Positions 1-64,000 of a stretch of DNA of 64,000 nucleotides are shown one piece after another (the stretch's first letter is position 1; the number at the start of each line of letters is the position of its first letter). Made by a program: the position numbers and the translations under genes. Under the pieces are notes generated by a model. It saw nothing but the letters and a program-made list of their open reading frames with translations. It was not told the origin of the DNA and ran no database searches. Source of the stretch: Haliotis asinina (taxonomy: Eukaryota > Mollusca > Gastropoda > Lepetellida > Haliotidae). The DNA lies in contig NC_090281.1 in the NCBI RefSeq assembly GCF_037392515.1, positions 55,530,753 through 55,594,752 on the forward strand, in the 5' to 3' direction.

Positions 1-704
1 GTGTTATCTTGCTGAAGCGTGACACGTCGATTTTGCTGTAAGAATGGCAGCACAACAGGACGCAAAACTTGATCAATGTAACCTTGAGCTGTTAAGTTTG
101 CATCGAAGACTACCAGCTGTGTCGTCAAATCTCTGCATATGCTGCCCCAGACCAGGACACTCCCAAAACCGAAAGGAATCGTCTCTTGAATGCTGAGGGT
201 GCTGTTCTCTCAACTCTACGACGGTAGACTCGAACCCGACCATCTGCACGGAATAACTGAAAATGGCTTTCATCAGTCAACAGAATCCGTTGCTAATTCC
301 GATCGTGCCACAGTACGGGCCCACCTCAGTCTGTCATGTCGACGACGAGGGGTCAGGGTCATCCCAAGGAATGGTCGATAAGCACGAATGCCATGTCTCA
401 GTCGTCTTGTAACTGTTCTTCGACTGACCACATGATTCAACGATGGTGCTGCTGATGACGTCACAGTGATGAAGCGATTACGAAGATGCAATAAACGCAG
501 GTAGCGGTCTTTATTGTCGGTGGTAACCCGTGGCCTGCCGTTCCTTGGCCTGTCAGCAGTGCTACCTGTTTGCCTCAGTCTTGTCTACAGCCTTGCTATT
601 GTTATTCGAGTGCAACCAAAGATTCTTGCCACATGGGCATGTCTGGCTCCCAGTTGAAGCACACCAATCGCCCTCTCTCGCTCTTCTGCAGATAATCTCA
701 GCAT
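1..704 (-). mobile_element. Tc1/mariner-like transposase, N-terminal and central part, decayed
   Basis: On the minus strand an ATG at 704-702 opens a Tc1-type transposase. The helix-turn-helix region reads MLRLSAEERERAIGVLQ, followed by the linker GSTADRPRNGRPRVTT. Next come RTVTRRLRHGIRAYRP and TLTPRRRHDRLRWAR, then the catalytic-core stretch LLTDESHFQLFRADGRVRVY near 290-230. This order is the usual one for Tc1 transposases. The copy is dead: there is a TAG in the HTH region (ARL*TRL) and a reading-frame change just before the TDES motif. Its C-terminus lies beyond the window's left edge. The terminal inverted repeat was not identified. Confidence 0.85.
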
Positions 705-1042
705 GTCAGTTGAAGTAATCTTCATGTTTATGGTCTTGGAATACTGACTGCAGGATTTTTATACCCATTGCCATTTCGCTCATGTGATGCTCGTGCATTA
801 CATTTTTCATCACTAAAACTGGTTTTCGCGGGAACCAGTGCATTTTCACATAACTCGTGCTCAAATTGTTGTGTGTTGTGTTTTGGTGATATGTTTATGC
901 AACCAGGAAACAACATTCAGTTCCAATATTCAAAATACTGGAATCTGAAATTACCCTCCTTCCTTCACGACGGGGTATCCATCGTTGTGATGAGCTGACT
1001 TTTTCTTGATCAGGGTATGGTTACCCCATTTTGTCTGTAGCG

Positions 1043-1169
1043 CTGAATATTAGGCTTATAACCGTAACACGGTGGTATCCTAGGGCGTTGGCAACAGCAA
1101 TGTGTGTCGACCCCACCTTCGCCATCCCAATGGCTCTGTCTCCCTGTCGTTGGCTGTTAAGTGTGGCAT
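1043..1169 (-). mobile_element. Second Tc1-like transposase N-terminal relic
   Basis: The minus strand from the ATG at 1169 gives MPHLTANDR. After a one-base frame change it continues GDRAIGMAKVGSTHIAVANA and LGYHRVTVISL. This aligns by eye with the Tc1 helix-turn-helix (compare ERERAIGVLQLG in the neighbouring copy at 704-588). Only the N-terminal roughly 40 residues are visible. It lies in the same orientation just upstream of the larger copy, so two different Tc1-like insertions sit side by side. Confidence 0.6.
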
Positions 1170-2507
1170 ATTTCTCCTACTTGTGTATCATACATCCTAG
1201 TCTCTTTATACCATATAGAATCATTCTACACGTGAAAGTGATGAAAATAAAGCTTGAATATTACTATATTTTGGCGACTGACATTGCCTTGTGTAAACAG
1301 AAAATGGAAAATTGTTGCTTTGCAAGCAAATATGTTAACAAAGATAATTTAATTTTAAATCTTCCTTAAAACTTTTTCACAGTATAAAAGACACGTTTAC
1401 TTGCTTTCACTAATGCAGATCGGCAGTTCTTTTTCAACGCTTGGAAAATGGCGATTTGAAATGGTTTATCTTTGTCTTATATTTCGTCATTTGTCTTATA
1501 TTTCAACCTTTCTTTTGGACATTTTAATCATTGTTATTGGTTTATTTCGGCAATTATTTAGGATAATTTAACTCATCTGAAAAATATGCATTTCACCCAA
1601 AATGATAATGCATTTGAAATTTCTTTCTGATTTGCATAAAGCTGTTTTGTTGGATGTTCTGGTGAACTAATACATTCTAACGTATCTTTGATAGTTGTCA
1701 AGTAATCATAAAGTTAGGGTTGTAACCTTTTGGCGTTTAGTATATTATATGTTCATCAATATTTTGAAGTGGGGTAGAACTGTATATTAATTGATGTCTT
1801 CATCGATTCGTCTATGTTCTATGCATGTCTACAATGGATTCACAACTATAATAGATATGTAAATGTGTGTTCTTAAGATGTTGCACTGGTAAGTCATACA
1901 GGAGGACAGTTGTTCTGTCATCACCACCACGTAGGACACATGCGGGTACCTTGGTACTTCAACTTTGTGTCGAGACTGTCACGTTGCCAGCAACGTCAGT
2001 GGCAGTGTGTACGGACGAAGATGGGGTCTTACTCCACTACACTGCACAAGAATCCATGTTTAGAAGAGGCGAGCGACTGGTGTCTGCAAGAGTTCCTCTC
2101 ACATCGACGGTTTGGTGTTATGCTTTAAAGGAATTTGCGGCGATCATGAATGGCAACCTAAATGCATGACGGTATTACCGTGACAACCTCAGCGATCCAT
2201 CTTCTGGCAATAAACAACTCAAACTGTTCAGAATTACTATGGCAACCACAACGTTCAGGTTCTGCCAGATCCTTTGATGTGAACACTGGTGGGACCAGAG
2301 CACTGGATTGGTCCAACGCGTATCGGTCGTTTGTGAATATAAAACGTACTGTTATGAGCTAATGAGTGATGTATCAGTCAAACTCTGTATCTGGTTACTT
2401 GTTTTGTCAGTTCTATTGCAATGTTTATGTTCATAGTATACGTGCTTTTCTATCTTTAACTGCCATTCAATGCTCATATCCACTCACAATGCCGGATGTT
2501 GTTGTCA
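1170..2507. other. No gene recognised
   Basis: AT-rich sequence with only short frames without recognisable domains. A frame at 1867-2169 (100 codons) resembles nothing I know and has no convincing splice context. Confidence 0.5.
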
Positions 2508-2695
2508 GTATGTGTACTTGTAGGACATGAAACTAATTTGAGTAGCTGTAGGACGGGACACTAATAATTAAGTGTACCTGTAGGAGGTGACACTAATATG
2601 TGTGCCTGTCGGACGGAACACTAACATGAGCATCTGTAGGACGTGACACTAATATGTGCAGCTGTAGGGGGTGACACTAATATGTGTACCTGGAC
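2508..2695 (+). repeat. 28-bp minisatellite, block 1
   Basis: About six diverged copies of a 28-bp unit. Its core reads gacactaatatgtgtagctg, and the unit begins with taggacgtg. It is the same unit as the blocks at 4696, 5822 and 6857. Confidence 0.9.
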
Positions 2696-4695
2696 GTGAT
2701 CACATACTTCGGATGTTTTCGAGTAGGAACTGTTTGCTTCTGAACAGCAAAGAGAAGGTTTCTTCTTCTGCTACTAGCTCTTCTTCAATGTGGACATTAC
2801 TGATGTTTCTCTCGGTAAGGCAATGAATTTTCCCCCTCATACCTTTTACCCTCTATACCGCGAGGTGTAACAAGACACCAGAAGGGAATTTTTCATGAAT
2901 GTGTTCTTGCAGGTGGAACCACGTTCCGTCTTCCTGCACATCCCGGTACATGAGACTGAAAACTGACACATCGTAGATGACGTCCATTATCAATCGAAAT
3001 TTCCACTTGACTTACGCCAACTAAGGTGTCCTCGTTGAAAGCTATATGTACATCCGGTGACTGGTATTTTAATGTAAGCCCAAAGAACCAAAATGTGTCA
3101 CGTATAACATGTAAGATAAGCGCGGATTAACCAGGAACATATACAGTGTTATTCACATTCACTCAAATATCCTTCACCCGACCGTAAGAAGCAATTGTTG
3201 GTTTTCAATCAGCTCGCCCTAATACTTTTATCCAAATATATGGCTTCCTGTTAAATTTGGTTCTTCGTCCTGATTCTCCTTCCCAGATTTGGGTACGGCA
3301 TTATATCATCTACCTTGTACCCCTAGTCATCTCATGTTGTGAAACACTGTGTATGTTAAATCCCGGTTGTGATTGCAGTGGACACCTCTGTATCATTGCC
3401 CAATGGTAAACCATTCCATTATACATTCCGGTGACCTTTACCCCCATATCCGTCCAGCCTTAAACAATATTCGCACTGTTGACGGTGTGTATTAGACGCT
3501 CAGTGTACGTCTTATGGGATTCGAACTTGGGATGTCAGGGAGCTAAACATTAACCATTTGCCTACCACACTACGTGTATCATTATAAAGTGAATACAATT
3601 AAGTTGTGTGTCATTTCTATCTCGACTTGTTGGCTACGTGTCATCGGGGACAACGTGGCGAAACCCACATATGCGATGGTCATCGTAAATCTGAGGTAAG
3701 AGTTAACCCTCACCGGGTTCCCTTACCTGAACAAGAGACAAACCTATAATTACAAAAAAATAGTGCAGAACTCCAGGTGGCATAGTCTGTCCTACAGACC
3801 CTGAAGTAAATATATTCAAGAAAGCCCATGCAATCCTAGAAAATGTGACAAGTCTAGATTTCCTAAGAAAGTCTAAGGGCTCCATTTCATTATATTATTT
3901 TTTTTCATTTCAGAGACTAGTTGTTTATCAACAGGTGACGTGGCAAACTATATTCCCACATGCCTAACTATACTGATATTGACATCGATGTATGTTGATT
4001 TACGTCAATATCCTGCTGACCTACATCGCGATGAATTACGCATCACAGTGCACTTGCTGACACGCCAGGTTTACATTCCCAATGCCCGTCATGCACATAA
4101 AATGAAACATACAACTTTATGGATGACAACTTCTTATTAGCTGTGTAGAGCGACGTTTAGGTGAACATTCTTACATCGATATCAAGCTAAAAGTGAATAC
4201 AATCGGATGATGTGAGGTACGTATACACAGTGTGTTTCGGCAGATAACAGTAACAGCATGTAATTAAGTAACAACTGAAACATAATAGGGAGAGGCCAGT
4301 GGGAGACTAGGTCCAATAAATGAGACTGGTGATGAAGTCAATATACAAGGGGGTTAAGTTGTAACAACAGGCTGATTAGATGCCTTTACAGAGTCTATAC
4401 TTGATAAATTCTTCATATGCTGATGGTCAAACGTTTGTGTCGGCGGATTTACATGGTTTCCAAACGCTTCCTTTTTGTGAAGTTTGATATATATGATCTC
4501 GAATGTGTCAAACCGAATCTGAAAATGTCATGTGCATGCCTCAGTTACATAATCCCCTTCACAAAGCCATATGAAAGCGATTTTTTCCTATCCCGTTTCC
4601 GCCAGTATTTCAATCAAATAACCGCTTTGATGTTTGATGCATAAAACATGGGTACATAGGACATACGTATGACTGTATGGTTTAACAGATCTGCG
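2696..4695 (+). repeat. Long spacer segment, copy 1 of a duplicated composite
   Basis: Bases about 2690-3345 and about 4515-4695 are repeated at 6060-6730 and 6740-6856, in the same order and orientation. The roughly 1.17 kb between them (3346-4514) is present only here, so copy 2 has lost it or copy 1 has gained it. Both copies lie between 28-bp minisatellite blocks. I recognise no gene inside. Confidence 0.85.
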
Positions 4696-5400
4696 TGGCT
4701 GCAGGGCGCGACACTAATATGTCTACCTTTAGGACGGGACACTAATATGTGCGTCTGTAGGAGGTGACACTAATATGTATACCTGCAGGAGGTAACACTA
4801 ATACGTGCATATGTAGATGGTGACACTAGCATGTATATCTGTATGACTGGACACTAACGTTTGTACCTGCAGGAAGTGACACTGATATGTGTAGCTATAA
4901 GACGTAACACTAATATGTGTAGCAGGATCATGAGACACTAATATGTGTACTTGTATGAGGTGGCACTAATATGTCCATTTGTAGGACGTGACACTAATAT
5001 GTGTAGCTGTAGGACGTGACATTAATATGTGTAGCTGTAGGACGGGACACTAATATGTGTAGCTGTAGGACGTGACACTAATATGTGTAGCTGTAGGACG
5101 GGACACTAATATGTGTAGCTGTAGGAAGTGACACTGATATGTGTACCTGCATGTTGGGACACTAATATATGTATCTGCAGGACGCGACACTAATATGTGT
5201 AGCTGTAAGATGTGACACCAGTACGTGTACCTCTGTAGGACGTGACACTAAAGTGTGTAGCTGTAGGACGGGACATTAGTATGTGCAGCTGTAGGACGGG
5301 ACACTAATATGCTAATATGTGCATCTGTAGGAAGTGACACTAATATGTGTAGCTGTAAGATGTGACAGCAGTATGTGTAGCTGTATGATGGGTGTTACTA
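4696..5400 (+). repeat. 28-bp minisatellite, block 2
   Basis: About 25 copies of the 28-bp unit in tandem. They are most regular around 4970-5120, where adjacent units differ only at a T/G (gacgtgacac versus gacgggacac). Confidence 0.95.
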
Positions 5401-5821
5401 GTGTGTATTTTCTGTATATTTTGTCATTAATGAAGTAATAATTATTATTGGGGCACACACATTCACATAACTGGATGATATACATCACTGCCAAAGCTTG
5501 ATCATCAAAACCCGTCAACGCCTGAATCTACATTATCTGTTGTCAGACCGATCGCTGTGTTTACATTCTGCATAGTTGATTATCTCTCGCATTAAGACTT
5601 TGGTGAGTTTGCTACTAAATATATCTTGTGACCCATTGCCTTAGATTTTGTCTCACTTATATTGTATTTGAAATCTGCATTGTGAAATTGACTTGGGACC
5701 TTGTATACCTTGCTCTCGTTGCATAATAACACATAGTTTGGACGTTTGTGACTTGTCTTTGTTCTGTTTTGCTGGTTCACAAGGGGATTTCTTGCATCGT
5801 TTGTCGCGGTACATTCTTAAC
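5401..5821. other. Unique spacer between minisatellite blocks
   Basis: Non-repetitive sequence of about 420 bp. I see no gene, and it is not found in the other copy of the composite. Confidence 0.5.
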
Positions 5822-6072
5822 CGTAACATGAGACACTGATATGTGTGCTTGTATGAGTTGGCACTGATATGTGTAGCTGTAAGACATGGCACTAATATGA
5901 CATATGATACTAATATGTGTAGCTGTAGGACAGGTCACTAATATGTGTAGCTGTAGGACGGGGCACTGATATGTGCATCTGTAGGGTGTGACACCAATAT
6001 GTGTAGCTGTAGAGGGTGACACTCATATGTATACTTGTAGGAGATGACACTGATATGTATGTCTGTAGGACG
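5822..6072 (+). repeat. 28-bp minisatellite, block 3
   Basis: About nine diverged copies of the same 28-bp unit. They run into the sequence gtgatcacatacttcggatg, which also ends block 1 near 2697. Each copy of the composite therefore starts at an equivalent junction. Confidence 0.9.
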
Positions 6073-6856
6073 TGATCACATACTTCGGATGTTTACGAGT
6101 AGGAAGTGATTGCTTCTGAACAGCAAAGAGAAGGTTTCTTCTTCTGCTACTAGCTCTTCTTCAATGTGGACATTACTGATGTTTCTCTCGGTAAGGCAAT
6201 GTGTTATCCTCCTCATACCTTTTGCCCTCTATACCGCGAGGTGTAACAAGACACCAGAAGGGAATTTTTCATGAATGTGTTCTTGCAGGTGGAACCACGT
6301 TCCGTCTTCCTGCACATCCCGGTACATGAGACTGAAAACTGACACATCGTAGATGACGTCCATTATCAATCGAAATTTCCACTTGACTTACACCAGCTCG
6401 TGGGAAGGTGTCCTCGTTAAAAGCTATAAGAATATCAAGTGACTGATCTATTTATGTGAACCCAAAGAACCAAAATGTGTCTTGTGCCAAAATGTATAAC
6501 ATGTACGATAAGCGCGGATCAACCAGGAACATATACAGTGTTATTCACATTCACTCAAATATCCTTCACCCGACCGTAAGAAGCAATTGTTGGTTTTCAA
6601 TCAGCTCGCCCGAATACTTTTATCCAAGTAAATGGCTTCCTGTTAAATTTGGTTCCTCCTCCTGATTCTCCTTCCCAGGTTTGGGTACGACATTATATCA
6701 TCTACCTTGTACCCCTAGTCATCTCATGTTAAATATCCGGGTTGTCATGTGCATGCCTCAGTTACATCATCCCCGTGTGAATATGAATTTGGTGTTTGAT
6801 GCATAAAAGGTGGGTACATATGACATATGTATGACTGTATGATTTAACAGATCTGC
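6060..6856 (+). repeat. Long spacer segment, copy 2 of a duplicated composite
   Basis: Near-identical to 2690-3345 plus about 4515-4695, with the middle 1.17 kb absent at the junction near 6735. The stretch at about 6230-6390 is identical or nearly so to 2870-3010, whereas the flanks differ by scattered changes and small indels. Confidence 0.85.
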
Positions 6857-7575
6857 GTGCCTTTAGGACGGGACATTAATATGTGTAGCTGTAAGACGTG
6901 ACACTAGTATGTGTACCTGTATGATGAGACACTAATATGTGTACTTGTAAGAGGTGGCACTAGTATGTGTACCTGTATGATGAGACACTAATATGTGTAC
7001 TTGTAAGAGGTGGCACTAGTATGTGTACCTGTATGATGAGACACTAATATGTGTACTTGTAAGAGGTGGCACTAGTATGTGTACCTGTATGATGAGACAC
7101 TAATATGTGTAGTTATAGGACGTGACACTAATGTGTGTAGCTGTAAGACGTGACACTAGTATGTGTACCTGTATGATGAGACACTAATATGTGTACTTGT
7201 AAGAGGTGGCACTAATATGGGTATCAGTAGGACGTGACACTAATATGTGTAGCTGTAGGACGTGACACTAATATGTGTAGCTGTAGGACGTGACACTAAT
7301 ATGTGTAGCTGTAGAATGTGACACTAATATGTGTAGTTGGACACTGGTATATGAAGCAGGATGATGAGACACTAATATGTGTACTTGTAAGAGGTGGCAC
7401 TAATATGTGTATCCGTAGGACGTGTCACTAATATGTGTAGCTGTAGGACGTGACACTAATATGTGTGACTGTAGAGGGTGACACTAATATGTGTGTCTGT
7501 CGGACGTGACACTAATATGTGTAACTGTATGACGTGACAAAGATACCTGAGTCTGTAGGGCGTGACAAATGTGTG
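6857..7575 (+). repeat. 28-bp minisatellite, block 4, with a 56-bp higher-order unit
   Basis: About 25 copies of the 28-bp unit. From about 6909 to 7100 the units alternate as A-B pairs: one carries tgtatgatgagacac and the next tgtaagaggtggcac. This makes a 56-bp dimer repeated almost perfectly about four times. It fits recent amplification of a two-unit block by unequal exchange or slippage. Confidence 0.93.
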
Positions 7576-8800
7576 TGTCAGTATTACTTGACTTGGCCTA
7601 AATCCATGTGAATAAACACGTCATTTCCATAATCGAAAGAAAGTTTAGACTGGACAGAGCATTTTCTCGAGAGAGAAAATTGGGTGCATCCACCAAATCA
7701 GTTGAATGATAATCACCCCGTTGTTGCCCTGTTGCACTGGTGGCTTTGATAGATTTGGAATTCTGAATAAAATATTTTTGGCGCTTCCATGGCCATTTGC
7801 CCCAAGCACATGATGCTGTAGCACAGAAACAAAGATACGCATAGACGGATCCAGGTGAGGGGATGAAATCAGATTCGATCTGTGCATGTCTAACCAGACC
7901 TGCCTGAGGGGGAAACGTCACTTAACAAGGAACAAGGAAGTACATTATGTACTGTTGATCCGACATTTAGTCTTTCAGAATCATTCATGTTTTAAAGATC
8001 CTGGGAATTAGATTTCCACTCACGTAGACGATTTCCGCACTGTTGGCAGAACACAGCATTCTGTAGTTTTCAGGGTTGTTAAATATTGCCAAACAACAAC
8101 TGTATCAATGCAGCAGAGTCCTTGCGTACGGGGGACCTATGTTACTAGTATTCATTGCCTGCACAAGACGTAAATCACAAGTGGACGCTACAGCTAGGTC
8201 ACAACTCAAGAGAGAACAAATTGTTTCAACTACTCCTGCCAACAAAACTAGATTTTACCCCCATCCTCACGGCATTGCATATCGACTTGTCAGCCAGCTC
8301 ATGCCATTCTGTCATTTTAATTAATTACTCTTATTCACGTTAATGCATATATACATTAATAACAATAATTTGTCACTTCATGAACATAACCAAACTGTCC
8401 GTGCACGTGCATATTGACGCTTAAACACTGTAGGAACATAAATTACGTTTCCAAAAACAAGGAGTCTCAAACTTGTAATAAACAAAACAAGAACACGAAA
8501 AACCGACTCGAAACAAGGCTGAATGAAACAAGAAACAATATCTCCTGAATAGAACTACTTTGCTTTAAATACCAGCCATCAAAGCAATAAAAGGCAAAAT
8601 TCAGAATTCAAAAATGAAAACATCATCAAAGAACACTACTTTTCCGAGTCATTCATTCCACTTGGACCAAGTTAAAAATTAGGACGGAATGGAAAAAAAT
8701 AGAGGGAAAAGAGAAATAATTTCAAATTAAAGTAAAATAGAGTGACTGAATTAAGCTTCACACTGTAATATAACGATACCAGGAAATGGGTTTCGCATAT
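7576..8800. other. No gene recognised
   Basis: Only frames of about 107 codons or fewer, without recognisable domains (for example minus strand 7921-7598). I see no repeat family and no splice-bounded exon. Confidence 0.45.
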
Positions 8801-8856
8801 TATATGGGGAATCGAACCCGCGTTTACAACGCTTTAACCACTAGGCAATCAGCAAA
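8801..8856 (-). mobile_element. SINE-A, tRNA-like head fragment
   Basis: The minus strand shows the tRNA-like promoter: an A-box region (cctagtggttaaagcgtt) and a B box (gggttcgattcccc). Only the head is recognisable; the SINE body and tail are missing. Confidence 0.6.
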
Positions 8857-10008
8857 ATAGAACGTTCCAAACCGATGAATTCTTCAGGAAACCGAGTGCC
8901 GCCAATGGTAGCACTGGTGAGGAACTGCCTAAATCGGATTCCAATAAAAGGATGCAATGGATATTCTTCCTTGGTTCTGCAAACAATCCCTCTCGTCCCA
9001 AAAGGTGATTTGATTGTTCCCAAAACCATTTTCTTGTTACATGTCTGAACAGACAACAAGAAATATTTACAGTTCGTGGTATTAATTAAAAAGATCAAGA
9101 AAGGAATCAGAGAGGGATATTAGGGTTTGCAAGGAACAATCATTGGTTCAGAACAGGCGGCCAGTTCTTTGAAGCGGCAAAAACATACCTTAACCTCTCA
9201 CTGTGTTGCTTAGGCTAAGAAAAAGCTTAAAATATGGCTCTGTGTCTCACGAATGAACTATGTGGTTGACTGAATTTATTGACTTCCTGGTCGACTACTT
9301 GCTTTACACAATCTTTAATGACTTGCTGTTAAATTCAATTTAGTGTGTATTCGCTATGTCATGTGCTAGCATCGGAGGCCACATCCATAAGAAGAGGAAT
9401 ATTTCTGGGTCAGTTCTTTAGTATTGTACTCGTCTCTCAGTACATCAGCCATTTTGAATGCATAACCAAAGGAAGAGTTATCATCCTGGACACCATCAGT
9501 TCAGATTGCTAACAAATTTTATTCACCTCCTTTACATGAATGACACTGAAAAAAGCATTGTCCTTTTCCAATAACACTGACATATTATCATGTCCTTCCA
9601 GCTAGACACACACAACAACCTTCATCAAGACAGAAGGTCCAGTCAGTGTTCTTGGTAGAGGAGTTGTTGGCTATGCTGAGGGTGAGGCAGATATGCTTAT
9701 GTACAAAACCACACATGCTAATTTCCGTCCTTTCGTATTTCTTTGAGAATGCTGGCTGGATATTAGCAATTGTCGAATCCTGTCAGACAATAGAGCCCTC
9801 GATCTTCCGTCACTATTGGTCATTTATCAATTACAACCAGTTTGATTAACGCGGAGGCTCTTCATTACAGAACTTTTGTGTGCAGTAAATTGCGATTTTT
9901 CTAGTTTCCGAACACCCCAGCTCCAGCGAACGCCATCGAGTCTTGTGATCGATGTCTCATCTTGTAGATAAATCTGTTGGCTTGAAATGCGTCTTCAGGT
10001 TCATACGG
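8857..10008. other. No gene recognised
   Basis: AT-rich sequence with no domain-bearing frame or repeat family that I can identify. Confidence 0.45.
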
Positions 10009-10230
10009 TGAGTGAGTTTATTGTTTTACGCTGCACTCAGCAACATTCATGTTATATAGTTAGGCGAATCTGGACCCAAGAATCCAGTAATCAACATGAA
10101 TATAGTTTTTCCCAATTGGGATACGATCATATTTGTCAAACAAGTGAGCGAGCCTGACCACCCGGTCCTGTTAGTGCGTCTTACGTCTTACGTCTTACGA
10201 CAAGCATGGGTGACTGAGGATCAATCTAGC
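10009..10230 (-). mobile_element. SINE-B copy
   Basis: Runs from gtgagtgagttta through cactcagcaacattc, gagcctgaccacccggtcc and cgacaagcatgggtgactga. Relative to other copies it is diverged, and it has a local triplication of cttacgt at 10178-10198. Confidence 0.85.
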
Positions 10231-10335
10231 TATTCTCGAAACATTCGCAGCCTTACGAACGTCTAAGCCCATACTCAACACATTGGCTACGATCAAAGTT
10301 ACGAATTCTTAGGGCTACGAACGTTTCGAGAATAA
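10231..10335. repeat. Palindromic element 1 of a three-hairpin cluster
   Basis: The left arm tattctcgaaacattcg pairs with the right arm cgaacgtttcgagaata with one mismatch. The arms enclose a loop of about 70 bp. No coding content. Confidence 0.75.
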
Positions 10336-10350
10336 GAGCCCAGGGCCAAA

Positions 10351-10428
10351 ATTTTCGAAGCTCTTTAGCGTTAAGTGCCATATATTAACATTAACTTACG
10401 ATCTTAGTGCTAAGAGAGCTTCGAAAAT
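10351..10428. repeat. Palindromic element 2 of a three-hairpin cluster
   Basis: The arm attttcgaagctctttagcg pairs with the end of the element, gctaagagagcttcgaaaat, with a few mismatches. Confidence 0.75.
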
Positions 10429-10441
10429 CTAGGCTAGGGCC

Positions 10442-10539
10442 CACTTGCACAAAGCAATCTTAGCGCTACGACTATCGTATGCCTATGCTGGGGAATGGGA
10501 ATTACAATCATTGTAACGCTGAGATCGCTTTGTGCAAGT
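10442..10539. repeat. Palindromic element 3 of a three-hairpin cluster
   Basis: The arm cacttgcacaaagcaatctt pairs with gagatcgctttgtgcaag at the far end. A second copy of this family is at 20294-20397 with the fuller end GGGCCCACT. Short mirrored ends and no coding content suggest a miniature inverted-repeat element. Confidence 0.8.
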
Positions 10540-11640
10540 CAACACAGTTCTAAGCCCGGTCGGTTTATACAGACAGCATTGTTGACTAATGCTTAGTCTC
10601 TGAATGTATTGAATATTGATAGTAACAAACTAACTCATATAAATTAAAAAGGAGCCCAAGGGAGACCAGAGATTCAAAACCTAGGGAAATCAAGACTATA
10701 GCTTCATTTAAGGCTATAGCATCGCGGAGAGGGCCTGCCAGTGGGGTAGATGTGGTTTAAGGACTATAAAACAGACTAAGAGCATTGTTGAATTTGTTCT
10801 GAAAGGCGTTTGATGTGTTGACCTCGTTGATATTACCTTTTATATAGTGCGTAGACACTACAAGGGATGGCAAGTTGCCAGGTTTTGCGTTTCAGGGCCG
10901 CTATCGCGTTTGTCCATATGCTGGCAAAGTGTTTTGTTCAGGACGGCCGTTTCATTGGTCGTGTGAAAATGAACGTAGGTATGTATAGGTAAAGGCGGAA
11001 GAATCACGTGACGGCAAGCATTACATGATTAAAACTGATGGTTAGATATAGTTCTGTTTGTGCCTTGCGTGCCTTTTTTGCTGAGAGAGATATACAGTGA
11101 CGACCGATTAGTGGAGAAATGCTGAAACGTTTGATAGAAAACAACAATTTTTTTTCGTTTTTTTTTAATTGGAAATTACATAAAGACCCACTTTGTTTTA
11201 GGCTTTAGCATTGATTTGTTAAGTCTGGACAGAGGGGAAATTAATGCGGTTTAGGTACTATGAGACGATCTGAGGGAGAGAGTGAAAAGAGGAGGGAGGG
11301 AGGTATGGGGTGGGAGGGTATAAACCGTGACCCATGATTACCGATCATACAAAATATGATTACACGTTTTTGTTTTATAATAATAACTCGGCCATTTCTT
11401 TAACTAGTCCTCGAACTAAAACAGACCTAACTCATTCAGTAAAAATATAACTACGTTTTCCATTAGCACCTTTCCCTTTAATCACGGTTACATCCGTGTA
11501 TGACAACTGGAAATTCACGGCTGTCTCTTCTAAGAAAACACCTGCAGGATGGTCCGTTAGGTATTTCACAATGTTGAACGGCGTTAAGCTCCTCTACATG
11601 CCCCTACCGCGCTAACTACACAGCGAGAGGTATGCCTACA
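10540..11640. other. Upstream region of CD225 gene 1, no other gene seen
   Basis: No domain-bearing frame. The last 250 bp before the inferred start codon (about 11580-11857) are richer in CpG than the surroundings. They would hold the promoter and 5' UTR of the gene starting at 11858, but no TATA box or initiator could be fixed. Confidence 0.4.
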
Positions 11641-11857
11641 ACACTGTAAGGAGAACCAGACAAGACACGAGAAGGCGGGGCCTCTTCTGACCTTGCGCAA
11701 CACAGCCCGTACGTCAACAGGCGTAAACAGCCGAACTAGCTTCGCGTAAATAGCCGAGTCGGTCTTGATCCTCTATCAGTTCGCCTGCCCGTACACTCAG
11801 AAGCCATCTGTTTCAGGGCCCCAACATTCCACAGCGAGTCGGATTTAATCGAAAAAC

Positions 11858-14800
11858 ATGAGCTCTGGTAAGTGAGAGATGTTGCCTAGTTTATTTAAGT
11901 CCTGGGAACATGTAACACCAATAGTTGTTATTGATGTCATCGGAATAAGTTGTTTTTGTATGTGTTTAGTTTGTGTTTATGTCTAGCAATAAGTTAAGGG
12001 GAGGTTTGAAGATAATTAGAAAATTGTCTAGTTTCTAAGGCGTTTGTGAATATTTAGAACCACTTGTAAACATATTGGAAGGGCTTTACACTCCTGTGTA
12101 TGGACGACTAAACGTTACAAACAGTAACTTGGGTGGACGTTATTCTGATACGAATTTAGTATGGAATACCAACATTGCTATTTACCATATAGACAGCTTG
12201 TCTCATTATCTCCAATTCTGGGCTGATCCTGGCGCCAGCTGAACGAGGCCCTGGTAGCATACATAGCGCTATAGCGAGAGAGCAGAGCCGGTATGGGGCA
12301 AGCACACCATTTAGAGTTCAGTGCGAGTCGATATCTTCCACAGCAGATTTTTTTAGTTTCCAAAGATAACTGCGTCTTGTTCTTTGAGCTTTTATGCATT
12401 TAACAAGTGTCCACTGAAGGCAAGATATTTTGTGGATAACAACATCTGTATATTTAGATGCGACAGAAAAAAATACTGAATAGATACTTGACTGTATTCA
12501 GAATTAGTCATGTTCACTGGCATTATCACAGTGTCTATATTCACTGGCATTATCACGTACAGTGTCTATATTCACTGGCATTATCACAGTGTCTATATTC
12601 ACTGGCATTATCACAGTGTCTATCGTGGTTCGTTTGTAAACAAGGATCTAAATCACAACTGAAACTCAATAACCGAACATACTCGGCTTAACCACATCTA
12701 AGAACATGCCTGTTGTGAGTAATTTTTCAAAAACTTTGCGATAATGCTATATATTTACGTATTTATTTAATAGTGTTGCTATATGCAATGCTGTGTACTG
12801 AAAATGGGTCAATACGCTCGTTTATACCGCGACTTAAGTTGATACATTTGCAGTTAGCTTTATTTGGTTTTGGTTGTTACACAGTATATATGTTACACAG
12901 GATATATGGTCCCATTACTGAGTGTGTCTTTAAAACAAACAAACAAACACAGGACATAATTACTCAGTCGAGTGTGGATACGTATTCACAACGGTAATAA
13001 ACAGAAATGACACATTATACTGCATTCTAGAGACGACTGGGTCACTGGGAATATTTTAAGAATGGCGAGACAGTACAGACGCGTTATAGCGTATTTCGTG
13101 TCTTACGTTATTAAATATTTACTTACGATGCATTTCGTTTTGCTGAAGAAAAGGTTTACCGTTGTGTCAGTCACGCCCGAACAGGTGTGTGTTTTTCAGT
13201 GAATGGATCTTACACTGGAACGCTTACACTGTAAAAAGACCACAGCAACGACCAGGAGCGGCGTATCAGAGACCAGACACCGGTACACGGTCTCTTGGGT
13301 GTGTGTTGTGGAAGTCACGTCTATTGCCATTGTCCCATTCTAAGGTGGACTGGTTTTGCGTCATGAATATTCATAGCAAATTGCGTTTTTGAAAAGGTAG
13401 AATACAATAGTGATTTCGTTGTTGTTAAGCGCTAATCTTTAATTAAGCTGTGGCCTACTTGATATGGGTTATTTCTGAGAAAGGGCCATGGACGAAGGAT
13501 GTTTCTAGGTCAAAAGGTCATTCGCCCTGGTTGGACTTTGTGTGGACGCAGTCAAGCGTGCATCTGAAAGCGACACTCGCTGTCGGGTCGAGTTTGACAG
13601 TCAAGTTGTTGGACCGCGTGAGTTTAGTTTTACGCCGCTTTTAGCTACATTCGAGCAATACCACAGCGGAAAACACCAGAAATGGGACTCACATTGTACC
13701 CATGTGAGGAATCGAACCGGGTCTGCGGCGAGACGAACGAACGCTTTAACAACTAGGCTAGCGCTACCCCATCGCATCAGCAGACATGTAACATCGAAGA
13801 GATGCAAGTGAATGTTGATTTAAACCAGATCTATTATATTACATAATTTGCTGTAAATGTATCTTTTAAAGTATTTGTTTGTTTCTTGTTCAAAGCCGCA
13901 TTCCATTTGTATAATGGCTGTCCTCAAAGACCTCCGGACTCCGGACTGATATCATGAGCATGGAATTATACAAGTCAGTGAGTCCATTCCACCCCGTTAG
14001 TTACATTTAATGACAAACGTGGCTTCCTGAAGATTCATGGGCTTTAAGAAACGCGAGGGCACGAAAGACAAAGACCACATGTATTAGGGCTATCTATGAC
14101 GGCTACCTATTAGGGCTACTTATGAGGGCTACTTATCTGATACTACTACTACTTATCTGATATCTGGGCTACTACTCCACGACATGGACGATGCTGCTAA
14201 TGGCTCCCCACTCTTGGCGCCTTGTCCAGTAGCCTTGTTTCAAGGTTGCACTGAATAGTCAACCAAAGGACGTATAGTAACTCTATCCTTTGAAGAGGCA
14301 GGTCTAGATAAGCGCACAGTACCTAAGGACCCTAGTCGGTTATTTATTACTTTCTAGAAATTGTCATTTAAACTATACTTTTAACGTTAGAAAATTCTGT
14401 AAGTATACATGTCCAACGGCCCCAGTCTCGGCATTGTCCAATGGCTCCTCACTGTCGTCGACTTCTCTAATGGCAATGCATTGTTTAATGGCTTCTACCT
14501 TCTCTGGTGGTTCAAGAATATGAGCAATGCCAATCACTCTGCACAGAGGGAAACATATCCGATCTGGTGACTCTTGAAGAAGAGGAACGTCACATGGATC
14601 CTGACTGAACATTGCCAGTGATATTCCCAAACCTGTAGCATATCAACAACACAGAAGTAGGTGCTCAAACGGGCACAGTGTTGGATTTCTACCTATTTTA
14701 CCTTCAGTGGACATTCTTTTCATTTTAACAGAGGAAACAGAAACAGTGAGCCTCGAATTAGTTCTTTGAAGAATAACAACCCTGATTATTTGGGTCGTAA

Positions 14801-17800
14801 TGTTTTTCAGTGAACATATTTCAGTTTCGAAATGACAATATAACCAGTTCGTGAAAATGTAGTGTGCACCCTCCCAAGTATCTGAAAAGTGTCCAAACCC
14901 CTACCTGATATGTTAAAAAGGCCCTGGGCCGACTCTCTAGCTGTGTTGGTAAGGTTAGATTGAACACTTTTACAGATGCGAATTTTGTTCGCATCTGATC
15001 TGATGTATGATAGCAGATGTGATGCAGCAGTTCACGGAAGCAGTTGGTCTGCTGAATACGTAGCTGCTCAAACCCATGAACAGGATTAGTCTTCAGCAAC
15101 ACATGATTGTCGTAAGAGGCGACTAACTGGACCGGCTCGTCAGGTTCGCTGAATTGTTTGACAGGTGTCATCATATCCCATTTGCATAGATCGATGGGCA
15201 CCATCATGTTTGATCGTTGGGTTGTCTGGTCCAGACTCTAAACATGTCATCGTATCCGATTTGTGTAGATCGATGGTCATCATCATGTTTGATCGTTGGG
15301 TTGTCTGGTCCAGACTCTAAACATGTCATCGTATCCGATTTGTGTAGATCGATGGTCATCATCATGTTTGATCGTTGGGTTGTCTGGTCCAGACTCTAAA
15401 CATGTCATCGTATCCGATTTGTGTAGATCGATGGTCATCATCATGTTTGATCGTTGGGTTGTCTGGTCCAGACTCTAAACATGTCATCGTATCCGATTTG
15501 TGTAGATCGATGGTCATCATCATGTTTGATCGTTGGGTTGTCTGGTCCAGACTCTAAACATGTCATCGTATCCGATTTGTGTAGATCGATGGTCATGATG
15601 CTGGGTACTGGGTTGTCTGGTCCTGGACTATTAAGCAACAGACGTAGCGGCGCGCATGAAGGTATTTACCTTAACCCTTGTATCCCACGAGGACGAACTG
15701 TCAGTAAGAATCGTGCTTCCGTGTGTACCTCTGTATACAGAGGCTGACCTTTGTCACCGTCACGCTTCACGTCTCCCACACCGTGCACGATTCGTTGGAC
15801 TGCAACACCGGATGTACTCTAAGCAAGTACTCACAACTCGCCATTATCATTCGTGAAGGGCATTTACACATCAATTTCAGCCGTAGCTATGGTTTCTAAT
15901 CGAGACCCGCTGTGTGGAATGGAAACCCAAGGCTTGGAGCAACATGGTTGACATTTTAGTCCACTTAAGGAAAATACCTAATGTCAGGTTTATGCATATC
16001 AGGCGGTGATTACAAGCCGCTAATTGGATATTGAGTTCAAGGTCAAATTTAAGAGTTGCGGACCCCTGAAATATATTGATACTAATCGCATATTACTTCT
16101 TCCACAGGAACTTTGTGCTTCTGTTCTAGCATTGCATATTAACATATAAATGGCATTCTTGTAAATGAGTATCCATCAGCCTGCTGGAGATCGGTACTGT
16201 CAGGCGTGCTCCATTGCTGTGCTGTACGATAAGTCCCTAGATGCGTAGTAATTCTTTTCTAAGAATAGACAGGGCTGGAAAGCTGTATAGCGAGGACACT
16301 CAAACTCACACCCTCACACACACACACTCACCCACATACACACATGTGTATGCATATATTGCTAGAATGATGAGAATCATCATCATCGGCTAATGTTTAC
16401 ATTGTCATGGACACAGGTATCCGCATTACTTCATGTGTGAAATATGTGTCGAAAACTGACATATTGACGGTTGAGCTTAAATGGTCATTTTTGTTAGCAG
16501 AGGATAATAATTTACATTTCACACAAAAAAGAAACCATGAAAAACTGTTCATCCAGTTGGTAAATCCAAAGGTTTTGGTGTGTTGTCAGTCATTGGTATA
16601 ATTACGTCATCTACAAGCCCGACCGGTGCAGTGGACGGAGCGTTTGTCAGGAGAGATATAGGTTGATGGTTCAATCTCAGGTCCCTTTAAATCAAAATAC
16701 TTAAATCAATCTCCAGTTTAACAGACCGCCTTGAGCTCGGCGAACAGGGTGTCAAATAAGGTCAGTAGGGCGTGTCTTGTAGTTGTGGAAATGGAGTATG
16801 GTAGACTAACGCGTTTTCCATGATTATATATAATTTTGAAAAAAACAAATAGTTCCTTTAAATTTGAAAAGTAGTCTCAGTGAAACAGGAGCTTCAGAAC
16901 CTGATCAGGAGCTTAGGAAATTGCATCATTTAGGGCTTTCGCAATGAACATTGCGAAAAAAGAATGCGGGAATGTGAGAGACTAAAGGGAAAGCGAAGCA
17001 ACCCATGCTTGTCATAAAAGGGACTTTGCATGTCATAAAATGCGTCTAACGAGATCTGGTGGTCACTCGCTGACCTGGTTGACACTGGTCATCGGTTCCC
17101 AATGGCGCAGATTGATGTTCATGCTGTTGATCAGTGGATTTTCTGGTCCAGGCTCGATTATTTAAAGACCGCCACCAAGAAGCTGGAATATTGCTGAGTA
17201 AAACTCAACTTATTCACACTCACGAAAGGGAAACGCGGTTCAGTATTACTGTGGGAGACCAATTAAAGGGAAACGCGGTTCAGTATTACTGTGGGAGACC
17301 AATTAAAGGGAAACGCGGTTCAGTATTGCTGTGAGACAGCGACATTGTGGTCCACTGCCCAGCTCCAACATCAACACGCGCACATATATCAGCACACCTA
17401 GCTTAACCTAGCTAGTGGAAAGACGTTTTGAATAAGCTTACAATTTGAAAAGCTTCGTGTTACATTGAAAAAAAAACAACCTTTTGATAAAAGACGTACG
17501 TGTCTAACCGCGCAGAAAGGCATGACGCATTACAGACGGTTGTATTATGTATTGGAGGTACTGGAGGTGAAAGATTTCGCAATTGAAGTCAGCGACGATT
17601 TGGCTCTGTGCCAAAACGTTGTTTATTGGCTGACTGAGCGGACGATGTCGCAATCGCATTTCGCAACGAATTGTCCCTTTTCCACGATGTTGGGCGTTCT
17701 TGCGTTCAGTGAACTGTAGCAAAACCTAGGTAAATGCGCAGTGACCCAGTTAACCCCGATTTCACCTCAACAATGTCACGATATAGCTCGATCAGTGTGG

Positions 17801-20800
17801 ACGGTCCTCACTGGTTGGTTAGGCACTGGGGGAGAATAATTTATTAATGCGTCCATGATCAACAGGCAAGAAAACAGGCCGCGCGTTATATCGAGGTGAT
17901 GCCAATGAAACTGTTGAAAACCACACCAGCCGGAAGCAGTGAGTAACAGCCTTGCATCCAGTGTGTATGACCTCTGTGCATCTCCATGATATCGGAACAC
18001 CAGCTCGGAAATAGAAACCAAGTGGAACTGTGTCGTTTCTCAGCAACTAAGTCTGAACCCCACATTAAGTTGGTGCAAAAGGATTATCGGGGAATTCTCA
18101 CGATCTCACACTGTTTTGGCCTAACTCGGTGCACAGGAGCTGCGTTGCGCTGAGGAGGTCGGTGTCGGCACAGGTGCTACAGAAATGTACCAACAAAGTA
18201 AAAATACAGAAATGTACCCGGTACCCTCAACCTAAAACAGATATAATATATAGTTACCCTCGTCCAACTGAATGCGAGGGGTATTGTGCATATTCGTATG
18301 CTCGTTTCATATACAGGTCAATCAAACACATCTAACACAACAGTATGACAGTTCCGATTGAGAAAACGGCACAATGCGGAATGGTCTCGTCCTAGGGTAT
18401 GTTTCTGTGTTCTGACTTTGAAAATTGTATACAGAAAGGTACCCGGGATGATATATCTGTAGTACCTGTGCCAACAACGACCCCTTCATTCTTAAGTTTC
18501 TGCAGTTTGCTATCTTCAGATTAAAGACGCGATCAGCTTTAGCGATGACGTCATTACAAGGCTTCGAGTAATGTTATTTACGATTTTGGACACAGGTTTT
18601 GACTGGGCTCAAAGTGAGATTACCAGTGTTGATAAATGCCTGTCCAAGAGTAGCACATGGAATAACATTCAACGATACGTGGAATATGAAATGGCAGACA
18701 GGAGACTGGTAAAGATAAACCCACAGGGGCTTGTATCGCTTTGAAACGGCGTTCGAGAGACATATAGATGTATAGACCCTACCCTAGTACTATATAAAAG
18801 GAAAGGGATGTAACGAGGAAACCACCCCCTCCTCGATCAAAGTTACATGTCACCGGGTAAAATATTTTTAAGGCAACGTCGAGGCCAACGGATCGAACGC
18901 CAGATGATTTCCCTACAAAATGAGCCATAAATGGTCACAATCGGATCATTATTTCAAAAGTTATACGCTACGAATCATCGAAAACAGCTACCACCGCAAT
19001 TTCACGCCAAAATCATGGATCACCAAATACGGCAAAAACTCACCTTTTAAATTAGTTTATTAATTCCAGACACGTTGACAGCACCAGCGCTGGGCTGGAT
19101 TCGATCGGCTGCGGCATTTCGTGGGTCGGAAAACTTATTGCAACATCTACATGTCATTTTCTCGACAGTAAGCAAACATTTTCACCAAAATCGCTGGCAA
19201 ACCTACTCACTTGTCGGCCATAAGTGACCTTGACATTCAATGAACTGAGCAGATCCGCGCAAACAGACTCGGGTCATCCGATTGGCCACTGCCACTGGAT
19301 ATTTTATTTCCCACCAATCGGATAGTACTAGGGTAGGGTCTATACATCTATATGTCTCTCGAACGCCGTTTCAAAGCGATACAAGCCCCTGTGGATAAAC
19401 CAATATGCATGAGTATTCCTGGTAGAACTTGTTATTGAAAAGTTAATGCATCTAAACCCACAAAAACGTTCTAAATAATTAGAAGAACATCAGTTTGTAT
19501 TGTCACCATCTATCGCCGCATTCAGCAATGTTCCATTTATATGAGGGCGGTCTGTTATGATCACGTCTGGATCAGACATTCCAGTGATTGACATCATGAA
19601 CATCGAAGGCGAACGGTGGCATGCATCAACTGATAGTCAGCGAACCTGACCACTCGACCACGGTAGCCGCCTCTAACGACAAGCATGTGATACTGAACAC
19701 TGCATTCTAACATTCTAACCTGGTTCTTCACGACTGCAGAGCATCAGAGATTCAAAACAAACAAGAATACAGCAACAAAACTACAAACATGATTCTGGTG
19801 CTGCGTATAATCTCATCAGTGTCTGTCGCTTTTCATGTGTCCTGCAATGCCATATTTTAAACTCATGTTACAACTATAGCAAATGTCGATGTGTGATCTT
19901 TATTAAAAGCACTTCTCGGAATGATCTCTGCCAGCCAAATAGTGAGTCATGGATATTAATCGCTGCGTGATGTCTATTGTCACCACGTAACGCACTGCTT
20001 GAAGCGTGATGTCCCTGGGCGGGCCTCTGTAAATAGACCAGGGTCTAGTGACAGTTAAATTGTCTTGTCAGAATGGTATTGCACAACGGCCCCCTTTCTC
20101 GCTTTCAGAGGAAGGTCACAGCGAATGAATGCTTCCATCATATTCACTTGGAGTGGGTCACTTGTTCCGAGGACAGCCAAGTGGATTGTCCACTCGCTCT
20201 GAACAGACCTGTCAACATGACCCGTACATCCGTTTCTCTTTAGTTAATCCGTTGAACTGTTGACATTTGAGCCCACATCTGAGGCAGACAGCAGGGCCCA
20301 CTCGAAGCAATCTTAGCGCTAAGACTATCTTAAACCTTTGTCTGAGAATGGCACTTACAATCATTGCAGCGGTAAGGTCGCTTTGTGCAAGTGGGCCGTG
20401 CAGGTTAGGACCGCGAGTCAGCCCCAGAATAAACCGTACTTACGAAAGTGATTATACCCCATATTCAAAGAATTAAAACTACTGCGATGTCTCTGGATAA
20501 ATAATACCAGCTGTAAAACTACTTGTATTTATTAAATGACATAAAATATTTCCACCTTTGAAAAACACTTGTATGGGTGATGTACCAAGTTCTGTCCACG
20601 CTAACGACCATTTTAGTCAATGTTCAAGTTAATGGAGTTTTCACGTTCTCGTTGTTGACTTGCATGTCTCTACAGAACATTTTTTTAACAGAGACGTTTT
20701 ACCCGTTGTATTCGGCCCTCACTGACCACTCTTAGATAGGGAAAAAGTAGCCATTGGAAAAAACAAATTAGACCAAAATCTCAAAACTGAATTTTAACTT

Positions 20801-23800
20801 TACGAGCTGTAGCAGTCACCGAACCATTTCAAGCGTATGAGTTACTATGTAATAAATGACCACTAAATAACTACATCTTGTCGTTTACTTTTTCCCAAAT
20901 CTGAATGTGATCATCACGTTCTTTTTTAAATTTTGACCCAGCTCCTCGCGAGGTCGCGGGAACATTAATCGATGAGAATCCAAACCCAACGATCGTGCAC
21001 GTATCAGCAAGCCGATCATTTTTTAATATAATACCTGGTGTACCGCTGTATTGACTTGGCGTTTGTGTTTGCCAACCGATATAACCGTGGTCCATTTATT
21101 GACGTAGTGTGCCCCGACATGACACCGTGACGTCATAGCCCACGTGACACACCTTTGCATCTTTGTAAGGAGCTAATCGCAGACCACAAAGGAATTGAGC
21201 ATGTCACGTTCTGCGCGTTATATACCGTCTATGATTCACCAGGTCGCTGGCAGTGTTACACGAATTATCTTTCAGACATGGATTAACATCATATGAAACA
21301 CATAGTAACTGCAGCGTTTGCTTTCTAATACAATGTACAGGGTCTACTAAAAGTCATTCGGGTAAACGGAATGTGTCAGCAGAAGACGACAATAAATTTC
21401 ATATAAACGCATATACTTTTAAAATATATATATTTTTTTATGACAAAAGCAACTGCATTCATAATGAAAAGGCGTCCCTGGGAAATTGAATGTGAGGAAA
21501 ATCTAGACTTTCTTAACCCGAAGTTTCACGGAGGGCTGAAGGGAAAACAAAGCGTTTAGACTGTGAAACAGGCTAGGCGGACTTTTACATGTATTTCGCG
21601 TTTTCAGCGAATAACTACGGGAATGGGTAGTATATTAATTTATTAACAGTATCACAGAAGATGTTGACAATTAAAAGCTATATTTGAAATTGTTCTTCAT
21701 ATTTTCATGACCAAGGAACCAAACGGGTGGTAAATATTCTAATAAATGCACGGGTGGAAAATCGAAAATTTATCGAGCAAATCACCCTCAGACTGTTTGA
21801 AGCGCAACTTTTACCCCGTATATCACAGCATTTCGTATTGGAAAAGATGCAGGTCATAGGTTCCTTACACATGTAAGGGGCGCAACTCTACACTGTGTAT
21901 TATGGAGCCCAAGGCAACCGCTGCATAGGTGTTCCGACACGTGTTAATACAATAGAATAGAATACTCGCTGAACCATTAAGGCTGATCTTGTTATAGTGT
22001 ACATTATTATCATTTCAGAAAAGTCAGGATACCCCGATCAGCCCCCACCCGGATATGGCCAGCCCCAGCCAGGGTACGGACAACCTCAGCCGGGGTATGG
22101 ACAACCTCAGCCAGGGTACGGACAACCTCAGCCTGGGTATGGACAACCTCAGCCGGGATATGGACAACCCGCCCAGCCTGGGTACGGCTATGCAACTACA
22201 GACAACGTCAACGTTGTGGTAAGTAGAAACACCGACAGGCAACTTCGACGTTGAACATGGTATTTCATCGACTGTAGCCCTGTTGAATTTATTACTTTAT
22301 GGAATTTGACCAATTCGGATACGGCGTCATACCGTTCTCTGAAATAAAATACTATTAAACATAGAATTACATATCGAATACACATTTTTATCCCCTGAAG
22401 CATGTTCGATTATAATATCGGTTTGGCTGCAGCAAATTTAAAGACACTTTTATGATTTGTCGAAATTTCAATAAGAGATCCTATACATTTTTGTCTGTAG
22501 TCTATCGATAGCATTATGTATAATATTATGCATATATATTTTGCTTATTACTTGCCTAAATCACTTGTTTTAAATATTCTTAGGATTCGACTATTTCTTT
22601 CATAACAAATGCTTTCTATAAAGAATTCGAATACAGTCATATAGACCCACTCTAGGTTTACGCAATATATTTTTGACACCACAATCACAGGAAGTGACAT
22701 GTTCAGGTTTTTTCTAAGGTGGATCCCCGGTCGTTATACTAAAACATTAATTTTATAGATGAATAGTAACATGTGACCAATATTCATGAATTTAACTCAT
22801 TGTAGAAGAACTATAACTCCCTATAATAATTAAAAACAATGGCAAATTACGTTGTAGACCTGGTATCATTTCCGCAGCAGCGGTCACCTCAAATAAAACA
22901 ATGTTCTCGTTAGTAAAGTAACAATGGATTTTAGATCTCGTGACTTCCCTGTGAAATGGACTTATTTAGGAACACATCCCTGCCGTGTCGGTCGTTGATG
23001 ACGTCGCTGTTCCTGTCACCATCCCATAACTCAGGACATCAGATACATCAGGGTCGCATAGTTGACCTACTTTTAGTTTCCAGTTTTGATAAATATCTTC
23101 ATTCTAACTTAAAGTACATTTTAAAATAATTTTCATTCGAGTCCTAAAGTTATCTTGAAACATTTAGACCCCTACGGATTAATTTTTCACTTTAATTACC
23201 ATCGATCAAAAAGCATATACATTATACACAAACCATGAAGTTATCCCTTTGGATTGTATCAAAAACAATAGTAAAACACGTAAAACAAAACAAAATAGAA
23301 TAAATAAATCTAACGCTTTAAAACTATCCGATACGTTTAGCATATATTGTGGAAGTACCTGAGTTTCGTACTCGTTCAACAGATGGCCCGAATTTATACA
23401 TCTGTGCATAAGCTGAATTGATTTCTGCCTCTACAACCTGTCAGAATTGATCCATACATGACTTCTTCTAAATGAACCTATTGTCCTCGACCGTGGCTCG
23501 ACGGTATTTGAGCTAGACCCGCCGTTTCAAGTACTAGGACAGCAGCGGCACGGCCCCGTGTTTGTTCAGCCAGCTTGTCAGCATGAGAGTTGGTTATTAT
23601 CATGACGTCACCAAGACACTTTATGTTCAGCTTAACGACGATACAGAATATGGAATTACATGAATAGAAAATGAATGATCCCGACAAACAACAAAGGATG
23701 TTTGTCTGACAAAACTGAAGACAAATGTATTCGCGCTGCTTGCTGAGGATTGAAATCAATGGCTTCTACCTCTTCTGCGCATGCGTGACGGGGTTGTGGG

Positions 23801-25512
23801 CGGGAAAATATTTGATGGCAGATGTTATATGGGAATAACGAATGCAACTAATCGATATTCAGAGCAGCAGTTGCACTTTAACAAACTCTGTAAGTAGGTT
23901 ATATACGGTCGGATCAATATTGACAGACATGTTGCATGTAACAATTTGCGGAATGATAAAAATCCATCCATGCATCCTTATCAAGACGTCCCGGTCCCAG
24001 TATAGTCACCGTTGCTATATTTGTTATTTTCAGTTGCTTATTAACAGTTTACTCTTAAATATGATCCTATATTAGTTTCAAATAAAATATTAAGGTCGGG
24101 TTGTGGTACTGTCCTTTGACGACAGGATTTTACACCGTTTGTCATATATTCGATATTGATTTTTTTTGATAATTTTCTTTTGTCACTATATTGCTAAAAT
24201 ATTGCCGATGTGACGATACATTTTCACTCACCCACTGAACGATCACAGGAAGTACCTTAGGTATATTGCTAGTGGTTTTGTTTTTTCTGATAAATCTATT
24301 CCTTACAATTGTCCCGTCGTATGCGGTAATTTGGGCAGCGAATTACAGGGGGGATATAATTCCAGCACCAACACATACAACGTCTCACACAATAATTCTA
24401 GAGACTATCTAGCCTTGCTCCAAGCCTGTATTGAAGACTAAGCACAAGAAACTATAGTAATTCTATTCTTTAAAGAAGCAAGTCTAGATAATTCTGCAAT
24501 AAGAAGGACGTCAGTCAGTCAGAGGTAAATGTATATTTGTCAGAACGTATCACATAAGCCAATAATTATTACATTAGAGACTTTTGTAAGTCTAAGGGCG
24601 ATAGACAATGCAAAGTTTTGAACAACACACAGAATTTCACAGAGGTATTCTACAGACATAACAGTCAGCGAAATTAAACAGTAAAAGAGACTTGAACTCG
24701 TTCCAGCCCAACAAATAATCGAAAGGTGTTATACATTTAACAACTATATAGTGTATTTGACATCATGATGATGATAATGATGTTGATGATCCACAGGTGG
24801 CCCAACCACAGACTATGGTGGTTCAACCAGCAGTGCGTCCACCAGACTACCTCATCCTGTCCATAGTGTCGTGCTTCTTCTGCTGGCCAATGGCTATATG
24901 TGCCCTGATGTACTCCAATAACGTAAGTATGACCATTGAAACTTGAAAACGGGTGAAAATGAAGTGTGCACCACACCCAATGACCCTCCCCTCGCCCCCT
25001 TCTCAAAAGTGTTAAAAGGCTGTATCCGCCCCTGAACACAGCAGCAGCATCTTAAATGGAGCTTAAGCATATTATTATTATTGTTGTTGTTGATGTGGTT
25101 GTTGTTGTTATTATTTTTGTGTGTTTTAATGGATTAACATGTTTTCATTTAGGGTGGTGGGGTAGCCTACTGGTTAAGGCGTTCGTCACGCCGAAGACCC
25201 GGGTTCGATTCCCCACATGGGTACAATGTGTCAAGCCCATTTCTGGTGACCCTCTCCGTGATATTGCTGGAATATTGCCAAAAGCGGCATAAAGTTTAAT
25301 TCACTCACTCACTCATTCACTCACTCATATATTATTTTCAGTCCCGGAACTCGGCCCACTCCGGTGACCTTGTATCAGCCGAATCCCAAGGTCGGACAGC
25401 CAGGAATATCGCCATTGCTGCTATAGTGATCGGCATCATCATCGTAGTAGTGGCAATCGTTGTCCGGGTCGTACTGGTGTCGTCGTACACGACCACGTAC
25501 TATTACGGATAA
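11858..25512 (+). CDS. CD225/dispanin-family two-pass membrane protein (gene 1)
   Basis: Coding exons: 11858-11867, 22019-22218, 24797-24922 and 25342-25512 (10+200+126+171 = 507 nt, 168 aa plus stop). Each junction is GT-AG, with intron phases 1, 0, 0. The protein begins [17 protein letters not shown]. It continues with five to six PGYGQPQ heptads (21-nt tandem repeats at about 22047-22190), then a CD225 domain. TM1 is [19 protein letters not shown], with a CFFC pair likely to be palmitoylated. The loop follows the family pattern SGD...A...S.GRTAR. TM2 lies around [20 protein letters not shown], and the tail is short. Relatives include IFITM, PRRT and SynDIG-type proteins, which act in membrane fusion and trafficking; the exact role here is unknown. 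Exons 2-4 are secure. The 10-nt first exon (ATG AGC TCT G, donor GTAAGTGAG) is inferred from phase, Kozak context and the identical architecture of gene 2. Confidence 0.9.
12510..12625 (+). repeat. 27-bp tandem repeat in intron 1 of gene 1
   Basis: Four copies of tattcactggcattatcacagtgtcta; the second carries a 4-bp insertion. Confidence 0.9.
13618..13772 (-). mobile_element. SINE-A copy (tRNA-derived)
   Basis: Read on the minus strand: a tRNA-like head with a B box (ggttcgattcc), the body with gtgagtcccatttctggtg, and a tail with gcggcgtaaaactaaactca. It lies inside intron 1 of CD225 gene 1. Confidence 0.85.
14373..14642 (-). other. Unassigned protein-like open frame in intron 1 of gene 1
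   Basis: The frame is open for 89 codons on the minus strand and ends TAA. It contains acidic, protein-like stretches such as [20 protein letters not shown] and [20 protein letters not shown]. Composition and residue mix look more like a real protein than the neighbouring chance frames do. I recognise no family, and no confident splice sites delimit it. It could be an exon of a nested gene, a retroposed fragment, part of a transposon gene, or chance. Confidence 0.25.
15077..15630 (+). repeat. SINE-B fragment with a 79-bp tandem array grown from its interior
   Basis: A diverged SINE-B starts near 15077 (gtcgtaagaggcgactaact, then the tcgatg...ttgatc...ggttgtctggtccagactc region). From about 15168 its central 79 bp repeats in tandem. 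Junctions at 15217, 15296, 15375, 15454 and 15533 are spaced exactly 79 bp, giving about 5.8 units that look identical through most of the array. The SINE 3' part (taaataatcgag...actcactc) is missing. Confidence 0.93.
15631..16627. other. Intron 1 sequence without recognised genes
   Basis: Contains a short CA/CTCA-rich tract at 16299-16345. Otherwise no recognised feature. Confidence 0.45.
16628..16695 (+). mobile_element. tRNA-like SINE head, different from SINE-A
   Basis: ccggtgcagtggacggagcg resembles an A box and ggttgatggttcaatctcag a B box, about 30 bp apart. No cloverleaf can be drawn confidently and no SINE-A body follows, so I read it as a diverged tRNA-derived element rather than a tRNA gene. 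Confidence 0.4.
17001..17223 (+). mobile_element. SINE-B copy
   Basis: Contains acccatgcttgtcataaaag, cgctgacctggttgacact, ctggtccaggctcgattatt and a tail with tggaatattgctgagtaaaa. It ends in a decayed cactcac tail. Confidence 0.85.
17225..17335 (+). repeat. 40-bp tandem repeat
   Basis: About 2.7 copies of a 40-bp unit beginning aaagggaaacgcggttcagt. The array starts immediately after the tail of the SINE-B copy at 17001-17223. Confidence 0.9.
17336..18721. other. Intron 1 sequence without recognised genes
   Basis: Short overlapping frames on both strands at 17465-18046 show no domains. The 8-bp target site of the following element ends here (18714-18721). Confidence 0.45.
18722..19393. 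mobile_element. 672-bp non-autonomous DNA transposon with 72-bp terminal inverted repeats
   Basis: The left end (18722-18793, cacaggggcttgtatcgctt...) and the reverse complement of the right end (19322-19393) match over 72 bp with no mismatch that I can find. The element is flanked by a perfect 8-bp direct repeat, GATAAACC, at 18714-18721 and 19394-19401. There is no significant open frame inside. An 8-bp target duplication and CA..TG ends fit hAT- or P-superfamily elements; I cannot decide which. Perfect inverted repeats imply a recent insertion. It sits in intron 1 of CD225 gene 1. Confidence 0.93.
19508..19700 (-). mobile_element. SINE-B copy, diverged
   Basis: Shows cgccgcattcagcaatgttc, ggcggtctg, ccagtgattgacatcatgaa, gcgaacctgaccactcgacc and cgacaagcatg, in the usual SINE-B order. 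Confidence 0.8.
20294..20397. repeat. Short palindromic element, second copy of the 10442-10539 family
   Basis: Starts ggcccactcgaagcaatctt and ends ggtcgctttgtgcaagtggg. The two ends are mirror images. Its middle (gagaatggcacttacaatca) matches the middle of the copy at 10442-10539. Confidence 0.8.
20398..22018. other. End of intron 1 of gene 1, no other gene seen
   Basis: No recognised repeat. A minus-strand frame at 21095-20871 has no known domain. The intron ends with the acceptor tatcatttcag at 22018. Confidence 0.45.
22219..24796. other. Intron 2 of gene 1
   Basis: AT-rich, without a recognised gene or SINE. Its last 30 bp are an ATG/ATGA-rich stretch (gatgatgataatgatgttga) followed by the acceptor ccacag at 24791-24796, an unusually purine-rich 3' splice region. 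Confidence 0.5.
25152..25327 (+). mobile_element. SINE-A copy next to the exon 4 acceptor of gene 1
   Basis: Nearly full length. Head: ggtggtggggtagcctactg. B box: gggttcgattcccc. Body: gtgtcaagcccatttctggt. Tail: gatattgctggaatattgcc, then (actc)n up to about 25327. The exon 4 splice acceptor AG is at 25340-25341, so the SINE tail ends only about 14 bp upstream of it. Confidence 0.93.
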
Positions 25513-26760
25513 CACCGTACGGAAGTCGGACAGCGGACCTCGAGGTTATTCTAAATCGACTGTAAATAAGAAAACGATTTATCGTTAGTGTAACTCAGCT
25601 CGTCTGTAGTTGATCGAAAAGTGTAGAATCCCTACCACCCTCTAAAAGACTTTCGTTCGTGCCATCCCTCAGAAGTGTTGTAATCATTGTGCAGGGGAGG
25701 TAACTTCACAATACCATAAAAAGTTGTCTGCCCCTTGTCAAAGTGTCTGTCAAGAGGTATCGAAAAAATCGGTTCTTATTGTATCTCGTTTTCGCACACC
25801 GACACGACTTCATTTCGCCGTGTTCTTCCAGATGTTTCCTTGTCTACCGTATAAATGATGACAAAACAGGTCATTATATGTCCACTCCAATCAGTTCCTC
25901 CAACTGATTGTTGTTCTGTTTGTGTTACAATTTCATTTTTTCACATCTGACGTTCACACAAATTATAGAATTTCATTCGAACTGTTTTGAACGATTTGGT
26001 TATTTCTACTTAAGCATGGATAGAGGCAGCTGGCTGAAATATAATCAGTCACGATACTGTTCTCCTTACAACTTGGCAGCATTCGATATCTTGCATTAAG
26101 ACTTAAACTGGTTTGAAGATTAGTCTGCGGGAAGTGCGTCGGAACCTCGTGCCTTGTGGATCAAAGCGATGCATATGTTAAACAGAGCAGCTCCTGTGTG
26201 TCTTACAGTCATGTTTATTTGTAAAATATGACCGAAAATATGCATAATAGGTATTACTCCCCGTTTCTTTTGTCGTTTCTTTTATAAATAAGCATGACTA
26301 TGTTGCAGTTTGTATTCGTACTTACAATACCCTTTTACATAAACTATATTATTTGAAATAATATACCATTATTACAGAGTAATAGAGTATTAAATGAGGT
26401 GAAAGCATGTAAATATATGTTTTTGTTTGCAGCTGTAGTCATCTTTTATATGTGAGCAAAGCTCATTTTTTTAAGAAAATATGAATAACTGTCCTTTGAT
26501 GAATAATGAGCGTGATTAATTCATATTCAAGCTCGACTAGCATATTTTATGAAAACGGTCTTTTACTTCTCCTCTAGATTTTTCTTTGTTTATCGTTTTC
26601 ATACATTTATTGTTAAAATTAATTAAACTGTTTTGTATAAACGATGATGTGTTGTGTTTATTTCTTATTCTTGTATTATGTAAGAGACGTTTTAGGTATA
26701 CCTCTACTGGTCTAGTAATACGACTGTGAATTCCGGTTCTCACAGTTTCCTGGTTACACG
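25513..26760. other. 3' UTR and downstream flank of gene 1
   Basis: No second gene. No AATAAA was found close to the stop. ATTAAA occurs at about 26389 and 26622, so the 3' end is not fixed. Confidence 0.4.
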
Positions 26761-26902
26761 AGGGGCGGTAGGGCAGCCTGATGGTCAAAGCATCGGTTTG
26801 ATGACCCGGGTTCGACTCCCCACAAAGGTACAATGCGTGAAGCCCATTTCTGATGTCCCCTGTCGTGATATTGCTGGAATGTTACATAAAGCAGCGCAAA
26901 AA
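26761..26902 (+). mobile_element. SINE-A copy
   Basis: Head aggggcggtagggcagcctg, B box gggttcgactcccc, body gtgaagcccatttctgatgt, then gatattgctggaatgttaca. The (actc)n tail is lost. Confidence 0.9.
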
Positions 26903-27218
26903 CATGCCCGTTCACCTGTGGTATATTAAAACTCTGGAAACCTGTTTGGACATTCCGGACACCTCATACACCAGACATATCTTTTATTCCACATGCAATG
27001 TAAAAAACAAATACATATCTTACTCCAGTGGTAGACAATACTTTCCAAACCTCACACCATGTAAAACACACATTCCTCACTCAACAGACTCCAAGTCTAT
27101 TTTCTCCGCAAACATCACATTTTTTTTTTTTGAAAAAAAAAAAGATATTTAGTATTTTTCTTACTCCTCATATGCACGACTCTTTGCAAACCTTGACCTC
27201 TTAAAACTGTACATTTTG

Positions 27219-27281
27219 CCCATTTCTGCTGTCCCCTGCCGTGACATTGCTGAAATATTTCTTAATGTGGACCCACTCACG
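27219..27281 (+). mobile_element. SINE-A body fragment without head
   Basis: catttctgctgtcccctgcc, gtgacattgctgaaatattt and a remnant cactcac tail. The tRNA-like head is missing. Confidence 0.65.
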
Positions 27282-28996
27282 TTATACAATACTGCTTGAC
27301 ACGTATTTGATGAGCCTGCGCAGTGAACGCGTTTGTGAATGGCAGGGAATGTAGACGAACACACTTGTTTGCCACGGGTACATGGGGTAGATCGGGATTA
27401 CGCACGTGTGCAATGCACGCTGAACTCAATGCCACTTCAGTTTAACACATGTCTAGTAGTATGATCAAACAATCAAAACACGATTCACACGAGGAAATTG
27501 AACTTTTCAATATTTAGACGACAATCTGCTTCCCTATTGTTTCATATGGAATCTTCTGAAGGTTTTACGCAATAAAATCACATTTACTCAATAATTACAA
27601 ATACGGGAATACAAAAAAATCATAAAAATCACCTAAAACCCAATAGCTCTATAATACTTTGCGTACTTTACTCAGTTGACTAAATTGGCTTGCGTATGAT
27701 AATTTGTTGTGGCGCCCAAACTCAATAACAACGTGAGCAAATGTTAAGTGATCATCATATATACACATACTATTATGGCCGTTGTCACTCTCCACAGTTT
27801 ACTGTAGTAGTCACGTGACTTCCATGCTGAGTGTTTGAAAATGGTTTCCAACTGTTTGGCCAGAGTTGCTTAAAACCTAAGCCCATTGACAAGCATTTGT
27901 GCTCAGTATGTACTTAATTGTGCTAATTACCCAATAAGGATAAGAAACTGTGTAAAAGTACTCAATTCTTTAAACTAGTGGGAGTACACAAAATGCTAGT
28001 TACTCCTTAAAACATGCAATTACTCATACATAAACAGACATGGGAGTAAATACCCACTTGCTGAAAAATTTATCTGGAGCCCTATCTAATACTTGTCAGT
28101 CAGTAGTACTACATAAAACTGAATCACTATACTGTTCAACAGCACTTGACCATGTACATACGTGTGTTGTATTGTATCGTAGGTGCTGGAACCACACGAC
28201 CTATGACCTTTTTGTCAGTGTCTGAGCTGGCTAGGCTGCTGACTTTGAGGTCTGGATTCGAATCCCGGATGGGACTCAACCCGACAAAAGTACTAGAATC
28301 TGAACTTTACTGGGAAACTGTAATCCCAAATACAACATTTGTTACATTGGATTATTTTCTCTCGCTATGTTAGACACCTCGGTCATAAAACAGAGTCTTA
28401 ACCCTTTAATAGTGTATTAAGAAATGAAACGTAAGAAAGACGACCGTTTAGACCCTTTGGTGCCAGGTGTTCGAGAAGCACGTGCACAAGTGTCGGCAAA
28501 GTTTTTGATTCATTAACCTGGGCTGTGCTGTCTCTATGTTTTCTCGCACACCTGGCTGTCCCTTTCCCTGCACCTCCCCTTCGTAGCAAACAGTGAACTG
28601 TGCCAATATTTTCATGGTAGTTCGTTAAACAACTCTTTTTCCAGATTTAGGACAAAAATTCTGCAAAAATCTCACAGAGTTGGTATGATGTTTGAATTAT
28701 GATCAGCGTTTGTTTGAATAGTTTATGTTTATTAGTTTTCGAGTTAGATTGCAATTCATCGGTCCGCTTTTGAGCCCAACGGATTTTATCCCTCAGCGCT
28801 CTTGTGAAATTTCTGTTGTCCATTGTACTGCTACCTGTACCTACGGCCTTCCCATTGTACTGTCGGTATCTACAAACGACCTTGACCTTACTGAATATGT
28901 CAAAGCCTCGTTTTGATCTATGAACGTCAACGATTAGAAAGCAGTTGTCAACCGTACGAGTAAACAAAAGATTCTGTAACTGTCCTGATTGACATT
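27282..28996. other. Between the two CD225 genes; no gene recognised
   Basis: Includes a tRNA-like stretch at 28215-28275 (see separate entry). Several frames of 60-106 codons show no domain and no plausible splice sites. Confidence 0.45.
28215..28275 (+). mobile_element. tRNA-like promoter fragment of an unknown SINE
   Basis: gctggctaggctgctgactt resembles an A box plus anticodon arm, and ggattcgaatcccg is a good B box. The acceptor stem does not pair, so it is not called a tRNA gene. No SINE-A or SINE-B body follows. Confidence 0.4.
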
Positions 28997-31900
28997 ATGA
29001 GTGTAGGTAGGTTGTATTCAATTCATTCTTAAGCAGAAATAAGGAAGAAATAGTATTTTGTGTAGTAGTGGACGTTTATAGCGTCGTTCGTCCATGTTCA
29101 CTTGATAAAGTCAAGTTTAGATGTGCAATAGATCATTTATAAACATCTATATATCGGACTTACTTATCTCAGTGTTTTTTGTTGTTGTTGTTGTTGTTGT
29201 TGTTTTCATTTTTTCCCACTTGGCCTCACAAAATAAAAATGGTTTAGAAATGAACTATGAAATACCAATGTCCATTAACGGGAATTCGGGCGCATTTTTG
29301 ACAGTGTGTCTCCTAATTTCGTGACATTCCGAACCGTGAGGGCGTATCTAAATCGGGTCCTCCAAACTTCATCCTGCATTTTATTTCACATCAAAGACGA
29401 AAGTCACAGTCTGTCTAGATTTTATAGCCTAGCTGATGCTTATGAACATAGATTAAGAAATTTACTCAGGGACAATCAGTTTTACAATTGTTTGTCGAAA
29501 TATGGTCATTACAGAAAACTAATCCATGTAACCAGAATTATACAAAGGAAAGGAATCACTTGAACATGATTACTGGCCAATGTTAAATTATTCACCTGTG
29601 TATCAAAACTGACCTGTGTTACATTAGTCACTTTCTGACCTTTGTTAACTTACTCTATTGTATATCATAACTGCGTTAAATTACTATTGCTATGTGACTG
29701 AGACCTGCCATCCTTATTTAATATATTAACCAGTATCCATCATACGAAAGGCGTTGGAAATTAATTAAAAACCAGTTTCCATTGATAAATCAGAATTAGT
29801 GAAGTTAATAAAATTAACATACACCCTATATATCAATGAGACTAAAAAAGTTGAAACATCTATAGATCTATATTTTGTAACAGTTGCATTTATGAGGTGA
29901 ATAGAGATATTGGAGATTGGGTTTGTGTTTGGGACCTTGTCGACCTTATTTTATTTTTAATCAGAAGACTAGTGCAGTTTAATATATTCAGGCAGTTTGC
30001 GTTCATATGGATTGCCAGTATAGTAGTGTGACAAAGCAGAATAACTGGCCTTAATATATTTGATGTGTGCACAGGGAAGAAGTAATATTTCAACATCTCG
30101 ATTCTGAAATGAACACATTTACAGAAAAAGACAGTTCCTAAATTATATTCATAAAATATAATAGGGACCTTTTCTTTGTTCCGAGAATCTGGGGATTTGA
30201 CTCATGTTCTAGACTTGCAGTGGTTATGCCTGTTTCAGGATCTGTGTGGCAGACTAAGTTTTGACATACAGTGTTGTTGTTGGTTTATCTATTTATTTTT
30301 TCCATTTGACATATTAAGTTATCAATATTTGATCATGTGCATTTGCTAAGCGGCTATTACATTTTAATATATTTCCCTATTTGCAATTTTTCCACAAAGT
30401 CAGATGTCAGCTTGATGTCTACTGGTCTTCAACCTTTCAAGATTTTCTATTTTGCAAATGTAAAAAAGAAATATAATTCAGCCATTCTGTTTATCTTTCG
30501 GCGATAATGTTGACTGAAAACCTGGTGTAGAATTTGCAGAATGTGCCTCAAAGCACTTGTACATTTATATCAGACATCATATTGCACTGTGCATTTATAT
30601 TTGAACTTAATTGGTTAACATTTATCATACCGAACGCTGTGAACCTTCAGTAAATGAAGCCTTTCAATGACATGTAGAAGTGTGACACATAAAGGTGGGT
30701 TATTTGTGGATTTCAGACATAAATGGAAACACACCTGAAAAAGGAGCAAGAATATATTTGAAACGTCGTTTTTGGTACCCATGAATTTCGTTCGTCAGTT
30801 AATGAAATGGTCAAGGGGAGATAAGTCTTCCTATATGCGGCAAAGCTTACAATCTAATACACTATTCATGGCATTTTTATTGGAGGTCCCCCACCTTCAT
30901 ATGGACAGGCCACGGCTGGCTTCGCCCCACCCATGCAAGGATACGCCCCACCCATGCAAGGATACGCCCCACCCATACAAGGATATGCCCCACCTGTGTC
31001 AGGTTACGCCCCACCTCTGTCAGGTTACGCCCCACCACCACCACAAAGTGGAATGCAAGCCTCTACCAACAACAAAGTGACGGTGAGTAAGTCAACGATA
31101 GGCCGTTGTGAAGGACAGTTGTCTAATCTGAATAAAACATATGAGCAGACTGGCGCCTTCAATTTAGCAAATTGTGATCAGTGAAACCTTGAAACTGTAA
31201 ATAGGGAAGGGACGATAATCTATAGCAGTAATTATCCAAGACAGGTAATTGTGAAAGTGTGTTTAATGATTAAACGACGACATTCCTATAATTACAATGT
31301 CATGATTGTTCTGGAATTTCAAAACCCGGACCACGTGGAACGCATTTTAACAGGTCGTAACAGTTCAGCCCCCAAGAAGAGAACCGCTATCCCAACCGCC
31401 CCCTGACCACATGAAGCTAGCCTACATCTCCTGCCTCTTCTGCCCCCTGGTGGCTCTTGCTGCCATCAGTGCTGCGCGTCATGTAAGTGTGAGCATTATT
31501 GTGTTGACAGTGCTGTCAGAGAGTATCTGGCTGGATATTGTGTTGACAGTGCTGTCAGAGAGTAACTGGGTGGACATTGTGTTGACAGAGCTGCCTGTGA
31601 ATAAGGATGGATATCAGTATGGTGACAGAGCAGTCAGAGAGTATCAGGGTGGAAATTGTTTTGTTAACAGAACTGTTGGATAATAAGGGTGGATATCATT
31701 ATGTTGACAGAGCTATCCGAGAATATTAGGGTCGGAATTATTGTGTCGACAGAGCTGTATGACAACATCAGGGTTGACATTATTGTGTTGACAGAGCTGT
31801 ATGACGACATCAGGGTTGACATTAGTGTGTTGACAGATCCTTCGAAGATCATCAAGTTGGGCATTATGATACTGACGACGGTCGGATAGTATCCAAATGT

Positions 31901-32153
31901 GTATCACACTTAACAGACTTGATGATCATAATTTGAATGAATAAATGAACCTTGTTAATACTGGCTAATTTATAATTAATGGAGTAATGGATCTTGATTT
32001 CAGTCTCGGGATTCTTATAGAGCTGGTGACCATGAGAAAGCCATCCAGTTTGGACGAACTGCACGAGTGAATGCAATCTCTGCTATATGTGCCGGCATAT
32101 TTAGTGCTATTATCTTAATGGCGGTGTACAGGGAAAATATATACATGTTTTGA
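28997..32153 (+). CDS. CD225/dispanin-family two-pass membrane protein (gene 2, paralogue of gene 1)
   Basis: Coding exons: 28997-29006, 30886-31082, 31354-31482 and 32004-32153 (10+197+129+150 = 486 nt, 161 aa plus stop). Intron phases are 1, 0, 0, as in gene 1. The protein starts MSVGGPPPSYGQATAGFAPP. It continues with about six GYAPPMQ/GYAPPVS-type heptads (21-nt repeats at about 30921-31045), then the CD225 domain. TM1 is MKLAYISCLFCPLVALAAIS, with a C..C pair. The loop SYRAGDHEKAIQFGRTAR carries the family GD...A...GRTAR pattern. TM2 is around ISAICAGIFSAIILMAVY, and the tail is ENIYMF. Membrane location is secure by family; function is unassigned. The first exon (ATG AGT GTA G, donor GTAGGT) is inferred and matches gene 1 in length and phase. 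The exon 2 acceptor (ttttattggag) is weak. Exons 3 and 4 are secure. Gene 2 is about 3.5 kb downstream of gene 1 in the same orientation, so tandem duplication is likely. Confidence 0.88.
31490..31885 (+). repeat. 39-42-bp degenerate minisatellite starting at the intron 3 donor of gene 2
   Basis: Nine to ten units, each with a core attgtgttgacagagctgt followed by agagtat..gggtggac. The first unit starts within about 10 bp of the donor gtaagtgtg at 31483. Most units are 39 or 42 bp, multiples of three, so the exon 3 frame stays open into the array as far as 31683. Confidence 0.88.
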
Positions 32154-32158
32154 ATAAA
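32153..32158 (+). promoter_or_regulatory. Poly(A) signal overlapping the stop codon of gene 2
   Basis: AATAAA begins at the last base of the TGA stop (32151-32153). If it is used, the 3' UTR would be only about 15-30 nt. Confidence 0.55.
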
Positions 32159-32585
32159 GTACAGGAATAGTCATAGTTTGTTCGTTTGATTAGTTCTCAC
32201 TCGCTCGCTCGCTCACTCACTCACTCACCCGAAATAATGACACAACGCAAATCTCCATTCAAAGCGTTCCAACTTTACCTTCTTCAGGGAGAGATTACAG
32301 GAATATCTGAGCCTCATATTACAACGAATTACGCACACATTTTGGTGACAGATAGTCCTGTACATGCCCCCTTTCTGAAAGCTTCCTATACTCTTCCCGT
32401 TCTGAATCACGTGATGCTACAGGTAGCATCCTCTGAGGCCAGTGCCAGGATGAAGGGCTACGGTGAATGTAGCTTGGGTTGTATACTTCCCATGGTGATG
32501 CATATGCAGTTAATATGCACATTGGTCCGTCACTACCATACATAGAACTGAGACTTCATCTTATGTAACATTTATCTTTTATTTT

Positions 32586-32675
32586 GTTACACGCCGCATT
32601 TAGCAATATTCCAGCAATATGGCGACGGTATGCAAGTACTTGAGCCTGAACCAGGATTGGTGAAAGCTGATTGTA
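32586..32675 (-). mobile_element. SINE-B fragment
   Basis: Only the tail-proximal part is left: acgccgcatttagcaatatt, ccagcaatatggcgacggt and a decayed continuation. Confidence 0.65.
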
Positions 32676-35201
32676 ACCAGGATCTTCACCTGAACCAGGA
32701 TCTTCATCAAGTGAAACGTGCTGTCCATATAGTCATTTGCTTCGTTATTTTCCAGTATGCTATTTTGGGGATTTAAAGTTACATTTGTAAGGACCAAGGA
32801 ACAACAGCATTGTTTTCGCGTCTGTCAACATTGTGTCCTCTTCCTTGGAGAAACAGACAAATGCACCGAACATCACACAGGTACATGCATTGGAAAGTCC
32901 CACAAATGCTAGTGTTACCTCAGAGGTTACGCATTCTCAGGTTCGAAAACAGGGCGTTCTGATACATATGTAGGGCCATCGTTCACGTCAGCCCTGTCCG
33001 ATATCGCCACGCCATGCCACGCCCACCGAATCTTCGGTCTGACCCACCACACACCCATAACTGTGACCGGAGTAAGACCTAGAAACTGAAATCTTCCATA
33101 TTGGTTCTACGAGCACAGAGTAAGTGTGACTGACTGACAGTCTGTAGTTGCATATCGCGTACGGGCTACATGTGGACTCTGTAAGCAGTAGACTACGTTT
33201 CTGACGAACAACCTTGTGCCGAACTGACCGATACGATGAACGTTTGTTGGTCCCGGTCATTTGATTTACATACTCGAAATACGTATAACGAATTTGGCCT
33301 TCCAAATTATCGGGCAACTGACGTTCATCAACCAACAAATGGGAGCAACACATTTTTATCATTATTTATTGCACTTAAATTTCAAATTTTTAACAGTTTA
33401 AAGTGGAGATCTTTTGTTGTCGTTATGAAAATATACATGCAATACGAGGCAAATGTAGAGCTTGATTGTAAACGTTGCCTTCACTCACACAAACAATTAA
33501 CTCACCATTACCCGTTGCCACTGTTGCATGGCACGAATAGCTACTATTGTTTAGAGGGGGGCACACTTGTTGAGAGTACTGACGTGTTTGTGGAGAAAGG
33601 TTTCCTTGCTAAATCTTAAACGTGCTCACGGTTACAATGAAAACACCGTACCGCAGTGCTCAAGGCCAAAATATCGGAAAATGTTCGCATTACATGCTAA
33701 AAACATCCAGAAGGCCCCACCACCATATTTAAGTGCCCCAAACCTTTCTCAGTAGTAACATCGGTCATAAACAGACGTTACCTTACCGATCAGGTGAAGT
33801 CAGTAAATAATAAGTTGTTCACTGATCATGAGGGGGAACATGGGTTGATGTACCCTCGATGTAACCTCGATGTTAGTGAGCCCGAATGGGTCCTGAACAA
33901 CGTATTTACCTTAATCCTATTGTGTATTTATCTTACCGAACACCTATCTGTTTTTTCTGAGTTGTTTTTACATAGGTATAAAATGTTTTGTAACCATCGC
34001 TAGAGTTTGCCGACGACAAAAACAAAAACAAACAAACAGAACAAACAAACAAACAAAAACAGAGCTATCTACCTTCCATCGATTTGCATTTGCAAATCAT
34101 CGGTAATTTCCGTACATCATACATGATTCAATCATATTATGTTATTCGAGATGAAGAATCACCACCACGAAGTACCAAATGAGTTCATTCCCATCAAAGT
34201 ACACAGAAATGTTACTCGCTTGGAAGCGATATACACTGAAAACAGTAGAAGAGCGCTCGGCCAATCAGAGAACGCATTTATGAGTGAAGCAAGATAAATG
34301 TTCATCTGTCAAAATATTGACACAGTGTGTGTGATCAGTGATATGGTCATTACAGTAATAATAATCCCGATGTGTAAATGAAATGCAGCACGATTATAGA
34401 AGGTGATTATGTATAATTAGTCTTTGAAACAAATTTTTGAATGACATAACTTTACATCTAATATCCTATGGTATAAATTAAATGACAATGATCTTGGATA
34501 TCACCGGAGGTACTCCAATCTTCTCATGATGATACGCCATCCTGGATAGAATTTAATAACATTCAGCACCGTTGAGTAACTTTCCCTGCGGTAAGTTTGA
34601 CTTTACAGTCAAACCCAGTCAAGTATCAAGAATTCAGTCACATTTATAAGTAACAAAACTGTCCCCGATTCACAGGAAATGTACATGTATTCCAAAACCA
34701 GAGTTATTTTAAAAGTCACCACATTATGAAAATATTTACTATTAGTAATATCAACGTTCGAAATACCTGCTTGCCCGACAGCCCGGGACTGGCTGTTTTC
34801 AACACGGACTGCCAGATTCTCAAATTCATCTACCCGGCGGTCGAGGTAAACTTTAGACATGTGTATGAAAATATTTTGTGGGGAGGTACGTTTTGGTCAG
34901 GGCTGGCAAGTTTTGCATCTAACTAGCCCTGTGGTCTGGCTGAAATTTGTTTTTAGATTGCCCCGCTAAAAACTTAACTTTCCTCAAGATATTTTCTCAA
35001 ATTCATTCAATTTTTTTCTCAAGACTTGTTCAGATCAACTGACCTAGTATTCTAATGCAGTCAAAACAGATCGCTTGTGAAGTCTCTAATATCTGTGATT
35101 GTCGTACATATGCGTCGAACAAACACAATGCAGGTGACAAATAATACACTCACATTAAGGATGTTACGTCTGAATTGAAGATTCACATAAACTGCTCTAA
35201 T
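32676..35201. other. Intergenic gap between convergent genes
   Basis: The CD225 gene 2 end and the SLC5A 3' end face each other here. There is a short (aaac)n tract at about 34018-34060. The longest frame (33236-33619, 127 codons) has no recognisable domain. The 3' UTR of the SLC5A gene must lie in the right-hand part, but no clear poly(A) signal was seen on the minus strand. Confidence 0.45.
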
Positions 35202-38200
35202 TTAACTGTAATAGCCAAATAGAAAGATTGTTAGCATCGAAAGTCCTATGGCGCTAATATTCAACACTGTTTTTGTTGTGTGATTTTCTTCCAAACTTGT
35301 AAATCTCTTCTGTATGGCTGCTCGTTCCTTGGGCGACAGGGTCTGGTTCCTTCTCTGTGTCATCCCGCACAACCACATGGCGATGGTTACACACATGTGT
35401 TTGCCTTTCCCTGTGGGGTATATACAAAACAGGAGCATAATACAAATTTTGATATAAGTCAGTGAAAGAATTTAGATTTAAGTCGCTATCAGCAATACAA
35501 AAGCAACATCACAGCATGGGACTACTGAAGAGCGTTTCTCACGATGTACCGTTGTGGACCAATATTAACATAAGGAAGGTATCTGACTTGTCGGGTAAAA
35601 TTAGGTTAGTATGTCACGGAGTAACCTGACAAAATGACTTGAAACGGTATCCGGATGAATACGTAAGGAAATATATAGACGACGACGATGATGATGATGA
35701 TGGTGACGACGAAGATGATGATGATGATGATGATGATGATAAGACCGACCTCACAATGCAAATAAAAAGCAAGGCATCACATTGCATAAGAATTGTTCAG
35801 ATTGTGCACAAAAGTGCAACATGCAGTATACTGAAATAAGAACATGAGGCAATGACGATACTTACGGCGCTCCAGCTGAGAGTCTTCCTCCTCCATGGCT
35901 GCTGTGCTCTTTTCCGCATCACTGTCCTTTCCTTTCCCAACCGTCTCAAAGTCGTGCTCGTCATCGTCTACGTCAACACCACCCTTTTCTACTTCCGAGT
36001 CTTGACCAACATTATGGCGCGTCCACCATGTTGTGCGCCCAATCTGTATGCAGAATAAACAAAATTTACTTCCATTCTTCCCATTAACGAGATTAGACCC
36101 GTGAATGTCCCGGGTAGAATACGCCTTCATGCTTGCCATAAATGGCGACTATGCTTGTCGTAAGAGGCGGCTAACGGGATCAGGTGGTCAGGCTCGCTGA
36201 CTTGGTCGACACATCATTATTGGTTCCCAGTTGTGCAGATCGATGCTCATGCAGTTGATCACTGGATTGTCTGGTCCAACCTCGATTATTTACAGACCAC
36301 CGCCATATAGCTGGAATATGTGCAGCGTAAAACCAAACTCACTCACTCACTCATTAACGAGATTGGGTGTGGTGTATCAGAAACATAGATACTGCTTGGT
36401 TCTTTTAAATATGTGACTGTCTTCATTCAGACTGTCAAACCACAAACTACGAGAGGAAACTAAGAGTGGTTATAGCATGTTTGAGGAGAAGATGTTGCAT
36501 GTTATCGTTACAGATGTAGGGGATTTGTTCCTTGACGCCAAACATAGCAATATTCCAGGTATATGGTGCATGGCTGTCCGTAAAACCAGACAATCAAAAC
36601 CATTGATAAACAGCATGAGCATCCTACGCAACTGGGATAAGATGTCAACTAAGTCAGCGAGTCTGACCTCTTACGACAAACCCGAAGAACAATTCTTACC
36701 CGGAACCTAAAAGATCTCTCAATTTAGTGTTAATGTGATGCAGATGATAGTCGTGTACACTGAACGTATGCATTTTGTTCTATTTAGGCCAGGAGCATTA
36801 GACATGAGATTGGACACAAATAATAGAAAGCTAAATTTTTCAGGAAAGCTTCAAAACATCATTGCCATGTGCAAAGTACAAAGTATACATTTCACAGCTA
36901 TTTGTTCCTTTACGCCAAACGTAATTTGTTTCTGAGGACATTCCTGTGCGTTCCTTAACACTGACGTTCTGTATTTAAGATACCCCAAATACCCTTTGAA
37001 GCAGCCAGACAATCCTGAAGAGGTCCTAAACTTGCTTATATCCCCTTCCCTCGTATCTCTGCACTTCCTCGTGTACTGGTTTCATATACTGAATTACCAT
37101 GTAACTGGCTTAGAGTCTAACGCATATCTAAGATCCCCCTACCCTACCTGAGCTTCTGATCTGGGCTCCGTGCACATGCTGACAAGAACGATGACTACAG
37201 AGGTGACAACAGCCGAGATCATGGCGAAGTAGAGGAAATGCACATGCTTCAACACTCCTGGTCGAGTGTCTTCCTCTCCGCTGCCACAATACGGGGCTGG
37301 GTACGTGAAATCCACGACCATACGGATTATGCCGACAACCAGCCCGGCGATCAGACCCCAGAAAGCTCCCTATAATGCAACGTGACCGATTCAATTTCTG
37401 GTATGTACGAACAGCAATGTTTTTTCTGTGTTCCATGTATCCCTCGCGATTAAGTTGAGTCGGTCGGTATAGGTTAAATAAAGTCAAATTTAGATTTCAG
37501 TTCTTAGAATCGAGTCGGCGGGCACAGAAAATATGTCTTTCATTCCTATTAGTCGGTAGTAAATTTACAGTCGGTCGGATGGTTAAAAACACAGAAAGTT
37601 TTGTACGGTAAAACATTGTCTGGAGAGTAAGGGTCATTAACAAAGGAAAAACAAACAGTATGATACTGCCATGTTCTGCGAACGAGATTGGATCTGTTTC
37701 TGAATTACAAGACACAAATACAGAAAAAAGTTTCCGGAACCATTGGTCGTTGTTGATTTGGGGGAAGATGACGGTTGAGGAAACTGATCCATCCTTCAAG
37801 ATGTATCTAGACTAACAGCTAGTCTCTGAAATGAACATATTTTACTGAAAAAAACGTTCATAGTGAAATAAAAATAATATAATGAAATGGAGCCCTGAGA
37901 CTTTCTTCATTTTCAGAGACTAAACAAATCTGCAGAGTGATAAGTTCTTGGAATTTCTCAACACATGTAAAGATTCTTATCAACCCATTACTGACACGTC
38001 ACTGAAGGTGTATGTGACAGGCCCCCAACATCACCCTACCCAGCCGGCCCCTACTCCCTCTCAGTGTGGTGTGGGCAGCTCAAGGGAAGTATCAAGTGTC
38101 GCAACCACAGGGCTCAGGGTTAGCATCTCTTGAGACTAACGCTATGGCTTGAAAACTGGATGTATCCAAAACCCCAACAAAGGTATCAAATATAATTTTT

Positions 38201-41200
38201 CTGTCAAATCAAAATACTATGTCTGCATTATGTACGGCAGTTTGATTGAAATCACCTGGAACAGGAGAAAACTGTTGATTGGAAGTAGTAAGGCAGAGCC
38301 TGAAGCTAAGGAAATCTAGACTTGCCACATTTTCTAGACTTGTGTGGTCTTTCTTGGATATATATACTTCAGGTTTGTACGACAGACTAAGATGTATCGA
38401 ACCTGCTCAGATGTCCGTTTCCATAGTAGGGCAAACATAAACAATGTCTGCCAAGGAGGAGCAGTATAGGCCGTCACTGACTGCAGATATCCCCAGAGTT
38501 GCCCTCCTTGGGCTTTCTGCAAGATTGGTAACCACAGAATCCCTATTGCTGTGCAAACGAGTACTGCAACTCGTCCGACTATCATGAGTTCGTTTTCCGA
38601 TGGCATCCTCCTGATCCGAGGCCAGATGTCCATGGTGAACATGCTGCTGGCACTGTTGAAGATTGAGGTCAGGGAGCTCATGAGCGCCGCAAGCAGAGCT
38701 GCTAACATCAGACCGCGAAGACCTTCAACCAATAAACTGAATTACACCTGGATGATCATAAACATCAATTAGCTGTATAAAAGAAAAAGAGCAACCTAGA
38801 AGAATCTGTTAAAGTAAATGCTGAAAGATATAAACCGCATTTCTCGATATTTTTCGTTTTTCAAACTGATTTGAAAACCTGAATAAGTAAAATGAGTAAT
38901 GACAATCTTATATAATGTCTTTTTAAGTCATTTCAGACATCACATGTCTTAATGCCCATGCAAAGTTTAGACTCACTAGTGTAAATATAGTCACTTGCTT
39001 CAGGCCTCTGCTCTAAACTAAGCACATAACATATGGTGAGTGTTTTGAATTTCTAACATTTTGATGGGAAGCATTATACATCGAGTCTGGTCACGGCTTA
39101 GTAGTGAAATAATTATTTAAGTTTTAAGAGGCTTGCTCATTTCCCACCTACCTTCCGGTAAAAGCCTCAACACTAAGATCGGGTAGGCGATATTCGTACA
39201 TCCGGCTCTGTTCTGACACACTTCATAGCATCGCTCAGGTGTGGAACATGCTATCTCGTCTAGAAGGAGATAAAGGCCATTATTGTGTAGTTAACAAATG
39301 AAGTGAATTGTAGCTGCCTTTACCAGGAGGTGTCTTTACAACTAGTGCGGGCGAGTTACATTAAGATTAATCTTACTTAGTCTCTTTTAAACTGATTTTG
39401 TTTATTCCATACCTTGATTTTGACAGCCGTTGATCATTCCAGCATCCCAGTATTCATGTAAACGGGTGTTTCTCACGTGTTTTCTATTTCAGTGATTACT
39501 GTCATGCCAAGTTTCTATCACCAGATAATCTTACTGGAGTATCTTTTACTGCCACGTATCTTTTACTGATGAATTATAAAATATGGAGGCTTGCCAAGAA
39601 GCTGTACATCTTTACTGGTGACAGTAGATTATTTTTATAAATACACAAAGGTGACAATTCGTATAGCAGCACAAAACGTTCTTCCAATTTTTTCAGATTG
39701 TAAGGAATAGCTAACCAATGGCAGGAAGATTGGCGAAAAATCTGATTGTGACATCACTAATGGTAACAAGTGCTCGTGACTTGTAACCAGTGACGTCGCA
39801 TGTCGCCTACAATCCACTGAGATGCCATTTCATTGAAGTGATACCTCAACGAAGCAACGCTTCAAGCTTTGGATCACAAACTAGCGATCAACAATGTACC
39901 TGGGTAGAGGATCCGGCTGACCATCCCTGGAATGATCCACAAGAAGAAGGGTAATATTTTCAGTGCCCCGGCAAACAAGGATCCACCCTTTGCATGACTG
40001 ATGTTCTTAGCCGAGAGAGTCCGCTGGACCATCAACTGAAAGGTCGTTCTCAACTTTATAGTCTGTTTGCCGTAAAAACGGACCGCAATTTCATTTTAAA
40101 GAAAACAGTTCAGCAAATAAAGTGGAATTAGATTGCGAATGATCTTGATTTTACATTGCTGATTGAACATTTAAATCTCAGAAATTTATTCAACATAGGG
40201 TAAAAGTTGTTTTTAACAAACGATCATATCCTATGTTGAATAGAATTCTGGCATTAAAATCTGCAACTGGAAAGGTAAAATAATGAGGAATCGCAATCTT
40301 AAAGTACTTCACTTTATTCGATCTACCTTTTGTTTCAAGTGAAATTCATTGGTACGGGAGGCGGGGAGTGGAGATGATTTTTAGGGAGTTGCATGTGTGG
40401 ATGACTCCCTACCTCCCCAGAACAAAATGGGTGACCCCCATTAATTATGCACGACCTCTACAAAATGAATCTTTGTAGTCCAACTTTTTCTTTCCACAGG
40501 CTGAAAGGCAAAGGTGATTCTAGCCTTCCTTGAAAAGTTTGAATTAACATGGTTATATAACAGGAATGAAACATAGTCTAAACACATAATTATTTGGGTG
40601 TTTTTCGTCACATTAACTGGAAACAAATCTGACCGGAATATTAATTAAAGGTCAAATATATGCAAACAGATACACTGCGGTTGAGTTGTTCCACAATAAT
40701 ATAATAAATGTAATGCTTAGGCACGTCCATGTTGAAGTCCATTAGATGAACCATTTATGAGACAATTACAAAACAGTTCGATGAAATGGTGCAGTACGTA
40801 ATCAAATTCTTTGGGTTTTTTCTTTCACGAACATGTTTTTGACAATACCACTATCATGGTCATGGACAATGACAAGATAATGTAACAGGGATTCGTGACT
40901 GAAGAGGCGAAATTCTGTGTATCTACCTGATCAGTGCACCACACCCACGCAGCTATGATGGTCAGACCAAACACCGCCCCTGGCCACGGAATGTCCCCGT
41001 CCACGGGATCCCTCCAGATGTGCAGAGAATCCTTAGGGGGAAGACCACAGGTGTTGTGCGTGAAGTTAGCTTTAGTGCTGTTGGAGACAGCTGTCAGAAA
41101 ACCATCTTCCAAACCCTCGAAACCGTTGACTTGGAGAATGCCTGACCAAAATCAAACGAACAGGATATGCTATGCGTTTACTATTGACTGTGACGTAAGT

Positions 41201-44200
41201 GGAACACCGCTGTTGTGTTACAAATTAGTTGGTTGGATAGTTTGTTGTTTAACGTCGACCTCAGCAAAATTCTCACTATACGGCGGCTTCTCTGTAAATA
41301 ATCGAGTCTGGACCATACGACGACATGTGTGTCAACCAAGTCAGTGAGCCGGACCACCATCTCTTCGGTCGCTTTTACGTCAAACAATAGGTGCCGAAGA
41401 CCAATTCTAATCCGGACCTTCACGAGTGTACAAACCAGTAGTCTGGCGGTTTTTTAAGCAAGAAAATCAGTTCTTTTGAAACTAACGTTCTACCCCTGCT
41501 CTTTCAAATAATACACCTGTTTTTCGCTTAGGGACGTTAAAGACATGAGGTGAGTGAGTATAGTTTTACGTCGCATTCAGCAATATTCCAACTATATGGC
41601 GGCGGTCTGCAAAACAATCGAGCCTAGACAATCCAGTGATTAACAGCATGAGAATCGATCTGCGCAATAGGGAATCGATGATGTGTATCAACCAAGACAG
41701 CGAGCCTGACCACCCGATCCCGTTAGTCCGCTAATCGCCTCTTACGACAAGCACAGTCACCTCTTATGGCAAGCATGGATTGCTGAAAGCCTATACTACA
41801 TTGTCATCCGCCTGTGTTATTATAGATAATATAATCCAGTATGTTATCATAGATAATCAAAGATTCACCAAACGTCACGCAACAAGTAGGACAAAGGTTT
41901 CAGATTCCAAGGTTCCCGACTAACAGAAACGTTCAAATTTCACATCACCTTTTCTGAGAATCTGCGGCGTTTCGAAGCAGGATCAGCGGATATTGTCGAG
42001 CTAATTGCAATAATGGGTGAGTCTCGTGGCCAACACTATCAGCCTGATATTGCCGGGCCGTTGGTAGAAAACTGTGGCTTTCATCCATATTAAAGGCCCG
42101 GGGTAGAATAGGCCTTCAGTGACCCATGCTTGCCATAAAAGCTTGTCGTAAGAGGCGACTAACAGGATCGGGTGGTCAGGCTCGCTGACTTGGTTGACAC
42201 TTGTCATAAGTTACCAATTGCGCAGATCGATGCTCATGTTGTTGATCACTGGATCGTCTGGTTACAGACCGCTGCCCTATAGCTGGAATATTGCTGAGTG
42301 CAGCGTAAAACTAAACTAACTCACTCACTTTCCCAACGAGAAGGAACAAATCCCTGACAATGCCGTAAGAATTATACAGGTTCTCCTGCAAATGAATTTT
42401 CTACCAATAACGTCGATTCGGACGTAGTAATAAGTATTCGGACATCTGAGGAGTCAACTGTGATACATGAGCGACGAACTTCATCAATGCTGTCCATCAG
42501 TTCAAAACGTCCCAGCTACATGCCTAGCGTATCTGTCTCATGACATCTATGTGCTGACACTCATTACGTAACAAGTGTAAAATACTAAGTGAAATATTTT
42601 CAAACATGGCACTTACGGAATTCATTCATAAGATGTGTACATCTGTGTAATACATAAATATTATAGAAATATTAAAGATCTATAATTGTTTATAAATATA
42701 TACATACACACATATACGTCGATTTGTTTTTCTGGCGTCTATGTGATGTTCAACTTACCTTTGACAGTCAGGACAGCAGCACCCATCAAGATTACAAGTG
42801 TTTGTAGTGTGTCGGTGTACATCACTGCGACGAGACCGCCTGCAATGCGATTTATAGACAAGGATTATTTGATAATCCAAAGAAATAGGGATACAAAATT
42901 AGTGAATACACCCGACAGAAATTGGTTTCAAATATGATCTTCAGTTCAAACATAAAAAGAAAAAATAATATGAAACCCTTACACAATGTATTAGATTGTC
43001 CGAATTGTATCACAGCAGAAAGAATATGTCGTTCACAGGGAATCACTTCGATTCTAGCGATACCTGTACGTATATACAAGTTTATAACTAGAAAACCTAA
43101 CGAGGAATTATTAACGACATGTTTTGGTATATTATATTTTAATGGAGATGGCGTAAAATTGTATCATTCCTCTCATGATAGTAATTTTTTGCAATCTACC
43201 TATGAATGTATATAACAATGTATATAACAGTGTATATAACAATGTGCTGACGTGTGGACAAATTACAATCTAGCTATGACTGTATATAACAAAGTGCTCA
43301 TGAATGGAATATTTACAATGCATCTATGACTGTATATATAAAGGGGCTTGCGTATGGACTATTTACAATCTACCTATGAATGTATATAACAATGTGTTGA
43401 CGTATGGACTATTTACAATCTACCTATGACTGTATATAACAAAAGGCTGACGTATGAACCATTTACAATGTATCGATCACTGTATATAACAATGTGCTGA
43501 CGTGTGAACCATTTACAATGTATCGATCACTGCATATCACCAAGGGCCGACGTATGGACTATTTACAACGTGGCTGTGACTGTATATAACAAAGGGCCGA
43601 CGTGTGGACTATTTACAACGTGGGTGTGACTGTATATAACAAACGGCTGGCGTATGGACTATTTACAACGTGGCTGTGACTGTATATAAGATAAGGCTGA
43701 CGTATGGGCTATTTACAAAGTACCTATGACTGTATATAACAAAGGGCCGACGTGTGGACTATTTACAACGTGGCTGTGACTGGATATAACAAAGGGCCGA
43801 CGTATGGACTATTTACAAAGTACCTATGACCGTATATAACAAAGGGCAGACGTGTGGACTCTTTACAACGTGGCTGTGACTGTATATAACAAAGGGCCGA
43901 CGTATGGACTATTTACAACGTGGCTGTGACTGTATATAAGAAAAGGCTGACGTATGGACTATTTACAATGTACCTATGACTGTATATAGCAAAGGGCAGA
44001 CGTATGGACTATTTACAACGTGGCTGTGACTGTATATAAGAAAAGGCTGACGTATGGACTATTTACAATGTACCCATGACTGTATATAACAAAGGGCCGA
44101 GGTATGGACTATTTACAATGTACCCATGACTGTATATAACCAAGGGCCAACGTATGGACTATTTACAATGTACCCATGACTGTATATAACAAAGGGCCGA

Positions 44201-47200
44201 GGTATGGACTATTTATAATGTACCCATGACTGTATATAACAAAGGGCCGACGTATGGACTATTTACAACGTGGCTGTGACTGTATATAAGAAAAGGCTGA
44301 CGTATGGACTATTTACAAAGTACCTATGACTGTATATAACAAAGGGCCGACGTATGGACTATTTACAATGTAACTATGACGGTATATAACAAAGGGCCGA
44401 CCTATGAACTATTTACAATGTACCTATGACAGTATATAACAAAGGGCCGACGTATGGACTATTTACAATGTACCTATGACAGTATATAACAAAGGGCCGA
44501 CGTATGGACTATTTACAATGTACCTATGACAGTATGTAACAAAGGGCCGACGTATGGACTATTTACAATGTACCTATGACTGTATATAGAGCTGTCACGA
44601 CCAGTATGCTTATGATACACATGTAGAGATTCCAGCCCAGAAGTAGCTGCATGAATAGAGCCCCACAGTAGATTTCAATCTGAAATGGTGATTGAAAATT
44701 AAATGATAAATAAAATTTAACATCTTTATGTCGTCGTGTTAACGGACAAAAACGATATTTTGATAGGTACCACAGCATTTGAAAATGTAAATATTATCTA
44801 CCAATGAGACGAGCACATTTCACAGTCAATGAAAGCGCAATCAAAATCTGAAGAAAAATGTGAACCAGTTACACACCGATATCTTCGTCAAGACATATAA
44901 GAACAGCCCCAAGAGGGAGAGACAGATTCTCAGACGAACTCCCCCGAATCGTTTCATCAGGTACTCCGGCATCGTGAAGGCCTACAGCAGATCAAAAAGA
45001 TGCTATTGCTAAACGATTCACCTGTTTCTAAGGACAAAAAATGTCTGTAGATGTAGCTTATACTAATTCCTTTATTTCGATTGATACTCTATGTTCTCTA
45101 AATATATTACGTTTTTACGGGTTTTTGTAAAAGGTGGACGTGCCGTAAAATGAATGTGGAAATTATACTAATAGCATAAGTTTACAACACACGTAAGAAA
45201 CTGGTTGTTCATAACTTACCCCGCTGGCCACGAAGACTGGTACGAAAAACCACCCAAGACTAATTAGCAGGAATGATGCCTAAAAGACAATGAACTAATT
45301 ACTTCAATGAAAAGGACACGCAACTCTGTTCACAGCGCTAAATAATATGGTTAAAAATTAAAATAAGAGGGTGCAGTCATCAATGGAACTACTTTCAAAG
45401 CACAGTCAACTTTCAAAGCACACTTATTTCCTAAATCGGTGTATTAACCAATATGATAGAGAAACATTAGCATAATAATACTGGGGTTTCTTTCCAGTTT
45501 TCGACGGACGAAAAAAGAGTGCTAAAATAAAGATTCTCCAACAAACCTTTTCCTTTTATGTTACAAAGCTTTACTTCGTAGATAATAAGTAAAAATAATT
45601 TGACAAAATGTTCAAAATAGAGATTATCCAATGCAGCACAAATGCATTTAACTTACAATCCACTCGTAGACCACAACCGAGTACCCGGATGCCGCCCCTG
45701 CACCTGCTAAGCCAATGAACATCGGAGCACCAACATTGCTTGCGAACAAAGATGCCCCTATCTGTAGAGGTATAAGAGAAGCAAAGCTTACTTCATAAAC
45801 TGATCACATGTTAGCTATTGTCCCTGCTTACAAACAGTATCTGTCATCACTACATAGAGTGAAATTAATATTGTTTTCGTCACAGTTAGGTGAATACTAG
45901 CCAACCACAGATGCAACAGTATACTCTGCAAAAAAAGGAAAAAACGGAAAAGTGTTGTTTTTTTTCTGATGTATACTTTATGCATAATATAAATTAACAA
46001 CAGATCATAACAAATTGATAGCAAACGCCGACCAATGAGAGGGGTTGGTTTGACAACACCCCCTAATGCGGCCTTATCGTCCTTGCTATCGTTCAGAATG
46101 GCATGATTTTACCCAAAACATTTGTCTGAATCTACAGGTTTTCTTTTACGAGGACAGTATCCATTGTCGTTATCTGATTGGCTGACTTAGGTCACGTGTT
46201 TGATTTTGACCAGTCGCCATCCTTTACAACAGACTGTCTTGAAAGAGGGTCATTAGAAACCTATCCTTATCCAATAAAATACTCTTGGCAAGGGTACAGT
46301 GATACTGTTGATGTTCAGAGATTTCGAACGATATTCGCAGAGATCTACATTGGTTGCCCATCAGACATCGGGTCAGCTTCTAGTTAGTCGTCTTGACATA
46401 CAGCGCTCTTAATGTTGAATCATCACCTGCTTATTTAAAGGATCTGCTATCGGTCTACCACACAACAAGAACCCTACGTTCTGCCCAGAAGGAGAAACTG
46501 GCTGTTCCGTGAACATCGACAATGGCTGGAGATCGCGCCTTCTCAGTCGCAGCTCCTACCCTGTGGAACACAGTCCCCCTCGACATCAGAAACAGTCTCT
46601 CCCAACTTTTAAGGGAAAACTGAAAACATTTCTTTTCAACTGATGAACTGAAGCAAAGCGACTTCTATCGTGTAAAGCACTACTGAGCCGCTGCATACAA
46701 CTGGAAATAGGGGCTGTACAAAGCAATTATTATTATTAGATCCGCGCTCAAACGAAAGGCTTCACATGTTATTCATACGAAGCTTCTTAAACAGGTATTT
46801 CACTCTGTTAGGAAAATCTGGACATATAAATGTATAAGCCTGCATATTCATTAAAAAATAATTTAAGTTGTAGTCGTATTACTTGAATAATTCTTGAGTC
46901 AACTAAGAGGGCCTTCAATAGGAAGAGCTTTTTTTCAAAGAATAGCAACAAAAGTGTTTTGGGTTTTTTTTATAAATTGCCTGATGTATTTGAAATGCAG
47001 TCATCAACAGAAATTATACAAACACAAAATTAAATAGAGGAAGTTTCATTAGTATTTGATGAAAGTAATGACACTACTTGCTAGGTGTTCTTGATTAGTA
47101 ATGTCTGATTCTATTTCTAGTTGTGGAATCAAAGATGTCCTGAGCAGAAAAGGTCAAATCTTTAACCAGTTGGCTGATCACTTTGTTGAAAATGTCACAC

Positions 47201-48760
47201 GCACTTCAGTGTCGTGGTTAACAATGGCCATGGGACACGTGATACAGAAACGTTTTACTTTCTACATTATTAAAAGAATACATTCCAAGGTTATCTTCGT
47301 GCATTTCATTCAGACGGTTTATTATGACTTTAAATAGTAGCATGCTCTTTTATAAAGTACAAAAATCACACTGATTGAGAGAATGGGTATAACAAACAAT
47401 CATGGTTATACATGCTGTTGAATGAGAGGGGGACAATGTTTGGCAAAAAAAAAAGAAAGATAAAAAAAAGAAAAAACCTGAGCATGAGCATTGAGGGTTG
47501 AGCAAGAATGGAATAAAACTCAAGATATTTCACTTTTCGAGATTACCTTTGATTATACTCAAAACGTGCAATGACAAATAGTGTTTGTAATCTTAATGTG
47601 TTATGATTTTGGCCGTATGTTTCAGAGGACTTGAAACAAAAGAAATACAGACCGGAAACCAGGTCATGTGTTTCCCAGCAAGAAAGTATCCCTGTGCATT
47701 GTTGTTACCGCGTCGTAGACTAGCCTGTGGGGAGAGGAGGTATTAGTGAATGAGTGATCCAAAACTGTAAACATCTAAACGAACTAAAATTGAATGTATC
47801 ACCGAGCCATTGAGACATAAATCCTAACTTCCTTTAACAAGGGCAATCTTTCAAACATATGGCGAATGATAAAACACAATAATCACTTTAGAGGATGTTA
47901 AAATGAGTATTGTTTCACTCTCTCAATTTCTGGTTTAAATGTGACCCGTGAAGGTCACGGGGTAGAATAGGCCTTCAGCAACCCATGCTTGCCATGAAAG
48001 GCAACTATGCTTGTCGTAAGAGGCGACTAACGGTATCGGGTGGTCAGGCTCGCTGACATGTCATCAGTTCCCAATTGCGCAGATCGATGCTCATGTTGCT
48101 GATCACTGGATTGTCTGGTCCAGACTCGATTATTTACAGACCGCCGCCATATAGCTGGAATATTGCTGAGTGCGGCGTAAAACTAAACTCACTCACTCTG
48201 GTTTAAATGTCTGCTTTGGGACCTTAATGTAATAGTAAATGTGATCACTTCTTCATATAAGCCGAGAGTAGGTTATGGGACTGGAAAAAACAAGGATCAT
48301 GATCACGTCGATTCTGAAATTCGAACCAACTTTCGAACACAGCAACCAAAGTATCAAGTCATAATTAAAGCAATTGCCCTCCAACATGTACAGAACTTTG
48401 TCACTGCCAATTGTTGGAAGGTGGTAGAAAGAAATCCAAATACATACATGCAATACCCAACTGGCAAGGAGATAAAATACCAGGTATGTTGAAATAGAAC
48501 TTGACGCGTCCTGTTTTCTTGCTAACACCCAGTCAACCGCCCCATACCAAAACTTCTCGAACGATCAAGTCTGCCATGTTTTAACATGCAAGGGTGATAA
48601 CTCTTAATCCCTCTCCAACAATATCGATATTTAGTTCACAAAAGTCGCTGACGTCATCTAACATCACTGAACGAATACCTACCCATATTCCTATACCCAA
48701 TACCAGCACGAAGTAGCCGGCTACTGCCACGTAGTCTCCGGTCTGTAGTTGCTCAGGCAT
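35202..48760 (-). CDS. SLC5A-family (SGLT-type) sodium/solute symporter, complete 14-exon gene
   Basis: Coding exons 5'-3': 48760-48683, 47724-47653, 45761-45657, 45279-45220, 44981-44877, 44679-44574, 42839-42759, 41141-40927, 40035-39900, 39259-39152, 38722-38403, 37369-37148, 36043-35866, 35410-35202. They sum to 1,995 nt: 664 aa plus stop, in frame at every GT-AG junction. Human SGLT1, as I recall it, is also 664 aa. The start [10 protein letters not shown] has a good context (AAGATGC). SSF signature 1 runs through [10 protein letters not shown]...ALYTVIGGLVA (exons 6/7), and signature 2 is [19 protein letters not shown] (exons 11/12). Na2-site serines S371/S372 and T374 lie in [11 protein letters not shown]. 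By alignment to SGLT1, N59, E83, W270, K300, Q436 and T439 match sugar-site residues, but H83, T287 and Y290 are replaced by M64, A266 and V269. It is a plasma-membrane Na+-coupled transporter with a 14-TM LeuT-type fold. The substrate is uncertain: glucose, another sugar or a polyol. Confidence 0.97.
35678..35743 (+). repeat. (GAT/GAC)n microsatellite in the last SLC5A intron
   Basis: About 20 triplets, mostly gat with some gac and gaa. It lies between exons 13 and 14 of the transporter. Confidence 0.95.
36095..36351 (+). mobile_element. Full SINE-B copy with perfect 13-bp target duplication
   Basis: The element runs from gacccgtgaatgtcccgggt to the (actc)n tail. It is bounded by CATTAACGAGATT at 36082-36094 and 36352-36364. 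This fixes both ends of the family and its orientation: the (ACTC)n tail is 3'. It is in SLC5A intron 12. Confidence 0.95.
36525..36712 (-). mobile_element. SINE-B copy, diverged
   Basis: Order of landmarks: agcaatattccaggtatatg, cattgataaacagcatgagc, cgcaactgggataagatgtc, taagtcagcgagtctgacct, then cttacgacaaa. Confidence 0.8.
36785..36895 (+). mobile_element. Single arm of a foldback element
   Basis: taggccaggagcattagaca through caggaaagcttcaaaacatc to gtgcaaagtacaaagt matches one arm of the element at 56035-56295. The opposite arm is not recognisable here. Confidence 0.75.
41228..41440 (-). mobile_element. SINE-B copy, diverged
   Basis: tcagcaaaattctcactata, ctctgtaaataatcgagtct, caaccaagtcagtgagccgg, ccggaccttcacgagtg. 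Confidence 0.85.
41553..41795 (-). mobile_element. SINE-B copy
   Basis: gtgagtgagtatagttttac, cattcagcaatattccaact, tggcggcggtctgcaaaaca, agcctgaccacccgatcccg, then ggcaagcatggattgctgaa. Confidence 0.92.
42092..42328 (+). mobile_element. SINE-B copy
   Basis: ggcccggggtagaataggcc, taagaggcgactaacaggat, cgcagatcgatgctcatgtt, tggaatattgctgagtgcag, then an actcactc tail. It is in SLC5A intron 7. Confidence 0.93.
43196..44592 (+). repeat. 50-bp minisatellite containing the SLC5A exon 6 splice donor
   Basis: About 28 units of 50 bp, on the + strand tgtatataacaaagggccga followed by cgtatggactatttacaatg and tacctatgac. The right-most unit overlaps the 3' end of SLC5A exon 6 (coding 44679-44574). 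Read on the coding strand, each unit therefore holds the exon's last roughly 15 nt and its donor, ATACAGTCATAG|GTACATTG. About a dozen or more units keep the GT. Others carry GTCACAGCCACG in its place and lose it. Confidence 0.95.
46340..46738 (+). mobile_element. 3' end of a CR1/L2-like LINE
   Basis: From 46345 the frame reads [11 protein letters not shown], then [20 protein letters not shown], then [20 protein letters not shown]. This is the characteristic C-terminal end of CR1/L2-clade reverse transcriptase proteins. It has in-frame stops (after RVSF and after KLAVP) and ends in a (tta)n tail after gctgtacaaagcaatt. It is 5' truncated, a dead copy in the SLC5A intron 2 region. Confidence 0.85.
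47942..48196 (+). mobile_element. Full SINE-B copy with perfect 13-bp target duplication
   Basis: 255 bp from tgacccgtgaaggtcacggg to actcac, flanked by TCTGGTTTAAATG at 47929-47941 and 48197-48209. It is the best-preserved copy for defining the family. It is in SLC5A intron 1. Confidence 0.96.
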
Positions 48761-49611
48761 CTTTCTGTTGGTGTGACAATAGGTGATGGACCTACACTGA
48801 TCTTAACTGAAATGTAAAGTGCGATTGTTCTTTTGATATCAAATAAGTCAAAACTATTAGACCTTCTCGTTTCCAACACGATACGGGATCAATAACAATC
48901 AAGATTTCAATTGTCACTCTGGTTAAACAGCTGTGATGCTAACAAGACTACCGGTGCAGAATATAGAGGGGGGAAACGTTAACGTAGCGCATTGTATAGC
49001 TGCCTGGATATCAATGATTTGATGATGCTACACATTCAACAAATCACAGAGAGAGAGAAAGAGGGAGAGAGAGAGACAGACAGAGAGAGACAGACAGAGA
49101 GACAGACAGAAGTCCGTTCTTTCAATAAGTACCTGTTGTTTCATTACGTTTAAGTCAAGATTCCATTATGTTTCCGAAGGCGTCATTCTTTGCGAGTGAC
49201 TGCGACGATATCCCGTCGAAACTGAAATATGTCGTAAGCCCCATACCCACATATAGACATTCTCGTCACGATTACAATAACGTTATACATGTGTCATGCA
49301 GCCTATTGCCAACTGAATGCAGTTTTGTAAAACACAAACAACCAATCAAATTTACCTGATATATTTCTGTTAATGATGTAATGCGAATGGCGAATGCAGA
49401 AGACAAATCGATGCAGTGGACTTTGTTCATAGTACTATTTTATTTCAAAAGTCGTCTAAGGCACTGAAATTAACTGTAAAAAAATTTGATTCCTTCTAAA
49501 TAAGTTGAATATTATTATCATTGGTTCGTGCTGGTTTCGTCAATATTTGAAAGGGAAAACGATTAAGTGATAACACGAAACGATCAAGCGGTACTAAGAT
49601 TGCTTTCTCCT
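48761..49611 (-). other. 5' flank of the SLC5A gene
   Basis: A possible untranslated-exon acceptor (cactttacatttcag on the minus strand, near 48807) lies about 45 nt upstream of the ATG. The first, non-coding exon and promoter are not identified. A (gaga)-rich tract is at 49047-49108. Confidence 0.4.
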
Positions 49612-50140
49612 TTCGTGTAATCGTATTCTCCGATGAAGAATCGCCGTTTTTCCTCTGGTGTAATCGTTTTCCCTCTCGTGTAATCGTTTTTCTTCTCGTA
49701 TAGTCGCTTTTCCTATCGCATACTGGTTATCACCTTTCGTGTAATCGTATTCTCCTTGTCGTTTCTCCTCTCGTGTAATCGTGTTTCATAGTGTAAACGT
49801 TATAGCCTCTCGTGTAATCAGTCTTCCTCTCCTGAAATCGTTATCTCTTCCACTGTAATGCTTATCTCCTCTCGTAGAATCTTTTCTCCCCTGGTGTAAT
49901 CTTCGCTCGCTTCGTGCAAACGTTTGTCCCCTTGTGTAATCGTTTCTTCTCTCGTGTAATATCTTCTCTCCTTGTGTAATCGTTTCTCCTCTCGTGTAAT
50001 AGTTTTCCCTCTTGTGTAGTCGTTTTCTCCTCCCATGCAGTAGTTTCTCCTCTCGTTTAATCGTTTTTCCTCTCGTTATTATCTCTCGTTATTATCTCTC
50101 GTTATTATCTCTCGTTATTATCTCTCGTTATTATCTCTCA
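49612..50140 (+). repeat. About 21-bp minisatellite, ending in a 13-bp repeat
   Basis: Roughly 20 diverged units of the form cgtttctcctctcgtgtaat. At 50085-50140 the array changes to a 13-bp unit, tctcgttattatc, in five or six near-perfect copies. No coding content. Confidence 0.9.
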
Positions 50141-50559
50141 TGGAATCAGGATGCAGAGCTTGTGGGATATCACTATAACAGGCACATTGTGACATTTAAA
50201 TGTCTATAATGCTGAACAAATGTCTGTCTGTATGCACAAACACTGCCTACAAACTTACCTTAATCTTTAAATCGCAGACTAAGCTGGGCTAATATTATAG
50301 GTATTATGATACTTTACAGATGACAAAATTCAGAACTTACTCTACTCTTAAATTCAGTTTTATGTGAGTAGATTTGCCATAATCTTAAAACTCATGGAAA
50401 ATGAAGAAAAAGTAATGTAATAATGATCTGTAGCCAATGGTAAGGATCAAGCAATTAGAGAACTTTCATTATCATATCCTTCTATTGAGAAATGCATTAA
50501 TGTTAGGTCCACCACCTGTAAAGATGCTATGATTCACCTTCTAAAATATATATTTCATG

Positions 50560-50721
50560 AGGGGCGGTGGTGTAGCCTAGTGGATGAAACGTTCGCATGC
50601 CACGACGATGAACCAGGTTCGATTCCCCACTTGGATACAATGATTGAAGCCCATTTCTGGTGTCACCCGCCGTGATATTTCTGGAATATTGCTAAAACCG
50701 GTGCAAACTAAAGTCATTCAT
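50560..50721 (+). mobile_element. SINE-A copy
   Basis: Head ggggcggtggtgtagcctag, B box ggttcgattcccc, body tgaagcccatttctggtgtc, then gatatttctggaatattgct. A short decayed tail. Confidence 0.93.
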
Positions 50722-50788
50722 TGTACTTGATGCTCTGAAACATCAAATGTCAAACCATTTTCACATCACCATGCCTGAACAAAATTTA

Positions 50789-51243
50789 AAGCTGACTAGG
50801 CGTTTTGCCTTGACATTTTAAAGCTGACTAGGCGTTTTGCCTTGACATTTTAAAGCTGACTAGGCGTTTTGCCTTGACATTTTAAAGTGAGTGAGTGAGT
50901 GAGTTTAGTTTTACGCCGCACTCAGCAATATTACAGCTATATGGCGGCGGTCTGTAAATAATCGAGTCTGGACCAGACAAACCAGTGATCAACAACATGA
51001 GCATCGATCTGCGCAATGGGGAACCGATGACATGTGTCAACCAAGTCAGCGAGCCTGACCACCCGATCCCGTTAGTCGCCTCTTACGACAAGCTGAGTCG
51101 CCTTTTATGGCAAGCATGGGTTGCTGAAGGCCTATTCTACCCCGGGACCTTCACGGGTCCAATCACTTGTTAGACATTTTAAAGCTGACTAGGCGTTTTG
51201 CCTTGACATTTTAAAGCTGACTAGGCGTTTTGCCTGGACATTT
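50789..51243 (+). repeat. 32-bp minisatellite interrupted by a SINE-B
   Basis: The unit aagctgactaggcgttttgc + cttgacatttta occurs three times at 50789-50886 and twice at 51181-51243. The SINE-B at 50887-51159 lies between. Confidence 0.93.
50887..51159 (-). mobile_element. Full-length SINE-B copy
   Basis: (gtga)n, then tttacgccgcactcagcaat, ggcggcggtctgtaaataat, gcgagcctgaccacccgatc, ttttatggcaagcatgggtt and ccgggaccttcacgggtc. It lies within the 32-bp minisatellite. Confidence 0.96.
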
Positions 51244-51279
51244 TAAAACCAACCGAAGTAATAAAGAGATTATATATCC

Positions 51280-51381
<102 letters not shown>

Positions 51382-51875
51382 AACATGACGAATGTGCAAG
51401 ATTTGAATATTTGAATATAAAGAGTTACATTTACGTGAATGAATTCGTAATTCTACATGTCCAATGGGGCCATTCCCGTTGTGTGTCCAAGTCACGAATC
51501 TGCCCAGATTTCACCGTTTTAAATAGACAGCAGGGTCTTTCATATTCCGTGTGTGTCAGAAGGACATGGCGTACGTATGTACCTGTTAGTGCATGAATCA
51601 ACGACAGTTATACCTATCCATAATGTCTTCATATATCAGTCTCTACCAGCAGAGCTGTGACCATTATCACAAAGAGTTTGTAAAGCCCAGTAGCACATCC
51701 TTCTTGATCTGTGAGTGTTATAGCACCCATGCTCCTACACCCACTATCGCTATCCGTCTGTCGCGTGTTATCACACATGCTGTAGCGGTGGATGATGCAT
51801 TTCACTGTACGAGGTAAGAACACCCAGACCTTATATCGGGTATGAGGCGACTTTAAGAGGTATTGGACTTCACGG

Positions 51876-52113
51876 GTGAGTGAGTGAGTTTAGTTGTACG
51901 ACGGTCTGTAAATAATCGAGTCTGGACCAGACAATCCAGTGATCAACAACATGAGCATCGATCTGCGCAATGGGGAACCGATGACATGTGTCAACCAAGT
52001 CAGCTAGTCTGACCACCCGATCCCGTAAGATCCCTCTTACGACAAGCATAGTCACCTTTTATGGCAAGCATGGGTTGCTGAAGGCCTATTCTACCCCGGG
52101 ACCTTCACGGGTC
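51876..52113 (-). mobile_element. SINE-B copy with internal deletion
   Basis: Lacks the tggaatattgctgagtgcgg region near the tail but is otherwise well preserved. Flanked by ggacttcacgg (51865-51875) and ggacgtcacgg (52114-52124), an 11-bp target duplication with one difference. Confidence 0.93.
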
Positions 52114-52554
52114 GGACGTCACGGTATGCAATGAGACGTCAAATCGATAGGTAAAGATTGAAGATTTAAATTATTCGACATGAGTCTAAATGTATCAAAA
52201 GTTACATTTATGTCATTTTTATCTGATTATCCACTTGTAAGGATCTCATAAGATGTTCACGAAGAGAGTTTATTTACCTTCATTTAATCAAAGACTAAAT
52301 GACATTTACAGTCATTTGATATGTCAGCATTTCATACCAGACTGATACGCCAGCATTTCTTCTTCACACTTATTCTCTCATGAAAATGATATCAGCAATG
52401 GAATCAGAAAAGTATGGAACAAAATTGTATTGTAAATTTGTTCTTTGAACATTTTAGATGATGAAATCTATACACCTGGATCTCAATTAAGCACACCCTG
52501 GCATATTTCATGATATATTTCAGAGCAACTGTTAACCATCGGTAAACATAAATG

Positions 52555-52768
52555 TAACTTTCTTGGACGCTGTGTGAGATTGAGAGTAACCCCTCATCGG
52601 GATCTTGCACAGCTGGAAGCTGCAGTGCATGCAGAATGGCGGCAATTGCCACTTGATGTTATCAGAAGGTTTAATAGTATCATGAGGAGGGGGATTCAAG
52701 CTGTCATCCAAGCAGTGTGGGGGACACACTCGATGGCCAAAGGGACAATTAGGATTGGCCGAAGATGA
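52555..52768 (+). mobile_element. Tc1-like transposase C-terminal relic
   Basis: Reads LGRCVRLRVTPHRDLAQLEA, then AVHAEWRQLPLDVIRRF, MRRGIQAVIQA, and a degenerate end WGTHSM where Tc1 proteins have GGHTRY. Open for 64 codons. The catalytic domain upstream is not visible. It is in the opposite orientation to the copies at 1-1170 and far from them. Confidence 0.75.
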
Positions 52769-53130
52769 ATTTCATGCTATACTTCTCTGCGATAGTTCTA
52801 GATTCTCAGGTAAACACATCTTCCACAGTATGATAAGATAAAACCTGAACAATCAGCCTTCTTTTCAGCGCCAACAACTCTAATGTTTTTCGTCACTGCT
52901 GTTATTTATCTTCTCCGTCAGATAATATACTGAGGGAAATACATAAGGGAACACCACTTCATGGCGGGGTTCCTCTACTGATTTTCAGATTTCCACTCGC
53001 AACGCTATTGGCAGCTGGTGATGAAAAGAGGAAAATTTTAAAGGAACGCCATTTTTTCTGTTCCCCTATTTGTATTTCTCAGTATATTTAATAATATGTA
53101 ATTAACAGATGACTAAAGACAGTGTACAAT

Positions 53131-53290
53131 GTGTCAGAATGGCATGATTTATATTGTAATATTGGTATGTGTGTCAGAATGGCATGACTTATATTGTAAT
53201 ATTGGTATGTGTGTCAGAATGGCATGACTTATATTGTAATATTGGTATGTGTGTCGGAATGGTATAACGTATGTATTGTCACACAGTTGA
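53131..53290 (+). repeat. 40-bp tandem repeat
   Basis: Four units of gtgtcagaatggcatgactt + atattgtaatattggtatgt; the last is diverged. Confidence 0.93.
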
Positions 53291-54116
53291 TTAAACTCAG
53301 CAATAATCAGAAGTTGTATTTGAGCTTTAGCCTGCTCAGTGATTGTCATCGTTGAAAAGTCAAAGAGCTGATAAGGGTGTTCATCTGTATGTTGCGTGGT
53401 GTGGAAATGAGACTGCTCGCAGGCCCATGGCGATGTTCGTAACAAACTACCATCAGCCACACCAGATGTTTAAAAGATTATTCATATTTGGAAAGACGTA
53501 TGCCGAAAACTTCATACAAAACAACGGAATTGAAAAAGACGTCATTCAGTCGACAATATATGTTGCCACGCGGTATTTGAAAATCTTGTCTGTGTTCGGT
53601 GAAGTGAAGGCTGATAAATGTTGACCACCCTGCCCTTATTGACTCAATTTTTATCTGTGTCCACCATAGATATCCTGCACTTTGAGAAATTATGTTTTAC
53701 ATAATAGACACATTGTAACACAGCAAACAAGCTGTTTAGTGCAGGATCAAGTTACTTACTGCACCGATTGAAACGTACACAGGTGAATCATTGCTTGGAT
53801 GTATTTCTATTGTTACTTTCAATCCAAAATATCCGCATTACCATGATATAAAGGCGCAGAACTTCCTGAACTAAGTATAATGACAAAGTTGTCAAACGGA
53901 CAAAACAGCAGGTTCTTCATTTGCATGCTTAATGGCATCAGCTCATTCAGCATATACGTGTATTTGCAATCCATACTCAAGTGGTACATGGCTCACATTT
54001 GCATGGCTCACTCATGTACGTTCGTGCACGTTCGACCAGCTGCATCACAATATTCATTATATATATATATTATTATTATTATTATTATTACTATTTTTTG
54101 TATCGAAAAGGTTTTA

Positions 54117-55650
54117 AGTCTTTGTAGGGCATTTAGAAGTGAAATGCATAAGAATGAAGATTTTTATGGATATCAACTTCTTTATATGAGAACACAACGT
54201 TTCGGAGTTAATGCTTACTCCTTCATCAGGTGATTGAGAATGGGGTACAGAGCTATATTTATATGTACAGGTAAAACAATAACAAAGTAACAAGTGGAAT
54301 GAAGTAACGAAAGCTGGAAGCCAGTATAAACAAGCGCTGATTGGAACCCGACAGTTATGATAACAATGATAGAAGCCAATGGTAATACATTACAGATGAT
54401 GGGATAGAAGCCAATGGTAATACATTACAGATGATGGGATATCGACCAGTACATCCACTACAACTCCTGCCACCATCCTCAGATCAAGCAAGCTATCATC
54501 GCCACCCTTACCAGACGTGCCAAAGCCCTCTGCCATCCTGATGCCCTAAACAATGAACTGGACCACCTCAGAGAGACATTCACCACACTAAACGGTTACC
54601 CTCCCCAGCTCGTCACAGCCACCATCAACAAGACCCTCAAGGACCGAGAACCCCGCCTCAAGCCTTCTCCATCACCCATCAGAGTAACCATAACCTACCT
54701 TGGCCCCATCAGTCATCAAATATCACGCCTCATCAAGACCAAAACCAGCATCGATGTCACCTTCTCCAGTGGCAAGACCATCAAGACCTACCTAAAAGCC
54801 AACGGTAAAGGACCCAGCTGTGAACACCCTAACCCGAGAGGATGCATCTACCAGATCCCTTGCAACTGTGGCGACCTATACATTGGAGAAACACTGAGAC
54901 CAATCAACACCAGAATGAAGGAACACCAGACCTCTGTCAGCAAACTCGACCAGAAATCGGCCATCTCTGAACACATTCTCAAGAACCCTGGACATTCAAT
55001 CCGATGGGAGGACACTAGGATACTATCTACCAACAACAACAACTGGCGCCAAAGGAAACTGCAAGAAGCCATCGAGATCCGGAGACAGAAACCAGCAATC
55101 AACCGTGACCAAGGAGTGTACCTACCAAGTGCCTGGGACTTATTGATAAATTAATCTCATCTATCTGTGTACATTCTATCTATGTTATTCATGTATAGCC
55201 AATCTACCCGTGTACATCCTTATCTACTTGTGTTTGTACATCATCAACCCCCATGTAAACATGCCCATCAACCCTCATGTAGTCATGTACATCATCCTTA
55301 ATCCCCAATCATGTGTTATGTAAACATCATCCACCATTGGCTTCCATCCTTATCCCCAGTCATGTACATCGTCCTTACCCCGTACATATCACATATCCCA
55401 TCATCTGTAATGTATTACCATTGGCTTCTATCATTGTTATCATAACTGTCGGGTTCCAATCAGCGCTTGTTTATACTGGCTTCCAGCTTTCGTTACTTCA
55501 TTCCACTTGTTACTTTGTTATTGTTTTACCTGTACATATAAATATAGCTCTGTACCCCATTCTCAATCACCTGATGAAGGAGTAAGCATTAACTCCGAAA
55601 CGTTGTGTTCTCATATAAAGAAGTTGATATCCATAAAAATCTTCATTCTT
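54117..55650 (+). mobile_element. Penelope-like retroelement, 5'-truncated, with long inverted arms
   Basis: A C-terminal RT-endonuclease coding part (54435-55154) lies between inverted arms of about 260-290 bp (54149-54441 and 55394-55651). The left arm has a duplicated segment of about 35 bp (gaagccaatggtaatacatt). Direct repeats AAAAGGTTTTA at 54106-54116 and 55651-55661 look like the target duplication. Inverted and tandem terminal arms are known for Penelope-like elements. Confidence 0.88.
54435..55154 (+). CDS. Penelope-like element: linker and GIY-YIG endonuclease domain
   Basis: An uninterrupted frame of 239 codons. It opens at DIDQYIHYNSCHHPQIK, which in the family follows the reverse transcriptase thumb. 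It continues with DHLRETFTTLNGYPPQLV and the Cys-containing SCEHPNPRGCIYQIPC. Then comes the GIY-YIG nuclease core: CIYQIPCNCGDLYIGETLRP, the following RMKEHQTS, and ISEHILKNPGHSIRWEDT, closing with RRQKPAINRDQGVYLPSAWD. The reverse transcriptase domain is absent, so it cannot support its own transposition. It ends at the stop 55152-55154, about 240 bp before the right inverted arm. In full elements this nuclease nicks target DNA for reverse transcription. Confidence 0.88.
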   Translation, partial: WDIDQYIHYNSCHHPQIKQAIIATLTRRAKALCHPDALNNELDHLRETFTTLNGYPPQLVTATINKTLKDREPRLKPSPSPIRVTITYLGPISHQISRLIKTKTSIDVTFSSGKTIKTYLKANGKGPSCEHPNPRGCIYQIPCNCGDLYIGETLRPINTRMKEHQTSVSKLDQKSAISEHILKNPGHSIRWEDTRILSTNNNNWRQRKLQEAIEIRRQKPAINRDQGVYLPSAWDLLIN

Positions 55651-55661
55651 AAAAGGTTTTA

Positions 55662-56034
55662 GTATTTTATAATCGTTGTGAAAGTTAAAATGTCTTCTTA
55701 TGAACAAAATGTGTTATGAATAAATAGGGAAAATAGTGGTCTAAATGAGATCAGTGAAAAATGATTGATACGGACATAAATTGGTTCATTTTGGCCAGAT
55801 TGGCACAATTCTTTAAAGAGTTTAAGTTCCTCGAAAGTGTTGGACACCGTGGGCTACCAGATACCTTTCATCGCTGGTTCGAAACCTTCATTCTCCACGA
55901 TTAGATATAATAGTTTTCCAGCATCATGTTTCCTGCATTACTTCGGGATTTCTTCCCAAAATTAGCGGACACGATTTATATAATTTACAACTGAAATGGT
56001 TTCTAAACAGCGTGAGCGCCAAACACTCACCGTA
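55662..56034. other. No feature recognised
   Basis: AT-rich sequence without frames or repeats that I can identify. Confidence 0.45.
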
Positions 56035-56295
56035 TAGGCCAGGAGCATTAGACATGACATTGGAAAAAAACAGCAGAACAATTAATTTTTTTCAGGAAAG
56101 CTTCAGGACATCATTTTAATGGTTTGGGCGGTCATCTTGAAATTGGCGGCCATCTTGAAAATGCCACAGGGTAGAATTTGCAGAACTTTGTACTTTGCAC
56201 TTTGCAATGATGTTCTGAAGGTTTCCTGAACAATTCAGCTTTCTACTATTTTTGTTCAATGTTACCTATTGTTTGTGGCTAATGCTCATGGCCTA
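56035..56295. mobile_element. 261-bp foldback/MITE-like element
   Basis: The left arm (taggccaggagcattagaca ... caggaaagcttcaggacatc) mirrors the right arm (gatgttctgaaggtttcctg ... gctaatgctcatggccta), about 85-100 bp each with scattered mismatches. The ends are TA-GGCCA / TGGCC-TA, so TA may be the target site. A lone arm of the same family is at 36785-36895. Confidence 0.85.
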
Positions 56296-58151
56296 ATAAA
56301 CTTTATTTTTTGTCTGCTACTCGTAGAAATAGCACCGCCTGGAAGTGCGCACCTGTGCAGCAAGTATAATTATTGCTTCGGTGTAACATTTCATAGTATC
56401 TCAACGGAGAAGCTAAGTAAGTTTTACTACCAGAGCAAGACAAGGGAAGGACTGTTGTTCCAGCTTGAGCGTCTGATAGCAAGTTGCTTGTCTTGTATTC
56501 CAGATTTCTGAGATAAGATACTCGTTAACCTTGACTTTATTACAATAATTTTCACAGTGAATGAGGCTAAGGTAGTGCAAACCACATTATTGTGTGATCG
56601 TGGGAGCTCAGTTGCCGTCTTTATAAGTACAAACCGAGGAACTCTTGAGTAGGCAACCAAACACATGCATCGGACGTTGCCCCCTTGAGTGTAATGGAAG
56701 TGGGTTACTGTACCACTACACGTGAAAACATGATGACTCAGCACACTCTAACTCATTGTATATCTAGCTCCTGCTACCTCACTTAAGTAAGGTGAAGGGT
56801 ACCCTTCTCTCTCTCTCTCTATCTCTGAAAGAGAGTCTTTAATCCTCCGAAACAAATGGCTGTGTTTATAGTCAACCTATTGTTATCTACTAGAACACAG
56901 TGATACAATGATACATATGTTAATTACAAATTTTCATAACGAGGATTTTCCAAATGTCACATGTTGTTCTATACTACCCATCAACAGTGTGGACTCACTT
57001 AAAGCACCCACTATATGTTATGTACATATACATGGTGACATTGAAGATGAATCCCTCCACTAAATTGGGGGCAACTTGCAAACCTTATGCAGATGAACTG
57101 CATTTGGATAATGCACCGAAGTGCTGAAAAGCACATGTAAATATCATGGATGTGAACAGCTGTGTTTTAGTGTAATATTTTGTTAAGAAATCATCAATTT
57201 TCCCCAGGTTTCATCATTTACTGATCTCATGAAAAGAATATTTTCTACGTTACGAATTTGGTTTACAATACATCAGTTCATGTGTAAACAGTACCTTTAA
57301 ACAGAATGGAATATTTTGCAAAATCTAGTTTAGAACATTCGACTGACGTAAGTGTCTACATTTACACTAGTGAGTCTAAATTTGTGATGGGTAGCATATA
57401 TCAGGTGAGTAGGACTGAAGTGGAATCTGTCAATCCATTCACCCGTCGATTCATACATCTGTCTGTTGAGTTATACAGAAATATTTTTGGTGAAAAAAAA
57501 CAGCAGAACGATTCAGTGTGGAATAGTGGTCAGTCGGGTCAATATACCGGTATCTATGTTATAAATAAGAAATTACCTTCAAATCAAAGAAGAACTGGCC
57601 AGTCATTAGAAACAAGTACAGCCCACACAGATGAAGAAACACTTACTTTCAACTTAGACATACGTGTACGGTAAGTATGCCGTGGCGCTGTCGGTATTTA
57701 CAACGGTTGTAGTTCCTCCTCTGCGTCTACTACTACGAGTATAGAAAAACCCAGTCCGCTTATCTGTCGCTGCCGCTCGTGGAAACTTTTACCTATAGAT
57801 CATCTTGCCACACAGAAGTGGAGGTTTTTGAGTTTCAGTCACAGATACACAATGATGCAAATCCATGGAAATTAGAACATCCTTGTTTGGTAGACGTATT
57901 GTTTTCATCATTCCGGCAACTTTCCCCGTCCCTTTTGAACAGGCATTATGACATTATTTACGTCACATCTCTTCTCCGCGATACCACACTCAGGAGAGTC
58001 GTTATCTCAGCTGAGGTATATGAGATTAGGTCGAATGGATTTAGTTTCGTGTAATAACAGTATGCGCGCGTGCGTGTAAACATGCGGGTGGTTCTGTCTG
58101 TAGCAGTCTACACTTACTGCGTGGTTAAAGTGTGGCGGTTCACTGAGACAC
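56296..58151. other. No gene confidently recognised
   Basis: Frames at 56269-56511, 57306-57674 (122 codons) and 57779-58054 (91 codons) lie on the same strand. Some GT-like donors follow them (57405, 58016), but no domain or consistent exon chain could be established. A short (tc)n tract is at 56804-56825. Confidence 0.4.
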
Positions 58152-58395
58152 CGTGAGTTGGCTGGTTTGTTGTTTAACCCCGCACTCAGCAATATTCCAG
58201 TTATATTCCGGTGGACCTTAAATAATCGAGTCCGGACCAAGTAAACCCAGTGATCAGTAGCATGAGCATCGCTCTGCGCAAATGGGATACGATGAATTGT
58301 GTAAACTAAGTCTGCGAGCGTGACCACCCGATCCCGTTAGTCGCCTCCTCCGTCAAGCGTGGATTCCTGAAGATCAATTCTAACCCGGATCTTCA
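58152..58395 (-). mobile_element. SINE-B copy
   Basis: cgcactcagcaatattccag, taaataatcgagtccggacc, gtgatcagtagcatgagcat, gaccacccgatcccgttagt, then a ggatcttcacgg end. Confidence 0.9.
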
Positions 58396-58617
58396 CGGAT
58401 ATTATAAGTTTAACATGGATTCCACATATAGAAAGAGTGTCCAAAGTCAAAAGATGTATGAAAAAGTGTGTGCTTGGCAATATTTGAATTTTTTATGATG
58501 ATTTATGGCTTACCCGGGGTGGAAGAGAGGGCCATCATTCTCGTGGGAAGGCGACAAATGAGGATAATTAAGAACATGAGACAAGTGACAGAACCATAGT
58601 CACTGGTATCGGTTCAT

Positions 58618-58675
<58 letters not shown>

Positions 58676-60193
58676 GTTCCATCTCCATAAAATGGTTAAT
58701 TTGTCTAAAAGATGCTTCCCAATTCCAATTTTACACGTAAAAGATGTTGAAAGTTTCTCACTATAGTAAGCATAATACAGTTCAGGTGCAAATTAGCGAA
58801 AACTAATTTATTGCTTTATGGCCCCGTTGTTGTGCCTAATACACGTCACTGAGTGGCGGGACATAGGCGTACAATGATTTAATCGTTTTAAAATCTAAAC
58901 AATACACTATTTCACAAAATAACAAACATCTCTTTAATCCTATAATTTCTTCAGGAATATCTCATAACTGGTTCACGTGGGTATTGCAACATCCCATCTA
59001 CCAAGTGCGGTGGCGATAAAGGATCACAATGATACATAACTAATATTTGCACGTACAACGTTAAACATGAGCACAGAATCCCATATCATACTTTCGTAAA
59101 ATATGTATGTCGTTCGGATATCATGTAGAACTTTGTTCGCCCACACTTTCTGGAAAGATGCCAAATAAAAAAATCGTCGCACGGTGTTTTTATCGGTGTG
59201 CGATTAAAACGGAGAAATTTATTGTTTTTAACGCATAACAAAATTTCAGACAACTTTTAGCAGTGTCTGTTTTTTCAAACCGCCCACCTATTTGCACTTG
59301 AAAATTGAAAAGATTGAAAATTTAATATTCTACATAACTGTGTAATGTTTTAGTTGTTGGTAGAGCTAGTGATATGATAGTGTTATATAATTTAAGTGAA
59401 AGGATCTATGATGTTCAAAAGGAAATGGTCATTTGTAGTGCTATAAACATATCATGCAAATTAATTTAGATTATGTATTGAATGTCATGTTATTTAAAGA
59501 CAGCTTTAAACTTTACGTTACCAATATTATTTATCAAGGATATTTGAATTATAAGTTGCTTATTTTAGTGCTGTAAACCTTTAGATGCACATTATGTTTT
59601 AAGTACATGTATATGTACTATGTTTCATGTAATAGTAACTTAATAATGCTTAATAATGCTTAATAGAAATTACTGTTCCAATGAATGCACAAATAAAAAT
59701 ATCAATAGTTGTAATAATAACTTAATAATGCTTAATAGGAAATTACTGTTCCAATGAATGCACAAATAAAAATATCATTTTACAACTTGATCCGTGTTCA
59801 GTTATTTTTGAGTGAACATTTTAGCATTAACTGCTCAGTTGTAAAAACATTGACTATACATTGTGTTGCCAATCTTAACAACATACCTGTGCAAACCAAT
59901 CATTTTGTTTCACGTCCATCCAAAGGTCAACCTTTAGGGACCTAACCATCGCTTTACTGTCTCGTGTTGCGTATTTACATAGCGTTGTCACTGATCTCTA
60001 CTGGTCAGTTCATGCCGCTTTATATCATTTCAACGGGCCTTACTGTATTTTATGTATCTTTTACCTTTTCTTACACTTTACTCTATTAACTTTTCAATAT
60101 ATTACTTTTACGTACAACATATATCCTTTAGTGTCTGATAGTCTCCTACGTCAAAGTTGCCTTGTTGAAGTGTGACACTTTCATACAAAGACA

Positions 60194-60224
<31 letters not shown>

Positions 60225-60237
60225 CTTCTTCTTCTTC
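58396..60237. other. Gene-poor AT-rich region with simple repeats
   Basis: (ct)n at 58627-58672 and (ctt)n at 60192-60237. A direct duplication of about 57 bp at 59640-59778 (gaaattactgttccaatgaa ... aataaaaatatca, twice). No gene recognised. Confidence 0.6.
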
Positions 60238-60410
60238 CATGATCAAGTATGGACCAGAAAATCCAGTGATCAACAGCACGAGCATCGCTCTACGCAACTG
60301 GGATACGATGGCATGTATCAACTAAGTCAGCGAGTCTGACCAACCGATCCCGTTAGTCGCCTCTCATGACAAGAATGGGTTACTGAAGACCATCACTGGT
60401 CCTACTAGGA
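60238..60410 (-). mobile_element. SINE-B copy, truncated beside (CTT)n
   Basis: Starts at atgatcaagtatggaccaga. It contains ccagtgatcaacagcacgag, taagtcagcgagtctgacca and atcccgttagtcgcctctca. The tail half is replaced by the (CTT)n tract. Confidence 0.88.
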
Positions 60411-61698
60411 TTGAGAGCTTTGTCCTCGTTTGTATGTGACAAACACAAACGCATAAAATCAGTCATTTCATTGTACATATTTGTTTACAACTTACTATCA
60501 TTGCATCTTTCAAGATGTCGGTGCTAGAACTGTATAATAGGTATATGAAGGGCGGTTGCTGAGATGTACGGGGGACTACTTTGAATTTACGCTCATCTGT
60601 AACATCTATCAACATCGACATTTTAAGAGGCCTCGTCTACATTGAACTTTCATCAGCTGTCAAAGAATCTACAATCAGCGCATCTGGGTTTTTTTACCGG
60701 GAATATCAATACTTTGGTGAGTTAGTATTTTAGATTTATGATCCAATAGCATTATATTTTCTTTCATGTTAACCTTGTTTATTTAGTATGGAATTGAATA
60801 ACAGTTTCATTTTACTGGTTTAAAGGGGACTTGCAAACATTTTTATCTCAGTATTTTCTAAACTCAAAATCCTGAGACGACTTTTTTCCGAAATGCATGT
60901 CTGATATTCCGGCATAGTGTTCTTCTGCACACGAATGTCTGCGTGTTTATCATAAAAAAAAAATATTTATCCTGTTTTATGATGATACGTATGGATTATG
61001 ATCACGGAAGGAAAACAAATTGTAGACGACCATTAACTTAGGTGTTTACTGAAGTTTAATTTACTGTGAGATCTGTAAATAATCTAGTCTGGATCTTGTC
61101 TGACATCATAAGTATCGGTCTGCCAACTGAGATACGATGAATTAATTGATATGACAGGCACGGATTGCAGAAGATCATTCCTAACTCACATTTTTAAAAC
61201 TGCTTGTATTTATTCATATGCTCCACTGACCCTGTTCTGTAAGATGTGGTAAATCACTATACAGTTATTCCTCGTGGGTGCTTCATGATCATACGGATCG
61301 CATACAAACCCACAAGTTGCGCGTGCTGAGTTAGCTAAGCGAGTGCTTATTACCTGTTCGGAATCGTAAATCAATCATTTTCATGGGTTGTGTATGAATG
61401 CGTAGACATCATGGTTGTAGAAAGTTCTCCTCACATTAACACAACCTGCTATGACTGTTTAAATATGCCACTGTCATCAGTAGCCAATGCATCAAAGAGA
61501 GTTTGTCGTTTATGTGTAATATGCGTGTTGCTCCCTATATACTTTTTTCCATATTTCCACATTGACTACGGTTTGCTTCAAGTATTTTTCAAATAGATTC
61601 GTAATGTTTGAAAACTGAAAATGATTGGATAAAAGCAAAACAAAGAGGTATGTGTGAATGTTGGTTTTTTCTGTAAACCAAATTAACACTTCCATAAC
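60411..61698. other. No gene recognised; one decayed SINE-B
   Basis: A strongly decayed SINE-B remnant at about 61065-61195 (ctgtaaataatctagtctgg, gccaactgagatacgatgaa, gacaggcacggattgcagaa). Nothing else was identified. Confidence 0.5.
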
Positions 61699-61865
61699 AG
61701 TGAGTGGGTGAGTTGGGTTTTACGTCGCTTTTAGCAATGTTTCAGCAATGTTACGTCAAGAGACACCAAAATGGGCTTCACACATTGTGCCCATGTGCGG
61801 AATCGAACCCTGGTCTTCGGCATGACGAGTGAAGGATATAACGTCTAGGCTACCCTTCCGCCCCA
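61699..61865 (-). mobile_element. SINE-A copy
   Basis: Minus strand: head ggggcggaagggtagcctag, B box with gggttcgattccgc, body gtgaagcccattttggtgtc, tail gcgacgtaaaacccaactca, then (cact)n. Confidence 0.92.
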
Positions 61866-62279
61866 TTGAACAATAGAAAGGGTTAATGATAAATGGTGAT
61901 TGCTTCTCCAGCATTTGCAGTTCGCCCTCCCGGATTCCGCTGTACAATACGATCTTTGCCCTGAGTTGGTCGACCTCTTTTGAGCTCATCAACTGATGCA
62001 TTCCACCCACAAGCCTTCTATTACAAAGTCCACACATGCTGACAGCCCCTTCGAACAAAGGTAAGTCGTCACAGAACATTCACCTCTGCAGCTGTATTGG
62101 AATGCTCTCTCGGCCGACATCATGCTGTTTTCCTCTTTGATCTCTGGCAAAACAATCCTGACATGTCGAGTCTTCAGTCGTTACCACTACTTACATCCAC
62201 CTCTTCTTACTCTCTCAGTATGCTTTCCTTTAGTCCTACTATTAATGGATATCGCATAATAGGAACGTCTTTTGTTTTC

Positions 62280-62285
62280 TTCTTC

Positions 62286-62328
<43 letters not shown>

Positions 62329-62618
62329 ACAACAACAACATCATCAACATCATCGTCGTCGGCATCGTCATTGTCGTTATCATCGTCGTCGTCTTCATCA
62401 TCGCTATTACCATCGTCGTCGTCGTTATCATCGTCGTCGTCGTCGTCGTTGTCATCGTCGCCATCATCATCGTTATTATCGTCATCGTCGTCGTCATAAT
62501 CATAGTTATTATCGTCGTCGTCGTTATCATCATCGTTGTCGTCGTCGCCATCATCGTTATTATCATCGTCGTCGTCGTCATCATCATCATCATCGTCGTC
62601 ATCATCATCATTTCTTGC
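62280..62618 (+). repeat. Compound trinucleotide tract (TCA/TCG/TTA/CAA)n
   Basis: About 113 triplets, all within a T-C-N / A-T-C theme. Four of the six frames stay open across it and give artificial poly-Ile/Val, poly-Ser, poly-Asp and poly-Met/Thr peptides. It is not a gene. Confidence 0.95.
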
Positions 62619-63339
62619 AGATCCAAATAAAGAAATGCCGCAGAGAGGGTCCTCTTGATCCTCACAAAGGTTGGTTCGCTTCAGAATCAACTTAGGGCTC
62701 CTGCCCAGTTACACACCGCGCAGACAGAGAATGGGCTCCTGCCAGGAGGCCAACCTGATCGACCGAACCATGAACGTTTGGAGAATGTGTAACCCAACAC
62801 TGCAACCTTCCTCCTTGCCGAGAGTGTCAGAAGGACGTGCATTGCTGACAACAAACCCGGGTACTGGCACAGTGTCAGTCATCAGATTGGGAAGCGCCAA
62901 ACCCATGACACCAAAACAATGAAGTGTCGGTCAGCATGGAACTTGGGGTGCATCTGGCTGAACCCCATTGAACATTGAACCCCCATGTCTTTCTGAATCA
63001 TGTCGATCACAATGGACTCGTTTGCTGACATGATATGCTCCCATCCGATGACCCTAAAGTTCCAGTTTCATGAAACTCTGTCGAAAATACAAGTACAGTG
63101 TTTCTATTTTACGGGTCTACGCTATATATTGGTGATACTGGTCACAAGGAGCTTTAAGTTCCTGTAGCAGATATATTTTCTCGTAGACGTGATCGAGGTG
63201 TTTGCTATTGACATTTGTGAATATATAAAGCGACAATACCATTTTCAAATCTATCAAATAATATCTACTAGAAGTAGGTTCGATTGTGCAATTCGATATT
63301 TTCACTTGTTTGTCCAAAGCCTCGCTACAATGTTTCTAC
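62619..63339. other. No gene recognised
   Basis: A frame of 83 codons at 62671-62922 and its antisense show no domain. The sequence has mixed composition and no known repeat. Confidence 0.45.
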
Positions 63340-63407
63340 GAAATGACGGCGGTCTGTGAATAACCGAGTCGGGACCAAACAATCCAGTGATCGATATCAT
63401 GAGATAC
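63340..63407 (-). mobile_element. SINE-B fragment abutting a SINE-A
   Basis: tgacggcggtctgtgaataa, gagtcgggaccaaacaatcc, gtgatcgatatcatgag. It breaks off where the SINE-A at 63408 begins. Confidence 0.8.
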
Positions 63408-63562
63408 GAGTGACTGAGTACGGGTTTACGCCGCTTTTTAACAATATTCCAGCAATGTTACGGCAAACGACACCAGAAATGGGCTTCACACATTGTACCC
63501 ATGTGGAGAGGCTCCGGGGTGACGAGCGAACGCTTTAACCATTAGGCTACCCCACCGCCCCT
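63408..63562 (-). mobile_element. SINE-A copy
   Basis: Minus strand head ggggcggtggggtagcctaa with ggttaaagcgttcgctcgtc, body gtgaagcccatttctggtgt, tail gcggcgtaaacccg, then decayed cactc. The B box is diverged (gagcctctcc). Confidence 0.92.
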
Positions 63563-63916
63563 CACGAGGTATAATGTCACGTATTTATGAATCATTACAG
63601 TAACGATACCAGGTGTTCGCGAAGAAATGCAAATAGCCTATCCCACCGGAAGCACATAATACGCGCAGATAAAATGTGATAACAATTAACACAATTAACA
63701 ATAATGAACTATATCGATGACAACTACCTCGTCATCGATGTAACACGTTTCTCAACAGTGGGTAAACAGTAAACAGGCATCTTCCAAGAAGACCTGATCG
63801 AGGTGGTATGTGGATAAGCAGGTTGTCTCTCCACTTTTCTCACAGTTGTATTGGAGAAACATTTTCCAAGGGGCAAAGTGAAAGACGACTACAATCACCT
63901 TGGTCATGACCACAAA

Positions 63917-64000
63917 GAGTGAGTGAGTGAGTTTCCAGCTATATGGCGGCGGTCTGTAAATAATCCAGTCTGAACCAGACAATCCAGTGATCAGCAACAC
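63917..64000 (-). mobile_element. SINE-B copy cut by the window end
   Basis: (gtga)n, then gctatatggcggcggtctgt, aaataatccagtctgaacca, gacaatccagtgatcagcaa. It continues beyond the window. Confidence 0.92.

Follow-up and report, generated by a model that had tools for sequence, protein, structure and literature searches.

A 50-bp minisatellite in intron 6 of an SGLT1/SLC5-like gene carries repeated copies of the exon 6 end together with its authentic 5′ splice site. The array was analysed within a window of 64,000 nucleotides of Haliotis asinina DNA and lies on the reverse strand (Table 1). We favour, with fair assurance, the reading that it is a passive minisatellite, probably of no use to the gene but tolerated by splicing, with a possible leak into unproductive mRNA.

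The host gene was identified from its joined exons (residues 8–524), which match SGLT1 (PDB 7sla) with an E-value of 6.4e-186 and contain an SSF domain (Pfam PF00474, E 3.7e-123). Translation across the junction between exons 6 and 7 reads through 21 residues. There are no stops in 474 codons aligned with the nearest paralogue, and the values of dN (0.087) and dS (0.88) give a ratio of about 0.10, averaged over both lineages. Together, this ratio and the stop-free frame suggest that a full transporter protein is still made, and a pseudogene is ruled out by the similarity to SGLT1, the open frame and dN/dS.

Table 1. Features of the SLC5-like gene and its intron 6 array (positions in the window; a vertical bar marks the exon–intron boundary and an asterisk a stop).
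Feature	Position	Strand	Remarks
SGLT1/SLC5-like gene, mapped exons	37148..48760	-	PDB 7sla and Pfam SSF matches; more 3′ exons unmapped
Exon 6 (106 nt)	44574..44679	-	Last 15 nt, TATATACAGTCATAG, belong to array unit 0
Authentic intron 6 donor GT	44572..44573	-	TAG|GTACAT; computed U1 duplex -5.5 kcal/mol
In-frame TAA met on skipping the authentic donor	44563..44565	-	VIGTL*
50-bp minisatellite, 27 full indel-free units	43231..44588	-	TRF: 27.2 copies
Units 1–3, decoy donors	44389..44538	-	TAG|GTACATTG same as real donor; upstream ACT for ACA
Zone of units 6–20, CACAGCCACG donor-dead units mixed with donor-bearing ones	43539..44288	-	
Degenerate distal tail	43189..43238	-	12-bp sub-repeats
Intron 6 (1734 nt)	42840..44573	-	Array makes up about four fifths of length
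Exon 7	42759..42839	-	Begins at 42839

Both TRF and a direct division into units place the start of the array 15 nt inside exon 6, from where it reaches into the intron only. Unit 0 thus comprises 15 exon nucleotides and 35 intron nucleotides, including the real donor at 44573, as the earlier note on this DNA had proposed. From 44588 downwards there follow 27 exact 50-nt units and then a degenerate tail reaching 43189; the span of 43196 to 44592 previously assigned to the array therefore holds between 43231 and 44588, while 43196–43231 belongs to the tail. The 20-mer ATACAGTCATAGGTACATTG has 19 matches with at most three mismatches, against 0.01 expected. No third-codon-position drift, of the kind that fossils of past exons might retain, was evident by eye in the exon-derived part of the unit alignment.

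With the real donor counted, G|GT stands at the donor position in 14 of the 27 units. It is kept in 13 of the 26 later ones (units 1–3, 5, 7–10, 12, 15, 17, 23 and 24), bearing out the expectation of a dozen or more near-identical donors behind the real one. The match with the real donor runs from -7 to +35 in units 1 and 2 and from -7 to +16 in unit 3, so that local sequence leaves any preference for donor 0 unexplained. The remaining units have lost the donor: eight (6, 11, 13, 14, 16, 18, 19 and 20) form the CACAGCCACG class, unit 19 with one further change, and another five (4, 21, 22, 25 and 26) lack the +1 G in other ways. Two main classes of unit do exist, as had been noted, and within units 0–20 their majority bases differ at exactly columns 13, 16, 17 and 20, all four fixed differences falling within 8 nt around the donor; more than two classes are nevertheless present.

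This pattern bears on the idea that live decoys harm splicing and that selection favours donor-dead units, which we regard as improbable. It would account for the loss of GT in half of the later units, where the intact donor GT (0.50, against a mean of 0.81) is the fourth least conserved of 49 dinucleotides in the array, and for the restriction of differences between the main dead class and the live class to four donor-centred columns. It would also fit the number of changes inferred at the donor +1 G, which is four on a tree built from all columns (the maximum, tied with column 41) and ten when the donor block is kept out of the tree. However, none of the three later units closest to the exon is dead, and dimers of alternating live and dead units mean that the donor changes are not independent events. 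Moreover, the splice dinucleotide is kept above the array mean in eight of nine other splice-border arrays from this genome, the exception being A77 e11. The poor conservation of the donor GT here, set against its good conservation in those eight, is not neatly neutral in either direction, and the units are not independent.

In each of the seven later donors tried, extension of exon 6 ended in VIGTL*, in agreement with the stop predicted in the earlier note. Every later donor must give this outcome because any extension meets the TAA within its first 50 nt. Unit length and this stop together rule out, for the 50-nt array, frame-preserving units by which the repeat would be kept in the protein. 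A protective role through redundancy, which had also been suggested, is unlikely since all later donors yield the identical truncated frame.

A regulatory role can be framed in the same terms: some transcripts would be spliced at later donors, meet the stop of VIGTL* and be degraded, such that the amount of full transporter would depend on copy number and on the proportion of live to dead donors. We consider this unlikely, although the 13 retained donors and their shared stop are what it would call for. The real donor also has weak computed U1 pairing (-5.5), similar to the values for the decoy types (-5.3 to -6.4), whereas the donor of the nearest paralogue reaches -9.1. Against this, the paralogues do without the array, and in one of them, L008, the computed donor is just as weak (-5.5); the exon 2 donor of the same SLC5 gene as the array is weak as well (-5.4, computed). 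Furthermore, a leak would be a cost and not in itself a regulated function.

The human IFI6 minisatellite has a repeat unit of 12 nt, as opposed to 50 nt here. Minisatellites that multiply splice donors are already known, with IFI6 (6-16, G1P3) as the published case (Turri, Cuin and Porter 1995, NAR 23:1854; cited in PMC2572611, PMC4526556 and PMC2915984). There, two downstream repeat units act as donors, giving three mRNAs (PMC4526556), which counts in favour of the regulatory reading. The likeness lies in a minisatellite that supplies multiple splice donors, with the exon end and authentic donor held within the unit in the abalone gene. The two systems differ in that here every later donor leads to an immediate stop and only half of the later units still carry a donor.

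Both borders of exon 6 lie at the homologous place in all nine paralogues fetched from this genome, which end the exon at the same codon but lack the array. Across ten SLC5 genes, all 180 placeable borders show zero shift (20 more were not placeable). In the nearest paralogue (L005/A87) the exon end and donor read CTATACAGTCATTG|GTAAGT, and TRF found no 50-bp array. With E values of up to 1 allowed, the paralogue regions gave no match longer than 12 nt to the 35-nt intronic part of the unit. On this comparison exon 6 is the source of the unit, because nine paralogues share its end without the array. The conserved borders and the absence of the intronic part from the paralogues rule out an array older than the exon end, and a dispersed satellite or transposon-borne origin is ruled out by a genome search with a 650-nt query, which matched its own locus only (very common words being skipped).

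Introns can be gained when exon segments that contain AGGT are tandemly duplicated (Rogers 1989 and Hellsten 2011, as cited in PMC4974935), a process that resembles the present case in that tandem duplication provides spare splice signals. Such a gain is rejected here, however, since the exon 6 donor is at the homologous place in 9/9 paralogues; no new intron has arisen and the intron position is conserved. Internal tandem repeats of human segmental duplications (mean 30 bp x 4) also occur at exon–intron boundaries, where they can alter splicing, and share with our array its minisatellite scale and position (De Grassi and Ciccarelli 2009, PMC2812944). Those repeats are variable in recent paralogues, half lie in coding exons and some form new introns, whereas here a conserved junction has been copied into its own intron. 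The C. elegans CeRep25B repeat is likewise an intronic minisatellite associated with splicing choices, lying near alternative exons, but it is described as carrying regulatory motifs and is not known to copy an authentic splice site (PMC4039745). The literature matches listed included IFI6 papers and human boundary repeats; none of the listed titles and abstracts described a minisatellite at a splice site in abalone or the multiplication of an acceptor, which for open-access literature is weak evidence of absence.

The array sequence itself matched one locus only, but the single-locus view of the earlier note is too narrow: the arrangement recurs at other splice sites of this genome, acceptors included. 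A survey of ten of its SLC5 genes placed five donors and four acceptors, or 9 of 180 splice borders, inside arrays, and in all nine the conserved border is the exon-proximal copy. Beyond SLC5, the donor of one myosin gene and one SLC6 acceptor (the latter two-copy) also lie inside arrays. Unit lengths in the ten arrays examined are 50, 38, 75, 59, 16, 33, 33, 41, 41 and 50/54; being mostly not multiples of three, they fit the expectation for intronic arrays. Dinucleotide counts across these ten arrays used a simple register, which slips in the indel-bearing arrays A3072 e10, L041 and A77; in A3072 e10, for example, the splice dinucleotide is kept in 19/21 units by this register and in 20/21 by direct count.

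The border test was designed after some of the data had been seen. Against a shift null, the nine SLC5 borders compare with 3.5 expected (P 0.007); when only arrays with four or more copies are counted, seven compare with 0.90, a count reached in 0 of 2000 shifts. When any border covered by any array is counted the direction is reversed (9 against 21.5 expected), presumably because arrays avoid exons. Under a stricter null, 7 of 15 arrays with at least four copies lie on SLC5 borders against 1.25 expected (P 3e-4, or 1.2e-3 once corrected 1.25x for exon-free seeding); with 1.3–1.6 expected, the observed number is above chance. Leaving out the window and one of two homologous e12 arrays, five remain (P 0.014). 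For all arrays the stricter null gives 9/42 against 3.9 expected (P 0.02; 0.06 corrected), and P 0.16 with the same two left out. Myosin and SLC6 alone place 2 of 14 arrays on borders against 0.53 expected (P 0.10), or 1 of 5 against 0.23 at four or more copies (P 0.21), where match ends (50 for myosin) only approximate exon ends and some SLC6 matches run through stops. These lightly sampled families do not by themselves confirm the SLC5 excess. Pooling the families, with the window left out and e12 counted once, gives 9 against 4.9 expected (P 0.06), and 6 against 1.6 for at least four copies (P 0.007). Simple neutrality does not predict that arrays should seem overrepresented at splice borders. 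It is possible, though we put it forward only tentatively, that minisatellites in this genome preferentially arise or expand at splice junctions, at acceptors as well as donors. This would create a class of genes whose authentic splice sites are tandemly multiplied, in copy numbers that might differ among individuals and adjust the level of productive splicing.

Two further readings are touched by the other arrays. In the first, the real donor would pair with the later AG of an AG|GT unit, rebuilding the same junction and removing the array stepwise. Nine of the 13 live later units contain AG|GT, as do other arrays, among them those of A3072 e10 and e12, but the pyrimidine tract ahead of the AG is poor by eye and the mRNA would hold no trace of such junctions; we judge this highly improbable. 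The second is an assembly artefact. Tandem arrays are prone to assembly error, yet the units carry many distinct variants within a single 102-Mb contig, the exon and flanks are intact and comparable arrays occur at ten other borders, making this explanation scarcely credible.

The history that best accommodates these observations is that of a passive minisatellite. A 50-nt segment spanning the junction of exon 6 and intron 6 would have been tandemly duplicated and then expanded into the intron by slippage or unequal exchange, presumably with no selection acting on the array itself. The exon-adjacent first donor would still set the end of exon 6 as the dominant site, so that splicing removes the array and leaves the gene functional. 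The later donors would be by-products which at most contribute to mRNAs carrying a premature stop, and these would be degraded.

Where near-identical authentic splice sites stand in an array, the choice of the spliceosome among equal sites is put to a natural test. If the frequency in SLC5 genes (9 of 180 borders) holds elsewhere, one genome would offer many such tests at both ends of the intron, and copy-number variation may provide a built-in dose series for splice-site choice. Gene annotation and short-read mapping could also be misled by such arrays.

Read from position 44588, the minisatellite of the window gene resolves into 27 units of exactly 50 nt and, beyond them, a degenerate tail. 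The first (unit 0) consists of the final 15 nt of exon 6 and the initial 35 nt of intron 6, with the donor at 44573; the array thus begins in the exon and carries the donor inside its unit, as the earlier note had proposed, and it fills about four fifths of the 1734-nt intron. The gene is SGLT1-like, its joined mapped exons matching PDB 7sla (E 6.4e-186) and Pfam SSF (E 3.7e-123). Across 474 codons shared with the nearest paralogue, dN is 0.087 and dS 0.88 with no stops, which suggests a protein under constraint in spite of the array. Among the other repeats of the window (see table), the 79-bp array is apparently very young.

The G|GT of the donor is kept in 13 of the 26 later units, in agreement with the dozen or more near-identical donors claimed previously. 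These live units comprise TAG|GTACAT (n = 4; units 1–3 and 12), TAG|GTACTT (n = 3), TGG|GTACAT (n = 4) and TAG|GTAGAT (n = 2), and identity to unit 0 runs from −7 to +35 in units 1 and 2 and from −7 to +16 in unit 3. Eight units form a dead class with CACAGCCACG (unit 19 carries one extra change), so the two classes of the earlier note are present, although other changes removed the +1 G from units 4, 21, 22, 25 and 26. Within units 0–20, exactly four columns separate the live from the dead class, each of them inside 8 nt around the donor, and the alternation of live and dead units from 11 to 18 suggests copying as dimers. Pairing of the real donor with U1 was computed at −5.5 kcal/mol, against −5.3 to −6.4 kcal/mol for the live decoy types scored. 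The corresponding donor of the nearest paralogue reaches −9.1 kcal/mol, but that of paralogue L008 (−5.5 kcal/mol) and the exon 2 donor of the window gene (−5.4 kcal/mol) pair as weakly as the real one. The immediate stop foreseen on use of a later donor was recovered: all seven later donors tried give VIGTL*, and the stop falls within the initial 50 nt of any extension past the real donor.

A 650-nt array query matched the 1.14-Gb genome at its own locus only, in a search that skips very common words; the exon 6–7 protein has 13 matching places. Nine paralogous SLC5 genes were fetched and, with the window gene, 200 splice borders were sought, of which 180 were placeable by homology (20 of them in the query gene itself) and 20 lay beyond alignment reach. 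The expected GT or AG stands at zero shift in 180/180, and both exon 6 borders were placed in every gene of the set. Exon 6 of the nearest paralogue ends CTATACAGTCATTG|GTAAGT, and the paralogue regions match the intronic 35 nt of the unit over no more than 12 nt. Because the exon 6 borders are conserved, the intronic part is unmatched and the genome match is confined to its own locus, the exon is taken as the source of the repeat unit, and the array most probably postdates the divergence from the nearest paralogue.

Of the 180 borders, nine (five donors, four acceptors) fall within arrays built from a unit that holds an exon edge and its splice site. At the A18 exon 6 acceptor, TGTCTGTAG|GTGGAGATGTAT, a second block of at least 24.6 copies lies upstream, beyond an insertion. 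One SLC5 gene, A3072, has both a donor and an acceptor array, the repeat of the latter being common to the neighbouring gene A3034. Sampling of two further families gave a sole case in each: L041 among eight myosin regions (25 exon matches of 125 listed), where the array begins at the donor ATGGAG|GTAAGTAT, and the two-copy acceptor of L047 among eight SLC6 regions (18 matches of 122 listed). GT intactness in the window array is 0.50 against a mean of 0.81, making it the fourth least conserved among 49 dinucleotides. The splice dinucleotide is above the array mean in eight of nine other arrays (A77 exon 11 is the exception), a direction opposite to that of the window array, in small numbers and among units that share ancestry.

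Repeat arrays in the window and at splice borders of the genome (A- and C-codes, SLC5 paralogues; L-codes, fetched genome regions; G000:C-codes, genome contigs; e, exon).
Feature	Location	Strand	Unit and copies	Intact extra units	Remarks
Window e6 donor array	43231-44588	minus	50 bp x27	13/26	TRF, 27.2 copies, indels 0
A3072 e10 donor array	L029/L030, G000:C2:3072001-3092000		38 bp x22	19/21	20/21 by direct count
A77 e11 donor array			75 bp x3.9	1/3	
A8 e7 donor array			59 bp x2.1	1/1	
C16 e10 donor array			16 bp x4.9	4/4	
A18 e6 acceptor array	L014 and L017, G000:C2:18766414-18766527	minus	33 bp x4.2	3/3	
A3034 e12 acceptor array	L027/L028		41 bp x7.6	5/6	
A3072 e12 acceptor array	L029/L030, G000:C2:3072001-3092000		41 bp x32	24/31	same repeat as A3034 e12
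A3034 e3 acceptor array	L027/L028		50/54 bp x6.6-6.9	5/6	
Myosin-head gene donor array	L041:492-1000 (G000:C13)		33 bp x15.5	11/15	
SLC6 gene acceptor duplication	L047:231-312 (G000:C10)		40 bp, two copies		TTTTCAG|GGATGCG
Separate arrays, one related unit	window 2509-7583		28 bp		TGTAGGACGTGACACTAATATGTGTA-like; several arrays across 5 kb
79-bp array	window 15166-15596		79 bp x5.5		98% identity
Repeat in open frame	window 30858-31181	plus	21 bp		GYAPPMQ-like heptads

When arrays were shifted along the SLC5 loci, 3.5 such borders were expected against 9 observed (P 0.007), and for arrays of at least four copies 0.90 against 7, a count reached in 0 of 2000 shifts. Counting any border under any array, the 9 observed fall below the 21.5 expected, presumably a result of arrays avoiding exons. 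A stricter null, using gene bodies and unexpanded array length, gave 3.9 expected against 9 for all arrays (P 0.02; 0.06 after correction for exon-free seeding) and 1.25 expected against 7 of 15 for arrays of at least four copies (P 3e-4; 1.2e-3 corrected). Removal of the window array and one homologous exon 12 array leaves 7 (P 0.16) and 5 (P 0.014), respectively. Myosin and SLC6 alone are not significant (2/14 for all arrays, P 0.10; 1/5 with at least four copies, P 0.21), and pooled families, with the window array left out and the exon 12 array counted once, give P 0.06 and P 0.007. We grade the excess at splice borders as suggestive because those two families alone are nonsignificant and P weakens under the stricter counts.

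These arrays most likely formed by tandem duplication of an exon–intron junction, the exon staying intact so long as splicing keeps to the site nearest to it, at donors and acceptors alike; in all nine SLC5 cases it is the copy next to the exon that forms the conserved border. Growth and decay would proceed as in other minisatellites. Most unit lengths are not multiples of three, as expected of intronic sequence; that of L041 is. Some leak to units 1–3 is plausible, given their close match to the real donor and the use of two downstream repeat units as donors in human IFI6 (excerpted text of PMC4526556), and its product would be a truncated mRNA, probably degraded.

The IFI6 minisatellite with its multiple splice donors is a direct precedent, so multiplied-donor minisatellites are already known and the window array is another example. 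Human duplications have also been surveyed for repeats at exon–intron boundaries (PMC2812944). A related process, intron gain by tandem duplication (PMC4974935), does not apply to the window array. Neither multiplied acceptors nor splice-site arrays in molluscs are reported among the open-access literature matches listed. The point worth following is that such arrays recur at both kinds of splice site, donor and acceptor, in several genes of a single genome.
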